From Rhodoglobus sp. (GTDB taxonomy: Bacteria > Actinomycetota > Actinomycetes > Actinomycetales > Microbacteriaceae): 64,000 nt of DNA. The position numbers were made by a program, and so were the translations under genes. Positions within the stretch are counted from its first letter, which is position 1; every line of letters begins with the position of its first letter. The stretch covers positions 1-64,000 of the forward strand of contig JAODAQ010000035.1 in NCBI GenBank assembly GCA_025463515.1, read 5' to 3'. This document shows, piece by piece, positions 1-64,000 of this stretch. The notes beneath the pieces are model-generated. The model had not been told where the DNA came from and made no database searches. It worked only from the letters and a program-made list of their open reading frames with translations.

Positions 1-866
1 GGGCAGAAGTGCGAGCCGCGGTTCATGAACTGCTCGCGCACGATCGGCCGCCCGCAGCGGGGGCACGGCTCGCCCTGCTGGCCGTAGGCCTTGAGGGAGT
101 GGGCGAAGTAGCCCGAGACCCCGTTCACGTTGAGGTACTGCTCGTCGAAGCTCGTGCCGCCCTCCGCGAGCGCCTGCCTCAGGACGGCGCGCACCTCCGC
201 CAGCAGCAGCTTCGCTCGCGGCCTGGTCAGCGTCGCCGTCGGCTGGTCGTAGTGGATCTTCGCCCCCCAGAGCGACTCATCCGCATAGATGTTGCCGACG
301 CCGCTGATCAGCGTCTGGTCGAGCAGCGCCCGCTTGATGGTGGTGTTCTTCTTCGCGAGCCGGGTGAGAAACGCCGCGTCATCGAAGCGCTCGTCCATCG
401 GGTCGCGCGCGATGTGCGCCACTGAGGTGGGCACGAGCTGCAGCGGGTGGTCTTTCGTCTGCACGAGCGTGTCGATGGCCATGGAGCCGAAGATGCGCTG
501 GTCGACGAAGTTCAGCCGCAGCGGGCCGTGCTCCGGATGCTCGAGCTCGAGCCGGATCCGGGTGCGGAGGTCGTCCGTGGTGCGGTCGCGGAGGAGCACC
601 TGTCCGCTCATGCCGAGGTGCAGCACGAGGGCCTCAGGGGTCTCGACAGGCTCGACCACCGGGGAGAGCGGGATCCACATGAACTTTCCGCGGCGCTCGG
701 GCGCGAGCATCCGGCGGCCTGTAAGCCTGTCGATGAAGTCCTCACTCGGGCCCGCGTGCCGACGCAGCGAGCGCTCGTCGTAGACGGCGACGGATTCCAC
801 GGTCGCTCCGGTCACGGCCGGCTCGAGGCCAGCTCGCACGACCTCTACCTCGGGCAGTTCGGGCAT
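1..866 (-). CDS. mutM: Formamidopyrimidine-DNA glycosylase (partial, 3' end beyond window)
   Basis: This base-excision repair enzyme removes oxidised purines such as 8-oxoguanine and nicks the abasic site. The N-terminus reads MPELPEVEVVRAG, giving the catalytic Pro2 and Glu3. The conserved HLGMSGQVLL and GVGNIYADE stretches follow, and the C-terminal zinc finger (CPRCGRPIVREQFMNRGSHF) runs to the window edge. About 288 residues are visible and only the last few are missing. The start ATG lies 3 nt after the rnc stop, so the gene is the last of the DUF177-rpmF-rnc-mutM run. Oddity: between RRGKFMWIPL and the HLGMSG strand there is an extra SPVVEPVETPE stretch, encoded by a short form of the dispersed REP-like repeat. 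Confidence 0.97.
   Translation of the reverse strand, partial: MPELPEVEVVRAGLEPAVTGATVESVAVYDERSLRRHAGPSEDFIDRLTGRRMLAPERRGKFMWIPLSPVVEPVETPEALVLHLGMSGQVLLRDRTTDDLRTRIRLELEHPEHGPLRLNFVDQRIFGSMAIDTLVQTKDHPLQLVPTSVAHIARDPMDERFDDAAFLTRLAKKNTTIKRALLDQTLISGVGNIYADESLWGAKIHYDQPTATLTRPRAKLLLAEVRAVLRQALAEGGTSFDEQYLNVNGVSGYFAHSLKAYGQQGEPCPRCGRPIVREQFMNRGSHFC
639..660. repeat. Short REP-like repeat copy read in frame inside mutM
   Basis: The 22 bp here (GGTCTCGACAGGCTCGACCA and two more bases) match the left arm of the intergenic palindromic repeats elsewhere in the window, for example 35561-35580. On the minus strand it encodes VVEPVET in a surface-loop position of MutM. Confidence 0.6.
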
Positions 867-868
867 AG

Positions 869-1585
869 CTAGACGAGTGTGGCGGAGAGCTGCGTCCAGG
901 CGTCGAGGGCCGCAGCCATCTCCGCCTGCTTCTTGCTCGAGCCATCGCCGGTGGCGATCTCGACCTTGCCCAAGAGCACCGTCGCGTGGAAGCGCTTGGA
1001 GTGGTCGGGGCCGCTGTCGCTCACCTGGTAGTTCGGGAGGCCGCGGCCGAGGCGTGCGGCGAGCTCCTGCAGGCTCGTCTTGGGGTCCATCGCGGCGCCG
1101 AAGCGCTCGGGGTTGTCCATGAGGGGGACGATGAGCCGCAGCACCAGCGCGGTGGCCTTCTCGCCGCCGAGGGAGAGGTAGGCGGCGCCGATGATCGCCT
1201 CGACGGTGTCGGCGAGGATCGACGACTTGTCGCGGCCGCCGGTGAGCTCCTCGCCCTTGCCCAGGCGCACGTGCGCGCCGAGGCCGATGGAGCGGGCTAC
1301 TTCGGAGAGCGCGACGCTCGAGACGAGGCTCGCGCGGCGCTTGGCCAGCTCGCCCTCGTCGAGCGTCGGGTTGTCCCGGTAGAGCATGACCGTGACGGCC
1401 TGCCCGAGGATCGAGTCGCCGAGGAACTCAAGGCGCTCGTTGTGCGCGAGACCGCCGTGCTCGTAGGCGTACGAGCGGTGCGTGAGTGCCAACTCCAGCA
1501 ATTCGGGGTCGATGGAGACGCCGAGCACCGTTGTGAGCGCTTCGGGGTCGCCTGGGGCGACCCCGTCACCCGAAGGGTGAGCCAT
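869..1585 (-). CDS. rnc: Ribonuclease III
   Basis: RNase III is the endoribonuclease that cuts double-stranded RNA in rRNA precursor maturation and mRNA decay. The 238-residue protein has the usual two-part layout: a catalytic domain with the signature NERLEFLGDS (about residues 44-53) and a second acidic cluster ADTVEAIIGA (about 126-135), then a C-terminal double-stranded-RNA-binding domain from about residue 166 ending in GSSKKQAEMAAA. Length is typical for actinobacteria. It follows rpmF after a 4-nt gap and precedes mutM by 2 nt, so translation is probably coupled within one transcript. Confidence 0.97.
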   Translation of the reverse strand: MAHPSGDGVAPGDPEALTTVLGVSIDPELLELALTHRSYAYEHGGLAHNERLEFLGDSILGQAVTVMLYRDNPTLDEGELAKRRASLVSSVALSEVARSIGLGAHVRLGKGEELTGGRDKSSILADTVEAIIGAAYLSLGGEKATALVLRLIVPLMDNPERFGAAMDPKTSLQELAARLGRGLPNYQVSDSGPDHSKRFHATVLLGKVEIATGDGSSKKQAEMAAALDAWTQLSATLV

Positions 1586-1589
1586 AAGC

Positions 1590-1793
1590 TCAGACGTCGG
1601 CGACCTTGCGGCCCTTGTACTCCAGGTACAGGGGGGTGCCGGCGGAGTCCTCGACGACCTTCGCGCGGTGCGGGAGGCTGTACGTGGTCTTGCCGTTCTC
1701 GATCGTCTTGACGAGCGTGGGGGCGGTTGCCTTCCACTGGGCGCGGCGCATGCGGGTCGAGGCCCGCGACATCTTGCGCTTCGGAACTGCCAT
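1590..1793 (-). CDS. rpmF: 50S ribosomal protein L32
   Basis: The 67-residue basic protein begins [20 protein letters not shown], the standard L32 N-terminus. It has no cysteines, so this is the zinc-independent form without the CxxC ribbon found in many L32 proteins. It sits 2 nt downstream of the DUF177 gene, the usual arrangement (yceD-rpmF), and is followed by rnc. Confidence 0.97.
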
Positions 1794-1795
1794 GG

Positions 1796-2356
1796 TTATC
1801 TCTTCTCTTCAGATTCGTCGTTCAGGCCTTCGAGCCCGGGCTGTTCTGCCAATGTCGACAGGGCCGCCCACCGAGGATCGACGGGGGCTTCGTGCTCGTG
1901 ACCCGGGTTGTCCAGAAGCCGCACCCCACACTCTGGGCACAGGCCGAGGCAATCTTCCTGACAGACCGGTTGGAACGGTAGTGACAACACCACCGCATCC
2001 CTGACCACGGGTTCCAGGTCGACGTGATCGTCGTGAACCATGTAGTCAAAAGCTTCGTCGAAAGAATACGCGAAAAGCTCCTGGAATTCGACCTTGACCG
2101 GAACCTTCACGTCAATAAGGCATCTCACGCACTCGCCCTCGGCCACAGTCTTCACCTCTACCGAGGCCAGAATGCCGTCGTGGAGCGACTCGAGCCGGGC
2201 ATCCACGTGCACGTTCGTGCCCTGGCGGACGCCGATGACCGCGTTGCCGAAGCCCTCGGGCTCTGCGACGTCGAGCGACTTCTCGCGCATCTCCCCCGGG
2301 CGGTGCATGAGGTCGTAGACCGGGATGCTGTAGGGGGTCTGGATGTGGTGTGACAC
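1796..2356 (-). CDS. DUF177 (YceD-family) protein
   Basis: The protein belongs to the YceD/DUF177 family, generally encoded next to rpmF and thought to take part in 23S rRNA or ribosome accumulation. I chose the GTG at 2356 ([16 protein letters not shown]), giving 186 residues; the open frame extends upstream to 2551 but that part has no family similarity. Two CxxC-type pairs are visible: ECVRCLIDV in the middle, and [13 protein letters not shown] near residue 150, as is usual in the family. The start has no Shine-Dalgarno sequence but has a TAAGCT -10 box 8 nt upstream, so the transcript is probably leaderless. It is the first gene of the run ending in mutM. Confidence 0.88.
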
Positions 2357-2364
2357 GAGGAACA

Positions 2365-2370
2365 AGCTTA
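2365..2370 (-). promoter_or_regulatory. Candidate -10 box of the DUF177-rpmF-rnc-mutM transcript (leaderless)
   Basis: TAAGCT on the minus strand ends 8 nt before the GTG at 2356, and no Shine-Dalgarno lies between. This spacing places transcription start at or next to the start codon. Confidence 0.45.
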
Positions 2371-2510
2371 CGCGCTGGGCGGGCCGGATGCCGGGCGGGA
2401 GGCTGCCAGTACCGCTCTCTCGTCGACTCGCGTTCAACACTCGGCCGTCACCTCCCCGCTCGCCCTTCTCAATGGTCACCATCTGTAGGGCGTCCCGCAC
2501 TCCTCCCACG

Positions 2511-2596
2511 TTCCGAAATGACGGAATTTCGAGACGTCTATCGTCGATCACGCCGGATGTGGCACCCGAGCCACGCCGATCTCCGTCATTTCGGAA
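2511..2596. repeat. 15-bp perfect inverted repeat with 56-nt spacer
   Basis: The arms are TTCCGAAATGACGGA (2511-2525) and TCCGTCATTTCGGAA (2582-2596). The left arm runs into a second smaller palindrome, CGAAAT-GACGGA-ATTTCG. It could be paired operators for a looping regulator or a long-loop hairpin. Confidence 0.75.
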
Positions 2597-2719
2597 GGTG
2601 CGGCGGGGTGCGGCGACGGCTCGCGCCGGCAGAACGCCGGTCGCGCGGCAGATTTCTTGTCGCGCTACAGGTATTTCTGGCGCGCGACGAGAAACCTGCA
2701 GCGCACGTTGGAAGGACCC

Positions 2720-4039
2720 CTAGAGCGCGGCCTCGACCTCGGTGAACGCCTCGTCGTAGATCGACAGGGCCTGCGCCACCTGGTCAGGAGTCACGATGCA
2801 CGGCGGCACCACGTGGATGCGGTTGTCGGCGGCGAAGGGCAGCAGTCCGCGGTCCATGAGCGCCTTCTTGAGCTGCAGGATGACGCCGCCCGAGACGGGC
2901 TGGCGCGACTCGCGGTCGTCGACCAGGTCAAGGGCCCAGAACACGCCAAGGCCGCGCACGTCGCCGATGAGGGGATGCTTCGCCGCGAGATCGGCGAGGC
3001 CCGGCGCGAGGTGCTCGCTGCCGATGGACTTGGCGTTCTCGACGACCCTCTCGTCGGTCATCGCGTCGATCGAGCCGACGATCGACGCCATGGCGAGCGG
3101 GTGGCCCGAGTAGGTGAGACCGCCGGGGAAGACCTGCGACTCGAAGGCGTTCGCGATCGACTCGGAGATGAGCACGCCGCCCGTGGGCACGTAGCCGGAG
3201 TTCACGCCCTTCGCGAAGGTCACGAGGTCGGGGGTGACGCCGCCGTCGATGCCCTGCCAGGCGAACCACTCCCCCGTGCGGCCGAAGCCGCACATGACCT
3301 CGTCGAAGATCAGGACGATGCCGTACTTGTCGCACAGGGCGCGCACGCCGCGGAGGTAGCCGGCGGGCGGCACGAGCACGCCTGCGGTGCCGGGCACTGT
3401 CTCAAGCAGAATCGCGGCGATGCCGTTGGAGCCCTCGGACAGGATGACGCGCTCGAGGTGCTGCAGGGCGCGCTCGCTCTCCTGCTCCTCCGACTCCGCC
3501 CAGAACTCCGAGCGGTACTGGAACGGGCCGAAGAAGTGCGCGTGCCCGCGCGAGTACTCGTTCGGCTGGCGCCGCCAGTCGCCGGTCGCGACGATCGCCG
3601 CACCGGTGTTGCCGTGGTAGCTGCGGTAGGCGGAGAGCACCTTGTCGCGGCCGGTCGTGAGCCGTGCCATCCGGATCGCGTTCTCGTTCGCATCCGCACC
3701 GCCGTTGGTGAAGAAGACTTTGCCGAACGGGCCGTCGGCCTTCGAGATGATGCGCTTGGCGGCCTCGCCGCGCGCGAGGTTGGCATGGGCTGGGGCGACC
3801 GTCGCGAGCACGTCGGCCTGAGCCTTGATCGCGCCGATGATCGCCGGATGCTGGTGCCCGAGGTTCGTGTTGACGAGCTGGCTCGAGAAGTCGAGGTAGT
3901 GCTTGCCGTCGTAGTCCCACACCTCGCTGCCGAGGCCGCCGGCGATCACGAACGGGGTGAGCGCGCCCTGGGCCGACCACGAGTGGAACACGTGCGCCCG
4001 GTCGAGGTCGTACGCGAGCTGGCCGTCTGCTGAAGTCAT
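2720..4039 (-). CDS. Class III (omega-amino acid) aminotransferase, probable beta-alanine transaminase
   Basis: This 439-residue PLP enzyme is of aminotransferase class III. The motif IFDEVMCGFGRTGEWFAW (about residues 245-262) contains the Asp that binds the PLP ring nitrogen. The PLP lysine is in TFAKGVNSGYVPTGG (about 275-289), and the N-terminal half holds FTNGGADANENAIRMAR. It is the last gene of the operon with dihydropyrimidinase and beta-ureidopropionase, whose product is beta-alanine. I therefore infer that it moves the amino group of beta-alanine or beta-aminoisobutyrate to a keto acid, giving malonic or methylmalonic semialdehyde. Family members vary widely in substrate (taurine, GABA, beta-alanine), so the substrate rests on context. 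It is separated from the upstream lipoprotein gene by a strong hairpin. Confidence 0.85.
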   Translation of the reverse strand: MTSADGQLAYDLDRAHVFHSWSAQGALTPFVIAGGLGSEVWDYDGKHYLDFSSQLVNTNLGHQHPAIIGAIKAQADVLATVAPAHANLARGEAAKRIISKADGPFGKVFFTNGGADANENAIRMARLTTGRDKVLSAYRSYHGNTGAAIVATGDWRRQPNEYSRGHAHFFGPFQYRSEFWAESEEQESERALQHLERVILSEGSNGIAAILLETVPGTAGVLVPPAGYLRGVRALCDKYGIVLIFDEVMCGFGRTGEWFAWQGIDGGVTPDLVTFAKGVNSGYVPTGGVLISESIANAFESQVFPGGLTYSGHPLAMASIVGSIDAMTDERVVENAKSIGSEHLAPGLADLAAKHPLIGDVRGLGVFWALDLVDDRESRQPVSGGVILQLKKALMDRGLLPFAADNRIHVVPPCIVTPDQVAQALSIYDEAFTEVEAAL

Positions 4040-4060
4040 GGTGATTCCTATCGGGATGAA

Positions 4061-4088
4061 GCGGAGGCCGCCCGAAGACGGCCTCCGC
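4061..4088 (-). terminator. Intra-operon hairpin between substrate-binding protein and aminotransferase
   Basis: A perfect 10-bp stem GCGGAGGCCG/CGGCCTCCGC closes an 8-nt loop. It starts 6 nt after the lipoprotein stop codon and is followed by TTCATCCC rather than a U run. It probably protects the binding-protein mRNA or partly attenuates the aminotransferase gene. Confidence 0.6.
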
Positions 4089-4093
4089 TCACA

Positions 4094-5260
4094 CTACTGT
4101 CCGCCCTCGGTGAGGGTCACGTCGATCGGCGTGTACGCGCCGTCGACCACGACACCATCCGCGGCGAGCTCGTCGAGCGCCTTCTGGATGTACGTGTTCG
4201 AGTACGCGGAGTCAGCCGGCTCGGCCGTGATGAGGTTGAGGCCGTCCTGGTTGACCGCCGCGAGGGCGCCCTTGACGGTCTTGTCCCACGCCGCCTGGTC
4301 GACGAGCCCGAACGGGCCGCCGGCCCAGATGAGCTTGTTGACCTCGTTCATCTGCCAGAGCTGGTGCACGGGGCCGACCGGGAAGGCCGCCTCGGCGTTG
4401 ATCGCGGCGTTGTACGTGATCTCCGCAGCCTGCTCGGGGTTGTCCCGGGCGAAGATCCAGCCCTTCGTCACGGCCTTGAGGAAGCGCACGGCGGCATCGG
4501 CGTATGCCGGGTCCTCCAGGCGCTTGGTGTCGGCCCACAGGGCGTCCTGGAGCATCGCGCCGTCGGTGTCCTCGTACGAGACGACGTCGAAGTCCTCGGG
4601 CTGGTAGAGCTTGCCGGTCGCGGGGTTCACGACCTCGAGGATCTGCGCCCACTCGTTGTAAGTCATCGCCTGCGCGGCGTCGACGTCACCGTCGAGGAGG
4701 GCGTTCATCGAGAAGTCCTGCGTCGTGATGGAGACCGAGGTCGAGTCGAGGTCCTCCGCGGCCATGGCCGCGAAGATCTCCCACTCGTTGCCGAAGCCCC
4801 ACGAGCCGATGCGCTTGCCCTCGAAGTCCGAGACGGAGGAGACCCCGTCGCCCTTGAACGACACCTGCAGGGTGCCCGACTTCTGGTAGACCTGCGCGAT
4901 GTCGGTGAGCTCGGCGCCCGTTGCCTCGAGGGTGCCGAGAACCTTCGGGACCCACGCGACGGCGAAGTCGACGTCGCCTGCCACGAGGGCGTCCTGCGGG
5001 ACGATGTCGCCGCCCGACGGGACGATATCGACGGTGTCGAAGCCCTCGTCCTCGAAGTAGCCCTGGTCGAGAGCCACGTAGTAGCCCGCGAACTGCGCCT
5101 GCGGAAGCCACTGGAGCTGCAGCTTGATCGAGGTGATCGGTTCGAAATCACCCGTGTCTGTGCCGGTGTCCGGCGCGGGGGCGGAGCACGCGGCGAGCGC
5201 GATTGCCGTTGCGGCGGCCACTGAGGCGACCGTTAGGCCGCGTCTGGTGCTGTGTCTCAT
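4094..5260 (-). CDS. ABC transporter substrate-binding lipoprotein, NMT1/THI5-like
   Basis: The 388-residue protein has a lipoprotein signal (MRHSTRRG, hydrophobic stretch, lipobox ALAAC with the cysteine near residue 25) and a mature part opening with IKLQLQWLPQAQFAGYYVA, the hallmark of NMT1/THI5-like binding proteins. It would be anchored outside the membrane and hand substrate to the two permeases encoded just upstream. Relatives bind pyrimidine-like compounds, sulfonates or nitrate. The operon context suggests a pyrimidine, dihydropyrimidine or hydantoin. It lies third from the ATPase (order permease, ATPase, permease, lipoprotein), typical of the SsuABC/TauABC/ThiXYZ group. Confidence 0.9.
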   Translation of the reverse strand: MRHSTRRGLTVASVAAATAIALAACSAPAPDTGTDTGDFEPITSIKLQLQWLPQAQFAGYYVALDQGYFEDEGFDTVDIVPSGGDIVPQDALVAGDVDFAVAWVPKVLGTLEATGAELTDIAQVYQKSGTLQVSFKGDGVSSVSDFEGKRIGSWGFGNEWEIFAAMAAEDLDSTSVSITTQDFSMNALLDGDVDAAQAMTYNEWAQILEVVNPATGKLYQPEDFDVVSYEDTDGAMLQDALWADTKRLEDPAYADAAVRFLKAVTKGWIFARDNPEQAAEITYNAAINAEAAFPVGPVHQLWQMNEVNKLIWAGGPFGLVDQAAWDKTVKGALAAVNQDGLNLITAEPADSAYSNTYIQKALDELAADGVVVDGAYTPIDVTLTEGGQ

Positions 5261-5303
5261 GCTGTTCCTTTCGATGGGTGGTGCGGATGGAGCAGGGTGC
5301 CGG

Positions 5304-6110
5304 TCAGACCGGCCTTCCCCTCGTCACGAGCCGCTCGAGCAGCGACATGACGAGGAAGAGCACGAGTCCGATGGCGATGCCGCCGGCGACGTAGGCGAAG
5401 GCCAGGGCCGCGTGCCCGGATTTCGCGTAGCTGGCGATCGCGGTGCCGATGCCGTCGGCGGGGCCGCCGAAGTACTCGGCGACGAGGGCCGCGATGACGG
5501 CGATCGAGCTCGCGATCCGCAGGCCGGTGAGCAGGTACGGCAGCGCCGTCGGCAGTGTCAGCACCCGGAAGGTCTGCAGCCCGCTGGCGCCGGAGGCCCG
5601 CAGCAGGTCGCGGTGCACGGGCCGGGTCTGCCGCAGCCCGCGCAGCACGTTCACGAACACGGGCACGAACGCCGCGATCGCGGCCACGTACTGCCGGCCG
5701 AACTGGCTGGAGGCGCCGAACATGGTGTTGAGGATCGGCGTGATCGCCACGATGGGCACGACGGCGATCGCCGCGACCAGCGGCGCGAGCATCCCGTCCA
5801 TCGGCCTGAACGTCGCCGCGAGGGCGGCGAGCACGATCGCCACGACGGCGCCGACCGCGAGCCCGACGAGGGCGTTGGTGGCCGTGATGCCCATGTCCTC
5901 GAGGATGATGTCGTAGTGCTCGGCGAGCTGGCCCACGATCGCGACCGGGCTGGGCAGGGCGCGCGGCGCCGCGTGCAGCACGTCGACGACGAGGAACCAG
6001 AGCGCGAGGATGATCGCGCCCACGACGATCGGAGCTACCACCCGCGCTGCGCGGGATCTCGACTCCGCTCGATCAGCGGAGGCGGCGCGATCAGCGGCGA
6101 CGGCGGTCAT
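5304..6110 (-). CDS. ABC transporter permease (BPD type)
   Basis: The 268-residue membrane protein has about six hydrophobic segments and the EAA-like cytoplasmic loop LLRASGASGLQTFRVLTLPTALPYLLTGLRIA (about residues 165-196) that docks on the ATPase. It overlaps the ATPase gene by 4 nt (ATGA), indicating coupled translation. With the other permease at 6889-7785 it likely forms a heterodimeric channel. Confidence 0.9.
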   Translation of the reverse strand: MTAVAADRAASADRAESRSRAARVVAPIVVGAIILALWFLVVDVLHAAPRALPSPVAIVGQLAEHYDIILEDMGITATNALVGLAVGAVVAIVLAALAATFRPMDGMLAPLVAAIAVVPIVAITPILNTMFGASSQFGRQYVAAIAAFVPVFVNVLRGLRQTRPVHRDLLRASGASGLQTFRVLTLPTALPYLLTGLRIASSIAVIAALVAEYFGGPADGIGTAIASYAKSGHAALAFAYVAGGIAIGLVLFLVMSLLERLVTRGRPV

Positions 6111-6892
6111 CGTTCGTTCGCCCGCTCGACCGGCGCCCCGTGGAGTGCCTCGCGCACCGCGGTCACGCGCTCGAAGTACTCGGGCGACTCCCGGAGTGCC
6201 TCGGTGCGGGCATCCCCCAGCCCTGTCGTGAGGATGTCGGTGATGCGGCCGGGGCGCGGGCTCATGACCACCACCCGGTCGGAGAGGAACACCGCCTCGG
6301 GGATCGAGTGCGTCACGAACACGACTGCAGCGCCGGTCTCGGCGGCGATGCGCGCGAGCTCGCCCTGCAGGTACTCGCGGGTCATCTCGTCGAGCGCGCC
6401 GAACGGCTCGTCCATGAGGAGCAGGCGCGGCTGCTCGGCGAGCGCACGGGCGATCGCGACCCGCTGCTGCATGCCGCCCGAGAGCTGGTCGGGGTAGCGG
6501 TCCACGAAGTCATCAAGGCCGACGAGCGCCGCGAGCTCGGCAACGCGGTCGGCGCGGGCCTTCTTCGAGACCCCGTGCAGCTCGAGGGGCAGCGCGATGT
6601 TGCCCGCAACTGTGCGCCAGGGCAGGAGACCCGCCTGCTGGAACGCTATGCCGTAGTCCTGGTCGATGCGGGCCTGACGGGCGGCCTTGCCGAAGACCTC
6701 GAGCTCGCCCGTGGTCGCGGAGTCGAGGTCGGCGATGAGGCGCAGCAGGGTCGACTTGCCGCAGCCCGAGGGGCCGATCAGGGAGACGAACTCGCCGGGC
6801 TCGACGGTCAGCTCGACGTCGGTCAGGGCGACCACATCGCCGGACTTGGTGCCGAAGGTCTTGCCGACGCCCTTCGCAATGACTGCACTCAT
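6107..6892 (-). CDS. ABC transporter ATP-binding protein (SsuB/TauB-like)
   Basis: The start at 6892 (MSAVIAKGVGKTFGT) was chosen because it overlaps the upstream permease stop as ATGA; the longer frame upstream is the permease read in another frame. The protein (261 residues) carries Walker A GPSGCGKSTLL, the Q-loop IAFQQAGLLPW, the signature LSGGMQQRVAIARAL, Walker B LLLMDEPFGALD and the switch histidine in VFVTHSIPEA. It energises the importer of this operon. Confidence 0.94.
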   Translation of the reverse strand: MSAVIAKGVGKTFGTKSGDVVALTDVELTVEPGEFVSLIGPSGCGKSTLLRLIADLDSATTGELEVFGKAARQARIDQDYGIAFQQAGLLPWRTVAGNIALPLELHGVSKKARADRVAELAALVGLDDFVDRYPDQLSGGMQQRVAIARALAEQPRLLLMDEPFGALDEMTREYLQGELARIAAETGAAVVFVTHSIPEAVFLSDRVVVMSPRPGRITDILTTGLGDARTEALRESPEYFERVTAVREALHGAPVERANER

Positions 6893-7785
6893 ACTGCTGC
6901 CTCTCCCCTGCGGTAGTTCCTGAGGCCGAGGCCCACGAGTGCGACGGATCCGGCCGCCACGAGTCCCAGTGCGATCGAGCCGAACGTGGGGCCCCACGGT
7001 GCTGCCGGGTCACTGGAGCCCTGCCCTGCCAGCTGGATGAGCATCCGGCCGATGCCGCCGCGCATGCCGATCGAGACCTCCGCGACGACCGCGCCGACCA
7101 CCGCGTTGGCGGCGGCGAGCCGCAGCGCGGGCAGCAGGTGCGGTACCGCGGCGGGCAGCCGGAGCCGGAACAGGGTCGGCCAGTACCCGGCGGCATAGGT
7201 GCGCATGAGGTCGAGATGGATGCGGTCGGGAGACTCGAGGCCGCGGAGCACACCCACGGCCACCGGGAAGAACGCGAGGTACGACGCGATGACCGCGACG
7301 GAGAGCCACTGCGGCCACGGTACTGTTCCCGCCCGGTCGACCTGCGAGCCGATGCTCGCGATCAGCGGCGCGAACGCGATGAGCGGCACCGTCTGGCTCA
7401 CGACGATCCACGGCAGGAGGCCCCACTCGGCAAGGCGCCAGCGCTGCATGACGAGCCCGAGCAGGGCGCCGACGGCGACGCCGATGAGCCAGCCGACCGC
7501 GGCGATCCCCAGGGTCGTGAGCGCCGCGGTGACCACCGGGACGATCAGGGGCGGAGTGTCGCCGCCGCTCGCGGACTGGAACAGCCGCGCGACCATGTCC
7601 CAGATGTGCGGCATCGCGCGGTCGTTGGTCCGCGGGAGGATCATCACTCCCGAGCCGGTCTCGCCCGCGACGGCGCCGACGATCAGGCCGTCGGCCGGGC
7701 CGAGGAACTTGTACAGCTCCCAGGCTACGAGCACGGCGAGCACGCCGAGCGCCCCCCACGCGATGGCTGCCCGGCTACGACTCAT
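6889..7785 (-). CDS. ABC transporter permease (BPD type)
   Basis: The start ATG at 7785 (MSRSRAAIAWGALGVL) overlaps the LLM gene stop as ATGA; this gives 298 residues. The permease core spans about residues 85-290 with the loop LMRTYAAGYWPTLFRLRLPA as the ATPase contact. An extra-long first periplasmic loop (about residues 25-70) separates TM1 from the core. Its partner is the permease at 5304-6110. Confidence 0.9.
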   Translation of the reverse strand: MSRSRAAIAWGALGVLAVLVAWELYKFLGPADGLIVGAVAGETGSGVMILPRTNDRAMPHIWDMVARLFQSASGGDTPPLIVPVVTAALTTLGIAAVGWLIGVAVGALLGLVMQRWRLAEWGLLPWIVVSQTVPLIAFAPLIASIGSQVDRAGTVPWPQWLSVAVIASYLAFFPVAVGVLRGLESPDRIHLDLMRTYAAGYWPTLFRLRLPAAVPHLLPALRLAAANAVVGAVVAEVSIGMRGGIGRMLIQLAGQGSSDPAAPWGPTFGSIALGLVAAGSVALVGLGLRNYRRGEAAV

Positions 7786-8798
7786 GCCTTGGCGACGATG
7801 TGCTCGCGAAGGGCCGGCATGACGGTCTCGCCGTACACGCGGAGGGTCTCCTCCTTGTTGTCGTGCTGGAGGTAGCCCGCGAACTGGTCGACGCCGAGCT
7901 CCTTGAGCGCCTTGAGCTTCTCGATGTGCTGCTCGGCGGTGCCCAGGACGCAGAAGCGGTCGACGATGTCGTCCGGCACGAAGTCGACGTGGTCGTTGCC
8001 CGACTTGCCGTGTGAGTTGTAGTCGTAGCCCTCGCGCGCCTTGATGTAGTCGGTGAGCGCCTTCGGCACGTTCGAGCCCTCGCCGTATTTTGCGACGATG
8101 TCGGCGACGTGGTTGCCGACCATCCCTCCGAACCAGCGGGTCTGGTTGCGCATGTGCTCCACGTCGGTGCCGATGTACATCGGGGCTGCGACGCAGAACT
8201 TGATGGACATCGGGTCGCGCCCGGCTGCCGCGGCGGCATCCCGGACCGTCTTGATCATCCACTCCGCGATGTCGAGGTCTGCGAGCTGCAGGATGAACCC
8301 GTCGCCCACCTCGCCCGTGAGCTTGAGCGCGAGCGGGCCGTAGGCGGCGACCCACACCTCCACCTCGGAGCCCTTCGACCACGGGAACTGCAGCTGGGCG
8401 CCGTTGTACTCCACGGGCCGCGAGTTCGCGAGCTCGCGGATCACGTGGATCGACTCGCGCAGCGTCTTGAGCGTCGTCGGCGCGCCGTTCGTCACGCGCA
8501 CGGCCGAGTCGCCGCGGCCGATACCGATGACCGTGCGGTTGCCGTACATCTCGTTGAGAGTGGCGAACACGGATGCCGTGACCGTCCAGTCACGGGTCGC
8601 TGGGTTCGTCACCATCGGGCCGACGATGACGCGGTTGGTCTGCGCGAGGATCGCGCTGTAGATCACGTACGGCTCCTCCCAGAGGAGGTGCGAGTCGAAC
8701 GTCCACACGTACTCGAAGCCGTACTGCTCCGCGAGCTTGGCGAGGTGCACGGTCCGGCTGGCCGGGGGGTTGGTCTGGAGTACTGCGCCGAATTCCAT
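7782..8798 (-). CDS. LLM-class flavin/F420-dependent oxidoreductase of the pyrimidine operon
   Basis: The 338-residue protein is a luciferase-like TIM barrel. It shows the family pattern FEYVWTFDSHLLWEEPY (about residues 28-44), GPMVTNPATRDW, IGIGRGDSAVR and an active-site-proximal ALKLTGEVGDGF near residue 180. I recall a named subgroup of LLM proteins (CPS_4043-type) found next to dihydropyrimidinase genes; this was not searched. The gene lies between dihydropyrimidinase and the transporter, with 4-nt overlap to the permease. The operon has no dihydropyrimidine dehydrogenase (PreA/PreT), so this protein is a candidate for uracil/thymine reduction, possibly with F420H2. A monooxygenase role on a related heterocycle is the alternative. 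Confidence 0.8.
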   Translation of the reverse strand: MEFGAVLQTNPPASRTVHLAKLAEQYGFEYVWTFDSHLLWEEPYVIYSAILAQTNRVIVGPMVTNPATRDWTVTASVFATLNEMYGNRTVIGIGRGDSAVRVTNGAPTTLKTLRESIHVIRELANSRPVEYNGAQLQFPWSKGSEVEVWVAAYGPLALKLTGEVGDGFILQLADLDIAEWMIKTVRDAAAAAGRDPMSIKFCVAAPMYIGTDVEHMRNQTRWFGGMVGNHVADIVAKYGEGSNVPKALTDYIKAREGYDYNSHGKSGNDHVDFVPDDIVDRFCVLGTAEQHIEKLKALKELGVDQFAGYLQHDNKEETLRVYGETVMPALREHIVAKA

Positions 8799-8821
8799 GG
8801 TGCTGCTTTCTTGGGTTCTGC

Positions 8822-8894
8822 GGGTTGAGTAGGCCGCCTGCGGCCGTATCGAAACCTGGTCTCGATACGGCCCTGGCGGGCCTACTCGACCCGC
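8822..8894. repeat. REP-like palindromic element
   Basis: The left arm GGGTTGAGTAGGCC and right arm GGCCTACTCGACCC enclose a shared core TATCGAAACC/TCTCGATACGG, so the whole element folds on itself. Its right end touches the TAG stop of the dihydropyrimidinase gene at 8895. Confidence 0.85.
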
Positions 8895-10337
8895 CTAGAT
8901 CAGGTACTGCGAGAGGCCGCGTTTGACGAACTTGCCGTCGCCCTTCGTGCCGACGTACTGGTTGTCGTTGACGACGACCTTGCCGCGCGAGATCACGGTG
9001 TCCACGTGGCCGTCGACCTCGAAACCCTCCCAGGCCGAGTGGTCCATGTTCATGTGGTGCGTCTTGCCCTCGCCGTAGCCGATCGACGTGTGGCCGTTCG
9101 GGTCGTAGATGACGATGTCGGCGTCTGCGCCGGGCTGGATGACGCCCTTCTTCCCGTAGAGGCCGAACATGCGGGCCGGGGTGGTCGCCGTGATCTCCAC
9201 CCAGCGCTCGAGCGAGATCTGGCCGTCGACGACGCCCTGGTAGAGCAGGTCCATCCGGTGCTCGACCGAACCGATGCCGTTGGGGATCTTGCGGAAGTCG
9301 CCGAGGCCGAGGTCTTTCTGGCCCTTCATGCAGAACGGGCAGTGGTCTGTCGACACCATCTGGATGTCGTTCGTGCGCAGCGACTGCCACATGGCGTGCT
9401 GGTGGCCCTCTTCCTTCGAGCGCAGCGGCGTCGAGCACACCCACTTGGCACCCTCGAACTTTCCCCACTCCGCCGACTCTGCCCCGAGCTGCTCTTCCAG
9501 CGACAGGTAGAGGTACTGCGGGCAGGTCTCGCCGAACACGTTCTGCCCGTTGTCGCGGGCCCACGCGAGCTGCTGCACTGCCTGCTTCGCCGAGACGTGC
9601 ACGACGTAGAGCGGCGCGTTCGTGAGGTCGGCGAGCATGATCGCGCGATGGGTGGCTTCCTCCTCCATCTGCCACGCGCGGGCGACACCGTGGAAGTACG
9701 GGTCGGTCTTGCCCGCCTCGGCGAGCTGGGCGGCGAGCACGTCGATCGCCGGTCCGTTCTCGGCGTGCATCATCGTCATCATGCCGGTGTCGGCGGAGAC
9801 CTGCATGGCCTTGAGGATCTGCGCGTCATCCGAGTAGAAGACGCCCGGGTAGGCCATGAAGAGCTTGAAGCTCGTGATGCCCTCGTCGGGCAGCTTGCGC
9901 ATCGCGGCGAGCGAGTCGTCGTTGACGTCACCGATGATCTGGTGGAACGCGTAGTCGATGGCGCACTGGCCCTCGGCCATGCCGTGCCAGGTCGCGAGGC
10001 CGTCGAACACCTTCTGGCCGTAGGTCTGCACGGCGAAGTCGATGATCGTCGTCGTGCCGCCCCACGCCGCGGCGCGCGATCCGGTCTCGAAATTGTCGGA
10101 TGCCGCGGTGCCGCCGAAGGGCAGCGACATGTGGGTGTGCGCGTCGATGCCTCCGGGGATCACGTACTTGCCCTGCGCATCGATGACCGTGTCGACGTTG
10201 CCCGCGACATCGAAGCCGAGCAGGCTCGAGCCCGGGGCGAGCACGGCGACGATGGTCTCGCCGTCGATGAGCACGTCGGCGAGCGACCTGCCTGTCGAGG
10301 TGACGACGGTTCCGTTCTTGATAAGCGTCTTGGCCAC
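8895..10337 (-). CDS. hydA: Dihydropyrimidinase
   Basis: This cyclic amidohydrolase opens the dihydropyrimidine ring (dihydrouracil to N-carbamoyl-beta-alanine). The 480-residue protein has the metal-binding DAHTHM at residues 65-70, the lysine expected to be carboxylated in SFKLFMAYPG, histidines in MHAENG and YVVHVSA, and the metal aspartate in STDHCPF. Length and motif order fit D-hydantoinase/dihydropyrimidinase. It follows beta-ureidopropionase in the operon, with a REP-like element in the gap, and precedes the LLM gene with another REP-like element. Hydantoin hydrolysis is a possible side or alternative activity. Confidence 0.94.
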   Translation of the reverse strand: MAKTLIKNGTVVTSTGRSLADVLIDGETIVAVLAPGSSLLGFDVAGNVDTVIDAQGKYVIPGGIDAHTHMSLPFGGTAASDNFETGSRAAAWGGTTTIIDFAVQTYGQKVFDGLATWHGMAEGQCAIDYAFHQIIGDVNDDSLAAMRKLPDEGITSFKLFMAYPGVFYSDDAQILKAMQVSADTGMMTMMHAENGPAIDVLAAQLAEAGKTDPYFHGVARAWQMEEEATHRAIMLADLTNAPLYVVHVSAKQAVQQLAWARDNGQNVFGETCPQYLYLSLEEQLGAESAEWGKFEGAKWVCSTPLRSKEEGHQHAMWQSLRTNDIQMVSTDHCPFCMKGQKDLGLGDFRKIPNGIGSVEHRMDLLYQGVVDGQISLERWVEITATTPARMFGLYGKKGVIQPGADADIVIYDPNGHTSIGYGEGKTHHMNMDHSAWEGFEVDGHVDTVISRGKVVVNDNQYVGTKGDGKFVKRGLSQYLI

Positions 10338-10361
10338 TGGTGGATCCTTTCAAGAGTCGGT

Positions 10362-10433
10362 GGTTGAGTAGGCCCTCCGGGGCCGCATCGAAACCTGGCC
10401 TCGATACGGCCGCGGGCGGCCTACTCGACCCGC
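10362..10433. repeat. REP-like palindromic element
   Basis: GGTTGAGTAGGCC opens the element and GGCCTACTCGACC closes it, with the CATCGAAACC/CTCGATACGG core between. It lies in the gap between beta-ureidopropionase and dihydropyrimidinase, inside a single-direction operon. Confidence 0.85.
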
Positions 10434-10440
10434 GAGAGCG

Positions 10441-11289
10441 CTATGGCTTGGGGATGGACGTGTAGGACTCGGGGCGGCGGTCGCGGTAGAACTGCCAGTC
10501 GTCCCGCATCTCCTGCACCATGTCCATCTCGAGGTCGCGGATGAGGACCTCCTCGTGCTCGCCCGAGCCCCGCTCGCCGACGAAGTTGCCGCGCGGGTCG
10601 ATGACCTGGCTCGTGCCGTAGAAGTCCACGGCGAGCTCGCCGTACTCGTTGTCCTCGCGCCCGACCCGGTTGGGCTGCAGCACGAAGTAGCCGTTGGCCA
10701 CGGCCGCGGCGGGTCCCTCGACCTCCCAGAGCCGGTTGCTCAGCCCCGGCTTGGTGGCGTTCGGGTTGAAGACCATGTGCGCCCCGTTGAGGCCGAGCTC
10801 GCGCCATCCCTCGGGGAAGTGCCGGTCGTAGCAGATGTAGAGGCCGATCTTGCCGACCGAGGTGTTGAACACCGGGTAGCCCATGTTCCCGGGGCGGAAG
10901 TAGAACTTCTCCCAGAACCGGTCGAGGTGCGGGATGTGGTGCTTGCGGTACTTGCCGAGGATCGTGCCGTCAGACTCCACCACGACGGCGGTGTTGTAGT
11001 ACACGCCGGTGATGTCCTCCTCGTAGATCGGCAGGATCATGACGATGCCCAGCTCCTTGGCCAGCTTCGCGAAGCGCTGCACGATGGGGCCGTCGGCGGG
11101 CTCGGCATAGCGGTAGTACTTCTTGTCCTCCGTGATGCCGAAGTAGGGCCCGTAGAACAGCTCCTGGAAGCAGATGACCTGAGCGCCGTCGGCCGCCGCG
11201 TCGCGCGCGAACTGCTCGTGTTTCGCGATCATCGACTCTTTGTCCCCGGTCCAGGTCGTCTGGGTGATTGCGGCGCGTACTACGGTCAT
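10441..11289 (-). CDS. Beta-ureidopropionase (nitrilase superfamily amidohydrolase)
   Basis: The enzyme would split N-carbamoyl-beta-alanine into beta-alanine, CO2 and ammonia, the step after dihydropyrimidinase. The 282-residue protein has the nitrilase Glu-Lys-Cys triad: Glu in ICFQELFYGPYF (about residue 43), Lys in GKYRKHHIP (about 116) and Cys in GLYICYDRHFPEGW (about 152). It is the first gene of the minus-strand operon. A GGAGG lies 6 nt before the ATG, so this start uses a conventional ribosome site. N-carbamoyl-amino acid or nitrile substrates are possible, but the neighbours favour the pyrimidine pathway. Confidence 0.92.
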   Translation of the reverse strand: MTVVRAAITQTTWTGDKESMIAKHEQFARDAAADGAQVICFQELFYGPYFGITEDKKYYRYAEPADGPIVQRFAKLAKELGIVMILPIYEEDITGVYYNTAVVVESDGTILGKYRKHHIPHLDRFWEKFYFRPGNMGYPVFNTSVGKIGLYICYDRHFPEGWRELGLNGAHMVFNPNATKPGLSNRLWEVEGPAAAVANGYFVLQPNRVGREDNEYGELAVDFYGTSQVIDPRGNFVGERGSGEHEEVLIRDLEMDMVQEMRDDWQFYRDRRPESYTSIPKP

Positions 11290-11476
11290 GCATACCTCCG
11301 GGGTCAGACCCTCATCATCGAGGGCGAACGTTTCCCCATTGTTTCTGTTTGTGACGGCCGCGTAAATAGACTGGGTGAATACAGACCCGTGCGCCGTGTA
11401 TGGCGTGGTGTGCTGCCCACGAGTTGGGGCGGCAGGTCAATCCGACCTATCACAGCCATGCCCACCGGAGGTCTTC
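11290..11476. promoter_or_regulatory. Divergent control region and long leader of the F420-type transporter
   Basis: The region separates beta-ureidopropionase (minus) from the transporter operon (plus). It contains a plausible plus-strand promoter (see 11339-11368) and a leader of about 100 nt with small stems such as AGGTC-AATCC-GACCT. An open frame crosses the leader from a GTG at 11375 but lacks any protein-like features. No riboswitch family is recognised. Confidence 0.5.
11339..11368 (+). promoter_or_regulatory. Candidate promoter of the transporter operon
   Basis: TTGTTT (11339-11344) and TAAATA (11363-11368) are separated by 18 bp, close to sigma-70-type consensus. Confidence 0.45.
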
Positions 11477-12451
11477 TTGCCCACGCTCGCCCGCGCTCTT
11501 CCCCTTGTCCTCCTCGCCTCGGTCGCCCTTTCCGGGTGCGCCGCGACACCCGCCGCCGTGCCCACGGCATCTGCCGACGCGCCTGTCACCGTGGACAACT
11601 GCGGCACCTCGGTGACGTTCGACACGGCTCCCTCGCGCGTGGTCACGATCAAGTCCACGTCGACCGAGATGCTGCTCGCGCTCGGCCTGGGCGACAGGAT
11701 CGTGGGCACCGCCTTCCAGGACGGGCCGGTGCCCGATCAGTGGGCGGCGGATGCGGCATCCCTCACGTCCATCTCCGACAAGGTGCCCAGCGAGGAGGTC
11801 GTCCTCGAGAAGCAGCCCGACCTGGTCTACGCGGGCTGGGAGTCGGCGTTCGCGGCGGACGGCGCGGGCGAGCGCCCGGAGCTCGCGAGCCTCGGCGTGA
11901 ACTCGTACGTCTCCCCCTCCGCCTGCCAGAGCGCCGAGCAGCCGGCCAAGCTCAGCTTCGACAACGTGTTCGGCGACATCACGCAGGTCGCGTCGATCTT
12001 CCGCGTCGACCCGGCCCCGCTGCTCGCGGAGCAGCAGAAGACGCTCGACTCGATCGACGTGAACGGCGACGGGCGCACGGCGTTCTGGTACTCCTCGGGC
12101 TCTGACACCCCGTACTCGGGCGCGGGCATCGGCGCACCCGAGCTCGTGCTGGAGACCGTGGGCCTGACGAACATCGCCGCCGACGTGAAGGCGACCTGGG
12201 CCCCGCTGAGCTGGGAGTCGGTTGTCGACGCCGACCCGTACTTCATCGTGCTCATCGACGCCAGCTGGAACACCGCCGCGGCGAAGATCGAGCGGCTCGA
12301 GACCAATCCCGCGACGGCCAACCTCGACGCCGTGCTCAACAAGCGGTACCTCGTGCTCCCGTTCGCGGCGAGCGAGGCGGGCGTGCGGACCGTTGAGGCC
12401 GCGGCATCCCTGTCGAAGCAGATCGCGGAGCTCGACAAGGCCGCCGATTGA
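11477..12451 (+). CDS. ABC transporter substrate-binding lipoprotein, proposed F420-0/F420-precursor type
   Basis: I chose the TTG at 11477 because GGAGG (11467-11471) lies 5 nt upstream and a lipoprotein signal follows at once (LPLVLLASVALSGC). The mature protein has the TroA/FepB-like two-lobe pattern: VVTIKSTSTEMLLALGLGDRIVG, then YAGWESAFAADGAGERPEL, and DPYFIVLIDASW near the C-terminus. The last pattern and the gene trio resemble the cassette that has been proposed to import F420-0 in actinobacteria (family recalled, not searched). Its neighbours cofD, cofC and cofE within 9 kb support an F420-related ligand; a siderophore or cobalamin ligand is the alternative. The stop codon lies in a REP-like element. 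Confidence 0.8.
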   Translation: MPTLARALPLVLLASVALSGCAATPAAVPTASADAPVTVDNCGTSVTFDTAPSRVVTIKSTSTEMLLALGLGDRIVGTAFQDGPVPDQWAADAASLTSISDKVPSEEVVLEKQPDLVYAGWESAFAADGAGERPELASLGVNSYVSPSACQSAEQPAKLSFDNVFGDITQVASIFRVDPAPLLAEQQKTLDSIDVNGDGRTAFWYSSGSDTPYSGAGIGAPELVLETVGLTNIAADVKATWAPLSWESVVDADPYFIVLIDASWNTAAAKIERLETNPATANLDAVLNKRYLVLPFAASEAGVRTVEAAASLSKQIAELDKAAD

Positions 12452-12505
12452 GCTCGTCGAATTCCAGGCCTCGATACGGCCGCGGGCGGCACTCTCGACC
12501 AGCCT
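12446..12505. repeat. REP-like element spanning the substrate-binding protein stop and permease start
   Basis: The left arm GATTGAGCTCGTCGAATTCC and the right part CCTCGATACGGCCGCGGGCG plus a CTCTCGACCAGCC end match the other elements. The left arm includes the TGA stop of the binding-protein gene, and the rest is read as the first 20 codons of the permease frame. Confidence 0.75.
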
Positions 12506-13490
12506 TGATCGGACTGGCGCTCGGGGCCGTCCTCGTCGCGTCGATCGTCGTCGCGGTCACGATCGGCCCCGCGAGCATCACCTTCGGCGAGGTGTGGGGC
12601 TCGATCGGCAGCCATCTCGGACTCGGGGCCTCGCCGCTGCCGCCGCTGCGCGACGGCATCGTGTGGGAGCTACGGCTGCCGCGCGTGCTCACGGCGGCCG
12701 CGGTCGGGGCCGGACTCGCGATCGCGGGCGCCGTCATGCAGGCGATCACGCGCAACCCGCTCGCCGACCCGTACCTGCTCGGCCTCTCCTCGGGGGCCTC
12801 GCTCGGCGCGGTGAGCGTCGTGCTGCTCGGAGCCTCGCTGCTGCTGCCGGTGGCGGCGTTCCTCGGGTCGATGGTCGCACTCGGCCTCACCCTCGCGCTT
12901 GCGAGCTCGCTCGGCGCGATCACGCCCACGCGCACCGTCCTCGCCGGGCTCGCGGTGTCGTCGCTCGCCGGCGCGATCACGAGCCTGGTGATCTTCTGGA
13001 CGGCGACGGGCGACTCGTACCGCGAGATCCTCAGCTGGCTGCTCGGCTCTCTCGCCGGAGCACGGTGGCCCGCGGTCGCGATCGCCGTCGTCGCACTCGT
13101 CGTCGCGGGCATCCCGATCATGCTCAGCGGCCGGCTCCTCGACGCGTTCGCGTTCGGGGATGTCTCGGCCTCCTCCCTCGGCGTCAATGTGCCCGCCACC
13201 CGCTGGGGGCTCCTCGCCGCCACCGCCCTGCTGACCGGGGCGATGGTCTCCGTGAGCGGATCGATCGGCTTCGTGGGCCTCATCCTCCCGCACGGGGTCC
13301 GGCTGCTCGTAGGCCCCGGCCACCGCGCACTGCTCCCCCTGAGCGCCCTCGTCGGAGCGGTGTTCCTGCTCTGGGCAGACACCGCTGCGCGCAGCCTCTT
13401 CGACCCGCGGGAGCTGCCGGTGGGGATTGTCACGGCGATCATCGGCGCCCCGATCTTCGCGCTGCTGCTGGGCCGCCGCCGGAGCGAGAC

Positions 13491-13494
<4 letters not shown>
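12448..13494 (+). CDS. ABC transporter permease, FecCD family (proposed F420-precursor importer)
   Basis: The protein has the FecCD/BtuC layout of about ten transmembrane helices with the family motifs LRLPRVLTAAAVGAGLAIAG (about residues 73-92), RNPLADPYLLGLSSGA and GSIGFVGLILPHGVRLLVGP. The frame opens at a TTG (12448) overlapping the upstream stop. Its first about 20 residues (SSSNSRPRYGRGRHSRPA) are encoded by a REP-like element, so a second TTG at 12505 (LIGLALGAVL), directly before the first membrane helix, is an equally good start. It overlaps the ATPase gene as GTGA. Confidence 0.88.
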
Positions 13495-14261
<767 letters not shown>

Positions 14262-14309
14262 CGGCGGTGTGCGGCCCGCCGCGCCAAGGCACCCCGGGCG
14301 CAGTGCGGT

Positions 14310-16553
14310 TCAGTCCGCGTCGGCGCTGCTCGGCGCGGGCAACCACCCGGCCACGAGCGACCGCGGCGCGATGAACGACACGAGGGCGCGCAACGGCCCG
14401 GCCTTGCGGCGCAGCGACCACAGCACGGCCCCGAGGTCGGCCGCATCGGCCCCGCTCGCACGGTCGGCGAAGGCCTCGCGCTCGAGGGCGGCCCGGAGGC
14501 GCGCGAGCGCTGCGGCCCCGCGGTCGTCGAGGTGCGGCGCGAGATCCAGGGCGATCTGGCGCGGTGTGCGATTCGGGCTGGTCGCGAGGCCGAGGTCGTC
14601 GGCGGTGTCGCGGAGCTCGTCCCACGCGGCGGCGGCAGAGCCCCGGGACGTGAGGACCCTCCGCCTCGCCCGACGGATGCCGCGCACGACCAACGGGGCC
14701 AGGAGCAGGGCCACGATCGCCGCCACCAGGGCCCACCACCACGAGATCGTGCCGAGGGGGGCATCCGGCCCCGCGACCGGCGTCGAGCTCGGGTCGGATA
14801 CATCGCTCGGCGCGGCCGTGGGTGTCGACGACGGCACGGGCGCGTTCGTGGCGGCGGGCGGCGGCACCGACTCGTCCACGTCCGGAGTGGTCGGGTCGTC
14901 GACGGTGAGCGGCGCGAAGGCGGGCGGCACGCCGCGGCCGGGGGTCGGCTCGAACCGCACCCACCCGATGCCGGCGAAGTACAGCTCGGGCCACGCGTGG
15001 AGGTTGTGGGTGGTCACGCGGTACTCGGTGCCGGTCGGCAGGGTGTTGGCGTCGCCCGGCGTGAAGCCCACCACGACCCGGGACGGGATGCCGAGGGAGC
15101 GGGCCATCGACGCCATCGCCGAGGAGAAGTGCACGCAGTAGCCGGCCTTGGCCTTGAGGAACGCCTCGAGCACGGATGCCCCGGAGCCGTCGTACCCGTT
15201 CTCGACGGGCGCCTCCTCCGAGTAGGTGAACTCGCCGCCGCGGAAGTACTCCTGCAGCGCGATCGCCTTGTCGTAGTTCGTGGCAGCGTCGCCCACCACG
15301 TCGAGGGCGGTCTGCCCGACGATCGCGGGCATGTCGTCGGGCAGCGCGAGGTAGCGCTCGAGACCCGGCTCGACGGTGGTTCCGGCAGCGATCAGCTGGT
15401 CGACGGAGGGCGAGATCGTGAGGCTCTGCACCTCGTACTGCTGGTTGCGCGCGTTCGAGCTCGCGGTGCGGATGGCGAGCGCATCCGGCTCCCACGCCCA
15501 GTTGCCCTCGAGCCCGGTGATGCTCGTGGGCGCGTAGGGCACGGGCAGCCAGCGGCTCAGGATGTTGCCGACCGTGATGTCGCTCGTCGCCGCCGCCCTC
15601 GGGACGTCCGCGCCAAGGCCGGGGGCGGCCCCGATCGTCGCGACGTCGTTGCCCGCGATGACGTCGGTCGAGCTCGGCTTCCAGGAGGCCCCGCTGAAGT
15701 CGTCAAGGGCGGTGAGCCTCAGGTAGACGCCGCCCGGCTCGCTCGTCGTGTAGGTGAGCGCGAGGCTCGGGTCGCCCTGCCGGAGGTCGTCACCGAGCGT
15801 GAGGATCGGATTGATCCCGGTGGCGGTGCCGGATGAGCCCTGAGCACCCGGGTCGGGCGGAGTCACATCGGGCAGCCCGAGGGGCACGAGGAGCGCGATG
15901 ACGACAGCCCCCGCCGCGATGCCGACGCCCGCTCCGCGGCTGGCCGGGCGGGACCGCACGAGGAGCAGGCCGACGAATGCCGCCGCCGTGAGGGCGAAGA
16001 ACAGGCCGTCGTTCAGGCTCGGATCGACCAGGCTCGGCACGAGTAGCAGGACGACCAGCGGGAGCCCCGCGAACGCGGGCACCCGCAGCGTCAGGGCGAA
16101 CAGGTCGAGCACGACGCAGATGACCGCCACCCCGAGGCACAGCAGGTAGACGATCCCCTGGTCGGCGTCGGCGGGCAGGCTCTGGCTGGCGATCGAGGCG
16201 GTGCCGGATGCCTCGAGCTCCCGCAGCGCGCCCGCGGTGTCGAATGTGGGAACGATGCCGAGGATCGCGGACCCCGGCGCGAACAGAAGAGTGAGGGTGC
16301 CGACCGCCGCGAGTGCTGCACCGAGCGATCCCCAGGCGCGCCGCCGGGCGAACGAGCGCACCGTCGCCGCGGTGCCCAGCACGATCGCCGCCACGAGCAT
16401 GAGCACGAACCACCACTGCACGTCGGTCAGGATGCTGCTGAGCGCCGCCCCCGACGTGCCCACCGCCGCGAGCAGCACCCCGCTGGTGAGCCAGTCCAGC
16501 CCGCGGGCGCGCTCGGCCTCCCCGGGGGCCGGCGCGCGCCTAGTTTCCGGCAC
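14310..16553 (-). CDS. Transglutaminase-like membrane protein with C-terminal DUF4129 (TgpA type)
   Basis: About 747 residues from a GTG at 16553, which overlaps the DUF58 stop by 14 nt; an ATG at 16607 would overlap it by 68 nt. The N-terminal third has five to six transmembrane helices. The central transglutaminase-like domain has the Cys in KAGYCVHFSSAMASMAR and the His in THNLHAWPELYF. A Pro/Ser/Thr-rich linker and one more helix (WWWALVAAIVALLLAPLVV) come next. The cytoplasmic DUF4129-like tail ends at the C-terminus. It closes the MoxR-DUF58-transglutaminase operon, a widespread trio of unproven function, probably acting on the cell surface. Confidence 0.9.
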   Translation of the reverse strand: MPETRRAPAPGEAERARGLDWLTSGVLLAAVGTSGAALSSILTDVQWWFVLMLVAAIVLGTAATVRSFARRRAWGSLGAALAAVGTLTLLFAPGSAILGIVPTFDTAGALRELEASGTASIASQSLPADADQGIVYLLCLGVAVICVVLDLFALTLRVPAFAGLPLVVLLLVPSLVDPSLNDGLFFALTAAAFVGLLLVRSRPASRGAGVGIAAGAVVIALLVPLGLPDVTPPDPGAQGSSGTATGINPILTLGDDLRQGDPSLALTYTTSEPGGVYLRLTALDDFSGASWKPSSTDVIAGNDVATIGAAPGLGADVPRAAATSDITVGNILSRWLPVPYAPTSITGLEGNWAWEPDALAIRTASSNARNQQYEVQSLTISPSVDQLIAAGTTVEPGLERYLALPDDMPAIVGQTALDVVGDAATNYDKAIALQEYFRGGEFTYSEEAPVENGYDGSGASVLEAFLKAKAGYCVHFSSAMASMARSLGIPSRVVVGFTPGDANTLPTGTEYRVTTHNLHAWPELYFAGIGWVRFEPTPGRGVPPAFAPLTVDDPTTPDVDESVPPPAATNAPVPSSTPTAAPSDVSDPSSTPVAGPDAPLGTISWWWALVAAIVALLLAPLVVRGIRRARRRVLTSRGSAAAAWDELRDTADDLGLATSPNRTPRQIALDLAPHLDDRGAAALARLRAALEREAFADRASGADAADLGAVLWSLRRKAGPLRALVSFIAPRSLVAGWLPAPSSADAD

Positions 16554-17859
16554 GCGAGCGCCCCGTCTCGAACACGACGGCCTCCCAGGCCGCCGCGTGG
16601 TCGTCATCCGCCCGCACGGGCACGACGAGCCACCCCGCGTCAGCGAGGCGCTCCCCCACGCCCGAGGGCGCGCGGTCCACGCCGAACGACCGGTTGATCA
16701 CGTCGACGGATGACACGTTCTGCACCATGAACACGACCGAGACGTCGCCCTCCCGCCCCTGACCCGCGAGCCAGTCGAGGGTTGCCGCGTCCGGGCTCCC
16801 GACGATCGCGATAGTGGGACCGCCGCGGCGCGTGCGCGGCTCCGCGTGCTCGTGGTCGTCGACGAGGCCGAACGACGCGAGCCCGACGAGGAACTCCTCC
16901 TCGCCCCACACCCGACGGCCCTTGCGCCCGAGGGCGGCGAGCTGCGCCGGCCCGGTCTCGACGATGCGCACGAGGAATCCGGATCTGCGCAGGTGCACGG
17001 CCACCGAGCCGAGCATGCGCACCACCCACTCGAACGACTCGCTCTCGGCGCCGTCCGGGTCGTCGCCCTCGCCCGAGGCGTCGCGGTAGCCGCTGCGCCT
17101 CGTGTCGACGATGATGCGCGCCTCAGGGAGGCTGCGCTGCTCCTCCTGCCGCACCATGAGGTCGCCGTGCCGGGCGGTCGCGCGCCAGTGCACGCGGCGC
17201 ATCGCGTCGCCAGAGCGGTACTCCCGCGTGATCGTGTCGTCCTCATCGCCGGACGATCGCCGCTGCACGAGCCGCGACTCGCCGTCGCCCGCGGTGGTGC
17301 TGAGCCCCGTGGCGGGCAGGGCGACGACCTCCGGCGTCACGACTATCGGCTGCGGCTGCCCGGTGGTGAGCGAGCTCGACGCGAGGCCGAACGCATCGGT
17401 CACGTCGACGCCGAGCGGCCCGATCGAGAAGACCCCGCGGCGCGGCGGGCGCAGCTCGTAGCGGAGCTCGGCGGAGTTCCCCCGCGCCGAGAAGCGTGCA
17501 CCGCGGGGCTGGAGGGCCGGCAGGTCTGCGTCGGGGGTGCGCCCCGGGCGCCACGGCAGGGTGTCCCGCCAGCGGGAGCGCGTGCTGCGCCGGTACGCCT
17601 GGTTGCGCACGTGCATGGCCACGGATGCCGCGGCCCCCGCCTCGAGGATGTGCGGGCTGAACGTGCGGGTGACCGAGAGCCGGGGCCGCGCGAGCCACAC
17701 GAGCGCGAGCGCGCCGACGGGCAGCGCGACGAGCAGGATCGCGACGTAGAGCAGTTCGCGCAGGCCGAGCGAGTACGCGAAGACCGACGCCAGCAGGGAC
17801 GCGCAGAGGAACACGACCCCGCGCCGGGTGAATCCGACGCGCACCGGCCGCTGCGACAT
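16540..17859 (-). CDS. DUF58 domain protein
   Basis: The 439-residue protein starts with two membrane helices (VVFLCASLLASVFAYSLG and LLYVAILLVALPVGALALV) and has the DUF58 core motif REYRSGDAMRRVHWRATAR near residues 205-225, followed by a von Willebrand-A-like fold. It lies between the MoxR ATPase and the transglutaminase gene, 12 nt after the former. DUF58 proteins are usual partners of MoxR ATPases. Confidence 0.92.
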   Translation of the reverse strand: MSQRPVRVGFTRRGVVFLCASLLASVFAYSLGLRELLYVAILLVALPVGALALVWLARPRLSVTRTFSPHILEAGAAASVAMHVRNQAYRRSTRSRWRDTLPWRPGRTPDADLPALQPRGARFSARGNSAELRYELRPPRRGVFSIGPLGVDVTDAFGLASSSLTTGQPQPIVVTPEVVALPATGLSTTAGDGESRLVQRRSSGDEDDTITREYRSGDAMRRVHWRATARHGDLMVRQEEQRSLPEARIIVDTRRSGYRDASGEGDDPDGAESESFEWVVRMLGSVAVHLRRSGFLVRIVETGPAQLAALGRKGRRVWGEEEFLVGLASFGLVDDHEHAEPRTRRGGPTIAIVGSPDAATLDWLAGQGREGDVSVVFMVQNVSSVDVINRSFGVDRAPSGVGERLADAGWLVVPVRADDDHAAAWEAVVFETGRSRAGN

Positions 17860-17871
17860 GGTCCCGGGCGC

Positions 17872-18879
<1,008 letters not shown>

Positions 18880-18936
18880 GCTATGAGTCTGCCACGGGTA
18901 ACGAACGGGTCACGCTGGGAATTACCTGCGGATACC

Positions 18937-19296
18937 TCAGGGCTTGGGGTCCTCGGAGCGCTTCGCCTTCAACTGCGCCTCCAGCCGGCGGATCTCAGCC
19001 TGCTTCTCGTGGTACTCGATCTCCCGTTCGACGGCGGCCAGATCGTCCTCGGTGCTCGACCCCTGCGGGAGGCTCTCGCGCCGCCTCGGGTCGCCGAAGC
19101 TGCCGTGGTCGACCGGCGCCGTGCGCTCCTTGCCGAGCACGAACCAGAGGATCGAGCCGATCAGCGGCAGGAACACGATGAGCAGCACCCACGCGACCTT
19201 CGGCAGGTAGCGGATTCGCCAGTTGTCGGAGGTGACGGCGTCGACGATGGCGAAGATCATGACCGCGAGCAGCAGGAGCGAGAGGATCTGGGCCAT
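18937..19296 (-). CDS. Small membrane protein with PLDc_N-like domain
   Basis: The 119-residue protein has two membrane helices (ILSLLLLAVMIFAIVDAV and VAWVLLIVFLPLIGSILWFVLG) in the pattern of the PLDc_N (cardiolipin-synthase N-terminal) domain, then a charged helical tail with AAVEREIEYHEKQAEIRRLE. No catalytic domain follows. The start ATG at 19296 is 6 nt from a TATGGT -10 box. It is divergent from cofD with only 30 nt between the starts. Role unknown. Confidence 0.82.
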   Translation of the reverse strand: MAQILSLLLLAVMIFAIVDAVTSDNWRIRYLPKVAWVLLIVFLPLIGSILWFVLGKERTAPVDHGSFGDPRRRESLPQGSSTEDDLAAVEREIEYHEKQAEIRRLEAQLKAKRSEDPKP

Positions 19297-19302
19297 GCTC
19301 CG

Positions 19303-19320
19303 ACCATACAGAGCTACGGT
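19303..19320. promoter_or_regulatory. Divergent leaderless promoter pair of the PLDc_N-like gene and cofD
   Basis: TATGGT on the minus strand (19303-19308) lies 6 nt before the ATG at 19296. TACGGT on the plus strand (19315-19320) lies 6 nt before the GTG at 19327. Neither start has a Shine-Dalgarno sequence. Confidence 0.5.
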
Positions 19321-19326
19321 TGAGCA

Positions 19327-20286
19327 GTGAAAGTAGTTGTTCTCTCCGGCGGCGTTGGTGGGGGCCGTTTCCTCCTCGGGGTGCGGGAGTATTTCGGCGG
19401 CACTGACGCGGAGATCACCGCGATCGTCAACGTCGGCGACGACATGTGGCTCACGGGCGTGCGCATCGCACCGGACCTCGACTCGATCATGTACTCGCTC
19501 GCCGGCGTGAACGACACCGAGCGCGGCTGGGGGCGGGCGGGCGAGAGCGAGCGGGTGAGCGCCGAACTGCGCGCGTACGGCGTCGGCTGGCCGTGGTTCA
19601 CGCTCGGCGACCTCGACCTGGGCACCCATCTCACGCGCACCCACTACCTCCGCGAGGGGCTCGGGCTCGCCGAGGCCACCCGCCGGATCACGGCGCGCTG
19701 GCCGCTCGGCGTCACCCTGCTGCCCGCCACCGACGCCGAGGTGGAGACGCAGGTCGTCACCGCCGAGGGCATCATGCACTTCCAGGAGTGGTGGACGCGC
19801 CATCGCGCCGCAATCCCCGCCCTCGGGTTCGAGTACCGCGGTGCCCCGGATTCGCAGCCCGCCCCGGGAGTGCTCGAGGCGATCGCCGGTGCCGACCTGA
19901 TCCTCATCGCGCCCTCCAACCCCGTGGTGTCGATCGCGCCGATCCTCGCGATCCCGGGCGTGCGCGAGGCGATCCGGGGTGCCTCGGCGCCGGTAGTGGG
20001 AATCTCCCCCATCATCGCGGGAGCCGTGGTCCGCGGCATGGCCGAGGCGTGCCTCACCGCGATCGGCGTCGAGACGAGCGCCTCGGCGGTGGCGCTGCAC
20101 TACGGGTCACGGGCGAGCGGGGGCATCCTCGACGCCTGGCTCGTCGACTCGGTGGACGCGGGTGTGGTCGACGTGATCGAGGGCGCGGGCATCCGGGCCG
20201 TTGCTGTTCCGCTGTGGATGACCGACCCGGCGACGACCGCGGAGATCGTGCGCGCGGCTATCGCGGTGGCTGCCGAACCAGTCTGA
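19327..20286 (+). CDS. cofD: 2-phospho-L-lactate transferase-type F420-0 synthase (CofD/FbiA)
   Basis: CofD joins the deazaflavin FO to a phospholactate-like or phosphoenolpyruvate-derived donor, making (dehydro-)F420-0. The 319-residue protein opens with VVVLSGGVGGGRFLLGV, the family glycine loop. It continues with IVNVGDDMWLTGVRIAPDLDSIMYSLAG and has the donor/phosphate-binding IAPSNPVVSIAPIL at about residues 195-208. It faces the cofC-cofE operon and overlaps the 3' end of cofC by 29 nt. Confidence 0.95.
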   Translation: MKVVVLSGGVGGGRFLLGVREYFGGTDAEITAIVNVGDDMWLTGVRIAPDLDSIMYSLAGVNDTERGWGRAGESERVSAELRAYGVGWPWFTLGDLDLGTHLTRTHYLREGLGLAEATRRITARWPLGVTLLPATDAEVETQVVTAEGIMHFQEWWTRHRAAIPALGFEYRGAPDSQPAPGVLEAIAGADLILIAPSNPVVSIAPILAIPGVREAIRGASAPVVGISPIIAGAVVRGMAEACLTAIGVETSASAVALHYGSRASGGILDAWLVDSVDAGVVDVIEGAGIRAVAVPLWMTDPATTAEIVRAAIAVAAEPV

Positions 20287-20836
20287 GGGTGCGCGCGCCC
20301 AGCCGCTCTCGCGGGATCGCGGCGAGCGCCGCGGGCGAGTCGACGTCGAGGCGGAGCCCGCTCGTCACCGGCAGGTCGAGCTCGCGGTAGCCCAGTGCGA
20401 GGTGCGCCCGGCGCGAGTCCGCGCCGAAGGCCGGGACGCGGCCCGTGATGAGAGACGTGCCGGTGCCCTCCGCATCGGGAACCATGATGCCCTCCTGCAA
20501 GGCGGCCTCGAGCTCCTCCGGCCGCAGCGCGGGGAGGTCGGCCAGCAGGACGGCCGCTGGGCCCTCGATGGTCGCGAGCGCGCGGCGGATCGCGCCGTTG
20601 AGGCCGTCGCCGGGCTCCTCCGCCATCACGGATGCCCCGAGCTGCAGGAAGGCGGAGGAGAGGCCGTCTCCGCCGATCACCAGGACCGGGGCCACCCGCA
20701 CCGCCGCCTCGACGGTGTCGAGCGCCATCGCCTCTGCCAGCTGAAGCCTGCGGCCGGGATCCCCTCCCAATCGCGACTTCGACTCCGGCGTGCCCTTGAC
20801 CGGCACGACTACCGTCCAGCTACTGCTGGGCGGCAT
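20258..20836 (-). CDS. cofC: 2-phospho-L-lactate/phosphoenolpyruvate guanylyltransferase (CofC/FbiD)
   Basis: This nucleotidyltransferase activates phospholactate or PEP with GTP to make the substrate of CofD. From the ATG at 20836 ([15 protein letters not shown]) it has 192 residues: the N-terminal [16 protein letters not shown] nucleotide loop, [14 protein letters not shown] metal site and [11 protein letters not shown] near residue 130. It overlaps cofE by 17 nt on the same strand, and convergently overlaps cofD. Confidence 0.9.
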
Positions 20837-21578
20837 GCAGCCCCGCCCGGTAGCCCTCGTCCCAGGCCTCCTGGGTGCCGAGCCGGAACATGTCCTCCGC
20901 CGCGGGCCGCACCAGGGCGCGAGCGCCGGGCTGGTCGAGGTCCGCGACGACGTGACCGAGCCCGCGGACGATCGCCACCGGCAGCCCACCGGCCTTGCCC
21001 TTGACGAGGTCGGCGGCCGCCGCGATCTCGTCCGCGGTCGCTGCGACCGTGACATCCAGCCGCCGGCCGTTCGCGTCGTTCGTGCCGCGCAGGTCGTCGA
21101 GCACCCGGATGCCCGCAGCCCCGATCGCGACATCGGTCTGCCCTTGGCGCCACGGCCGGCCGAGGGTGTCGGAGACCACGACGCCGACCCGCACCCCGAA
21201 CCGCTCGCGGAGCGCGGCGCACAGGGCGCGGGCGCTCGCGTCGGGGTCTTCGGGCAGGAGCAGCACGTGGCCGTCGGGGGTGTTGCTCGAGTCGACGCCG
21301 GCGGCCGCGAGCACGATGCCGAGGCGGTTCTCCACGATGCGCGTCACTCCGCCCGGGTGGACTCGGGATGCCACGACCCGCACGGTCTCGGCGGTGATCG
21401 CCTCCTCGCGGTCCTCGGCGACGAGGAGCCGCCCCTCGGCCTTGCTCACGATCTTCGACGTGACCGCGAGGATGTCGCCGTCAACCAGGTCGCCCGCGAC
21501 CGCGTCGCTGATGATCGCGACGAGGTCGTCGCCCGCAACAAACTCGGGCAGCCCCTCCACCGCCCAGACCGTGAGCAC
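20820..21578 (-). CDS. cofE: Coenzyme F420-0:L-glutamate ligase (CofE, stand-alone)
   Basis: CofE adds the gamma-linked glutamate tail to F420-0. The GTG at 21578 shares one base with the upstream stop (TAGTG) and gives 252 residues. Motifs are [18 protein letters not shown] (about residues 33-50), [21 protein letters not shown] (about 135-155) and the ending region [18 protein letters not shown]. Mycobacterial FbiB carries an extra C-terminal flavin domain that reduces dehydro-F420-0; that domain is absent here. Confidence 0.94.
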
Positions 21579-22579
21579 TAGCGCACCAGTTTCGGCAGGA
21601 CATCCCGGGAGAACACGTCGATCCACTCCTTCTGGTTGCGGCCAGCGTTGTGCAGGTAGACCCGGTCGAAACCGAGGTCGAGGAACTCCTGGATGCGCGC
21701 GCGGTGCCTGTCGGGATCGGCGGAGACGAGCATCCGGCCCTCGAAGTCCTCAGGGCGCACCAGCCGTGCCAGCTGCTCGAGCTCGAACGGCGAGCGCACG
21801 TCGCTCTTCGAGAAGCGCATCGCGCCGTTCGGCCACTCGGCGAGTGCGCTCGCCATGGCCTCCTCGTCGGTCGGGGCCCAGCTCAGGTTGAGCCGCAGCA
21901 CGCGCGTGAGGCTCGCGGGGTTTCGGCCCGACTCGCGCGCACCCTCCGCGAAGCGCTGCAGCAGCGGCGCGATCTTGTCGAGCGGCGCACCCTCGGTGAT
22001 GAGCCCGTCGACGGTGCGGCCCGCGCGCTTGGCCGCAACAGGGCCGGATGCCGCGACCAGGATCTCGGGAGCGACGGCCGGCATCGTCCACAGCCGGGTG
22101 GACTCGAGCCGGTAGAACTGCCCCTCGTGGCGCACATCGCGGCCCGCCAGACCGGACGCGAACAGCTTCTTGATGATGTCGACGGCCTCGAACATCCGGT
22201 TGATCCGCTCGGGCGCCTCGGGCCAGTACTGCCCGACGACGTGCTCGCTGAGCGCCTCGCCACTGCCCAGGCCCAGCCAGTGCCGGCCCGGGTACATCGC
22301 GCCGAGCGTCGCGCTCGCCTGCGCGACGGTGGCGGGGTGCCACCGGAACGTGGGCGTCGTGACGCCGGTGCCGAGGTCGCCGGTGGTGACCTGCCCGAGC
22401 GCGCTGAGGACGTTCCAGACGAAGGACGCCTCGCCCTGGTGCGGGAGCCAGGGCTGGAAGTGGTCCGTGGCCATGACCCCGCGGAATCCCCTTGATTCGG
22501 CGTACTGGGCGAGGTCGATGGCCTCCAGTGGCGGGAACCGCTCGAGCATCGCGGCGTAGCCGATGTGCGGGAGGGTCAT
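21578..22579 (-). CDS. F420-dependent glucose-6-phosphate dehydrogenase family enzyme (LLM)
   Basis: The 333-residue LLM protein keeps the signature residues of F420-dependent glucose-6-phosphate dehydrogenase: [10 protein letters not shown] with the catalytic-type His at about residue 40 and Trp at 44, [12 protein letters not shown] with the Glu near 108, and [22 protein letters not shown] reduces F420 with glucose-6-phosphate. It leads the operon fgd-cofE-cofC, which supports a role in F420H2 supply. Identity within the family is limited enough that another sugar or alcohol substrate remains possible. Confidence 0.85.
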
Positions 22580-22610
22580 GGATACATTCTCGCGCGTTGC
22601 GGCCTCGCTT

Positions 22611-23279
22611 TTATTCGGCCTGCCCGTTCGTCAGCTGCGCGTAGATCGCGGCCGAGGCGGCGATGAGGAGGTTGGCGTCCTCGTCGGTGTCGGTCTTGGC
22701 CTGCACCGCGACGGCGAGGTTGCCCTCGCGCACGATGTAGGTGCGGATGGTGAGGAGCTGGTTGTCCACTCCCGCGACGGTGTCGAGCCGGAAGCCCTTG
22801 CTGTCGTCGGCCGCCTCAGAGACGGTCACCTCGACCTGGTCGGTGCCGGCGGTGAATTTCGGGCAGTCCTCGTTGGCCTTCTGGAAGTCGGCGATGAACT
22901 TCTGCGCTGCGCTGTCGCTCGCGAAAAGGCGGGCCTTGACGCCGATGACGGTCTTGCCGGAGGTCAGGTTGGGGAGGGCGTAGAAGGTGTCGGCGCTGTC
23001 CTTGTCCTGGTCGGTAAGGATCAGCAGCCGCGCGGCATTCGCGCACTCGGCGGGCTTGATGCCGGCGGCGCCGTCGGTGACGCCCGCGACGTAGTTCTTC
23101 ACGGAGTCGGTCGCGATCGTGTTGCTCGACGGCGTGAGGCTCAGCGACGTGAGGGAGGCCTGGGTCACTTGGCCGAACAGGACGGCTTTCGCGTCGGCAT
23201 CCGTGAACGTCGCCTTGTCGGCCGCGCAGCCGGAGAGCGCGAGGACCGCGAGGAGGGCGACCGCAAGAAGTCTCTTCAT
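22611..23279 (-). CDS. Secreted lipoprotein of unknown function
   Basis: The 222-residue protein has a lipoprotein signal (MKRLLAVALLAVLALSGC). The mature part has two further cysteines (KPAECANAA and NEDCPKF) that could form a disulfide, an arrangement reminiscent of PknH-type extracellular sensor domains, but the likeness is weak. The start ATG has TACCCT 7 nt upstream (23287-23292) and no ribosome site. Confidence 0.8.
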   Translation of the reverse strand: MKRLLAVALLAVLALSGCAADKATFTDADAKAVLFGQVTQASLTSLSLTPSSNTIATDSVKNYVAGVTDGAAGIKPAECANAARLLILTDQDKDSADTFYALPNLTSGKTVIGVKARLFASDSAAQKFIADFQKANEDCPKFTAGTDQVEVTVSEAADDSKGFRLDTVAGVDNQLLTIRTYIVREGNLAVAVQAKTDTDEDANLLIAASAAIYAQLTNGQAE

Positions 23280-23607
23280 GAGCTTGAGGGTAGCGAGTGT
23301 TCGTGGGCGAAGCTGCGAGCGGGGTGGGTGCGGGGCGCGTGCGGGCAGGCGGGGCGGCCAGGCGGGGGCGGGGCGGGGCAGGGCAGGGCGGCAGGGCGGG
23401 GCAGGGCGGCGGGCATCCCCTCGAACTTCCCCAAATGGCTCCTCGCGGGTCTGCGAACAGCCATTTGGGGAAGATCGGTGCGGTGGGGATGGGGATCGGT
23501 GCGGTGGGGTGGGATGGGGATTGGGTGGGATGGGGATTGGGTGGCGGGGTGGGGATCGGTGCGGTGGAGACCGCTGGGGTGGGATGCCCGCCGCCGCCGC
23601 CGCGGGC
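23280..23607. other. Strand-asymmetric low-complexity region (C-rich in the minus-strand RNA) with inverted repeat
   Basis: The plus strand is made of G runs (GGGGCGGGGCAGGGC, and GGGATGGGGATTGGG-like units at about 23480-23560) that could form G-quadruplexes. In RNA from the minus strand, downstream of the hydrolase gene, it is C-rich and G-poor, as in Rho-loading sites. In its middle a 15-bp perfect inverted repeat (CTTCCCCAAATGGCT at 23426-23440, complement at 23459-23473) can form a hairpin. No gene is credible here. Confidence 0.7.
23287..23292 (-). promoter_or_regulatory. Candidate -10 box of the lipoprotein gene (leaderless)
   Basis: TACCCT ends 7 nt before the ATG at 23279. Confidence 0.4.
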
Positions 23608-24405
23608 CTAGCTGTGGTCGACCGCCCAGGCCAGCGCGAAGTCGGCGACCTCTTCCCAGCCCTGCTGGCTCACGATGCGGTGCGTGCGGCCGGCGAACTC
23701 GCGGTAGTCGACCGTCGAGGGGCCGCTGTACTTCTTGACGATCGCCTCGCCGATCGCCGGCGGCACCACGTGGTCGATCTCGCCCGTGATGATCAGCAGC
23801 GGTGCGCGGTCCGGCTTCGCGTAGTCGACATGGCTCGCGCCGTTCTTCTCGTTGAACGCGGCACCGACGCCCTCGAAGAAGACGCGGTTCACGGAGTTGA
23901 TGGCGTCCGACTCCCAGATCGCGTCCGACGCGGCGCGCGACAGGTCGTTGCCGAACGTGAAGTGGAAGTGCGCCTTCGAGATCGGCGAGGCGCCGTTGCG
24001 CGCGAACGGGTTGCGGAGGATCGGGAATCCCGTGCGCAGCGTCGACGGCGGCAGGGTCGTGATGCCGGCGGGCTGGCCGGGCGTCACGCCCACGACAGCG
24101 GAACCGAGCCCGCGATCGGCGAGCATCTGCGCGAACAGGCCGCCGAACGAGTGGCCCATGATGATCGGCTTCTCCGGCAGCGCGCGGATGATGGCCTCGT
24201 AGTGGTCGACGATGTCCTTGATGCCGATGCCCTTGAGCGCGCTCGGGTCGCGGCGGATGTCCTGCGGGGTTCGGTCCCCCACTCCGGGCCAGCCGGGAAC
24301 GATGACGTCGTGGCCGGCGGCACGGAACCGCTCGGCCCAGGTGTCCCAGCTCTTGGGGGTCATCCAGAGACCGTGGATGAGGACGATGGTCGGCTTTGCA
24401 GACAT
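23608..24405 (-). CDS. Alpha/beta hydrolase
   Basis: From the ATG at 24405 (MSAKPTIVLIHGLWMTP), preceded by AGGAAGAAG, the protein has 265 residues. It has the oxyanion-hole IHGLW, the nucleophile elbow MGHSFGG (Ser about residue 96), the acid in TGEIDHVVP and the His in GRTHRIVSQ. The substrate is unknown. It is divergent from a TetR gene, and two AGAACG-type palindromes lie between them, so it is probably the repressor's target. Confidence 0.9.
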   Translation of the reverse strand: MSAKPTIVLIHGLWMTPKSWDTWAERFRAAGHDVIVPGWPGVGDRTPQDIRRDPSALKGIGIKDIVDHYEAIIRALPEKPIIMGHSFGGLFAQMLADRGLGSAVVGVTPGQPAGITTLPPSTLRTGFPILRNPFARNGASPISKAHFHFTFGNDLSRAASDAIWESDAINSVNRVFFEGVGAAFNEKNGASHVDYAKPDRAPLLIITGEIDHVVPPAIGEAIVKKYSGPSTVDYREFAGRTHRIVSQQGWEEVADFALAWAVDHS

Positions 24406-24434
24406 GGGATTCTTCTTCCTGGAGTTTGACAGAT

Positions 24435-24448
24435 AGAACGTTCGTTCT
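24435..24448. promoter_or_regulatory. TetR operator 1 (AGAACG-TT-CGTTCT)
   Basis: The half sites AGAACG and CGTTCT are perfectly inverted around TT. It overlies the expected promoter of the hydrolase gene (TATCTG nearby on the minus strand). Confidence 0.7.
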
Positions 24449-24497
24449 TGCAATGAGAATGGCATGCCGGATGCCCGTTGTCAACACAGAAGGAGAA

Positions 24498-24515
24498 AGA
24501 ACGTTCTGCTACCAT
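24498..24515 (+). promoter_or_regulatory. TetR operator 2 (AGAACGTTCT) and -10 box of the TetR gene
   Basis: AGAACGTTCT (24498-24507) repeats the half sites of operator 1. TACCAT (24510-24515) follows and lies 6 nt before the ATG at 24522, so bound repressor would cover the promoter of its own, apparently leaderless, gene. Confidence 0.65.
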
Positions 24516-24521
24516 CGAGAT

Positions 24522-25097
24522 ATGGTCGACACCGTCACCCGCAAACCCTCGGAGGCACGCCAGCGCCTCCTCGACACGGCCTCGGGCATCTTCTACCGGG
24601 ACGGCATCCACTCCGTGGGCGTCGACCGCGTCATCCTCGAGGCGGGCGTGACCCGCGCGACGTTCTACCGCCACTTCCCCGGCAAGGAGGACCTGGTGCT
24701 GGCCTACCTCCAGGCCGAGGACGACTCGCTACGAGGGCAGTTCGCCGCGGCATCCGGACTGGGCCTCGACCCAGACGGCCTGCTCGAGGCGATCATCCAG
24801 GCGATCGCGGACGACGTCAGCCGCAACCACACGCGCGGGTGCCCGTTCATCAACGCGTCGGCCGAGTACCCGGATGCCCAGAGCCCCGTGCGCCTGACCG
24901 TGGCGTCGCACCGCACGTGGTTCCGCGGGCAGTTGCGCGACGCCCTCGAGGCGGCCGGGCGCGACGACGCCGAGGAGCGTGCCGGCGCGCTCGTGCTGCT
25001 GCGCGACGCCGCGCTCGTGGGGGGCTACCTCGACGGGCCGGACACGATCCGCGCGACGTACCTGCGCACGGCGCGGCAGGTGTCGGGCCTGGGCTAG
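24522..25097 (+). CDS. TetR-family transcriptional regulator
   Basis: The 191-residue protein has the N-terminal helix-turn-helix [26 protein letters not shown] (about residues 37-62) and a ligand domain with [16 protein letters not shown]. The start at 24522 is set by the TACCAT box 6 nt upstream; the longer frame has no similarity. The 3' end overlaps coaD by 4 nt, tail to tail. It likely controls itself and the divergent hydrolase. Confidence 0.93.
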
Positions 25098-25582
25098 TCG
25101 CGCGGCGACTGCAGGTAGTTCGCGACCGCCGGCGGCACGTACGGGCTCACGTCTCCCCCGAGGGAGGCGACCTGCCGTACGAGCGAGCTGGAGACGTGCG
25201 CGTGCGCGGGGTTGGGCAGCAGGAACACGGTCTCGACACCGGCGAGATCGCGGTTCACGATCGCCATCGGCGTCTCGTACGCCACGTCGATCTGCGACCG
25301 GATGCCCTTCACGAGCACGCTCGCGCCGACATCCGTGCAGTAGTCCACCAGCAGGCCTACGCTCCAGCTCGTGACCTTGATGTTGTCCGGAAGGCCGGCC
25401 TCGCGCACTGCCTGCTCGATGAGCGAGACGCGCTGCGCGATCGGGAGCAGTGCCGTCTTGCCGGGGTTGTGGACCACGAGGACGTGCAGTTCGTCGAAGA
25501 GCCCCGCGGCCCGCTCGATCACGTCGATGTGCCCGAGCGTGATGGGGTCGAACGACCCTGGAACGACGGCGATCCGGTGCAT
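25094..25582 (-). CDS. coaD: Phosphopantetheine adenylyltransferase
   Basis: CoaD makes dephospho-CoA from ATP and phosphopantetheine. The 162-residue protein has the nucleotide loop [19 protein letters not shown] (TxGH at about residues 15-18), [13 protein letters not shown] and a C-terminal [15 protein letters not shown]. The ATG at 25582 has TAGGGT 7 nt upstream. In related genomes coaD commonly adjoins the DUF177-rpmF genes, which here are 22.7 kb away. Confidence 0.96.
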
Positions 25583-25589
25583 GGTGCCA

Positions 25590-25595
25590 ACCCTA
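25590..25595 (-). promoter_or_regulatory. Candidate -10 box of coaD (leaderless)
   Basis: TAGGGT ends 7 nt before the coaD ATG; no ribosome site is visible. Confidence 0.4.
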
Positions 25596-25626
25596 CCCGG
25601 CGGAGGTTTCAGGTTAGTTAACTGTG

Positions 25627-27756
25627 TCAGTTCTTGGAAAGATAGGCCTCGGACTCGGCATCCAGCCGCCGCTCGAGCGCCTCGCGCAGGGCGGGGTGGC
25701 GTTCGAGCGCCGGGTCGTCCGCGAGCACGCCCGCCGCGACTTCGCGCGCCTCCGCGATGAGCTCGCCGTCCTTCGCGACGCGCACCAGCCTCAGGCTCGA
25801 CCGCCCGCCGGACTGGGTGCTGCCGAGCACATCGCCCTCCTGGCGCAGCTCGAGATCCTTGTTGGCGAGCTCGAAGCCGTCGAGGGTGGATGCCACGGCC
25901 TCGACGCGCTCGCGAGAGAGAGTCAGCTCCTCCGCCGACGTGACGAACAGCGCGAGCCCCGGCACTCCCCCGCGGCCGACCCGGCCCCGGAGCTGGTGCA
26001 GCTGCGAGACCCCGAACCGCTCGGCGTCGAGCACCACCATCGTGGACGCGTTCGGCACATCGACGCCCACCTCGATGACAGTCGTCGCGACGAGAACGTC
26101 GATCGCGCCCTCGGCGAAGTCGCGCATGAGCTCGTCCTTCTCCGTGCTGGGCAGCCTGCCATGCAGCGCCTCGATGCGGCGCCCGGCGAGCAGCTCGTTG
26201 CCGCGCAGGGAGGCGAGCACCTCGGTCACGTTCGCGGAGGGCCGGTCGGCCGCGAGGAGGTCGCCCTCGGTGACTGTCTTGTCGATCGCGGGGACGACGA
26301 CGAAGGCCTGGTGACCCTTCGCGAGCTCTTCGGCGACCCGCTGCCACACGCGGCCAATCCATGCGGGCTTCTCAGCGAGGGGCACGACGAAGCTCTCGAT
26401 CGGCGAGCGCCCGGCCGGCAGTTCCGCGATCGACGAGATGTCGAGGTCGCCGAACACCGTCATCGCCACGGTGCGCGGAATCGGGGTCGCTGTGAGGACC
26501 AGCACGTGGGGAGGGAAGATGCCCTTGAGCCGCAGGGTCTCGCGCTGCTCGACACCGAACCTGTGCTGCTCGTCGACGACCACGAGGCCGAGGTCGTAGA
26601 AGTCCACCATCTTGCCCAGCAGGGCGTGCGTGCCGACGACGATGCTCGCCGAGCCCGAGACGATCGCGAGCATGGCCTTGCGGCGCTCGGCCACCGGCAG
26701 TTGGCCGGTCAGCAGAGTGGGGCGCAGGCGGGCCGCGAGATCCGGTCCCAGAGTCTTCACGATCGACCGCAGGTGCTGGTGCGCGAGCACCTCGGTCGGC
26801 GCGAGCAGGGCGGACTGGCCGCCCGACTGCGCGACCGCGAGCATGGCGCGCAGCGCCACGAGCGTCTTGCCCGAGCCGACCTCGCCCTGCACGAGCCGGT
26901 TCATCGGCACGGGCTCGGCGAGGTCGTGCGCGATCTCCTCGCCCACCGCCCGCTGGTCGCCCGTGAGGGTGAACGGGAGGGCGGCGTCGAAGCCCTCGAG
27001 CAGCGCTCCCCCGGTGCGGGCGGTTGCCGCGATCGACCGGAGCCGGGCGCGCTGCTGGAGAAGCGCGGCCTGCAGCACGAACGCCTCCTGGAAGCGCAGG
27101 GCTTTGCGGGCCGCGCCCCAGTCCGAGTCGATCGAAGGACGGTGGATCAGCTCGAGGGCGCGGGCGAACGGCATCAAGCCGCGGGACTGCCGTACGGCAT
27201 CCGGCACCGGGTCTTCGAGCGGGCCGAGGGTGTCGAGCACCACGCCCATCGCCTTCTGGATCTGCCAGCTCGCCACCGTCGAGGTGGCCGGGTAGATCGG
27301 GATCGGCAGCTCCGCCCACGCGAGGGCCTTGAGCGGGTCGGGGTCTTCGTCGAACAGCTCGTAGTCGGGGTGCGCGAGCTGGGCGCTGCCCTTGTAGTCG
27401 CCGACCTTGCCCGCGAAGATTCCGCGCACCCCGGGCTTGAGCTCGCCCGCCCGCCAGGCCTGGTTGAAGAACGTGAGGGTCAGGATGCCGCTGCCGTCGC
27501 TGATCGTCACCTCGAGGATCGACCCGCGCTTGGCCCGCATGGGCCGGTTCACCACCTGCATCACCTCAGCGACGATCGTCACGTTCACGTCGCGCGGCAG
27601 CTCGGTGAGGGCGCTCAGCTCGCCGCGGCGGGCGTAGCGGCGCGGGTAGTGGCTGAGCAGGTCGCCCACCGTGTGCAGGTCGAGGCCCTTCGCGAGCGCG
27701 GCGGCGCTGCGGTCGCCGAGGGCGTTGACCAGCGGTGCGTCGAGAGGGGATGCCAC
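25627..27756 (-). CDS. recG: ATP-dependent DNA helicase RecG
   Basis: RecG remodels stalled forks and recombination junctions. From the GTG at 27756 ([15 protein letters not shown]) the protein has 709 residues, about the family length. The N-terminal wedge/OB domain includes [13 protein letters not shown]. The helicase core has Walker [16 protein letters not shown], the DEQH box [20 protein letters not shown] and the C-terminal [10 protein letters not shown]. The frame upstream of 27756 is the M50 gene read backwards. TACCGT 6 nt before the GTG suggests leaderless transcription. Confidence 0.97.
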
Positions 27757-27762
27757 AGCACA

Positions 27763-27768
27763 ACGGTA
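27763..27768 (-). promoter_or_regulatory. Candidate -10 box of recG (leaderless)
   Basis: TACCGT ends 6 nt before the GTG start at 27756. Confidence 0.4.
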
Positions 27769-27795
27769 CCCGCACGCCGTGACAGGATTGCGGGC

Positions 27796-28623
27796 ATGAC
27801 GGAGCAACCGCGGTACGGACAGCTGGGCCCCGTGCCCGTACCCCCGCCGGGCGGCGGCGACGCCTCCCCGCCCCGGCAGCCACGGCCGGTGCGCTGGGCG
27901 CCGAGCCCGATCTTCCTCGGCATTCTCGCGGCGGCGATCGTGACCGGCTGGGCGCTCTACAGCGGCCTCGGCGACCGCGGGATCATGACCTTCCTCTTCG
28001 TGGCCACGGCCTGGGTCGTGACGCTGTGCCTGCACGAGTTCGCGCACGCTATCGTCGCGTACCGCAACGGCGACACGTCAGTCGTGTACCGCGGGTATCT
28101 CACGCTCAACCCGCTGAAGTACACGCACGTGCTGCTGAGCATCGTGCTGCCTCTCGTGTTCCTGCTGATCGGCGGCATCGGCCTCCCGGGCGGCGCCGTG
28201 TTCATCGACCGCAGCGCCCTGCGCACTCGGTTCGCGCACTCCGCGGTCTCGGCGGCGGGGCCGCTCACCAACCTCGTCGTCTCGATCGTGCTCGCCATCG
28301 CGATCTTCCTGCGGCCGGACAACACCAACTTCTGGGCTGCGGTCGCGTTCCTCGCCTTCCTTCAGGTGACCGCGGCGATCCTCAACCTGCTGCCGATCCC
28401 CGGGCTCGACGGCTACGGCGTCATCGAGCCGTACCTGCCGAGGTCGTGGGCCGGGCAGGCGGCGCGCATCGCCCCCTTCGTCTTCTACGGCTTCATCCTC
28501 CTGCTGTGGATCCCCGCGCTCAACCAAGCGTTCTTCGGGGCGATCTACGGCGTTCTCGGGCTGATGGGCGTCCCGCGGATCCTGGTGGAGACGGGTCTGG
28601 GCCTGTTCAGGTTCTGGCTGTGA
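27796..28623 (+). CDS. Site-2 protease-like zinc metalloprotease (M50 family)
   Basis: The 275-residue membrane protein has the zinc motif LCLHEFAHAIVAYRNGD (HExxH, about residues 77-93) within a helix and the third-ligand motif NLLPIPGLDGYGV (about 197-209). About six membrane segments are present, plus a Pro-rich cytoplasmic N-terminus. M50 proteases cut membrane-embedded substrates such as anti-sigma factors; the substrate here is unknown. It overlaps rsmD as GTGA. Confidence 0.92.
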   Translation: MTEQPRYGQLGPVPVPPPGGGDASPPRQPRPVRWAPSPIFLGILAAAIVTGWALYSGLGDRGIMTFLFVATAWVVTLCLHEFAHAIVAYRNGDTSVVYRGYLTLNPLKYTHVLLSIVLPLVFLLIGGIGLPGGAVFIDRSALRTRFAHSAVSAAGPLTNLVVSIVLAIAIFLRPDNTNFWAAVAFLAFLQVTAAILNLLPIPGLDGYGVIEPYLPRSWAGQAARIAPFVFYGFILLLWIPALNQAFFGAIYGVLGLMGVPRILVETGLGLFRFWL

Positions 28624-29171
28624 CGCGCATCATCGCCGGCTTCGCGGGCTCCCTCACGATCGCGGTCCCCGGCGCGGGCACGCGGCCCACGAGCGACCGG
28701 GTGCGGGAGGCGATCTTCTCCGCGCTCGAGGCCAGGGACGCGATCGACGGGATGCGCGCGCTCGACCTCTACGCCGGCTCCGGCGCTCTCGGCCTCGAGG
28801 CCGCTTCGCGCGGCGCAGCCCACGTCACGCTCGTAGACCGCAGCATCAAGGTCGCGAAGGCCAACGCGGCCCTCATCCTGCGGCAGGCACCCTCCGGGCT
28901 GGCGATCGAGGCCAGCGGAGCCTCCGTGCAGTCGTTCCTCGACTCGGCGCGATCGTTTTGGGACCTCGTGTTCCTCGACCCGCCGTACGAGCTCGGCCTC
29001 GGCGAGCTGGCCCGCAACCTCGTGGCGCTGGTGCCGCGCCTGTCCCCGGGCGCCACCGTCGTGCTCGAGCGCAGCTCGCGCACCCCCGAGCCCGAGTGGC
29101 CGGAGGGCCTCGAGTTCGAGCGCCGCAAGGACTACGGCGACACCGCGCTGTACTGGCTCTCGACGAGCTGA
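28620..29171 (+). CDS. rsmD: 16S rRNA (guanine(966)-N(2))-methyltransferase
   Basis: The GTG at 28620 overlaps the M50 stop by 4 nt and gives 183 residues. SAM-binding LDLYAGSGALGLEAASRG (about residues 45-62) and the catalytic motif FLDPPYEL (about 120) are typical of RsmD. It methylates G966 of 16S rRNA on the assembled small subunit. Confidence 0.95.
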   Translation: MTRIIAGFAGSLTIAVPGAGTRPTSDRVREAIFSALEARDAIDGMRALDLYAGSGALGLEAASRGAAHVTLVDRSIKVAKANAALILRQAPSGLAIEASGASVQSFLDSARSFWDLVFLDPPYELGLGELARNLVALVPRLSPGATVVLERSSRTPEPEWPEGLEFERRKDYGDTALYWLSTS

Positions 29172-29175
29172 GCGC

Positions 29176-30171
29176 CTAGTCCGCCGCGCCGTCCCAGTTC
29201 TCGTACGGGTCCCAGCCGGAGCGCGCGAGGTACGGAACGCCGTCCACGAGCACGCCCTCTCCGTCGACGACGTGCCCGATCGCGCGGAAGCCCGCGGGGA
29301 GAACCGTGCCTCCCGGGAACGTGGCGAGCAGGGAGTGGTCCTCTCCGCCGTCCAGGCACAGGCGCGGGTCGTGCGGCTCGTCGAACGGGAAGCCCGCCGC
29401 GACCGCAGCTGCGGAGAGGTCGAGGCCGACGCCGCTCGCAAGCGCGAGGCGCCGGGCGTCGATCGCGAGACCGTCGCTCAGGTCGAGCATGGCGGTGGCG
29501 CCGGCGGTCGCGGCGGCGGAGCCGTCCGCGATCGGCGGGTGCGGCGCGAGCTGGGCGGCGATGGCGGCCGGATGCTCGCGCTTCAGTGCGGCGGCGGCCG
29601 CTGCATCCGGTGCCGGGGCACTGCCGAAGAGCAGTTGCAGGCCGTGCGCGGCGGCACCGAGCACACCCGAGACGGCGACCGTGTCGCCCGGGCGGGCACC
29701 GGCGCGGGTCACCGGAGCGCGGCCCTCGAGGTCGCCGAACGCGGTGACCGCGATCGTGAGGGTCGGGGACACGGACAGGTCGCCGCCAACCACCCCGCAG
29801 CCGGGGGCGAGGGCTTCGCAGCCCGCGCGCAGTCCGTCGGCGAAGGCCTCGAGGAAGGCGACCTCGGTGTCGGCAGGGGCGGCGAGGGCGACAACGAGCG
29901 CGGTCGGCACGGCTCCCATCGCGGCGAGGTCGGCGAGGTTGGAGGCCGCGGCCTTCCAGCCGAGGTCGTGCGGGGTCGACCAGGCCAGCCGGAAGTCGGG
30001 GCCGTGGATCATCATGTCGGTGGTGATGACCACCCGGCCGTCGGGCGCGGACACCACCGCCGCGTCGTCGCCGGGACCGAGCAGTTCGTGTGACGCGGCG
30101 GGCAGTCGCGGGAAGATTCGGGCGAGGACTCCCGATTCGCCGAGCGAGCCCAGGGTCTCGGGGAGCGTCAT
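29176..30171 (-). CDS. thiL: Thiamine-monophosphate kinase
   Basis: ThiL phosphorylates thiamine monophosphate to the active diphosphate. The 331-residue protein has LLGPGDDAAVV (about residues 30-40), TTDMMIHGPDFRL, SNLADLAAMGAVPTALVVAL and VGGDLSVSP, the metal/ATP sites of the AIR-synthase-related fold. It ends 4 nt after rsmD, converging, and is divergent from the DUF3515 gene; TATCGT lies 7 nt before its ATG. Confidence 0.95.
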   Translation of the reverse strand: MTLPETLGSLGESGVLARIFPRLPAASHELLGPGDDAAVVSAPDGRVVITTDMMIHGPDFRLAWSTPHDLGWKAAASNLADLAAMGAVPTALVVALAAPADTEVAFLEAFADGLRAGCEALAPGCGVVGGDLSVSPTLTIAVTAFGDLEGRAPVTRAGARPGDTVAVSGVLGAAAHGLQLLFGSAPAPDAAAAAALKREHPAAIAAQLAPHPPIADGSAAATAGATAMLDLSDGLAIDARRLALASGVGLDLSAAAVAAGFPFDEPHDPRLCLDGGEDHSLLATFPGGTVLPAGFRAIGHVVDGEGVLVDGVPYLARSGWDPYENWDGAAD

Positions 30172-30178
30172 GGTTCAC

Positions 30179-30188
30179 ACGATAACCT
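30179..30188. promoter_or_regulatory. Overlapping divergent leaderless promoters of thiL and the DUF3515 gene
   Basis: TATCGT on the minus strand (30179-30184) lies 7 nt before the thiL ATG at 30171. TAACCT on the plus strand (30183-30188) lies 7 nt before the ATG at 30196. The two hexamers share two base pairs, so the promoters should exclude each other. Confidence 0.55.
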
Positions 30189-30195
30189 GACCGGG

Positions 30196-30684
30196 ATGAG
30201 AAAGCCGATCCGGGCCGCGCTGCTCGCCCCCCTGCTGCTGCTCGCGCTGTCCGGGTGCTCGGCCGCCGTCGCCCTCCAGCCTGCCGACGACGCCACCGAC
30301 CCCGACTGCGCACGGGTGGTCGTCGCGCTGCCGGACACGGTCGGCGGGCTCGACGCCCGTGAGACCGACGCCCAGGGCACGGGCGCGTGGGGCGACCCCG
30401 CCTACGTGCTGCTGCGCTGCGGAGTTCCCTCGCCCCCGCCGACGTCGGCCGAGTGCGTGCGCCTCGACGGCATCGACTGGATCCGCAACAGCGACAAGGA
30501 CCCGAACTTCGTGTTCACGACCTACGGCCGCACGCCGGCGGTGGAGGTCATCATCGACAGCGACGGCGACCCGGATGTCGACAACGACGGGGTCTCCGGC
30601 TTCGAAGCCCTCAGCGACCTGTCGTCGGCGGTCGGGCTCATCCCGCAGACGAACAAGTGCATCTCGCCCGAGGACGCGGGCTAG
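30196..30684 (+). CDS. DUF3515 lipoprotein
   Basis: The 162-residue protein has a lipoprotein signal (LLAPLLLLALSGC) and the DUF3515 pattern: ATDPDCARVVVALPDTVGG, WGDPAYVLLRCGVP and TTYGRTPAVEVIID. Members are actinobacterial surface lipoproteins without known function, commonly encoded near ddl and thiL as here. Confidence 0.9.
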   Translation: MRKPIRAALLAPLLLLALSGCSAAVALQPADDATDPDCARVVVALPDTVGGLDARETDAQGTGAWGDPAYVLLRCGVPSPPPTSAECVRLDGIDWIRNSDKDPNFVFTTYGRTPAVEVIIDSDGDPDVDNDGVSGFEALSDLSSAVGLIPQTNKCISPEDAG

Positions 30685-30700
30685 CTGCTGGCTGTCCTCG

Positions 30701-31786
30701 CTAGCGCACCGTCTCCAGGCCGAGCTCGATGAGCTCGTCGATCAGCTCGGGATAGCTCATCCCGCTCGCCGCCCAGCACTTCGGGAACATCGAGATCGGG
30801 GTGAAGCCCGGCATGGTGTTGAGCTCGTTCACGATGAACTCGCTGCCGGTGTAGAAGAAGTCGACCCGCGCGAGGCCCGAGCCGTTGATCGCCTCGAACG
30901 CGCGTGCCGCAATCCGCTGCATCTCGGCGAGCTCGCCGTCGAACAGGGATGCCGGGCACACCAGCTGCGCAGCAGAGTCGTCGAGGTACTTCGCCTCGAA
31001 GTCGTAGAAGCCGTCGCCCGCGATGACGATCTCGCCGGCGACGCTCACGCGCGGAGCCGCCCCCGCGCGACCGGACAGGACACCGCACTCGATCTCGCGG
31101 CCGACGATCGCGCTCTCGATGAGCGCCTTGCCGTCCTCGGCCCACGCGATGTCGAGCGCGGCGTCGAGGTCTTCCGCCGCGGTCACCTTGGTGACGCCGA
31201 CCGACGAGCCCGCGCGGGCGGGCTTCACGAACACCGGCAGGCCGAGGGATGCAGCACGCCCCCGCCAGAGCGCGTTGTCCGCCGCCCACTGCGCCGGGGA
31301 GACCGTGACCCACGGCGCCACGGACACGCCGGCGGCCTCGAGGGCGGTCTTCGTGAAGTGCTTGTCCATGCCGAGGGCGGACGCGAGGACGCCGTTGCCG
31401 ACGTACGGCAGTCCGATGAGCTCGAGCAGCCCCTGCACCGTGCCGTCTTCGCCGAACGGCCCGTGCAGGATGGGGAAGACCACGTCGACATCGCCGAGCG
31501 AGCGCGTCGCGCCGTCGGCATCCGTCACCCGCAGTTCGCGCGAGACGGATGACTCCGGCCACTGCACCCGCGAGCCGTTGTCGCTCACCATCGGCATGTT
31601 CGACGGGTCGAGCGCGAAGAGCGCTGAGTCGTCGGGCTGGAGGGTGAACGCGCCCTCGAGCGTGATGCCGATCGGGATGACCGAGTACTTGGTCCGGTCG
31701 ATCGCGGAGAGCACGCCGCCCGCCGTGGCGCAGCTGATGGTGTGCTCGCTCGACCGGCCGCCGAAGAGGAGGGCGACGGTAAGCAT
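30701..31786 (-). CDS. ddl: D-alanine--D-alanine ligase
   Basis: Ddl makes the D-Ala-D-Ala dipeptide of peptidoglycan. The 361-residue ATP-grasp protein opens LTVALLFGGRSSEHTISCATA and has FPILHGPFGEDGTVQGLLEL, PVFVKPARAGSSVGVTKV and the metal-binding ARVDFFYTGSEFIVNELNTMPGFT region. Its ATG shares one base with the gpsA stop (TAATG). It is the last of murA-plsC-gpsA-ddl. Confidence 0.96.
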   Translation of the reverse strand: MLTVALLFGGRSSEHTISCATAGGVLSAIDRTKYSVIPIGITLEGAFTLQPDDSALFALDPSNMPMVSDNGSRVQWPESSVSRELRVTDADGATRSLGDVDVVFPILHGPFGEDGTVQGLLELIGLPYVGNGVLASALGMDKHFTKTALEAAGVSVAPWVTVSPAQWAADNALWRGRAASLGLPVFVKPARAGSSVGVTKVTAAEDLDAALDIAWAEDGKALIESAIVGREIECGVLSGRAGAAPRVSVAGEIVIAGDGFYDFEAKYLDDSAAQLVCPASLFDGELAEMQRIAARAFEAINGSGLARVDFFYTGSEFIVNELNTMPGFTPISMFPKCWAASGMSYPELIDELIELGLETVR

Positions 31787-32787
31787 TACTCTCCCTGGGG
31801 CACGTCGTCAGTGGTGAGGTGCGGGGCGATGTCCCGCGGAGCCAGCGTACCGGCAAGCACCTCCGCGACCTGGCTCACGATCGGCATCTCGACGCCCTTG
31901 GCGAGGGCGAGCTCGAGCACCGGCGCGACCGAGGAGAGGCCTTCCGCCGTCTGCTTCATCTGCTTGATGGTCTCGGCGAGGGTGTAGCCCTGGCCGAGCA
32001 GCCGGCCAGCGGTGTTGTTGCGCGACAGCGAGCTCTCGCACGTCGCGATGAGGTCGCCGAGCCCCGCGAGGCCGGCGAGGGTCTCTGCGCGGCCGCCGTA
32101 GGCGACGGCGAAGTCGGTCATCTCGACGAGGCCGCGCGTGATGATCGCCGCCTTCGTGTTCTCGCCGTAGCCGACGCCGTCGACGATGCCGATCGCGACG
32201 GCGATGAGGTTCTTGAGCACTCCCGCGAACTCGGTGCCGATGACATCCGTGTTCACGAAGGAGCGGAAGTAGGGGTTCGTGGCGGTCGTGGCGACGGTCG
32301 TCGCGGTCTCGAGGGTGTCGGACGACACGACGGCCGCGGTCGGCTGCTCCTTGGCGATCTCGAGCGCCAGGTTGGGGCCCGAGACGACGGCGACCCGGTC
32401 GGAGTTGACGCCGAGCTCCTGCAGGATCACCTCGCTCATGCGGGCGCGCGTGCCCTTCTCGACGCCCTTCATGAGCGACACGACTATCGCACCCTCGGGG
32501 ATCAGGTCCTTGATGATCCGAAGGTTCTCGCGCAGCGACTGGGCCGGCACCGAGAGGTAGACCTGCTCGGCGTCGTCGAGCACGTCATGCAGGTTGGCGC
32601 TCGCCCACAGCCCGCGAGGCAGGTTGATGCCGGGCAGGTAGTCGCTGTTGCGCTTCGACTGGCTGATCTCGCGGGCGAGCTCCGGCCTGCGGGCCCACAG
32701 CGCGACATCCGAGCCGCCGTCGGCGAGGATCTTCGCGAACGTCGTGCCCCACGAGCCCGCTCCGAGCACTGCGACTTTGGTACTCAC
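31786..32787 (-). CDS. gpsA: Glycerol-3-phosphate dehydrogenase [NAD(P)+]
   Basis: GpsA makes sn-glycerol-3-phosphate, the phospholipid backbone. The GTG at 32787 (VSTKVAVLGAGSWGTTFA) overlaps the plsC stop by 4 nt; 333 residues. NAD loop GAGSWGTTFAKILAD, SLMKGVEKGTRARMSEV, the substrate lysine region GVLKNLIAVAIGIVDG and GLGDLIATCESSLSRN are present. Lying beside plsC, it couples backbone synthesis to acylation. Confidence 0.95.
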   Translation of the reverse strand: MSTKVAVLGAGSWGTTFAKILADGGSDVALWARRPELAREISQSKRNSDYLPGINLPRGLWASANLHDVLDDAEQVYLSVPAQSLRENLRIIKDLIPEGAIVVSLMKGVEKGTRARMSEVILQELGVNSDRVAVVSGPNLALEIAKEQPTAAVVSSDTLETATTVATTATNPYFRSFVNTDVIGTEFAGVLKNLIAVAIGIVDGVGYGENTKAAIITRGLVEMTDFAVAYGGRAETLAGLAGLGDLIATCESSLSRNNTAGRLLGQGYTLAETIKQMKQTAEGLSSVAPVLELALAKGVEMPIVSQVAEVLAGTLAPRDIAPHLTTDDVPQGE

Positions 32788-33539
32788 TGGAACCGCCCGA
32801 TCTCGCTCTGGCCGTGGTCGGCCGGGTCCCAGCGCTGCGCGGGCGGGGTCTCTTCCCTGAGCTCGCCGACCATGGCGGCGAGCGTGTTCATGAGCAGGTT
32901 CGTGGCCTCGGCAAGGGCCTTGCCGTCGCCCGACCTGCCCTCGAACTTCGAGAGGTCCAGTGGCGGGCCGAACACGATGTCGACCTTCTTGCGCGGGAAG
33001 AAGCTGATGCGCCCGTAGCGCGGGAGGATGCGCTGGGCTCCCCAACTGACAGCGGGGATGAGGGGGATGCCCGCATCCAGCGCCGTGCGCACCGCGCCGA
33101 ACTTGCCGCGCATGGGCCAGAGGTCGGGGTCGCGGGTGAGCGTGCCCTCGGGGTAGATCACGACCGCGTGCCCGGCCTGGGCGATGGTGCGGGCCTGGGC
33201 GAGAGTCTTGGCTCCGGAGCTGCCCGCGCGCTGCACGGGAACCTGGCCCGCCTTGGCGAGCATCCAGCCCAGTACCGGCACCCTGAACAGGGAGTCCTTG
33301 GCCAGGAAGCGGGGCATCCGTTTCAGCTTGTACATCGCGTAGCCGATGACGACCGGCTCGATGTCGCTGTAGTGGTTGGGCGAGACGACCACGGCGCCCT
33401 TGTCGGGCAGGTTCGCCGCGCCGTGGATGCGGTAGGAGCCGACGAGCTCCATGAACGGGATGAGGAGGTACGCGAACGTGCGGAAGATGGCGGTCTTCTC
33501 GCGGCTCGTGCGCGGAGCCGAGTCACCCTCGACGCGCAT
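32784..33539 (-). CDS. plsC: 1-acyl-sn-glycerol-3-phosphate acyltransferase (PlsC family)
   Basis: The 251-residue protein has the acyltransferase blocks VVVSPNHYSDIEPVVIGY (block I), FLAKDSLFRVPVLGWML, and block III VIYPEGTLTRDPDLWPMRGK. In block I the usual HX4D reads H-Y-S-D-I-E, so glutamate stands where aspartate is expected, with an Asp two positions earlier. It shares one base with the murA stop (TGATG) and overlaps gpsA, so it is translated within the murA-ddl operon. Confidence 0.92.
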   Translation of the reverse strand: MRVEGDSAPRTSREKTAIFRTFAYLLIPFMELVGSYRIHGAANLPDKGAVVVSPNHYSDIEPVVIGYAMYKLKRMPRFLAKDSLFRVPVLGWMLAKAGQVPVQRAGSSGAKTLAQARTIAQAGHAVVIYPEGTLTRDPDLWPMRGKFGAVRTALDAGIPLIPAVSWGAQRILPRYGRISFFPRKKVDIVFGPPLDLSKFEGRSGDGKALAEATNLLMNTLAAMVGELREETPPAQRWDPADHGQSEIGRFQ

Positions 33540-34912
33540 CAGCCCTCGTAGACGAAGTCGGCGCCGAGCTGCTCGAGCTTGTCGATGAAGTGCTCGTACC
33601 CGCGGCTGATGATCCCGACGTTGCTCACTGTCGACTGGCCCGAGGCCGTGAGGGCCGCGATGAGGTGGCTGAAGCCGCCGCGCAGGTCGGGGATCTCGAT
33701 ATCGGCGCCGTGCAGGGCGGTCGGGCCGACGATGACCGCGGCCTGCTCGAGCGGGCGGCGCGGCACACGGCGGCTGATCGACTCGATGCCGTCTTTGTGC
33801 ACCTCGATGTTCGCCCCCATCTCGATGAGCGCGTCGGTGAAGCCGAACCGGTTCTCGTACACGGTCTCGTGCACGACCGAGCGGCCCTCGGCCTTCGTCA
33901 GGGCGACGATGAGCGGCTGCTGCCAGTCGGTCATGAATCCAGGATGCACGTCCGTCTCGACCACGACTGGCTTGAGGGGCGTCCCGGGGTGGTAGAACCG
34001 GATGCCGTCCTCATGGATCTCGAACTTGCCGCCCACCTTGCGGAAGATGTTGAGGAACGTCATGAGCTCCTGCTGGCGCGCGCCGCCGACGAAGATGTCG
34101 CCCTCCGTGGCGAGCGCGGCGGATGCCCAGCTCGCGGCCTCGTTGCGGTCGAACAGCGCCGTGTGGTTGTAGCCGTCGAGCTTGTCGACGCCCTCGATGA
34201 AGATCACGCGGTTGGGCTCGACCGTGATGATCGCGCCCATCTTCTGCAGGATCGCGATGAGGTCCATGATCTCGGGCTCGATCGCGGCGTTCTTGAGCTC
34301 CGTGACGCCCGCTGCCAGTACGGCGGTGAGGAGCACCTGCTCGGTAGCTCCCACGCTCGGGTACGGCAGCTCGATGTTCGCGCCGTGCAGGCCGTTGGGG
34401 GCGGTCAGCCGGATGCCCTCGTAGCTCTTGTCGACGATCGCGCCGAACGCGCGAAGGGCATCCATGTGGAAGTCGATCGGGCGGTCGCCGATGCGGCACC
34501 CGCCGAGGTCGGGGATGAGAGCCTCACCCAGGCGGTGCAGCAGCGGCCCGCAGAACAGGATCGGGATGCGGCTGGAACCTGCGAGCGCGTCTATCTCGTG
34601 GAACTGCGCCTTGAGCACGTTGCTGGGGTCGAGGAGGAGCTCGCCCTCGCCCTGCTTGGTGACCGAGACGCCGTACGCCTCGAGCATGCCGGTCACGACG
34701 TTGACGTCGCTGATGTCCGGCACGTTCTTCAGCACGCTCGGCGTCTCCGCGAGGAGGGCGGCGACCATGGCCTTCGTGGCGAGGTTCTTGGCCCCGCGGA
34801 TCTCGATCCGGCCCTTGAGGGGCTTGCCGCCGTTGATGACGATCTTGTCGGACAGGAGTCCCACTCTCTCGGCTGCCTTTTGGGCATCCTTGGTAAGAGA
34901 ATTCATGCTCAC
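33539..34912 (-). CDS. murA: UDP-N-acetylglucosamine 1-carboxyvinyltransferase
   Basis: MurA performs the first committed step of peptidoglycan synthesis, moving enolpyruvate from PEP to UDP-GlcNAc. The 457-residue protein has INGGKPLKGRIEIRGAKNLA near the N-terminus, the fosfomycin-target cysteine in LGGCRIGDRPIDFH, PSVGATEQVLL and PGFMTDWQQPLI. An AGAGGGTGA ribosome site precedes the ATG at 34912; an in-frame ATG two codons later is possible. Confidence 0.94.
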   Translation of the reverse strand: MSMNSLTKDAQKAAERVGLLSDKIVINGGKPLKGRIEIRGAKNLATKAMVAALLAETPSVLKNVPDISDVNVVTGMLEAYGVSVTKQGEGELLLDPSNVLKAQFHEIDALAGSSRIPILFCGPLLHRLGEALIPDLGGCRIGDRPIDFHMDALRAFGAIVDKSYEGIRLTAPNGLHGANIELPYPSVGATEQVLLTAVLAAGVTELKNAAIEPEIMDLIAILQKMGAIITVEPNRVIFIEGVDKLDGYNHTALFDRNEAASWASAALATEGDIFVGGARQQELMTFLNIFRKVGGKFEIHEDGIRFYHPGTPLKPVVVETDVHPGFMTDWQQPLIVALTKAEGRSVVHETVYENRFGFTDALIEMGANIEVHKDGIESISRRVPRRPLEQAAVIVGPTALHGADIEIPDLRGGFSHLIAALTASGQSTVSNVGIISRGYEHFIDKLEQLGADFVYEG

Positions 34913-34950
34913 CCTCTGTCTTGGTTGTTACTTAGCCGGCAGCGCCTTGG

Positions 34951-35547
34951 TTATCTGGCCGGAAGTGTCCGTGGTCGCCAGCTCTCGCGGTGCGATTCGA
35001 ATGCCGTGATGTCGGCCTCGTTGCGCAAGGTGAGCCCGATGTCATCGAGCCCTTCGAGCAAACGCCACCTAGTGTAATCATCGATCTCGAAAGGGAACTG
35101 GGCCTTGCCAATCGTCACCGTCTTGGCAACCAGATCGACAGACACCTCTATTCCCGGGTTCTCGTCGATGATCAGCCAGATCGTCTCGATGTCAGCCTCG
35201 GAGAGCTGGGCGGCGAGAAGGCCCTGCTTTCCGGCGTTCCCCCGGAAGATGTCGCCGAACCGCGGGCTCAGCACGGCCTTGAACCCGTAGTCGCGCAGCG
35301 CCCACACGGCGTGCTCGCGGCTCGACCCGGTGCCGAAGTTCGGGCCCGCGACGAGCACGTTGCCGCCCGCGAACACCTCGCGGTTGAGCACGAAGTCGGG
35401 GTCCTGCCGCCACGCGAAGAACAGCGCGTCGTCGAAGCCCGTCTTGGTGACGCGCTTGAGGAACTCAGCGGGGATGATCTGGTCGGTGTCGACGTTGGCC
35501 CGCTGCAGCGGGACGGCGATGCCGTTGATGACGGGTACCGGTTCCAT
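34951..35547 (-). CDS. leuD: 3-isopropylmalate dehydratase small subunit
   Basis: LeuD is the swivel-domain subunit of isopropylmalate isomerase in leucine synthesis. The 198-residue protein has [16 protein letters not shown] (about residues 18-33), [21 protein letters not shown] and [11 protein letters not shown]. Its ATG shares one base with the leuC stop (TAATG), giving strict translational coupling. Confidence 0.96.
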
Positions 35548-37040
35548 TACAGACCTCCGCTGGTTGAGCCTGTCGAAACCACATCGGAACTCGGGTCTCG
35601 ATACGCTCCTTCGTCGCTACTCGACCAGCCCAGGTCCCACGGGCTCGAGAGCGTGCCGCGGATGGCCGTGGCCGCCGCGACCAGCGGGGACACGAGGTGC
35701 GTCCTGCCGCCCTTGCCCTGCCTGCCCTCGAAGTTGCGGTTGCTCGTGGAGGCGCAGCGCTCCCCCGGTGCGAGCTGGTCGGGATTCATCCCGAGGCACA
35801 TCGAGCAGCCCGCGAAGCGCCACTCGGCGCCGAACTCCTCGACGATCTTGTCGATGCCCTCGGCCTCGGCCTCGATGCGCACCCGCGCCGAGCCGGGGAC
35901 CACCATGACGCGCACGCCGTCGGCCTTCTTCTGGCCCTTGATGACGCTCGCGAAGGCGCGCAGGTCTTCGATGCGCGAGTTCGTGCAGGAGCCCATGAAC
36001 ACCGCATCCACGCGGATGTCCTTCATCGGGGTGCCGGCCTCGATGTCCATGTACTCGAGCGCGCGCTCGGCGGCAGCCCGGTCGTTGGGGTCGGCGAAGT
36101 CCGCCGGGTTGGGCACCGGCTGGCTCAGGGAGACGCCCTGGCCGGGGTTGGTGCCCCAGGTGACGAAGGGCTCGAGAGTGCTCGCGTCGAGGTAGACCTC
36201 GGCATCGAAGACCGCGGTGTCGTCGGTGGCCAGCGTGTCCCAGTACTCGACCGCGGCGTCCCAGTCCGCGCCCTCGGGCGCGTGCGGGCGGCCCTTCAGG
36301 TAGGCGTAGGTGGTGGCATCCGGTGCGACCATGCCGGCGCGCGCGCCCGCCTCGATCGACATGTTGCAGATCGTCATGCGCCCCTCCATGGAGAGCGCCC
36401 GGATGGCACTGCCGCGGTACTCGAGCACATAGCCCTGCCCGCCATTCGTGCCGATCTGGGCGATGACGGCCAGGATGATGTCCTTCGCGGTCACCCCCGG
36501 CCGCAGTTCGCCCTCCACGGTGATCGCCATCGTCTTGAACGGGGCGAGCGGAAGGGTCTGAGTGGCGAGCACGTGCTCGACCTCGCTCGTGCCGATGCCG
36601 AGCGCCATCGCGCCGAACGCGCCGTGAGTGCTCGTGTGCGAGTCGCCGCACACCACGGTGATGCCCGGCATGGTGAGGCCGAGCTGCGGGCCGACGACGT
36701 GCACGATGCCCTGCTCGATGTCGCCGAGCGGGTGCAGGCGCACGCCGAACTCGGCGCAGTTGTCGCGCAGGGTCTGGATCTGCAGGCGGCTCGTCAGGTC
36801 TTTGATCGGTTTGTCGATCTCGAGAGTCGGAGTGTTGTGGTCTTCGGTGGCGATCGTGAGGTCGGGGCGGCGCACGGGGCGGCCGGCCAGCCGGAGGCCG
36901 TCGAAGGCCTGGGGGCTCGTGACCTCGTGCACCAGGTGCAGGTCGATGTAGATGAGGTCGGGGTTGCCGTCCTCGCCCTTGACGACGAGATGGTCGTCCC
37001 AGACTTTCTCGGCCAGGGTACGGGGCTTTGCTTCAGTCAT
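35547..37040 (-). CDS. leuC: 3-isopropylmalate dehydratase large subunit
   Basis: LeuC is the iron-sulfur subunit of isopropylmalate isomerase. From the ATG at 37040 ([17 protein letters not shown]) it has 497 residues. Cluster cysteines are in [16 protein letters not shown] and [12 protein letters not shown]; the start [12 protein letters not shown] and [14 protein letters not shown] are typical. The C-terminus normally ends near SSPWDLGW; here about 25 residues ([20 protein letters not shown] and on) are added by a REP-like repeat read in frame up to the stop that overlaps leuD. A leader peptide and stem-loops lie upstream. Confidence 0.95.
35561..35629. repeat. REP-like element forming the 3' end of leuC
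   Basis: GGTTGAGCCTGTCGAAACC and GTCTCGATACG...CTACTCGACCAGCC are the two arms. The element is translated as the LeuC C-terminal tail and lies directly before the leuD start. Confidence 0.8.
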
Positions 37041-37073
37041 GATGCTGTCTTTCTTCGATCGAGGGGCCCGAGC

Positions 37074-37143
37074 CTGTCGCGCCGTCAACCGTCGACAGCG
37101 AACTCCGCGACGAGGGAGGCCAGGGGGCTAAGCCTCGTCGCGG
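37074..37143 (-). promoter_or_regulatory. leuCD attenuator stem-loops
   Basis: CCGCGACGAGG (37133-37143), formed by the last leader codons, pairs perfectly with 37105-37115. A second stem CTGTCG/CGACAG uses 37093-37098 and 37074-37079. The sequence GTCGCG inside 37105-37115 can instead pair with CGCGAC near 37075-37080, giving two exclusive folds. No U run follows, so control may be by Rho or ribosome access rather than an intrinsic terminator. Confidence 0.6.
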
Positions 37144-37172
37144 CGACGAAGAAGAAGTCGACCGAACTGCAT
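37128..37172 (-). CDS. Leucine leader peptide (LeuL-like) upstream of leuCD
   Basis: The 14-residue frame MQFGRLLLRRRDEA has three consecutive CTT leucine codons (37149-37157). CTT is rare in this GC-rich DNA, where leucine is almost always CTC or CTG. The ATG has TAATCT 6 nt upstream, so transcription likely starts at the leader start codon. The last codons form one arm of a stem-loop (37133-37143 with 37105-37115). Stalling at CTT when charged leucyl-tRNA is low would free the other arm, as in classical attenuation. It ends 87 nt before leuC. Confidence 0.75.
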   Translation of the reverse strand: MQFGRLLLRRRDEA

Positions 37173-37178
37173 GTTTCG

Positions 37179-37184
37179 AGATTA
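37179..37184 (-). promoter_or_regulatory. Candidate -10 box of the leu leader-leuCD transcript
   Basis: TAATCT ends 6 nt before the leader ATG at 37172, right behind the FHA gene stop at 37203. Confidence 0.55.
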
Positions 37185-37202
37185 CCACCCGCTCCGCCGC
37201 GC

Positions 37203-38225
37203 TCAGTCCTTCTCGACCTTGATGACGTAGTTGCCGAGCACGATCTCCGAGCCGGGCGGCACGGCGCCGCGCACACCGGACGCGAGCACGAGCTCCGAGC
37301 CGTTCGCGAGGGCGATGATGACACCGTTGGTCGAACCCAGATCGGTCGCCCAGAAGTTGTTCGCGTCGGCCTCGAAGAGCGCGTGCACCTTGGAGACGGA
37401 CTTCGTCGTGTCGGCGACCGACAGCAGCCGCGCCCCTGGCCAGCGCGGGTCTGCCGATTTGACCTGACGGCCCACGAGCACCTGGCCGCCGACCCCCTGC
37501 TGCGTGCCGCCATCGAGCACGATCCGCCATCCGGTCGACGAACGGCGGTCGGAGACGACGGTGGCGTCGTTCTCGTCGTCCTCTTCGTCTTCTTCGAGAA
37601 CCAGTGAAGGGAGGGATGCGGCGGACGCGGCTTGCGCGGCCGTCGGGGGTTCGGGCGCGGGTGCCGGCGCGGGCTCAGGTGCGGGTGGCTCGGGAGCAGG
37701 CGGCACAGGATCCGGCACGAACTCGGGCGCGGGCGGGATCTGCTCCGGGTCTGGCACGGGCAGCGGGGCAATCGGGGTGCTGACGACGGGCGGCGGCGCG
37801 ATCGGCGACGCCGCGGGGGCGGGCGGTGCGATCACCTGCGGCGGCGGCGCGACCACCTGCGGCGAGGGCACCTCGGCCGCGATCGGCAGCCCGGTGAAGA
37901 GGAAGGTGTTCGTGGGCGGCGGTGCGCTGATGCCCCCGGGCGGCGGTGCGATACCGACGGGCGGTGCGGGCGCGACCTCGACCGGGACATCGGCCGCGGG
38001 CGCCCCCCACCCGCTCGTCTCCCCCGCGATCGGCAGCAGCGGTGGTGCAGGGGCGGGCGGCGGCGGCACGAGCGCAGGGGGTGCGGCGGGCACTGCCGCC
38101 GCGGCATCCGGCGCCACTGGCTCTGCGGCACCCGCGGGAGCCGGTCCGTCGAGCCGGAACGCACAGGACCCGCAGAACATCGCGCCGGGGCGCGACACGA
38201 ATCCGCAGTTGGGGCAGGGCGTCAT
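37203..38225 (-). CDS. Zinc-ribbon/FHA domain protein
   Basis: The 340-residue protein opens with a zinc ribbon (CPNCGFVSRPGAMFCGSC, residues 4-21). A long Pro/Ala-rich linker (about 25-220) comes next. An acidic stretch (LEEDEEDDEN) leads into a C-terminal FHA domain with VLVGRQVKSADPRW, SVSKVHALFEADAN and TDLGSTNGVII, which should bind phosphothreonine. I took the ATG at 38225 rather than the TTG three codons upstream because TAGCTT lies 7 nt before it. The role is unknown; FHA adaptors of this kind work with Ser/Thr kinases. Confidence 0.88.
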   Translation of the reverse strand: MTPCPNCGFVSRPGAMFCGSCAFRLDGPAPAGAAEPVAPDAAAAVPAAPPALVPPPPAPAPPLLPIAGETSGWGAPAADVPVEVAPAPPVGIAPPPGGISAPPPTNTFLFTGLPIAAEVPSPQVVAPPPQVIAPPAPAASPIAPPPVVSTPIAPLPVPDPEQIPPAPEFVPDPVPPAPEPPAPEPAPAPAPEPPTAAQAASAASLPSLVLEEDEEDDENDATVVSDRRSSTGWRIVLDGGTQQGVGGQVLVGRQVKSADPRWPGARLLSVADTTKSVSKVHALFEADANNFWATDLGSTNGVIIALANGSELVLASGVRGAVPPGSEIVLGNYVIKVEKD

Positions 38226-38232
38226 GTTGGAC

Positions 38233-38238
38233 AAGCTA
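38233..38238 (-). promoter_or_regulatory. Candidate -10 box of the FHA gene (leaderless)
   Basis: TAGCTT ends 7 nt before the ATG at 38225 and helps decide that start. Confidence 0.4.
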
Positions 38239-38267
38239 CCAACGATTTGTAACTGAGAGAAAACCAG

Positions 38268-39278
38268 CTACGAGGCGTCGCGCCGCCGGTCGATCCGGAT
38301 CTTGATGAGGCTCGCGACGGTCGCGATGGCCATCGCCGCGATGATGACGCCCAACGAGGTCCAGGTGGAGATCTCCGGTGCCCACTCCACGCCGTGCCCG
38401 CCGTTGATGAAGGGCACCTCGTTCTCATGCAGGGCGTGGAAGACGAGCTTCACGCCGATGAACGCGAGGATGAACGCGATGCCGTAGTGCAGGTACACGA
38501 GCTTGTCGATGAGGTCGCCGAGCAGGAAGTAGAGCTGGCGCAATCCCATCAGGGCGAAGATGTTGGCCGTGAACACGAGGAACGGGTCTGTGGTGATGCC
38601 GAAGATGGCCGGGATCGAGTCGAGCGCGAAGATCAGGTCGGTAGTGCCGATGGCGATGAACACCACGAGGATCGGCGTGAAGACCTTCTTGCCGTCGATC
38701 ACGGTGCGGAGCTTGCCGCCGTCGAACTCGTTGGAGATCGGGATGCGCTTGCGCAGGAACCGGATGACGCCGCTCTCGGTGTCCTCCATGTCGTCGTGGC
38801 TCTGCCTCGCCTGCTGCACCGCCGTGTAGACGAGGAACGCGCCGAAGATGTAGAAGATCCAGGAGAAGTTCTCGATCAGCTGGGCGCCGAGCAGGATGAA
38901 GATACCGCGCAGGATGAGCGCGATCACGATGCCCACCATGAGCACCTCCTGCTGGTACTTCCTGGGCACGCTGAACCTGGTCATGATGATGACGAAGACG
39001 AACAGGTTGTCGATCGAGAGGCTGTACTCGGTGACCCAGCCGGCGATGAACTGGCCCGCGTGCTCGGCATCGCCGAGCAGCAGCATGAGCAGCGCGAAGA
39101 CGAGCGCGAGACCCACGTAGAGGCCGACCCAGAGCGCGGACTCGCGCGTGCTCGGCACGTGGGGCCGGCGGTAGGCGAGCACGAGGTCCGCCACGAGGAT
39201 CAGCACCAGCACGACGAGCGTGATGATCTCGAAGGTGGGGTTGAGCGGGCTTTCGCCGGTAGTCAAGAAGTGCAGCAC
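38268..39278 (-). CDS. TerC-family integral membrane protein, probable Mn2+ exporter
   Basis: From the GTG at 39278 (VLHFLTTGESPLNPTFEI) the protein has 336 residues and about nine helices. TerC signatures are WVTEYSLSIDNLFVFVIIMTRF and IGTTDLIFALDSIPAIFGITTDPFLVF, whose acidic residues sit in the membrane. A yybP-ykoY manganese riboswitch candidate precedes the gene, which fits a role in exporting Mn2+ or loading secreted enzymes with it. The frame extends upstream through the riboswitch without similarity. Confidence 0.9.
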   Translation of the reverse strand: MLHFLTTGESPLNPTFEIITLVVLVLILVADLVLAYRRPHVPSTRESALWVGLYVGLALVFALLMLLLGDAEHAGQFIAGWVTEYSLSIDNLFVFVIIMTRFSVPRKYQQEVLMVGIVIALILRGIFILLGAQLIENFSWIFYIFGAFLVYTAVQQARQSHDDMEDTESGVIRFLRKRIPISNEFDGGKLRTVIDGKKVFTPILVVFIAIGTTDLIFALDSIPAIFGITTDPFLVFTANIFALMGLRQLYFLLGDLIDKLVYLHYGIAFILAFIGVKLVFHALHENEVPFINGGHGVEWAPEISTWTSLGVIIAAMAIATVASLIKIRIDRRRDAS

Positions 39279-39309
39279 GCGCGTCCATTCAGGAGGAGGG
39301 GTCGGGAAA

Positions 39310-39420
39310 GAACCGAAAGTCTCTCCCGCAGTTCGATCGCTCAACTGCCGCTGGCCCGGAACTGCAACGCTGCAGAACGTACTGACGGGCACAACGAGGT
39401 GGGATACTCCCCTTCGCACC
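39310..39420 (-). ncRNA. yybP-ykoY manganese riboswitch
   Basis: Reading the minus strand, the aptamer has the conserved GAAGGGGAGTA (about 39406-39416), CCGTCAGTACG in the middle, GGCCAGCGGCA and the closing GAGAGACTTTCGG (about 39313-39325). CGAAGG at the 5' side and CTTTCG at the 3' side pair as the basal stem. It lies 30-140 nt before terC, the usual position. The call rests on remembered consensus, not on a covariance-model search. Confidence 0.8.
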
Positions 39421-39434
39421 GCAATGCTACAGGC

Positions 39435-40652
39435 TCAGACCAGTCCGATGCGGGGCGCGCGGTAGATCTTGCCCGCCGGTGAGATCCAGTCGTAGGCCGT
39501 GCCGCACGGCGCGGGGGCGTACTCCCATGGGCTCGCATGCTTCAGGGAGTGATGACCAGGGCACAGGAACGCGAGATTGTCGATGCTGGTGTTACCGCCC
39601 TTGGCCCAGTCGACGATGTGATCGAGGTCGCAGAACTCGGCCGGTCGCTCGCAGGTGGGGAATTCGCAGGTGGAACCACGCGCGCGTTTCGCAGTCTTCA
39701 TATCCGCCGGGGGTGCGTATCGCTCCCTGCCGACCGAGAGCACCACGCCGGTCTCGGGGTGGGTGAGGATGCGCACGAAGCTGGGTGCGCCGGCCGCCAG
39801 CTCCCGTGCCGTCTCGAGCGAAATCGGCCCGTAGCCGTCGAGGGTCGCCGGCGCGTCGGAGGCGCCCAGCAGTGACAGCACCGGCACGGTGACGTAGACG
39901 TCGGCGCGGATCCGGCGACCCTCCATCGACTCGAACGTGCCCATGAGCAGGGCGTCGCGCAGCACATCGGCGCGGAGCTGCGCGAGGGTGCGAGGCTCGT
40001 CGGCGCCCTGCACCCTCATCGCCAACTCGGTACCGCGGGAATAGATCGCCTGCACCTCGTGCATCGGCAGGTGAAGGATCAAGTCGCCCATGCCGTCGCG
40101 ACCGGGAACCAGCACGGCCTCCCGCTTCTCGGCCGCCGCTCTGGTGCACTGATCGATCGTGGCGGGGTCAAGCCCCTCGCGGAGCCGGCGGGCCGCTCGG
40201 CCGAAGGAGGACACCGTGGAGGTGGCTGCCACCGGCACGGCGAGCTTCTCGAACGTTCTGAGCTGCGCGGGCTCGAGACCAGCGCCCTCGTCGACGATCA
40301 CCTGTGCGTGGCGGTAGCTGATCTCCCCCGCCCTCAGCGCGCTCATGGCACCGGGCAGGTCGCGCATGAGCATGCGCGCCTCACCGAAGAGCCGCTCTGC
40401 CTGGCGCTCTGAGACTCGCAGCGCGCACGACACCTCCGCGCGCAGTGATCGGAACGACATCTCGCGCGCCGCGGGCGCGGGGGCCGCGACCGACGCCTCC
40501 AGCTCGCTCCACACCCGCAGCGACTCGAGCATCTCGGTGCGCGCCGCCATCAGCGTCGCGATCATCGCATCGATGCCCACGAGCGAATCGAGCAACTCGG
40601 CCCCGGCGCTGTGCATGCTGCCGCGCAGGTCGGGTGCGTCGATCAAGGTCAT
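39435..40652 (-). CDS. DUF222 protein with C-terminal HNH nuclease domain
   Basis: The 405-residue protein has the long helical DUF222 region (about residues 20-300, including SERQAERLFGEARMLMRDLPGAM) and an HNH domain at the end: CEFPTCERPAEFCDLDHIVDW...NLAFLCPGHHSLKH. Such 13E12-type proteins are abundant in actinobacterial genomes, often in many copies, and have no settled function. The ATG at 40652 was taken over longer frames because it opens the similarity. Confidence 0.88.
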   Translation of the reverse strand: MTLIDAPDLRGSMHSAGAELLDSLVGIDAMIATLMAARTEMLESLRVWSELEASVAAPAPAAREMSFRSLRAEVSCALRVSERQAERLFGEARMLMRDLPGAMSALRAGEISYRHAQVIVDEGAGLEPAQLRTFEKLAVPVAATSTVSSFGRAARRLREGLDPATIDQCTRAAAEKREAVLVPGRDGMGDLILHLPMHEVQAIYSRGTELAMRVQGADEPRTLAQLRADVLRDALLMGTFESMEGRRIRADVYVTVPVLSLLGASDAPATLDGYGPISLETARELAAGAPSFVRILTHPETGVVLSVGRERYAPPADMKTAKRARGSTCEFPTCERPAEFCDLDHIVDWAKGGNTSIDNLAFLCPGHHSLKHASPWEYAPAPCGTAYDWISPAGKIYRAPRIGLV

Positions 40653-40746
40653 ACCAGTATGAGACACCCGGCCACCGACATTCCCGACCGTGACGGGGGT
40701 CGGTCTGGATAGCCGCCCCGCAACGCGCACTGGGGAGGAAGCGCGC

Positions 40747-41607
40747 CTACCGCACCCCCTCGAACACCGTCACGAGGTTCACGACAGCCGGACCGAGCAC
40801 AACGATGAACAGCACCGGCAGGATGCACAGCATGAGCGGGAACAGCACCTGCACCGGCACCTTCATCGCCTTCTCCTCCGCGCGCTGGCGGCGCTTGGCC
40901 CGCAGGTCCTTCGACTGGGTGCGCACGACGTTGGAGACCGAGACGCCGTAGGCGTCGGCCTGCATGATGGCCCGGGCGAACCGCTTGAGATCGGTGACGC
41001 TCGTGCGCTCGGCGAGTGCCGTGTACGCCTCCTTCCGGGAGAGGCCGACCCGCATGTCCTGGATGGTGCGCAGGAGCTCCTGGGCGAGCGGCCCGGTGCC
41101 GTGCTCGCCCGCGCGGATGATGGCGGTCTCGAGGCCGAGCCCGGCCTCGATCGAGATCGTGATCTGGTCGAGGGTGTCGGCGAGCTCCTCGCGGATGGCG
41201 TCCTGGCGCTCCTGCGCCCGGCCCCACACGACGAGGTCGGGCCCGAGGTACGCGACCACGAGCACGGCGAGCGCGAGCAGCACCCGGAACGGCGAGGGCT
41301 GCGGCGCCACGAAGAGCACCCCGAGCACGAGAGCAGCTCCCGCGAGGATCACCTTCGTCCGCATGATCCCCGCGACCGACCACTTCGTCGCGAGCCCGGC
41401 GAGCGCGAGGTTGCGCTCGACCCTGGCCACCAGTGCGGCGGGCGCCAGGTAGCGCGGCCCGGTCGAACGGGCGGCCGGATGCACGAGCGCGCGCGCCCGC
41501 ACGGAGAGCGATTCCCGCCCCGCCGCAGGGGCGAGGGCGAAGGCCAGCACGGGCAGTGCCGCCGCAACGAGTACCACCGCGACGATCGCGATCATGACTG
41601 TGTCCAT
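40747..41607 (-). CDS. tadC: Tad pilus inner-membrane platform protein TadC
   Basis: The 286-residue protein has an N-terminal helix, two helices near the middle (VILAGAALVLGVLFV, VLLALAVLVVAYLGPDLVV) and the type II secretion F domain with DQITISIEAGLGLETAI and FARAIMQADAYGVSVSNVVR. It pairs with TadB to form the membrane platform of the Flp pilus. It follows tadB after 11 nt and ends the operon. Confidence 0.92.
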   Translation of the reverse strand: MDTVMIAIVAVVLVAAALPVLAFALAPAAGRESLSVRARALVHPAARSTGPRYLAPAALVARVERNLALAGLATKWSVAGIMRTKVILAGAALVLGVLFVAPQPSPFRVLLALAVLVVAYLGPDLVVWGRAQERQDAIREELADTLDQITISIEAGLGLETAIIRAGEHGTGPLAQELLRTIQDMRVGLSRKEAYTALAERTSVTDLKRFARAIMQADAYGVSVSNVVRTQSKDLRAKRRQRAEEKAMKVPVQVLFPLMLCILPVLFIVVLGPAVVNLVTVFEGVR

Positions 41608-41618
41608 GGTCCGCTCCC

Positions 41619-42566
41619 CTAGAACTTGATCCTGGTGATGGAGCGCATCCACACGGCGCCCACGATGAACAGCACCACCGAGACGGCGACGAGCACGAGG
41701 CCGATCGTCGTCGTGACGAAGATCGTCAGGTAGCCCGGCGAGACGACGCTCAGGATGATCGCGATGCCGATCGGCAGCGCCATGAGCACGTTCGCCGAGA
41801 TCCGGCCCTCCGAGCTCAGCGTGGCGACCTGGCGGCGGATCTGGTTCCGCTCCCGGATCGTCTCCGAGACGTGGTCGAGGACCTCGCTCAGGTTGCCGCC
41901 CACCTCGCGGTGGATGTCGACGGCCTGCGACGTCCAGGCCAAGTCGTCGCTCTTCATCCGGCGGGCCGCGCGCATGATGGCCTCGCCGAGGTCCATCCCG
42001 AGGCGGTTCTCGTTGATGATGCGGGCGAACTCCTCGGCGGTGGGCGACTCGGCCTCGCGCGACACCGCGTCAATGGCGCGGGCCAGACTGTGCCCGGCAC
42101 GCAGGCCGCTCGAGATGAGCTGGAGTGTGTCGTCGAGCTGGTCCGCGAACTGGGCGCGGCGCTTGCGCGTGCGGTAGCCCAGGACAGCGCGGCCGCTGAG
42201 CGGCACCGCGATCACGAGGAGCGCGTACACGAGCCACGCGAGCGGCGAGCCGATCGAGAGGGCCACGACCAGCCCGAGCAGGGCGACCCCGACGGTGATG
42301 ACGGCGAGCATCACCACGTAGGCACCGGGGCGCATCCGCACGCCCGCGAGCTCGAGCTCGTCGATCGTGACGAACGAGAGACCGCGGCGCTGCATGGCGG
42401 CGTCGGTCACATTGGCCGCACGGTCGCCGAGCAGGCGCAGGGCATCCGTGCGCGACAGCTTGGGCCCCCGCGGGGTGCGCGCACCCCGCAGCCGCGGCGA
42501 GAACAGCGCGAAGATGCCCAGCACCACCGCGACCGCGCAGACTGCGAGGCCGATCCAGAGCTCCAT
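41619..42566 (-). CDS. tadB: Tad pilus inner-membrane platform protein TadB
   Basis: The ATG at 42566 shares one base with the tadA stop (TGATG) and gives 315 residues. The F domain holds LQLISSGLRAGHSLARAIDAV and TSQAVDIHREVGGNLSEVLDHVSETIRER. C-terminal helices end WMRSITRIKF. Confidence 0.93.
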   Translation of the reverse strand: MELWIGLAVCAVAVVLGIFALFSPRLRGARTPRGPKLSRTDALRLLGDRAANVTDAAMQRRGLSFVTIDELELAGVRMRPGAYVVMLAVITVGVALLGLVVALSIGSPLAWLVYALLVIAVPLSGRAVLGYRTRKRRAQFADQLDDTLQLISSGLRAGHSLARAIDAVSREAESPTAEEFARIINENRLGMDLGEAIMRAARRMKSDDLAWTSQAVDIHREVGGNLSEVLDHVSETIRERNQIRRQVATLSSEGRISANVLMALPIGIAIILSVVSPGYLTIFVTTTIGLVLVAVSVVLFIVGAVWMRSITRIKF

Positions 42567-44029
42567 CAGCGCCACCCCTCCACGGGCTCGGCCATGAAGA
42601 GCGCCTGGTCGAACGGGATGCCCAGCTCGGCGAACCGGTCGGTGAAGCGCGGGCGCACGCCCGTGTACTTCGCCTCCCCGACCACGTGGCCGTCGAGGTC
42701 GATGCCTGCCTGCTCGAACGCGAACGCGTCCTGCAGGGTGACGGTGTCGCCCTCCATGCCGAGCACCTCGGTGATGTGGGTGACCCGGCGGCTGCCGTCG
42801 CGCAGGCGGCTGACCTGGATGATGATGTCCACCGCCGAGGCGATCTGCTCGCGAACAGCCCGCAGGGGCAGGTCCATCCCGGCCATGAGCGCGAGCGTCT
42901 CGAGGCGCGCGATGGCGTCCCTCGGCGAGTTCGCGTGCACGGTCGACAGGGATCCGTCGTGGCCGGTGTTCATCGCCTGCAGCATGTCGAGGCTCTCCCC
43001 GCCGCGGCACTCGCCGACTACGATGCGGTCGGGCCGCATGCGCAGCGCGTTGCGGACGAGGTCGCGGATCGTGACCTCCCCCTTGCCCTCGATGTTGCTC
43101 GGGCGGCTCTCGAGCCGGACCACGTGCTCCTGCTGGAGCTGCAGCTCGACGGCATCCTCGATCGTCACGATGCGCTCATCAGCGGGGATGAACGACGACA
43201 GCACGTTGAGCAGCGTCGTCTTGCCGGTGCCGGTGCCGCCGGAGATGATGATGTTGAGGCGCGCGTTGACGCACGCGTTCAGGATCTCCGTCATGTCCGC
43301 GGTGAGCGTCCCGTACTCCACGAGGTCGTGGGCGCGCAGGGGCTCCTTCGCGAACTTCCGGATCGTCAGGGACGACCCGCCCACCGCGAGCGGCGGGATG
43401 ATGGCGTTCACGCGCGAGCCGTCGGGGAGACGGGCATCGACCAGTGGTGAGGACTCGTCGATGCGACGGCCCACGCGTGAAACGATGCGCTCGATGACGC
43501 GCCGCAGGCGCTCCTCCGAGCGGAAGCCGTTCGCGGTGCGCACGAGGCGCCCCTTGCGCTCGACGTAGAGGTGGTCGGCCCCGTTCACCATGATCTCGGT
43601 GACGGTGGGGTCGTCCAGCAGCCGCTGGAGCGGGCCGAGGCCGAGGGCGTCGTCCGCGAGATCGCGGATGAGCGCCTGGCGCTCGTCCTCGTCGAGCGTG
43701 GCCGCCTGCAGGTCGATGATCGACGCGAGCTCCTGCCGAGCGATCGCGTGCAGTTGCTGCTCACTCAGGTTCGGGTCGTTCAGGCGCGTGCCGAGCCGCT
43801 CGTAGAGCGCCTCCGTCGCGGCCGTGCGTGCCTCGTCGCTGATGACCGGGGCGTCGTCGAAGTCGCGCTCGATGTCGGGCACGAGCTCGTCGGTGCTCAG
43901 GTCCTGCGCCACCGGCCGTGGCACGTCGTCGTAGAAGTCGTCGGGCAGGGAGACCTCGGGCGGCGGCACGTAGCTCTGGCCGGCCGGCCGCTGGTTGCGT
44001 GCCGCCTGGAGGCGATCTGACAGGCTCAT
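42566..44029 (-). CDS. tadA: Tad pilus assembly ATPase TadA (CpaF)
   Basis: The 487-residue GSPII E-type ATPase drives Flp pilus assembly. Walker A is [14 protein letters not shown] (about residues 255-268). Next come the Asp box [10 protein letters not shown], Walker [22 protein letters not shown] and the His box [15 protein letters not shown]. Its ATG overlaps the cpaE stop as ATGA. The first about 90 residues are a variable, acidic region. Confidence 0.96.
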
Positions 44030-45201
44030 GACACCTTCTCCTTCCGGCTGGCCTCGCGCCAGCCCTTCCTCGTCGGTTCGGTCGAGAGCCGGGTGACGAG
44101 CACCCGGAGAGTGCGGGACGCCTTGTCCCTGGGCTGGTCGATGATCACGGGCAGGCCGCGGTTGCTCGCCGCACCGACGCCCTTCGTGCGCGGGATGACG
44201 ATGTCCACACGAGCACCGATGGCGGTCTCGATGTCGGCGATGGTGAGGCCGGATGACCGGTCCCCCTGGTTCACGACCACCTGCCGCGAATCCGGGAGCA
44301 GCCCGAGCTCGTCGAGCACATCGAGCTCCTTGCGCATGCCGCGCACGCTCGACACGTCCATGCTCGTGACGGCGACCACGTCGGTCGCCTGCTCGAGGAC
44401 GGTCAGGGTGTGCTCGAGCAGCCCCGGCGAGGTGTCCACCACGACGTAGAGGAACTCGTCCGCGAGCTGGCGCAGCAGGTGCCCCACTTGAGCGGCCGTG
44501 ACGCGGTCGGCCGTAGCGGGCGACTCCGGCCCGCACAGCACGAGCAGGCCGGACGGATGCTTCGTGAGCACGGTCTTGAGCACGAGCGAGTCGCGCGCCG
44601 CCCCCTTCGCCACCGCGTGCTCCAGGAAGTACACCGGCTCGAGCCCGAGCGTCGAGGAGACGTCGCCGAACTGCAGGTCGAGGTCGACGAGGACGACGCA
44701 CCCGGGCTGGAGCAGGGCGAGCCCCACCGCGACGTTGCACGCGATCATGGTCTTGCCGACGCCGCCCTTCGGCGAGGCCACCGCGATAGTGCGGCCAGGG
44801 CCGAGGCGGCGAAGGGAGGGTGCCGGCCGGCCGGCAGCCGCGGCATCCATGGCGAATTCGTGGGCGCGCGCCACCATGAGGTCGATCGCGTCGAGGTCGA
44901 CTGTCGTCGGGAGCACGTCGCTGATGCCCGCGCGCATGGCCTCGACCATGATGTCGGGCTCGTCACTCACGATGGCCATCGAGTCGGCGTGCTGGCGCCC
45001 TGCCGAGGCAAGGGCGAGCGCGAGGTGGCGGGGCAGCTGGTGCCCGAACACGATGAGCTCCGGTCGCTCGGCCATGCGGCCGAGCCGGCCCGAGAACTGC
45101 TCGGGGTCGGTGGCGGGAATCACCACCATCTCCTCGGCGACGACAAGGCGCACCTGCCGCTCGAGGCGGCTGTCGGGTGCGACGAGGACTATCCGGCTCA
45201 C
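44026..45201 (-). CDS. Tad pilus localisation ATPase TadZ/CpaE
   Basis: The 391-residue protein has an N-terminal receiver-like domain (to about 125, with [21 protein letters not shown]) and a MinD/ParA-type ATPase domain with the deviant Walker [34 protein letters not shown] and [11 protein letters not shown]. TadZ positions the pilus machinery at the cell pole. The GTG start overlaps the cpaB stop. Confidence 0.92.
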
Positions 45202-45911
45202 CCTGCGAACACCCCCCGGGTGACGGCGCCGCTGGCTGGCGCCGTGACGTCCTTCGACTGCTTGGACAGGTAGACCTGGCCGAACTCGAGCTGGTAGACG
45301 ATGCGCTGCGCCTGGTCGGCCGTCACCGCGAGGTTCACGAGGATCACGCCCGAGGTCTGCGCCGTCGCCGGGTCGATGGAGCTGTCGTGCACCACCGAGG
45401 TCACGAGCACCTTGCTCTCCACGAGCTGCGTGCGCGCGGGCTCGACGTTGTCGGTCGGCAGGCTGCCGAACACCCCGACGAGATCGCCCGCGACGAGCGA
45501 GCCGCCCACGACGCGCTGCACGTCGAGCGAGACCGAGATCTCCTGCATGCCCTTCGGGACGGCGGCAGTTCCGCCGTTGGCGCCGAAGTCGGCCGGCTTG
45601 ACGAAGCGTGACGCGAGCACCTGCTCCCCCGGCTCGAGCGACACGGCGGCGACGAGGCCGTCGAGGTCCGCGACATCCGTGATGGCGCCGTCTGCCACGT
45701 ACGCGACGGGTACTGACCTGACGTCGACAGTCGTGCCGAGCTCGGCGCCGGCGGTGCCCGCGGGGATCTCGTCCTGCACGACGAGCACCTCCGTGAGCTT
45801 GGCGCCGTCGAAGGCGCGCTCGTCGGCCCCGCGGACGTAGCTGATGAGCAGCACCGCCCCGACGACGGCGAGCACTGCGGCGAGTACCACCGCGATGATC
45901 CTGGTTGTCAT
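45198..45911 (-). CDS. cpaB: Flp pilus assembly protein CpaB/RcpC
   Basis: The 237-residue protein has an N-terminal signal anchor (IIAVVLAAVLAVVGAVLLISYV) and a SAF domain (LVVQDEIPAGTAG to LASRFVKPADF), then the RcpC C-terminal region. In diderms it sits with the secretin; here no secretin gene is present, in line with a single-membrane cell. Confidence 0.9.
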   Translation of the reverse strand: MTTRIIAVVLAAVLAVVGAVLLISYVRGADERAFDGAKLTEVLVVQDEIPAGTAGAELGTTVDVRSVPVAYVADGAITDVADLDGLVAAVSLEPGEQVLASRFVKPADFGANGGTAAVPKGMQEISVSLDVQRVVGGSLVAGDLVGVFGSLPTDNVEPARTQLVESKVLVTSVVHDSSIDPATAQTSGVILVNLAVTADQAQRIVYQLEFGQVYLSKQSKDVTAPASGAVTRGVFAG

Positions 45912-45942
45912 GCTGTTTCCCCCATGTTGTTGGTGCTGCTGG

Positions 45943-46932
45943 TTATGCGATGAGTTGCACGCCCGCGATGCGCTGTTTGGCCTCGTCGGGTGTCAGGTAG
46001 CCGACCAGGTAGCCCTGGAGGCCCTGGCAGGCGGGCAGTTCGAGCCCGAGCAGCTCAGGGCACTTCGGGTCGCCCGGCATGTACTTGGGTCCGCCGAGCG
46101 AGATCCCGAGCACGTTGAGGCTCTGGAAGTCGTAGCCGGTGAGCTGGATGAGCGCGTACTTCTCCACCGGGTAGCCGTGGCCGAGCAGCACGCCGTTCAC
46201 GATGATGTCGGTCAGCACGTGGCTGTACACCGGGACGATGATCTCCTTGCCGACGAGCGCGTTGACCATCGAGACGCACTCCGAGGGCAGCAGGTTCGAG
46301 AGCACGCCACCCACGTAGGTGAGCAGATCGACGTCGAAGGTGCAGTCGTCGCCGACGGCCCAGCTCGCGCCGAGCACGCCCGTGACGTCGCCGAGGAGCC
46401 CGCAGGAGGTGGTCAAGAGGTTCAGCACCCCCAGCGCGTCCGTGCGCAGGAAGACCTTCGTCGTCGCCGACGCCGCCGGCAGTGCGCACTCGTGGAACGC
46501 GAGCGGCAGCGGCGTGACCGGCTGGGTCCACTGGGCTGTGGCCGACGCCGTGAGGCCCTTCGAGGCATCCCCGAACAGGCCGGAGAAGATCCCGATCTGC
46601 GTGCTCGTCGCGGTGACCTTGACGGTCGACGATGTGAACACCGGGATGCCCACGCTCGCGTCGCCCAGGTTGTCGGTACCGAGCTCCATCGCCGTCGAGC
46701 TCGCAGTAGACAGCACCGCCGACGCGCAACTCGCGAGAGTCGTGCCGGACGAGCCCGCGCACTGCTGCGCGATACCGAGGGCGGCGGCATCCGCTGCCTC
46801 TTGCAGTTGGGCTCGTCGGGCCTGGGTGGCGCCGATGTCGATGACGAGCGCCGCCATGGCCAGCACGGCGGTCATCGAGATCGCGACGATCACTGCGACC
46901 GCGCCGTGCTCGTCGCTCGCTCGCTGCTGCAT
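45943..46932 (-). CDS. TadG-like pilus-associated protein
   Basis: The 329-residue protein starts HGAVAVIVAISMTAVLAMAALVIDIGATQARRAQLQEAADAAALG, the TadG/TadE N-terminal membrane helix followed by the AADAAALG motif. The rest is an extracytoplasmic domain with eight or more cysteines that probably pair. I took the ATG at 46932, which overlaps the tadE stop as TAATG; an ATG at 46944 is in frame. Confidence 0.85.
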   Translation of the reverse strand: MQQRASDEHGAVAVIVAISMTAVLAMAALVIDIGATQARRAQLQEAADAAALGIAQQCAGSSGTTLASCASAVLSTASSTAMELGTDNLGDASVGIPVFTSSTVKVTATSTQIGIFSGLFGDASKGLTASATAQWTQPVTPLPLAFHECALPAASATTKVFLRTDALGVLNLLTTSCGLLGDVTGVLGASWAVGDDCTFDVDLLTYVGGVLSNLLPSECVSMVNALVGKEIIVPVYSHVLTDIIVNGVLLGHGYPVEKYALIQLTGYDFQSLNVLGISLGGPKYMPGDPKCPELLGLELPACQGLQGYLVGYLTPDEAKQRIAGVQLIA

Positions 46933-47330
46933 TAGCCGAAACATCTGCGCGTCGACTTTCCCTCGAGGCCGACGGTCGCCCCGAACATGCCCGTGAGATA
47001 GGGCTTGTCGTAGTCGATCGTCACCGAGACGTTGGTCGTCGCCGAGCAGGTGCCGGGCGTGATGACGATGTCGGCAGCGGTGACCGCCGGCGTCAGGCCG
47101 ATAGCGGCGTTGATCACGGCGGTGCGCGCCTGTCCGACATCGCCGGAGACGGCCATCGTGCGCGCACCCTCGCGGGCGGCGCTCGTGAGCATCAGCTGGG
47201 TGTTGAACACCGAGCCGTACTCGATGATGCCGATGAGCACCAGTATGAGCACCGGGAACACCAGGGCGAACTCGACAGCGGCAGCGCCGCGGTCGTTCCC
47301 CCAGATGCTCTTCCTGAATAGCCGTCGCAT
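46932..47330 (-). CDS. tadE: TadE-like pseudopilin
   Basis: The 132-residue protein has the TadE N-terminus DRGAAAVEFALVFPVLILVLIGIIEYG, with the prepilin-type site G-AAAVEF and one membrane helix, then a small outer domain with AAREGARTMAVSGD and two cysteines. It is separated from flp by 82 nt. Confidence 0.92.
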   Translation of the reverse strand: MRRLFRKSIWGNDRGAAAVEFALVFPVLILVLIGIIEYGSVFNTQLMLTSAAREGARTMAVSGDVGQARTAVINAAIGLTPAVTAADIVITPGTCSATTNVSVTIDYDKPYLTGMFGATVGLEGKSTRRCFG

Positions 47331-47412
47331 GGCAAACCCTCCCCGTTCACACGCAGGCGAAGAACAGCGGGCGCCCCGCGGAAGGGGCGACCGTGCTCGA
47401 AAGGGTGAGTTG

Positions 47413-47601
47413 CTACTTGAGCTTGTCGTTGATGTCGTCGAAGAAGCCCTGGAGGTTGGTACCCAGGAGCGCGACGGCGGTGACGATCACGACGGCGATG
47501 AGGCCCACGATGAGGCCGTACTCGACGGCGGTGGCGCCGGTCTCCTCGCGGGTGAGGCGAGTGCGGGCGTCGACGAACAGTTTGGTGATTGCGTTAAACA
47601 T
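47413..47601 (-). CDS. flp: Flp-family type IVb pilin
   Basis: The 62-residue pilin has the leader ending EETG, cleavage before ATAVEYGLIVGLIAVVIV (Glu5, Tyr6) and a single hydrophobic helix. AGGGGGA lies 5 nt before the ATG, one of the strongest ribosome sites of the window, fitting the most abundant subunit. The TadV peptidase encoded just upstream should process it. Confidence 0.96.
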   Translation of the reverse strand: MFNAITKLFVDARTRLTREETGATAVEYGLIVGLIAVVIVTAVALLGTNLQGFFDDINDKLK

Positions 47602-47652
47602 GACAGTTCCCCCTGCATGTCAATGCGCGATGGCCCCCCTTGGCGCACTTGA

Positions 47653-47658
47653 ACTGTA
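47653..47658 (-). promoter_or_regulatory. Candidate -10 box of the flp-tad transcript
   Basis: TACAGT lies about 52 nt before the flp ATG in the 87-nt gap after tadV; the -35 is weak. Confidence 0.35.
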
Positions 47659-47688
47659 GCGCTTTCGGCCACCGATATATGGCCCGTC

Positions 47689-48225
47689 TTAGGGGGTGAC
47701 GAAGGGGGTGATCGCGACGGCGATCCAGAGGCCGACGAGCATCCACGGGCCGAACGGAATCGCGGTCTTGCGCGTCGCGCGGCCCGCCACGATGCCGATC
47801 AGGCCGACGATGCCGCCCACGAGGAACCCCGCGAACGCCGCGACGAGAACCGTCTCCCAGCCGAGGTAGCCGGCGTAGAGCCCGACGAGCGCGGCGAGCT
47901 TCACGTCGCCCATGCCCATCCCCCGCGGCGAGATGAGGGCGAGCACGAGATACAGCACGAACAGCGCCGCGCCGCCGGCGAGAGCGGTGAGCCCCTTCGA
48001 GAGGTCGCCGTCCAGGAGTGCCGCCCCGAGAAGCAACGGCACGGATGCCCCCACCGCCGGCAGCACGATGCGGTTGGGCAGCCGCCGCTGGGTGAGGTCG
48101 ATCCACGACAGCGCGGCGCTGACCACGACGAGGCCCAGGAACGGGAGCTCCGCCCAACTGCCGCAGAGCCGCCACACCGCGATCGCCGCGGCCGCAGCCG
48201 TGCATCCGGCGATCGCTATTCGCAT
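47689..48225 (-). CDS. Prepilin peptidase TadV/CpaA (A24 family)
   Basis: The ATG at 48225 (MRIAIAGCTAAAAAIAV) gives 178 residues with about six helices. The catalytic aspartates are in LSWIDLTQRRLPN (about residue 45) and SPRGMGMGDVKLAALVG (about 102). It lacks the methylase domain of PilD, as usual for TadV. It processes Flp and the TadE/TadG-type pseudopilins. Confidence 0.92.
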   Translation of the reverse strand: MRIAIAGCTAAAAAIAVWRLCGSWAELPFLGLVVVSAALSWIDLTQRRLPNRIVLPAVGASVPLLLGAALLDGDLSKGLTALAGGAALFVLYLVLALISPRGMGMGDVKLAALVGLYAGYLGWETVLVAAFAGFLVGGIVGLIGIVAGRATRKTAIPFGPWMLVGLWIAVAITPFVTP

Positions 48226-48451
48226 GGTGAGGAGTATGGCGGAACTGGCGCGCACACCGGCGGACGTCCCCACAGCCGCGACGATGATTGCCGCCACGGG
48301 AGGCGGGGCTCTGTCTGGGCAACGTATGGCGGATGTATGCCTGTTGTCGAAACTGGGCCCCGGAGGCAGGGGACGGGCCGAGGCCGGGACGGGCGCGGTC
48401 GGGACGGCCGCGGTCGGGGCGACTGACCGCGGCGCGACACGGTTAAATGAC

Positions 48452-48479
48452 AAAACCCCCGGTTGAGACCGGGGGTTTT
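48452..48479. terminator. Bidirectional intrinsic terminator after tRNA-Glu
   Basis: The stem CCCCCGGT/ACCGGGGG has a TGAG loop and is flanked by AAAA and TTTT, so it works from both sides. It lies 8 nt after the tRNA-Glu 3' end. Confidence 0.9.
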
Positions 48480-48487
48480 CGCTATTG

Positions 48488-48560
48488 TGACCCCAGCGGG
48501 ATTCGAACCCGCGTTACCGCCGTGAGAGGGCGGCGTACTAGGCCTCTATACGATGGGGCC
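48488..48560 (-). tRNA. tRNA-Glu (CTC)
   Basis: The 73-nt sequence opens GGCCCCATCGTATAGAGG and has an anticodon arm CCGCC-CTCTCAC-GGCGG with anticodon CTC and a T arm CGCGGGTTCGAATCCCGC. The CCA end is not encoded. Confidence 0.95.
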
Positions 48561-48627
48561 GTCACGACAACTTTACGAGTATGCCATACCGGGCGAGGCC
48601 TCGCCAAACACGGGGGAAAGGATCAGA

Positions 48628-49062
48628 GTGCGGCGCCCTTTCCTAGTGCTCGCCACGGTCATCGCGACGACCCTCGTGCTGTCGGGGTGCGACGTGCTCG
48701 CCCCCACCCGGGACGTCGACGGGAAGATCGTCAAGGCCCTCGAGATGCCGTCGATCGACGCCTGGGTCGGCGACTGCTTCACCTTCGTCGACGGCAGCAA
48801 TCTCGCCCTTGCGACGGTGGTGCCGTGCTCCGATCCGCACACGCACGTCGTCATCGGCAGGGGCACCCTGACGCAGAAGCGCATCGACTACTTCGAGACT
48901 CTCCAGGTCGCCGTCATCTCGGCCTGCAAGGACCGCGTGAGCATCTACGGCTCGCAGCAGGGCGTCGACCCGGAGCCGGAGTACATCGTCTCCTCGAAGA
49001 GCGCCCCGGACGGCGCCACGACCATGTACTACTCGTGCTTGGTGAAGGACTCCCCGGCCTGA
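48628..49062 (+). CDS. Lipoprotein with septum-formation-like domain
   Basis: The GTG at 48628 has GAAAGGA 7 nt upstream; a longer frame would start inside the tRNA gene and is rejected. The 144-residue protein has a lipobox (TTLVLSGC) and the pattern VGDCFTFVDGSNLALATVVPCSDPHTHVVIG, like the septum-formation family (GDCF...VPC..PH). Further cysteines at ISACKD and YYSCLV can form disulfides. Its 3' end overlaps the diacylglycerol kinase gene by 34 nt, tail to tail. Confidence 0.83.
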   Translation: MRRPFLVLATVIATTLVLSGCDVLAPTRDVDGKIVKALEMPSIDAWVGDCFTFVDGSNLALATVVPCSDPHTHVVIGRGTLTQKRIDYFETLQVAVISACKDRVSIYGSQQGVDPEPEYIVSSKSAPDGATTMYYSCLVKDSPA

Positions 49063-49976
49063 TCGAGGATTCGCATCGCCTTCGGCACCACCTCGATGTC
49101 GAGCGGCAGTAGTCCGATGCGCTCGCCGTCGGCGTAGGCGACCACGCCCTCCGACTCGATGCGGATCTTCTTGGCGCGGTGGATCGCCACTCGCGGGTCG
49201 GTGACGTGCTCGCCCTTGAACACGCGCGGGAAGATCCGCAGGAACGAGATGCGCGACAGCGCCTGCACCACCAGGACGTCGAGGAGGCCGTCGTCGACGA
49301 GGGCATCGGGAGTGACCTTCATGCCCCCGCCCAAGGAGATGTTGTTGCCGACACTGATGAGCGCGCCCGTGGTGACGATCTCCCTGCCGTCAAGCACGAG
49401 GCGGTACGGGATCGGCTTGAGCTTGGCGAGCTCGAGGCCGAGCGCGATCAGGTAGCGGCTGGGGCCCTTCGGGTGCTCCATGTTGTTCGCGCGCTCATTG
49501 ACGATCGCGTCGAACCCCGCGGAGAGCACGCACGCGAACCAGCGCACCGCAGGCACGCCGTCCTCCAGGTACTCGACCCGGCCTGCGTCGATCGGCCGCG
49601 ACGGGCGGTCGAGGGATGCCACGAGCGACTCGATCGCGGCCTCGGTGTTCTCGTGCGGGATGCCGAGACCTCGGGCCATGTCGTTGCCCGTTCCGGAGGG
49701 CACGAGCCCCAGCGGGACCTTCGTGCCCACAACGAGGTTCGTGCCGAGGTTCACCATGCCGTCGCCGCCCACGACGATGAGCGCATCGGGCTTGCCCGCC
49801 ACCGCTTTGCGGCCCGCAGTCATGAGCTGCTCGAAGTCCGGCTCCTGCAGGCTCGTCACGTCGTGGCCGAGGGCACGGAGCGTCTGCACGACGGCGGGGC
49901 CGACGTCGCGCCCCTTGCCGAACGATGCTGTCGGGTTGATCGCCACTACCAGGCGCTTCGGCTTCGTCGTCGTCAC
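49029..49976 (-). CDS. Diacylglycerol/lipid kinase (DgkB/YegS family)
   Basis: From the GTG at 49976 (VTTTKPKRLVVAINPTAS) the protein has 315 residues. The catalytic domain has LIVVGGDGMVNLG, VPSGTGNDMARGLG and, in the C-terminal half, ISVGNNISLGGGMKVTPDALVDDGLLD. It phosphorylates diacylglycerol or a similar lipid. The frame upstream of 49976 reads through a REP-like element and is not part of the gene. Confidence 0.92.
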   Translation of the reverse strand: MTTTKPKRLVVAINPTASFGKGRDVGPAVVQTLRALGHDVTSLQEPDFEQLMTAGRKAVAGKPDALIVVGGDGMVNLGTNLVVGTKVPLGLVPSGTGNDMARGLGIPHENTEAAIESLVASLDRPSRPIDAGRVEYLEDGVPAVRWFACVLSAGFDAIVNERANNMEHPKGPSRYLIALGLELAKLKPIPYRLVLDGREIVTTGALISVGNNISLGGGMKVTPDALVDDGLLDVLVVQALSRISFLRIFPRVFKGEHVTDPRVAIHRAKKIRIESEGVVAYADGERIGLLPLDIEVVPKAMRILDQAGESFTKHE

Positions 49977-49998
49977 GCGCTCAAGTATGGCGGTCTTG

Positions 49999-50074
49999 CG
50001 GGTTGAGTAGCGCGCTCTGGCGCGCGTATCGAAACCCGGTTTCGATACGGCCGCGGGCGGCCTACTCAACCCGC
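49999..50074. repeat. REP-like palindromic element
   Basis: GCGGGTTGAGTAGCGCG opens and GGCCTACTCAACCCGC closes the element, with GTATCGAAACC/GGTTTCGATACGG in the middle. It fills the gap between the copB stop (50079) and the lipid kinase start. Confidence 0.88.
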
Positions 50075-50078
50075 CTGT

Positions 50079-52109
50079 CTACCGAAGGCGCAGCAGCCGC
50101 AGCAGCTGCGCGTTCGCCGCCACGACGATCGTCGACACCGACATGAACACGGCGGCGAGCGCCGGCGGCAGCAGGATGCCAGCGCCGAACAGCACCCCCG
50201 CCGCGAGCGGGATTCCCACGGCGTTGTAGCCGGTCGCCCAGAAGAGGTTCTGCAGCTCCTTGCGCCACGTCGCGCGGCTCAGTGTGAGGGTCTCGGCGAC
50301 GCCGCGGGGGTCGCTCGACGCCAGCACGATGCCTGCCGACTCGATCGCGACATCCGTGCCCGCCCCGATGGCGATGCCCACGTCGGCCGTCGCCAGGGCG
50401 GGGGCGTCGTTGACGCCGTCGCCGACCATCGCGACCTTGGAGCCGTCGGCCTGCAGCTTGGCGACCACCTCGGACTTCTGCCCGGGCAGCACCTCGGCGA
50501 ACACCTCGTCGATGCCGAGCTTTCCCGCCACCCAGTCGCCGACCTCGTGCGAGTCGCCGGTGAGCATCGCCACCCGCACCCCGCGCTTCTTCAGCAGCGC
50601 GACGGCCTCCGCCGACTCGGGGCGGATCGTGTCCGCAAGGGCGATCATGCCGAGGATGCTCGATCCCTCGATCAGGTACACCACGGTCGCTCCCCCGGCG
50701 GCGACCTCGCGGGTCTCGTTGACGAGCTCGGACGGCAGCTCGAGGCCCCGCTCGGTCACGACGCGGCGGCTCGCCACGGTGAGCTCGCGGTCGCCGACCG
50801 TGGCCGTCACGCCGCGCCCCGCGAGGGACGAGAAGCCCTTCGACCGCGGCACCTTGAGCTTGCGCTCCTTGGCGGCCTCGACGATGGCGCGCGCGATGGC
50901 GTGCTCAGACTTCGACTCGACGGCCGCGGCGAGCGCGAGCACCTCGTCGTCGACCTCGCCGATGACGCCCTGACGCCCGGTGGTCAGCGTGCCGGTCTTG
51001 TCGAACAGCACGACGCTGATACCCCGCGCCTCCTCGAGGGCGAGCCGGTTCTTCACGAGGATGCCGTTGCGGGCCCCGAGCGCCGTCGAGATCTGCGACA
51101 CGAGCGGGATGGCTAGGCCGAGTGCGTGCGGGCACGCGATCACGAGCACGCTCACGACGCGCTCGAGCACGAAGGCGGGGTCGTCGGGCCGGATGAACAG
51201 CCACACGACCAGCGTCACGATCGCCGCTCCCAGCGCGACGTAGAACAAGAGCGCCGCCGCGCGGTCGGCGAGGAGCTGGGCGGTCGACTTACTGGACTGC
51301 GCATCCGCGACGAGCTTCATGATGCCCGCGAGCGCGGTCTCGCCGCCGGTCTTGGTGACGCGGATGGTGAGCGCGCCGGAGCCGTTCACGCTGCCGGCGA
51401 TGACCGCGGAACCGGTCTTCTTGTCGACCGCAGCCGACTCGCCCGTGAGGAGGGACTCGTTGACATCAGAGGCGCCATCGACCACCTCGCCGTCCACCGG
51501 GATGGAGGCGCCGGGCCGCACGAGCACGTGGTCGCCGACCGTGAGCGAGGAGACGGCCACTGGCATGACGTGGTCGCCGTGGACCAGGTCGGCCTCGTCG
51601 GGCAGCAGCTTCGCGAGCTCGCCCAGCGCGTCCTGGGCACCCATGACCGCGGACATCTCGATCCAATGGCCGAGCAGCATGATCGTGATGAGGGTCGCGA
51701 GCTCCCACCAGAAGTCCATGCCCGGCAGCCCGAGCGTCACGGCGATGCTGTAGCCGAGAGCGACCACGATCGCGAGGGAGATGAGCGTCATCATCCCGGG
51801 CTGCTTCGAACGGAGCTCGGTGACGGCGCCCTTCAGGAATACGAGGCCGCCGTACAGGAAGATGGCGATGCCGAAGACGGCGGGGATGTACTGGCTGCCC
51901 GGGAAGCGCGGGCCGCTGAGGCCGAGGATGTCCTGCAGGCCCATCGAGAAGACGAGGGTCGGGATCGTCAGGATGAGGCTGAGCCAGAACTTGCGCCGGA
52001 AGACGGCGGGGTCGTGGGCGGAGTGGTCGCCGTGGCCCGCGTGGCCCTCGTGCTCGTGGTGCTCGTGGTGGGCTTCGACGGGCTCAGCCGGCGAGTGCGT
52101 GTGATCCAT
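50079..52109 (-). CDS. copB: Copper-translocating P1B-type ATPase (CopB-like)
   Basis: The 676-residue pump starts at the ATG at 52109 with a His-rich tail ([20 protein letters not shown]) in place of a CxxC domain. The membrane metal site is [12 protein letters not shown], the CPH form typical of CopB (P1B-3). [26 protein letters not shown] are the A, P and hinge motifs. In the N domain the usual SEHP reads SEHA. csoR lies 2 nt upstream in the same transcript. A REP-derived SPAEPVEA stretch lies at residues about 6-13. It probably exports Cu(I), Cu(II) or Ag(I). Confidence 0.93.
52074..52094. repeat. Short REP-like copy in frame in the copB N-terminus
   Basis: GGCTTCGACGGGCTCAGCCG matches the GGTTTCGACAGGCTCAACC arm of the repeat family and encodes AEPVEA on the minus strand. 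Confidence 0.5.
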
Positions 52110-52111
52110 AT

Positions 52112-52387
52112 TCAGTCTCCCCTGACGTTGTTGAGCTCGTAGACCTTGAGCAGCTCGTCGACCGCGACATCCTGCTGGCCGTTCGCGAACATGTCGGCGA
52201 CGTGGGTGCGCAGGTGGTTCTCGACGAGGAGCTTGTTGAGGCTTCGCAGCGACTTCTGGATGGCGAGGGACTGCGTGATGATGTCCATGCAGTAGTCCTC
52301 GTTCTCCACCATCTTCTCGAGGCCCCGCATCTGGCCCTCGAGGATCTTCGTCCTGTGCAGCGCACGCTTCTTGATGTCCGCGATCAT
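52112..52387 (-). CDS. csoR: CsoR/RcnR-family metal-sensing repressor
   Basis: The 91-residue all-helical DUF156 protein has metal-ligand positions Cys33, His58 and His62 (YCMDII, NHLRTHV). The classic copper sensor has Cys-His-Cys at these places, so the third Cys is His here, part of the way to RcnR-type ligands. It precedes copB by 2 nt. A perfect C-tract/G-tract palindrome overlaps its -10 box, so it probably represses itself and copB. Confidence 0.92.
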   Translation of the reverse strand: MIADIKKRALHRTKILEGQMRGLEKMVENEDYCMDIITQSLAIQKSLRSLNKLLVENHLRTHVADMFANGQQDVAVDELLKVYELNNVRGD

Positions 52388-52393
52388 GGAACC

Positions 52394-52428
52394 ATGATAC
52401 CCCCCGGGGGTATTCCCGGGAATACGCT
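52394..52428. promoter_or_regulatory. CsoR operator with divergent leaderless promoters
   Basis: ATACCCCCCGGGGGTAT (52397-52413) is a G-tract CsoR-type palindrome. It overlaps TATCAT on the minus strand (52394-52399), 6 nt before the csoR ATG. TACGCT on the plus strand (52423-52428) lies 6 nt before the hydrolase ATG at 52435, so copper might also influence that gene. Confidence 0.75.
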
Positions 52429-52434
52429 ACGGAT

Positions 52435-53073
52435 ATGAAGCTGACGAAGTACGAGCACTCCTGCCTGGTCATCTCGAAGGGCGATGCGACGCTCGTGATC
52501 GACCCGGGATCGTTCACCACCCCGCTCACCGACATCAGCGGCGTCGTGGCGATCGTGATCACCCACGAGCACGCCGACCACTGGACCGCCGAGCAGCTCA
52601 ACCGCCTCCTCGACCGCAACCCGAGCGCGCGCATCCTCGGGCCCGCCGGTGTGGCGGCAGCCGCGACCGACTTCCAGATCGAGACCGTCAAGGGCGGCGA
52701 CTCGGTCGACATCGAGCCCTTCACCCTCCAGTTCTTCGGCGAGAAGCACGCCGTCATCCACTCGTCGATCCCGATCGTGGACAACGTGGGCGTGCTCGTC
52801 GACGGCTCGCTGTACTACGCCGGCGACTCGTACACGGTGCCCGAGGGCATCGAGGTCGAGACCCTCGCTGTGCCGATCGGCGCGCCCTGGCTCAAGATCG
52901 GCGAGGCGATGGACTACGTGCTCGAGGTCAAGCCGCGCCGGTCGTTCCCGGTGCACGAGGCCGTGCTCTCGCAGATCGGCAAGACCATGACGCAGGCGCG
53001 AATCGAGGCGGTCACGACCCAGGGCGGCGGAGAGTTCTTCGTGCTCGAGGCCGGGGAGTCGTTCGACCTCTAG
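52435..53073 (+). CDS. MBL-fold metallo-hydrolase (UlaG-like)
   Basis: The 212-residue protein has ITHEHADHWTAEQL (HxHxDH, about residues 43-56), a His in EKHAVIHSS and a ligand aspartate in YYAGDSYTVP, so it should bind two metal ions. Short UlaG-like lactonase/phosphodiesterase relatives vary in substrate. It is divergent from csoR with its own leaderless-type start and ends at a half REP-like element. Confidence 0.88.
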   Translation: MKLTKYEHSCLVISKGDATLVIDPGSFTTPLTDISGVVAIVITHEHADHWTAEQLNRLLDRNPSARILGPAGVAAAATDFQIETVKGGDSVDIEPFTLQFFGEKHAVIHSSIPIVDNVGVLVDGSLYYAGDSYTVPEGIEVETLAVPIGAPWLKIGEAMDYVLEVKPRRSFPVHEAVLSQIGKTMTQARIEAVTTQGGGEFFVLEAGESFDL

Positions 53074-53074
53074 A

Positions 53075-53109
53075 TTTCGATACGGCCGCGGGCGGCCTAC
53101 TCAACCCGC
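53075..53109. repeat. Half REP-like element
   Basis: Only the right arm is present (TTTCGATACGGCCGCGGGCG and CCTACTCAACCCGCC). It fills the gap between the convergent MBL and DUF2207 genes and abuts the DUF2207 TAG stop. Confidence 0.75.
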
Positions 53110-54948
53110 CTAGATGCCGCCGCCTCCACCTCCGCCGCCACCGCCGCCCGAGCTGCCGCCGCCGCTCGACCCGCCCCCGCCCGAGGACCCGCCCGAGCTC
53201 GAGTACGAGGTCGTCGACGAGACGCTCGAGGTGAAGCTCGCGATACTTGTCGCGAACGCGCCGGCCTGGAATCCGGAGATCCCGTCGCCCGAGTACCAGT
53301 CCGGCGGAGTCGTGCTGTAGTACTGCTCGAGGGTCTCGCCCCACTCGCGCTCGAGTCCGAAGATGAGCGCGTAGGGCAGCAGCTTCTCGTAGATCTTGAC
53401 CACGTCGCCACCGCCACCCTGGCCCGAGATTCGCTCGGCGCCGGTCACGGACTGCAGCATCTGAAGACGGTCGGCCTCCGCGAGGCGGATGTAGAGGCGC
53501 ATCCCCTCGAGGTAGTCGTGCACCTGCGCGCCGGCCTCGGTCAGCGGTTTGCGCCCCGCCACCCGGCTGATGAGGAAGATCGTGAGCCACGGCACCAGGT
53601 TCGCGCCCAGCACGCCGAAGACGATGCCCGCGCCGTCATCGTCACTGCCGAAGGTGCCGAAGATGAAGATCAGGAACGCGACGATCGCGAGCAGCACCAT
53701 GACGACGGCGGGCCAGCGCGGCCCCGCCTTACGCAGCCCGAGGGCGAGCTCCTCCGCCTCGATCGTCTTGCCCAGGGACTGCACCTGGCTGCCGAGCAGG
53801 ATGTCGCGCTTGACGAACCAGCGCTCGGCGCGGCTCGGCGCGGTGAAGAAGCCCGTCGAGAACAGCACGTACATCGCGCGGGTGGAGTCCTGCTCGAGCC
53901 CCGAGCCGTCAACCTCCTGCACCCCGTACTGCTTGCCCCGGCCGGAGGGGTTCGGCCGCTCGAGAATCTTGACCTTTCCGCGGACGGCGAGATCGACGAT
54001 CGTCGCGGCCATCCCCTTCTTCGGCTTGCCCCAGACGTTCGCGGCGAGCCACGGGCCCACGCCGGGCTGCGGCTCGTACTGCGCAACGACTGTCGATCCC
54101 GGCCGGTCGCGCAGGACGGTGAGGCGCGTCACGATCGCGAGCACCACCGAGGCGAGCAGTGCCAGCACGGCGAGCAGCGGCCCGAGCGGGATGTAGTCGA
54201 GCGGGTTGAACGGCGCGCCCGCGAAGGTCTTCGGTTCGAATCCGATCGCCAGCGTCAGGTTCTGCCCGGCGTTGGCGTCGGTGGCGCTCGCCCTGAACCC
54301 GTCCTCCGTTGCCGCGATCTCGCACTTCTCGGCCGAGCCCGCGTACCCGAAGTAGCAGGCGTTCTGGCCGGTGAGGGCGCTCCGCAGCGACGGATCGACG
54401 TGCACCTGCGCCGCGATCGAGCCGAACGGCTGGTCCCAGCCCGTGCCGTTCGTGTCCCAGTAGAACTCGTCGTCGTCGGTGTCCTTGAAGTATCTCGTGA
54501 CATTCGCCTGGGTGTACGTGATCACATAGGTCTGCGACCCGTGCACGTACTGGCCCTCCGGGACCGCGATCGTGATCGTCGTGAACTCGCCGTCGGTGCC
54601 CATCGCGAAGTCGCGCGGACTCCCGTTGCCGTCTGTGACCGACTTCACGTCGATCTGCGTCCCATGCCCGTCGTACTTCGTCGGGATCGCCCGGATGATC
54701 CCGCGGTTCTGGTCGAAGTCCGGGAAGACCGCGACGAGCGTCTCGACAGTCAGGAGCGTCGACCTGCCGCCGCCGTCCTGCCCGAGCGTGTAGTCGGCGC
54801 TGAACGAGTCGAACTCGAAGTCATCCACACCCGTGGGCACCACGACCGCGGCACTGGGGGGCGCATCGTCCGCGAGCACCGGGGCCGCCGGCAGTGCGAC
54901 GAGGGCGGCGAGCAGGAGCGTTCCGGCGAAGACCTTGGGTGCGAGCAC
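53110..54948 (-). CDS. DUF2207 membrane protein with glycine/serine-rich tail
   Basis: The 612-residue protein has a signal peptide (LLLAALVALPAAPVLA). Its outer domain (FSADYTLGQDGGGRSTLLTVE, VYTY-like QTYVITYTQANV) is typical of DUF2207. One helix near 255 and two near 420-470 follow, then a C-terminal tail of repeated SSGGGG units. The tail is predicted disordered. Start GTG at 54948 with TACTGT 6 nt upstream. Function unknown. Confidence 0.88.
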   Translation of the reverse strand: MLAPKVFAGTLLLAALVALPAAPVLADDAPPSAAVVVPTGVDDFEFDSFSADYTLGQDGGGRSTLLTVETLVAVFPDFDQNRGIIRAIPTKYDGHGTQIDVKSVTDGNGSPRDFAMGTDGEFTTITIAVPEGQYVHGSQTYVITYTQANVTRYFKDTDDDEFYWDTNGTGWDQPFGSIAAQVHVDPSLRSALTGQNACYFGYAGSAEKCEIAATEDGFRASATDANAGQNLTLAIGFEPKTFAGAPFNPLDYIPLGPLLAVLALLASVVLAIVTRLTVLRDRPGSTVVAQYEPQPGVGPWLAANVWGKPKKGMAATIVDLAVRGKVKILERPNPSGRGKQYGVQEVDGSGLEQDSTRAMYVLFSTGFFTAPSRAERWFVKRDILLGSQVQSLGKTIEAEELALGLRKAGPRWPAVVMVLLAIVAFLIFIFGTFGSDDDGAGIVFGVLGANLVPWLTIFLISRVAGRKPLTEAGAQVHDYLEGMRLYIRLAEADRLQMLQSVTGAERISGQGGGGDVVKIYEKLLPYALIFGLEREWGETLEQYYSTTPPDWYSGDGISGFQAGAFATSIASFTSSVSSTTSYSSSGGSSGGGGSSGGGSSGGGGGGGGGGGI

Positions 54949-54954
54949 GAGCCA

Positions 54955-54960
54955 ACAGTA
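54955..54960 (-). promoter_or_regulatory. Candidate -10 box of the DUF2207 gene (leaderless)
   Basis: TACTGT ends 6 nt before the GTG start at 54948. Confidence 0.4.
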
Positions 54961-54972
54961 GGGCTCGAGGGG

Positions 54973-55467
54973 CTAGAGCGCGAGCCTCATGAAGGCCAGA
55001 TCGAGCCACCCGTCGAACTTGGTCCCGACCTCGCGCAGGGTCACCGGCTGCTCGAACCCGAGCGACTCGTGCAGCGCGATCGACGCGGAGTTGCCCGCCT
55101 CGATCCCCGCGATCATGACATGGATGCCGCCGGCCCGGGCCAGGGCGATGAGCTCGACCATCAGCGCCCGCGCGATCCCCTGCCGCTGGTACGCGTCCGC
55201 GACGTACACCGAGTTCTCGACGGTGAACCGGTAGCCGATCCGCTCGCGCCACCGGCTGTAGGCGGCATAGCCGGCGACCGCGCCGTCGACCTCGGCGACG
55301 ATGACCGGATGCCCGTCCGCCCGGTGCGCGGCGAGCCAGCGCTCGCGGTCCGCCCGGTCCACCTCGACGTCGGTCCAGATCGCGAGCGAGTTGCGGATCG
55401 CGGCGTTGTGGATCGTGAGGATGGCGTCGAGGTCTGCATCGACAGCGGGGCGGATGAAGGCGGGCAT
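54973..55467 (-). CDS. GNAT-family N-acetyltransferase (phosphinothricin acetyltransferase-like)
   Basis: The 164-residue enzyme has FIRPAVDADLDAILTIHNAAI, TVENSVYVADAYQRQGIARALMVELIALA (acetyl-CoA loop QRQGIA) and EAGNSASIALHESLGFE, the pattern of the PAT/Bar-like subgroup that acetylates amino acids or related compounds. I chose the ATG at 55467 because TAGAGT lies 7 nt upstream; a GTG three codons earlier is possible. Confidence 0.9.
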   Translation of the reverse strand: MPAFIRPAVDADLDAILTIHNAAIRNSLAIWTDVEVDRADRERWLAAHRADGHPVIVAEVDGAVAGYAAYSRWRERIGYRFTVENSVYVADAYQRQGIARALMVELIALARAGGIHVMIAGIEAGNSASIALHESLGFEQPVTLREVGTKFDGWLDLAFMRLAL

Positions 55468-55474
55468 CCGGGTC

Positions 55475-55480
55475 ACTCTA
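55475..55480 (-). promoter_or_regulatory. Candidate -10 box of the GNAT gene (leaderless)
   Basis: TAGAGT ends 7 nt before the ATG at 55467, overlapping the stop of the MFS gene. Confidence 0.4.
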
Positions 55481-56890
55481 CTGAGCCGCAGGGCGGCGCG
55501 CGAAGCCCGCCACGGCTGCCGCTAGGAGCACGAGGGCCGCGGCGCCGAGGAAGAGCCAGGAGAACCCGCCCGTGAGGGCGTCCGGGACGGTGGCGCCGGC
55601 GCTCACGAGATCGCCCGTGCGCGCCGTGGCGATCGAGGCGAGAACGGCAAGACCGAGGGCGCCGCCGATCTGCTGGCTGGTGTTGACGAGCCCGCCCGCG
55701 AGGCCGGCCTCGCCGCCCTGGACGCCGTCCACCGAGAGCTGCGTGGCGGTGACGAGCGCACCGCCGATGCCGGCGCCGATGAGGAGGCCGGGCCCGAGCA
55801 GGTGCACGAGGTAGACGGCGTCACTCGGTGCTGCCGACAGCCAGACCAAGCCCGCTGCGAGGACGACCAGCGACACGATGAGGGTCCGCTTCTCGCCGAG
55901 GCGGCCGATGATCGCGGGGGCAGAGCCGGCGACGAGCACGAGGACTCCGGCGAGCGGGAGCTGCGAGAGCCCGGCCTGCAGCGCGTCGTAGCCCAGCACC
56001 GACTGCGTGTACACGGAGATTGCGAAGAACAGGCCGACCATCGCGGCGCCCACCAGGAGGACGATCACGTTGCCGGTGGCGAGATTGCGGTTGCGGAAGA
56101 TGCCGAGCGGAACCAGCGGTTCAGCAGTTCGGCGCTCGATAGCGATGAACGCGGCCCCGAGAGCCAGCGCCGCGGCGATGAGGCCGAGGGTGACCGGGTG
56201 CGCGAACCCGAGTTGCTGGGCCATGCTGAGCGCGAATACCGCAGCCACGAGGGCACCCGTGATGGTGGCGGCTCCCGCGAAGTCGAGCCTGGTGCGCGCG
56301 GTCGCTGGGTCGCGCGTGATGAGCATCGGGATGAACACCAGCACCAGCAGGCCGATCGGCACGTTGACGAAGAAGACCGCGCGCCAGCCGAGGGAGGCGG
56401 TGAGCACTCCCCCGAGCAGCACGCCGGCGACGGCGCCGATACCGGCCACACTGCCCCAGATGCCGAGGGCCTTCGTGCGGTCCGCAGGCTCCGGGAACAG
56501 CTGGGTGAGCAGGGCAAGCGCAGCAGGGGCGAGCAGGGCGGCGGATGCCCCCTGCAACGCCCGCGCGACGAGTAGCATCTCGCCGCCGCCCGCGAGACCT
56601 GCCAGAGCGGACGCCGCTACGAAGCCGACGGTGCCGATCAGGAACAGCCTGCGGTGCCCGTACCGGTCGGCGAGCCGGCCGCCGAGCAGTAGCAGCCCGC
56701 CGAACGGCAGCACGTAGGCCGTGATCACCCAGGCGAGCGTCACCGTGTCGAGCCCGAACTGCGCCCCCACGACGGGCAGCGCGACGTTGACTATCGAGGC
56801 GTCGAGGATGACGAGGAACTGCGCGAGCGCGAGCACCACGAGCGCGAGCCAGCGCCTCGTGCTCCTGGGGATGGCGGTGATGGTGGTCAT
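55478..56890 (-). CDS. MFS drug-type exporter (EmrB/QacA, DHA2 group)
   Basis: The 470-residue protein has about fourteen helices. Motif A reads GGRLADRYGHRRLFLIG, and motif C-like SVAGIGAVAGVLLGGVLTASLGWRAVFFVNVPIG is present. LDASIVNVALPVVGAQFGLD near the N-terminus is the DHA2 hallmark. AAAGG precedes the ATG. A TetR-type operator stands 22 nt upstream, and the TetR gene directly precedes it, so expression is probably induced by a ligand that is also exported. Confidence 0.94.
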   Translation of the reverse strand: MTTITAIPRSTRRWLALVVLALAQFLVILDASIVNVALPVVGAQFGLDTVTLAWVITAYVLPFGGLLLLGGRLADRYGHRRLFLIGTVGFVAASALAGLAGGGEMLLVARALQGASAALLAPAALALLTQLFPEPADRTKALGIWGSVAGIGAVAGVLLGGVLTASLGWRAVFFVNVPIGLLVLVFIPMLITRDPATARTRLDFAGAATITGALVAAVFALSMAQQLGFAHPVTLGLIAAALALGAAFIAIERRTAEPLVPLGIFRNRNLATGNVIVLLVGAAMVGLFFAISVYTQSVLGYDALQAGLSQLPLAGVLVLVAGSAPAIIGRLGEKRTLIVSLVVLAAGLVWLSAAPSDAVYLVHLLGPGLLIGAGIGGALVTATQLSVDGVQGGEAGLAGGLVNTSQQIGGALGLAVLASIATARTGDLVSAGATVPDALTGGFSWLFLGAAALVLLAAAVAGFARRPAAQ

Positions 56891-56911
56891 GATGCGTACC
56901 TTTCGTTGAAG

Positions 56912-56929
56912 AGTGACTGATCACTCACT
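56912..56929. promoter_or_regulatory. TetR operator before the MFS exporter gene
   Basis: AGTGACTGATCACTCACT is an 18-bp palindrome with two symmetrical mismatches. The same half sites recur before the TetR gene at 57524-57541. Confidence 0.85.
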
Positions 56930-56968
56930 GTTGAGGGCATAAGAAAAAGGACTTCGGAGGACGGGACC

Positions 56969-57520
56969 TCAGGGGTGGCGGATGCCGTGCGCGAGGGTGC
57001 GCGCCCACTCGTCGGGCACGCTCTCGAGCCCGAGGGTGACGATGAGGTGGCACAGCTGCCCGTAGGCGATGAACCGCTGAACGTCGTTGTCCGCGGCGCC
57101 CGAGCGGGTCTTGACGAAGCGGGTGAGGGCGCCGAGGCCGGTGCGCAGGGCCTCCCCGATCTCGGGAATCTCGGCCACGGACTGCGCGTGCACCTGGAGC
57201 ATGAGCAGCGTGCGATCGGCGATGAGCTCCGCGTAGGCGCCGCCCATGGCGTAGAGCACGCCGTCGGGAGACTGGTCGGCCGACGCATCCGCGCCCGCGG
57301 CCACGGCCACGGACTCCATGATCTCGTCGAAGCAGCGCTCGAGGGCGGCGACGAACAGCTTCTCCTTGCTGGGGAAGAGCTTGAAGACGTAGGCCGGCGA
57401 GATCCGGGCATCCTCGGCCACCGCGGCGATCGTGGTGCCGTGATAGCCGCCGCGCGCGAAGACCCGGGTCGCGCTGGCGGCGACGAGCGGGCGGCGGGAG
57501 TCTGCCGTGGAGAGGGCCAT
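56969..57520 (-). CDS. TetR-family transcriptional regulator
   Basis: From the ATG at 57520 (MALSTADSRRPLVAASATRV) the protein has 183 residues. The helix-turn-helix GGYHGTTIAAVAEDARISPAYVFKLFPSKEKLF spans about residues 23-55; the C-terminal part is the ligand/dimer domain. It precedes the MFS gene by 78 nt. Matching operators lie over its own promoter and before the MFS gene, which supports autorepression and control of the exporter. Confidence 0.94.
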   Translation of the reverse strand: MALSTADSRRPLVAASATRVFARGGYHGTTIAAVAEDARISPAYVFKLFPSKEKLFVAALERCFDEIMESVAVAAGADASADQSPDGVLYAMGGAYAELIADRTLLMLQVHAQSVAEIPEIGEALRTGLGALTRFVKTRSGAADNDVQRFIAYGQLCHLIVTLGLESVPDEWARTLAHGIRHP

Positions 57521-57523
57521 AAG

Positions 57524-57541
57524 AGTGACTGTACACTCACT
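57524..57541. promoter_or_regulatory. TetR operator over its own leaderless promoter
   Basis: AGTGACTGTACACTCACT has the same half sites as 56912-56929. It contains TACAGT (57528-57533, minus strand), 7 nt before the TetR ATG. Confidence 0.85.
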
Positions 57542-57574
57542 CACTGCGGTCTGGCAACTGTCGTTAAATGTTGG

Positions 57575-57598
57575 ACGGCGGCCCCTCGGGGCCGCCGT
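57575..57598. terminator. GC-rich perfect hairpin
   Basis: ACGGCGGCCCC and GGGGCCGCCGT pair over 11 bp around TC. It lies between the tRNA-Gln/tandem-repeat segment and the TetR gene; no U run follows on either strand, so it is a possible but not classical terminator. Confidence 0.5.
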
Positions 57599-57670
57599 GA
57601 TCAAAACGTTACCTCACCCTCGGCGCCAACGGTAGGTGATGTCGGAATGTTTCACTCGCCGTTCACCGGG

Positions 57671-57736
57671 CACAGTCTCGGGCCCCTAGATACACAGTCT
57701 CGGGCCCCTAGATACACGGTCTCGGGCCCCTAGATA
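57671..57736. repeat. Three tandem copies of a 22-bp repeat
   Basis: The units at 57671, 57693 and 57715 share CACAGTCTCGGGCCCCTAGA plus TA; the third has one change (CACGG). The array begins about 33 nt past the 3' end of tRNA-Gln. There are no unique spacers, so it is not CRISPR. Confidence 0.9.
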
Positions 57737-57769
57737 TAGGACGCGACGCGGACGCCATGGATAAACACG

Positions 57770-57844
57770 TGGCTGGGGTACCTGGACTCGAACCAAGAAC
57801 AAAAGAATCAGAATCTTCCGTGTTGCCAATTACACCATACCCCA
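57770..57844 (-). tRNA. tRNA-Gln (CTG)
   Basis: The sequence opens TGGGGTATGGTGTAATTGGC, has the anticodon loop TTCTGAT (anticodon CTG) and T arm GGTTCGAGTCC, and the 3' acceptor TACCCCAG is followed by an encoded CCA. Confidence 0.95.
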
Positions 57845-57879
57845 CAGAGCCGCGGGCAAGCCCGGGCCGACTGTCTACT

Positions 57880-58791
57880 TTAGCGTACCGGCGGGGCCTC
57901 GTGAAACCCGAGCAGATCGCGGTTGAGTGCTGCCGCCACGCGAGCCCCCGTACCCGCTGCGACGATGAGCTGCTGCGGGCCCGGCGGGGTCACGTCGCCC
58001 ATCGCGTAGACGCCCGGGACGCTCGCGCGGCCGTCGGGGTCGACGAGCACCAGCCCCTCGTGGTCGCGGTGGAGGGCTAGGGACGCGGCGAAGTCCAGGA
58101 CCGCCTCGTACTGCGGTCGAACGAACACCCCGACGCGCGGCACCGTGCTCCCGTCGGCGAGGACGACGCCGGTGATGCCCGAGCGGTCGCCCGCGACATC
58201 CGTCACCGCCCGCCTGTCGACCCGGATGCCGAGCCCCGCCAGCCGCGCCTCGTCGGCGGGAGTGACAGCCCCCACGCCGTTCGTGAAGACGATGAGGTCG
58301 CGGCTCCACTGCGACATGAGCAGCGCGCGCTCGGCGAGGTCGTCGGTCTCGCCGATGAGGGCGATGGGCTTGTCGGCGTACTCGTAGCCGTCGCACTCCA
58401 TGCAGGAGTGCGCGCTCGTCCCGTAGAACGCGCGCAGGCTCGGCAGCGTCGGCGGGAGCTCGCGGAGACCGGTGGCGAGGATGACCGTGGATGCCTCGGC
58501 GACCCCGTTCTTGTGCGTGATCGTGAACCCTGCCTGCGAGGTTTCGACGAGCTCAACCGGCGAGGTCTCGTAGGACGCCTCCGGGTAGGCCTCGAGCTCC
58601 TCTCGGCCCAGGCGCCGAAGCTCGAGCGGCGAGATGCCGTCGCGACTGAGGAACCCGTGCGCGTGGAACGTCGCCGAGTTGCGCGGCCGGTTGCTGTCGA
58701 GCACCAGCACCCGCCGCCGCGCGCGAGCGAGGTTGAGGGCGGCACTGAGCCCTGCGGGACCGGCACCGACGATGACCGCGTCCCAGCTCAC
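57880..58791 (-). CDS. Thioredoxin-reductase-like FAD/NAD(P) oxidoreductase
   Basis: The GTG at 58791 overlaps the gltX stop (GTGA) and gives 303 residues. FAD loop [20 protein letters not shown], redox pair [10 protein letters not shown] (CxxC, about residues 130-133), NADPH-side [14 protein letters not shown] and the C-terminal [15 protein letters not shown] fit the low-molecular-weight thioredoxin reductase fold. The N-terminal [20 protein letters not shown] is typical of TrxB-like enzymes whose partner is not thioredoxin. A REP-derived SPVELVETS stretch (about residue 80) sits in a loop before AGFTIT. Confidence 0.87.
58538..58562. repeat. Short REP-like copy in frame in the thioredoxin-reductase-like gene
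   Basis: GGTTTCGACGAGCTCAACCG matches a repeat arm and encodes PVELVET on the minus strand. Confidence 0.65.
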
Positions 58792-60263
58792 AGCGCGGCT
58801 CGGAGCCTCTCGATGCGGGCGAGGGTGTGCTCGCGGCCGAGCAGCTCCATCGACTCGAAGAGCGGCGGGCTGATCCGGCGGCCGGAGATGGCGGTGCGCA
58901 ACGGCCCGAAGGCGACGCGCGGCTTGAGCTGCTTCACGTCGATGAGTTCGGTGCGCAGGGCGGCTTCGATGGCCTCGGTGTTCCACGGGGCGACGGCGGG
59001 CAGCACGGATGCCGCGGCCTCCAGCACCACTGAGCCCTCCTCCCCCGGCATCGCGTCGGCGGCGAACTGCAGCTCGTCGTCGGGCGTGAACAGGAACGCG
59101 AGCAGCTCCGGAGCCTCGCCGAGAAGCTGCATGCGCTCCTGCACGAGCGGCGCGGCGGCGAGCAGCATCGAGCGGTCGGCGTCGTCTTTCACGAGGTCGC
59201 CCAGGTACGGAAGGAGGCGGTCGGCGAAGTCCTCGACGCTGATCAGCCGGATGTGGTCGCCGTTGATCGACTCGGCCTTCTTCACGTCGAACCGGGCCGG
59301 GTTCGGGTTCACGTCGATGACGTCGAAGGCGGCGACCATCTCGTCGATCGAGAACACGTCGCGGTCGTGGGTGAGCGACCAGCCGAGCAGCGCCAGGTAG
59401 TTGACGAGCCCCTCGGGGATGAACCCGCGATCGCGGTGGTGGAACAGGCTCGACTCCGGGTCGCGCTTGGAGAGCTTCTTGTTACCCTCCCCCGTCACGT
59501 ACGGCAGGTGGCCGAAGCGCGGGATGAACTCGGTGAGCCCGATCTCGATCAGCGCCGTGTAGAGCGCGATCTGCCGCGGGGTCGACGAGAGCAGGTCCTC
59601 GCCGCGCAGCACGTGGGTGATGCCCATGAGCGCGTCGTCGACCGGGTTGACGAAGGTGTAGAGCGGCGCACCGTTCGGGCGCACCACGACGAAGTCGGTG
59701 AATGATCCGGCCGGAAACGTGATCTCCCCGCGCACCAGATCGTCGAAGCTCAAGTCGGTGTCCGGCACGCGCAGCCGCAGCGCGGGCTCCCGCCCCTCCG
59801 CCTTGTACGCGTCGCGCTGAGCATCGGTGAGCTCGCGCTCGAAGTTGTCGTAGCCCTGCTTGGGGTCGCGACCGGCCGCGACATTGCGCGCCTCGATCTC
59901 CTCGCCTGTGGCGAACGACTCGTACAGGTGGCCGGATGCCTTCAGCTTCTCGATCACGTCGAGGTAGATGCCCGACCGCTGGGACTGGCGGTACGGCTCG
60001 TTGGGGCCGCCCACGTCGATGCCCTCGTCCCAGTCGATGCGCAGCCAGCGCAGCGCGTCGAGCAGCTGCAGGTAGCTCTCCTCGCTGTCGCGCTCGGCAT
60101 CGGTGTCCTCGATGCGGAAGACGAGCGTGCCGCCGGTGTGCCGCGCGTACGCCCAGTTGAACAGGGCGGTGCGGATGAGGCCGACATGCGGCGTCCCGGT
60201 CGGCGAAGGGCAGAACCTGACGCGGACGTCGGAACCGGCAGCAGTAGAGAATGGCGCAGTCAT
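58788..60263 (-). CDS. gltX: Glutamate--tRNA ligase
   Basis: The 491-residue class I synthetase has [20 protein letters not shown] (HIGH-type motif), [38 protein letters not shown] and the KMSKS-type motif [11 protein letters not shown]. The ATG at 60263 has TAGACT 8 nt upstream; a TTG three codons earlier is possible. tRNA-Glu lies 10 kb away in the same window. Confidence 0.96.
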
Positions 60264-60271
60264 CGCGGTCA

Positions 60272-60277
60272 AGTCTA
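60272..60277 (-). promoter_or_regulatory. Candidate -10 box of gltX (leaderless)
   Basis: TAGACT ends 8 nt before the gltX ATG and overlaps the stop codon of the PIN gene. Confidence 0.4.
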
Positions 60278-60589
60278 CGAGTCGTGCAGCACAGCCGCGG
60301 ATGCCTCCGCCAAGGTAGCCCCACCGGCAACGACTTCACGCACCGCAGCCAGATGCGCGGCATCGACCCGCGCGATAGTCCATGCACCGCCGGCGAGCTC
60401 TTCCACAACCACAAGCCAGCCCTCAAGCCCAAATCTCTCGCGCACGAGCACCTCTAGTTCGGGCAGGGCGAAAGGCGAGATAGTCAGCGACTCAAATGTC
60501 GCGATGAATTCAATCTCGCCAGCAACCGACCAGTGATCGCTCACGGTCCGGTCAAAGAATGCGTGCAGCGTACGCGCGTCGAGGATCAC
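60275..60589 (-). CDS. PIN-domain (VapC-like) protein, apparently C-terminally short
   Basis: The GTG at 60589 overlaps the antitoxin stop (GTGA). The 104-residue protein has the PIN start [20 protein letters not shown] (first acidic residue Asp4) and [18 protein letters not shown] with the second acidic site. VapC toxins usually run to about 125-135 residues and end with a helix after an LADA motif; here the chain stops at [15 protein letters not shown], 12 nt before the gltX start. The last acidic residue is Glu instead of Asp, so activity is uncertain. Confidence 0.75.
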
Positions 60590-60768
60590 GGCAGGATCCC
60601 ACCGCGCGGCGCCGGGCGGTGATCCCCCAGGGTCTTCTCCAATGACTCCCGCACCAAATGCGCCGTGGTTACATGACGGCGCGCGGCAATGCGCTTCATT
60701 CGAGTGAGCATCTCCGCAGGAAGGTAGATCGACGTGCGTATGAGGCTGTCCGGGGGCGGCGTGTTCAT
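60586..60768 (-). CDS. Ribbon-helix-helix antitoxin (VapB/CopG-like)
   Basis: The 60-residue protein has the ribbon SLIRTSIYLPAEMLTRMKRIAARRHVTTAHLVRESLEK, a standard RHH DNA-binding unit. A 23-bp perfect palindrome directly upstream contains its -10 box (TACGTT, 6 nt before the ATG), indicating autoregulation. It overlaps the PIN gene by 4 nt. Confidence 0.88.
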   Translation of the reverse strand: MNTPPPDSLIRTSIYLPAEMLTRMKRIAARRHVTTAHLVRESLEKTLGDHRPAPRGGILP

Positions 60769-60775
60769 CCCAGCA

Positions 60776-60798
60776 ACGTATGCCGTGACGGCATACGT
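60776..60798. promoter_or_regulatory. 23-bp palindromic operator of the VapBC-like pair
   Basis: The arms ACGTATGCCGT and ACGGCATACGT are perfectly inverted around a single G. The site overlaps the -10 box at 60775-60780 and lies 8 nt from the antitoxin ATG. Confidence 0.88.
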
Positions 60799-60886
60799 CG
60801 CTCAGAGGAGGACGCCGTTCCCTGGCAGCCCGCTTTTGTCGATGGGCTGGGGAGGGCAAGCGCGCAAAGGCCAGAAGACCTAAGCG

Positions 60887-61651
60887 CTAGGCGGCGCGGA
60901 CCGGGTTTCGTAGGGTGCCGATGCCGGGGACCGTGATCTCGATGGTGTCGCCGTCGGCGAGCTGGCCGACGCCTGCCGGGGTGCCGGTGAGGATGACGTC
61001 GCCGGGGAGGAGGGTGAAGACCGCCGAGGTGAAGGCCACGAGCGAGGCCACCGAGTGCACCAGGTCGGTGAGCGGCGCGGACTGGCGGAGGTCGCCGTTG
61101 AGGCGCGACTCGAGGGTCTCCGTCGCCAGGTCGAACTCGGTCTGGATGACCGGGCCCAGGGGGCAGAAGGTGTCGAAGCCCTTCGCGCGGCCCCACTGGC
61201 CGTCCTTCTTCTGCAGGTCGCGCGCGGAGACGTCGTTCGCGATCGTGTAGCCGAAGATCACGCTCGCGGCGTCCTCCTCGCGCACGTTGCGGGCGACGCT
61301 GCCGATCACGACCGCCAGCTCGCCCTCGAAGTCGACGTGCGAGCTCTGCTGGGGAAGCACGATCGCGTCGCCCGGGCCGATCACCGAGGTGTTCGGCTTG
61401 AGGAACATCATCGGCTCCTCCGGCACCTCGTTGCCGAACTCGGCAGCGTGGTCACGGTAGTTGCGGCCGATCGCGATCACCTTCGAGCGCGGGATGACCG
61501 GTGCGAGCAGCTTCACCTCCGTGATCGGCACGCGCTCGTCGAGCGTGTCGAAACCGCTGAACAGCGGATCGCCCGCGAGGACCACCAGGTCCGTGCCGTC
61601 GAGGATGCCGTAGCGGGGGTCGCCGCCTGTCGAGAACCGTGCGATCTTCAT
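60887..61651 (-). CDS. Fumarylacetoacetate hydrolase family protein
   Basis: The 254-residue enzyme has the FAH fold signatures VIAIGRNYRDHAAEFGNEVPEEP, PQQSSHVDFEGELAVVIG (metal-binding Glu pair), IANDVSARDLQ and LLPGDVILTGTPAGVG. Members hydrolyse or decarboxylate 2-keto or acylpyruvate compounds; the substrate is not evident. It is divergent from an alpha/beta hydrolase with 15 nt between starts. Confidence 0.93.
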   Translation of the reverse strand: MKIARFSTGGDPRYGILDGTDLVVLAGDPLFSGFDTLDERVPITEVKLLAPVIPRSKVIAIGRNYRDHAAEFGNEVPEEPMMFLKPNTSVIGPGDAIVLPQQSSHVDFEGELAVVIGSVARNVREEDAASVIFGYTIANDVSARDLQKKDGQWGRAKGFDTFCPLGPVIQTEFDLATETLESRLNGDLRQSAPLTDLVHSVASLVAFTSAVFTLLPGDVILTGTPAGVGQLADGDTIEITVPGIGTLRNPVRAA

Positions 61652-61654
61652 GGT

Positions 61655-61660
61655 TACGAT
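61655..61660 (+). promoter_or_regulatory. Candidate -10 box of the alpha/beta hydrolase (leaderless)
   Basis: TACGAT ends 6 nt before the ATG at 61667; the FAH gene starts on the other strand just to the left. Confidence 0.4.
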
Positions 61661-61666
61661 CGTGCC

Positions 61667-62290
61667 ATGCCTGTCGACGTGCTGTGGAACTCCGCCGAAG
61701 AACCGATCGGCACGCTCGTGCTCGCGCACGGGGCCGGCGGCGCCATGGACTCGCCGTGGCTCAACGAGATGGCGGCGCTCGTGGCGAGCCGGGGCATCCG
61801 TGTCGCTCGCTTCGAGTTCGCCTACATGGCGGGGCGGCGCACCGGGACCAGGAGGGCGGTGCCCAAGGCGGAGCTCGTCATGGACGAGTACCGCGAGGTC
61901 GTCGAGCAGATCGGCGGCGACAACCTCTTCATCGGCGGCAAGTCGTACGGCGGGCGGGTCGCGAGCATGGTGGCGGACGGGCTGCTGGATGCCGGCGCGA
62001 TCCGCGGCCTCGTGTGCCTGGGGTACCCGTTCCACCCGCCGGGCAAGCCCGAGCAGTTGCGCACGGCGCACCTCACGGGCATCCGGACCCCGACGCTCAT
62101 CTGCCAGGGCGAGCGCGACCCGTTCGGCACCGAGGCCGAGGTGCGCGGCTACGAGCTCTCGCCCGCGATCGAGGTGCTGACGTTCGCCGACGGCGACCAC
62201 GAGCTGAAGCCGCGCAAGGGAGTGACCGGGCTCACCCTGCGCGACCACCTGACGACGGCCGCGGACGCGATCCTCCGGCTGGTTGAGTAG
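61667..62290 (+). CDS. Alpha/beta hydrolase (KANL3/Tex30-like, dienelactone-hydrolase related)
   Basis: The 207-residue protein has TLVLAHGAGGAMDSPWLNEMA, RFEFAYMAGRRTG, the nucleophile elbow GGKSYGGRVASMVAD (Ser about residue 100), CQGERDPFGT with the acid and DGDHELKPRKG with the His. The closing LVE codons and TAG stop are part of a REP-like element. Confidence 0.9.
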   Translation: MPVDVLWNSAEEPIGTLVLAHGAGGAMDSPWLNEMAALVASRGIRVARFEFAYMAGRRTGTRRAVPKAELVMDEYREVVEQIGGDNLFIGGKSYGGRVASMVADGLLDAGAIRGLVCLGYPFHPPGKPEQLRTAHLTGIRTPTLICQGERDPFGTEAEVRGYELSPAIEVLTFADGDHELKPRKGVTGLTLRDHLTTAADAILRLVE

Positions 62291-62357
62291 CGCAGCGTAT
62301 CGACACCGGTAGCGCACCGGTTTCGATACGAGCGCTGGGGCGCCCTACTCAACCCGC
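62279..62357. repeat. REP-like palindromic element between convergent genes
   Basis: GGTTGAGTAGCGC and CCTACTCAACCCGCC form the ends, with TATCGACACCGG/CCGGTTTCGATACG within. Its left end supplies the stop codon of the alpha/beta hydrolase and its right end abuts the ilvE stop at 62358. Confidence 0.88.
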
Positions 62358-63464
62358 CTAGGCGTCCAGGCGGGTGAGCCACCCGTGGCGGTCGGCGACC
62401 CGGCCGTACTGGATGTCGGTGAGCTCCTGGCGCAGCGAGAGCGTGAGCTCCCCCGCGGGGGCGTCGGCCTCGCCGATCGTGTAGTTCGCCGCCTTGAACT
62501 GGGCGATCGGCACGACGACCGCGGCGGTTCCGCACGCGAACATCTCGGTGATCTCGCCGGATGCCACGCCCTCGCGCACCTCGTCGATCGTGACCTTGCG
62601 CTGCTCGACATTCAGGCCGCGGTCCTTCGCGAGCTGCAGGATCGAGTCGAGCGTGATGCCCTCGAGGATGCTGGAGGACTCCGGGGTGACGATGCGGCCG
62701 TCCTTGTAGACGAACACGACGTTCATGCCGCCGAGCTCCTCGAGGTACTTGCTCTTCTCGGAGTCGAGGAACAGCACCTGGGCGCAGCCGTGGTCGTACG
62801 CCTCCTGCTGCGCGACGAGCGACGACGCGTAGTTGCCGCCGGTCTTCGCCGCACCCATGCCGCCTCGGCCGGCGCGCGCGTAGTCGGTGGAGACCCAGAT
62901 CGAGACGGGGGCCACTCCCCCGCTGAAGTACGCGCCCGCGGGCGAGGCGATCACGTAGTAGTTGACCTTCGCGGCGGGGCGCACCCCGAGGAACGCCTCC
63001 TTCGCGAACATGAAGGGGCGCAGGTACAGGGAGGTATCGGGGGCGTCCGGCACCCAGCGGGCGTCGACGGCGATGAGCTGCCGCAGCGACTCGATGAAGT
63101 ACTCGGTCGGCAGCTCGGGCAGCGCGAGGCGGGCGGCGGAGCGCTTCATGCGCTCGGCGTTCATCTCGGGGCGGAACGTGTAGATGCCGCCGTCCTGGTG
63201 GCGGTAGGCCTTGAGCCCCTCGAAAACCTCCTGCGCGTAGTGCAGTACTGCCGCTGCCGGGTCGAGCGCGATCGGTCCGTAGGGCTGCACCCGCGGACGG
63301 TGCCAGCCGCCCAGCTCGCTCCAGCAGATGTCGACCATGTGGTCGGTGAAGTGCTTGCCGAAGCCGGGGTTCGCGAGGATGTCGGCGTGCTCTGCGGCGG
63401 AGCGGGATTCCTGGTTCGGCTTCACCATGAACTGGAGAGTCGTGGGGGCGAGGAGGTTCTTCAT
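62358..63464 (-). CDS. ilvE: Branched-chain amino acid aminotransferase
   Basis: IlvE does the last step of leucine, isoleucine and valine synthesis. The 368-residue fold type IV PLP enzyme has GPIALDPAAAVLHYAQEVFEGLKAYR, the PLP lysine in GGMGAAKTGGNYASSLVAQ, and LEELGGMNVVFV. AAGGA precedes the ATG. It follows leuB on the same strand by 25 nt. Confidence 0.96.
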   Translation of the reverse strand: MKNLLAPTTLQFMVKPNQESRSAAEHADILANPGFGKHFTDHMVDICWSELGGWHRPRVQPYGPIALDPAAAVLHYAQEVFEGLKAYRHQDGGIYTFRPEMNAERMKRSAARLALPELPTEYFIESLRQLIAVDARWVPDAPDTSLYLRPFMFAKEAFLGVRPAAKVNYYVIASPAGAYFSGGVAPVSIWVSTDYARAGRGGMGAAKTGGNYASSLVAQQEAYDHGCAQVLFLDSEKSKYLEELGGMNVVFVYKDGRIVTPESSSILEGITLDSILQLAKDRGLNVEQRKVTIDEVREGVASGEITEMFACGTAAVVVPIAQFKAANYTIGEADAPAGELTLSLRQELTDIQYGRVADRHGWLTRLDA

Positions 63465-63489
63465 GGGGGGTCCTTAGTCGGAAGGTCTG

Positions 63490-64000
63490 TTAATTCTGCT
63501 TCACTCTTGCCGCGATCGCGTCACCGATTTCCGAGGTGCTGCGTTTCGCCGTGCCCCTGGCCGCCAGGTCTGCCTCGACCGCCGTCGTGATGCGGGCCGC
63601 GGCATCCGTCTCGCCCTTGTGGGTGAGCAGGAGTGCTACGGACAGGATCGCGGCCGTGGGGTCGGCGAGCTGCTGGCCTGCGATGTCCGGGGCCGAACCG
63701 TGCACGGGCTCGAACATGCTGGGGAAGGCGCCGTCCGGGTTGATATTGCCCGAGGCCGCCAGTCCGATGCCGCCGCTGATTGCGGCAGCGAGATCGGTGA
63801 GGATATCGCCGAAGAGGTTGTCCGTGACGATGACGTCGAATCTAGCAGGATTCGTCACGAGGAAGATGGTCGCGGCGTCGACGTGGAGGTAGTCCCAGTC
63901 CACCGATGGGTGATTGGCCGCCTCCGCGGTCACGAGCCGCTGCCACAGCGAGCCGGCGTGGGTGAGCACGTTGGTCTTGTGCACGAGGGTCAGCTTCCCT
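63490..64000 (-). CDS. leuB: 3-isopropylmalate dehydrogenase (partial, 5' end beyond window)
   Basis: About 169 C-terminal residues are present. The isocitrate/isopropylmalate dehydrogenase signature [32 protein letters not shown] is seen, along with [31 protein letters not shown]. The visible chain begins [14 protein letters not shown]. With leuC, leuD and ilvE in this window it completes most of the lower leucine pathway. Confidence 0.95.

Follow-up and report, generated by a model that had tools for sequence, protein, structure and literature searches.

A probable minus-strand pyrimidine degradation operon without PreA

In the 64,000-nt stretch of Rhodoglobus sp. DNA analysed here (the window), a gene set lying entirely on the minus strand at positions 2720-11289 was found to encode a CN-hydrolase, a dihydropyrimidinase, an LLM-class oxidoreductase of the TIGR03842 family, an ABC importer and a class III aminotransferase. 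The operon's first gene (10441..11289) matches PF00795 (CN_hydrolase) and encodes a probable beta-ureidopropionase (N-carbamoyl-beta-amino acid hydrolase). It is followed by a dihydropyrimidinase / D-hydantoinase gene (8895..10337; TIGR02033, 536.5 bits against a cut-off of 393.25) and by the gene of the LLM oxidoreductase (7782..8798), the proposed F420H2-dependent uracil/thymine reductase. The importer is encoded by permease 1 (6889..7785; PF00528, BPD permease), whose start ATG overlaps the LLM stop codon in an ATGA read from the sequence at 7785-7782, an ATPase (6107..6892; PF00005) whose inferred start, at 6892, is a Met inside the 6107-6997 frame, permease 2 (5304..6110; PF00528, BPD permease) and an NMT1/THI5-like substrate-binding protein (4094..5260; PF09084). 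The class III omega-aminotransferase (2720..4039; PRK06062, 717 bits, cut-off 472) has taurine:2-oxoglutarate aminotransferase as its nearest PDB chain, and its substrate is probably beta-alanine or beta-aminoisobutyrate.

Thus, family models above their cut-offs or Pfam matches confirmed the dihydropyrimidinase, aminotransferase, importer and LLM oxidoreductase that the first-pass annotation had placed in this operon. It had also named a beta-ureidopropionase; here the CN_hydrolase gene stands, and the exact name is likely but not certain, because in comparison with PDB chains the protein scored alike against N-carbamoylputrescine amidohydrolase (5h8i, 180 bits) and beta-alanine synthase / beta-ureidopropionase (2vhh, 176 bits; 8pt4 and 6ftq, 167 bits), and the two are not separable by score.

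As had been claimed, no PreA for the first reduction was found: neither the operon nor the rest of the genome (95.4% complete) holds a match above the cut-off (best 37 versus 335 bits). PreA was likewise above the cut-off in none of 100 genomes of the same family, and was found in only 2 of the 246 genomes of a phylum sample, a rarity which means that its absence from LLM-bearing genomes says little alone. With a dihydropyrimidinase present and PreA found in neither operon nor genome, the locus was filed as a variant of the reductive pyrimidine (Pyd) pathway and not as the classical pathway.

The LLM oxidoreductase is a candidate F420-dependent enzyme

The LLM protein matches TIGR03842 (LLM class, F420_CPS_4043; database status 'hypothetical equivalog') over its full length and above the curated cut-off (583.4 versus 295.45 bits), and its only Pfam match is PF00296, so that it falls outside the PreA/PydA family. 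In the open-access literature searched, as far as its accessible text goes, no function assignment or enzyme activity was found for the TIGR03842 family. The nearest solved structures are those of the F420-dependent methylenetetrahydromethanopterin reductase Mer, which is also the nearest curated family after TIGR03842; yet the protein lies below both Mer cut-offs (NF002619, 146.6/276 bits; TIGR03555, 143.7/348.7 bits) and is therefore not a true Mer. At the position corresponding to Glu6 of Mer, the residue altered in entry 8qq8, 134 of 135 family proteins have Val, Thr or Cys, and the other one shows a gap. Trp32, Asp35, Arg69, Arg95, Asp97, Asn229 and His230 are conserved across the family. 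Close to the presumed active site, at residues 36-40 and 97-105, confidence in the predicted model is low. Together with the co-occurrence and shared operons described below, these nearest structures point indirectly to a putative F420-dependent enzyme.

F420 supply genes in the window

A putative F420-precursor ABC importer, absent from the first-pass annotation, is encoded on the plus strand divergently from the operon, with 85 bp between the reading frames. It comprises a binding protein (11375..12451; TIGR03868, 446.0 bits, cut-off 392.4), a permease (12448..13494; TIGR03869, 494.4 bits, cut-off 437.35) and an ATPase (13491..14261), which was assigned by position and reading frame with an inferred start and is matched together with the other two importer genes in relatives. 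The F420 assembly genes that had been reported 8 kb away are indeed there, both above their cut-offs: cofD / fbiA for 2-phospho-L-lactate transferase (19327..20286, plus strand; TIGR01819, 327.1 bits, cut-off 257.45) and cofE for coenzyme F420-0:L-glutamate ligase (20820..21626, minus strand; PRK13294, 323.6 bits, cut-off 304; TIGR01916, 247.9 bits, cut-off 180.65). A second LLM protein of the F420_G6P family (21578..22579, minus strand; TIGR03557, 270.1 bits, cut-off 210.4) is a possible F420 reducer that scores below the F420-G6PDH cut-off (211.6 versus 420 bits). Since no CofH match was found in the genome, F420 must be salvaged for the proposed reaction to hold here.

The LLM family co-occurs with F420 genes and dihydropyrimidinase

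The family sample consisted of 100 Microbacteriaceae genomes, 48 with and 52 without a TIGR03842 LLM. CofH (FO synthase) was counted at E ≤ 1e-20, a threshold fixed ahead of the result, while for the importer permease the curated cut-off was applied, as its model picks up general permeases too when 1e-20 is used (77 of the 100 family genomes and 13 of 14 control genomes); one genome (G294; 409 versus 437 bits) was included manually once the list had been seen. Every one of the 48 LLM genomes carries either a CofH match (19, of which 13 are under the model's cut-off) or the putative F420-0 importer (29), and none carries both, whereas 49 of the 52 genomes without the LLM have neither; CofD occurs without the LLM in 6 genomes. 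That the importer never accompanies a CofH match among the 48 is indirectly in line with F420 or a precursor as its putative cargo.

A similar association was observed in the phylum sample, where dihydropyrimidinase was found in 50 of the 53 LLM genomes, CofD also in 50, and PreA above its cut-off in none. Among the three LLM genomes without CofD, G173 has a CofH above the cut-off, G119 has a CofH piece of 103 bits, and G160 (81% complete) has no CofH match; the notion that this LLM subfamily resides mostly in organisms without F420 was accordingly rejected. Kinship among the genomes, as among the plasmids considered below, makes the Fisher values and record counts overstate independence, and dihydropyrimidinase alone is no proof of a reductase, as 24 of the 246 genomes have it with neither LLM nor PreA. 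Six of 53 wider loci lack a same-strand ring-opening gene within 3 kb; four of these (L125, L129, L133 and L145) are on stretches shorter than 11 kb cut by contig ends, and two (L142 and L153) are not so cut.

The LLM swaps with PreTA on Rhodobacterales plasmids

The proteobacterial comparison was made on Rhodobacterales plasmids, in which genes for HydA (74% identical) and a Zn-hydrolase (73% identical) adjoin either preTA or cofGHDCE-npdG-LLM, and preTA is missing where the LLM is present. The Leisingera plasmids carry, beside the pyrimidine genes, a single operon that unites F420 synthesis with an NADPH:F420 reductase and one LLM. Near-identical Leisingera plasmids make up 10 of the 12 plasmids with an LLM. 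The Leisingera LLM is flanked by a RutR-like regulator (198 bits against TIGR03613, under the cut-off of 368), and the RutR family senses pyrimidines. Around the F420-LLM operon of Paracoccus alcaliphilus, the annotation lists neither a dihydropyrimidinase nor a beta-ureidopropionase up to 12 kb from the LLM.

Compared with the PreT-PreA dihydropyrimidine dehydrogenase system, which works with dihydropyrimidinase and a Zn-dependent beta-ureidopropionase and is also represented in one Actinomycetota genome (L171) as preT-preA-Zn hydrolase-dihydropyrimidinase, the LLM clusters of Rhodobacterales have like kinds of downstream genes, an ABC importer and a regulator, but an LLM protein of no kinship to PreA is their proposed first enzyme, and F420 supply genes replace PreT and PreA.

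Importer cargo and alternative explanations

The nearest PDB chains to the operon's binding protein are 4nmy, the FAMP-binding 3ix1 and yeast THI5. Of the 31 plasmids with relatives of this protein, at least 28 also have preA in the record, and the operon importer ATPase is 53% identical to that of a preTA cluster in Qingshengfaniella. The company of preA favours import of the base itself, and the operon importer would thus carry uracil and/or thymine.

The strongest rival, which we nevertheless hold to be improbable, is that the operon breaks down dihydropyrimidines, hydantoins or some other cyclic ureide after uptake, with the LLM protein reducing or oxidising that other substrate, for example a 5-unsaturated hydantoin or, among purine-derived rings, yanthine. 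Dihydropyrimidinase and D-hydantoinase fall under one model, TIGR02033, and the 24 genomes with dihydropyrimidinase but without LLM or PreA would suit such a role. NCS1 carriers include hydantoin carriers, so that hydantoins can be NCS1 cargo. Allantoin carriers are also found among the NCS1 carriers, and both kinds count against an F420H2-dependent uracil/thymine reductase. A precedent comes from uric acid clusters of Chloroflexota, for which, according to the accessible part of the report, a putative F420-dependent luciferase-family reductase was proposed from gene neighbourhood to reduce yanthine (PMC12507026); by that description it resembles the operon's LLM as a PF00296 protein found where a reductive ring-cleavage cluster would otherwise have its PydA-like or YgfK reductase, and differs in acting on a purine and in belonging to another phylum. 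Against this rival, the binding-protein relatives adjoin preA, whose substrates are uracil and thymine, the omega-aminotransferase and the methylmalonate-semialdehyde dehydrogenase (MMSDH) of related loci suit beta-amino acids and not the alpha-amino acids derived from hydantoins, and the Leisingera LLM has the RutR-like regulator beside it. Uptake of dihydropyrimidines or hydantoins, the alternative raised in the first-pass annotation, is weakened by these binding-protein relatives and by the preTA replacement on plasmids, and dihydropyrimidine uptake as the whole story is held unlikely.

Still less likely is a role for F420 at the pathway's end, in which the LLM protein would be, for instance, a malonate-semialdehyde reductase or 3-hydroxyacid dehydrogenase (compare the F420-dependent alcohol dehydrogenase Adf), the first reduction being performed elsewhere or unneeded. 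In the Rhodobacterales clusters it is preTA that is missing where the LLM is present, no sampled LLM genome has PreA above its cut-off, and MMSDH, which handles the semialdehyde, shares the LLM's own locus in 17 of 80 and 13 of 53 loci (neighbours counted as tblastn matches above 80 bits).

RutA, which uses FMN and oxygen for oxidative ring opening, shares the LLM fold and a place in pyrimidine catabolism with the operon's enzyme but is far from it in sequence. That the latter works like RutA as an FMN-dependent monooxygenase, with F420 genes nearby by coincidence, is very improbable, as no RutA model was among the 24 NCBIfam families matched at E ≤ 0.001 and no RutA chain among the PDB sequence matches at 1e-5, dihydropyrimidinase would have no role after oxidative opening, and F420 genes co-occur in 48/48 and 50/53 LLM genomes.

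A proposed F420H2-dependent entry to reductive pyrimidine degradation

Comparative genomics supports the F420H2-dependent pyrimidine reductase suggested by the first-pass annotation, and neither of the observations named there as contrary to it, a PreA elsewhere in the genome or an LLM subfamily largely without F420, was made. We therefore regard it as quite likely that the operon serves reductive pyrimidine degradation and that an F420H2-dependent LLM reductase takes the place of PreTA at the first step. The NMT1-type ABC importer would bring in uracil and/or thymine, and the TIGR03842 protein would reduce the C5=C6 bond by hydride transfer from F420H2, giving dihydrouracil or dihydrothymine. 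Dihydropyrimidinase would then open the ring, the CN-hydrolase would remove the carbamoyl group, and the aminotransferase, joined in some relatives by the CoA-acylating MMSDH, would pass the carbon into central metabolism. F420 would be made de novo in some lineages; in this organism, CofD and CofE probably finish its synthesis, starting from a precursor that the divergent ABC importer would bring in.

A comparable reduction is described, in the accessible part of the report, for SSGG-03002 / NpsU, a putative oxidoreductase using F420 or FMN, which acts in mureidomycins and napsamycins on the uracil ring; C5=C6 reduction by SSGG-03002 was shown by gene disruption and NMR, and the authors obtained no in vitro activity (PMC10714638). 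Judged by this description, it is like the operon's LLM in the bond reduced and the putative cofactor, and unlike it in serving antibiotic tailoring and not catabolism.

With somewhat less confidence, we favour a wider reading. Besides the PreA/PydA types that depend on NAD(P)H and on ferredoxin, reductive pyrimidine catabolism would have a third, widespread entry in the F420H2-dependent uracil/thymine reductase. This enzyme would be the main reason many Microbacteriaceae keep F420, over half of them with the help of a precursor scavenged from neighbours, and it would have moved with a whole F420 biosynthesis operon onto Rhodobacterales plasmids. If true, this would assign a function to the TIGR03842 family and place F420, a rare cofactor, at the start of uracil and thymine breakdown, where an iron-sulfur flavoenzyme usually acts. 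The human counterpart at the dihydropyrimidine dehydrogenase step clears 5-fluorouracil, and the LLM protein would be a non-homologous replacement for it. The transfer onto plasmids would partly answer why Proteobacteria make F420. More generally, F420 would gain a concrete role in bacteria where its presence is otherwise unexplained, and such a role would suggest that in many relatives pyrimidine use depends on F420 precursors released by other bacteria.

A pyrimidine operon with an LLM oxidoreductase

A block of eight genes occupies 11289-2720 of the minus strand. Read in that direction, it encodes a CN-hydrolase, a dihydropyrimidinase, an LLM oxidoreductase of the TIGR03842 family, two permeases with an ATPase between them, a binding protein of the NMT1/THI5-like type and a class III aminotransferase, with an ATGA overlap joining the LLM and first permease genes. 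The pyrimidine operon described in the first-pass annotation, with dihydropyrimidinase, LLM, importer and aminotransferase, is thus present. A yceD-type gene and then an RNase III gene lie downstream, both outside the pathway. Divergent from the operon, and starting 85 bp from its first gene, is a three-gene ABC cassette (11375-14261, plus strand), whose binding protein and permease both pass the cut-offs set for putative F420-0 transporters. The F420 genes reported 8 kb away were confirmed there as cofD and, beyond it, cofE together with another LLM, this one from the F420_G6P family (19327-22579). Searching the genome (95.4% complete) for PreA, as had been proposed, gave no match over the cut-off, and no CofH (FO synthase) match was found in it.

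Between the dihydropyrimidinase and LLM genes, an imperfect 75-base palindrome was observed (8820-8894; 37-nt arms, 81% complementary, 1-nt loop), which is a REP-like element. Its core GGTTTCGATACGGC recurs at 10382-10395, upstream of dihydropyrimidinase, and far off at 50038-50051 and 53073-53086; five matches with at most one mismatch were found versus 0.01 expected.

LLM genes accompany pyrimidine and F420 genes

Close-relative loci were the best 80 of at least 584 confirmed LLM relatives in the genome collection, comprising named records of Salinibacterium, Leifsonia, Agromyces and Arthrobacter kind and some MAGs named to Actinomycetota. CN-hydrolase, dihydropyrimidinase and LLM occurred together in all of these best 80, with dihydropyrimidinase within 400 bp of the LLM on the same strand; aminotransferase was found in 65 and the binding protein in 55, and neither PreA nor PreT in any, within the stretch around each LLM. 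The same stretch held cof genes (39) or the F420 importer (29) in 56 of the 80, mostly upstream and divergent, while seven of the other 24 have at most 5.1 kb of upstream sequence and 17 about 7.5 kb.

In a wider set, with 53 more loci drawn from 52 genomes of Actinomycetota (second LLM pieces of G106 and G227 left out), dihydropyrimidinase was found in 38, beta-ureidopropionase in 48, and PreA or PreT in none. Since this beta-ureidopropionase belonged either to the CN-hydrolase family (29) or to an unrelated Zn-hydrolase family (19), the arrangement argues that the LLM serves the pathway rather than one single gene. One or other of the two genes lay within 3 kb of the LLM on the same strand in 47 loci; of the remaining six, four (L125, L129, L133, L145) are shorter than 11 kb and cut by contig ends, and two (L142, L153) are not. 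Gene orders varied, such as dihydropyrimidinase, aminotransferase, Zn-hydrolase, NCS1 symporter, LLM (L118, L136) and CN-hydrolase, dihydropyrimidinase, MMSDH, LLM (L135, L119). At L160 (G225) and L170 (G237), where the clusters are otherwise ordinary, the LLM gene matched in two tblastn pieces, which may reflect decay or sequencing error.

Among 246 Actinomycetota genomes, 53 had TIGR03842 and 141 had CofD (E ≤1e-30; 133 over the cut-off). At the whole-genome level the dihydropyrimidinase model TIGR02033 was found in 50/53 genomes with the LLM versus 25/193 without (p = 1.5e-29), and CofD in 50/53 (one, G195, under the cut-off and with a stop inside) versus 91/193 (Fisher p = 4.6e-11), these Fisher values treating genomes as independent although they are related. 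The three LLM genomes lacking CofD comprise G173 with CofH over the cut-off, G119 with a CofH piece, and G160 with no CofH match. The proposed survey bore out co-occurrence of the LLM with dihydropyrimidinase and F420 genes, with no PreA over the cut-off in any LLM genome sampled. Dihydropyrimidinase with neither LLM nor PreA occurred in 24/246 genomes, and CofD too was missing from 10 of the 25 that had dihydropyrimidinase but no LLM; other entries or substrates therefore exist.

Relation of the LLM to PreTA

PreA exceeded the cut-off in only 2/246 genomes, G191 and G208, both of which lack the LLM, and in 0/100 genomes sampled from the window organism's own family; being so rare in Actinomycetota, its absence from LLM genomes says little alone. 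The G208 locus reads preT-preA-Zn hydrolase-dihydropyrimidinase, its Zn hydrolase being 52-59% identical to the kind adjoining the LLM elsewhere.

The clearest swap of PreTA and LLM was found on Rhodobacterales plasmids, the Proteobacterial comparison covering plasmids. Qingshengfaniella and Roseinatronobacter plasmids carry preT-preA-TetR-Zn hydrolase-hydA-ABC importer (preT assigned because it is 55-56% identical to the G208 gene). Leisingera aquaemixtae carries NCS1-hydA-Zn hydrolase-aminotransferase-pntBA, with a divergent cofG-cofH-cofD-cofC-cofE-npdG-LLM-TetR. Identities between Leisingera and Qingshengfaniella were 74% for hydA, 73% for Zn hydrolase and 47% for the TetR regulator, whose closest match is RutR, at 198 bits against a cut-off of 368. 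The Rhodobacterales plasmid loci L177 and L178, compared with L175, show alternative pyrimidine modules, one preTA-based and one F420-based, set among hydA and hydrolase genes that resemble each other. Paracoccus alcaliphilus speaks against a simple replacement story: the same cof-npdG-LLM operon is followed there by an ABC importer, and the annotation shows neither dihydropyrimidinase nor beta-ureidopropionase within 12 kb.

Twelve plasmid records encode a protein that matches at least 98% of the window's LLM with 44% identity or more. Ten of them are Leisingera records nearly identical to each other, one is from Paracoccus and one is an unannotated Streptomyces record; TIGR03842 is annotated in 11. 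PreA occurred on 62 records, and none of the 60 listed overlapped with these 12. Caballeronia SBC2 carries PreA on one replicon and, on another, an LLM remnant matching only 128 residues, adjoined by Zn hydrolase, alanine dehydrogenase and a shortened pntB; this LLM/Zn hydrolase/pntB remnant (L174, about 15001-18991) lies near an IS66 element. Mycetohabitans rhizoxinica, described in PMC8498797 and PMC13367373 as a producer of 3PG-F420, carries preA on plasmids (e.g. NC_014718); F420 alone therefore does not bring the LLM variant.

Importer cargo and proposed pathway

Relatives of the operon's binding protein (E ≤1e-25) were found on 31 plasmid records, sister records included (9 Deinococcus, 5 Azospirillum, 4 Klebsiella, 4 Sinorhizobium). 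PreA was present on at least 28 of these, within 20 kb in 25; the other three, the weakest matches, are Neorhizobium. The window's ATPase and binding protein are 53% and 35% identical to their counterparts in the Qingshengfaniella preTA cluster, and the nearest PDB relatives of the binding protein include a protein that binds a thiamine-type pyrimidine, as well as yeast THI5. An importer serving PreTA clusters would most simply carry what PreTA reduces, judging from gene company.

The most likely sequence would be import of uracil or thymine, F420H2-dependent reduction by the LLM, ring opening, decarbamoylation, transamination and semialdehyde oxidation. F420 would be reduced in Leisingera by NADPH:F420 reductase fed by PntAB, and in the window organism perhaps, as a guess, by the second LLM.

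Two precedents make the proposed chemistry credible. A putative F420/FMN enzyme reduces the uracil ring of mureidomycins, as shown genetically and by NMR, not in vitro (PMC10714638, in part). Chloroflexota uric acid clusters hold a putative F420-dependent reductase of the luciferase family, which its authors liken to Pyd pathway variants; the accessible part of that paper contains no mention of an F420 type for pyrimidines (PMC12507026). A term search of PMC7332683, on ferredoxin-dependent dihydropyrimidine dehydrogenase, found neither F420 nor luciferase. TIGR03842, a hypothetical equivalog model, was named in none of the open-access papers searched. The reductive pathway and its other enzymes are of known kinds, and the proposed F420-type entry step would be new.

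F420 supply in the family

In the family sample, 48/100 genomes had the LLM. CofH (E ≤1e-20) matched in 19 of them, six over and 13 under the cut-off, most of the latter in reading frames that run to some 800 residues or beyond, as expected of fused FbiC. The importer permease (TIGR03869) was found in the remaining 29; it exceeded its cut-off in 28, and G294 (409 of 437 bits) was counted with them. No LLM genome had both or neither, while the 52 LLM-free genomes had CofH in two, the importer in one and neither in 49 (Fisher p = 2e-25). This mutual exclusion is a stronger point than the p-values, which treat these related genomes as independent. Seven importer-type genomes (G225, G251, G266, G308, G324, G328, G333) are single contigs, 99-100% complete, so their absent CofH is not an assembly gap. 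The importer lay within 20 kb of the LLM in 24/29 genomes, and the importer or CofD in 40/48.

CofD was found in 18/19 CofH-type and 20/29 importer-type LLM genomes, and in six LLM-free ones, three of these with neither CofH nor importer. The TIGR03868/TIGR03869 model names give F420-0 as putative cargo. Retention of CofD in 20 importer genomes suggests that the putative importer can carry FO; the nine without CofD would need F420-0 or later forms. Provided that its genome is complete here, the window organism's deazaflavin head must come from outside, and CofD and CofE would finish F420 from the imported precursor. That CofH (19) and importer (29) exclude each other across the 48 LLM genomes suggests that salvage of F420 precursors is widespread.
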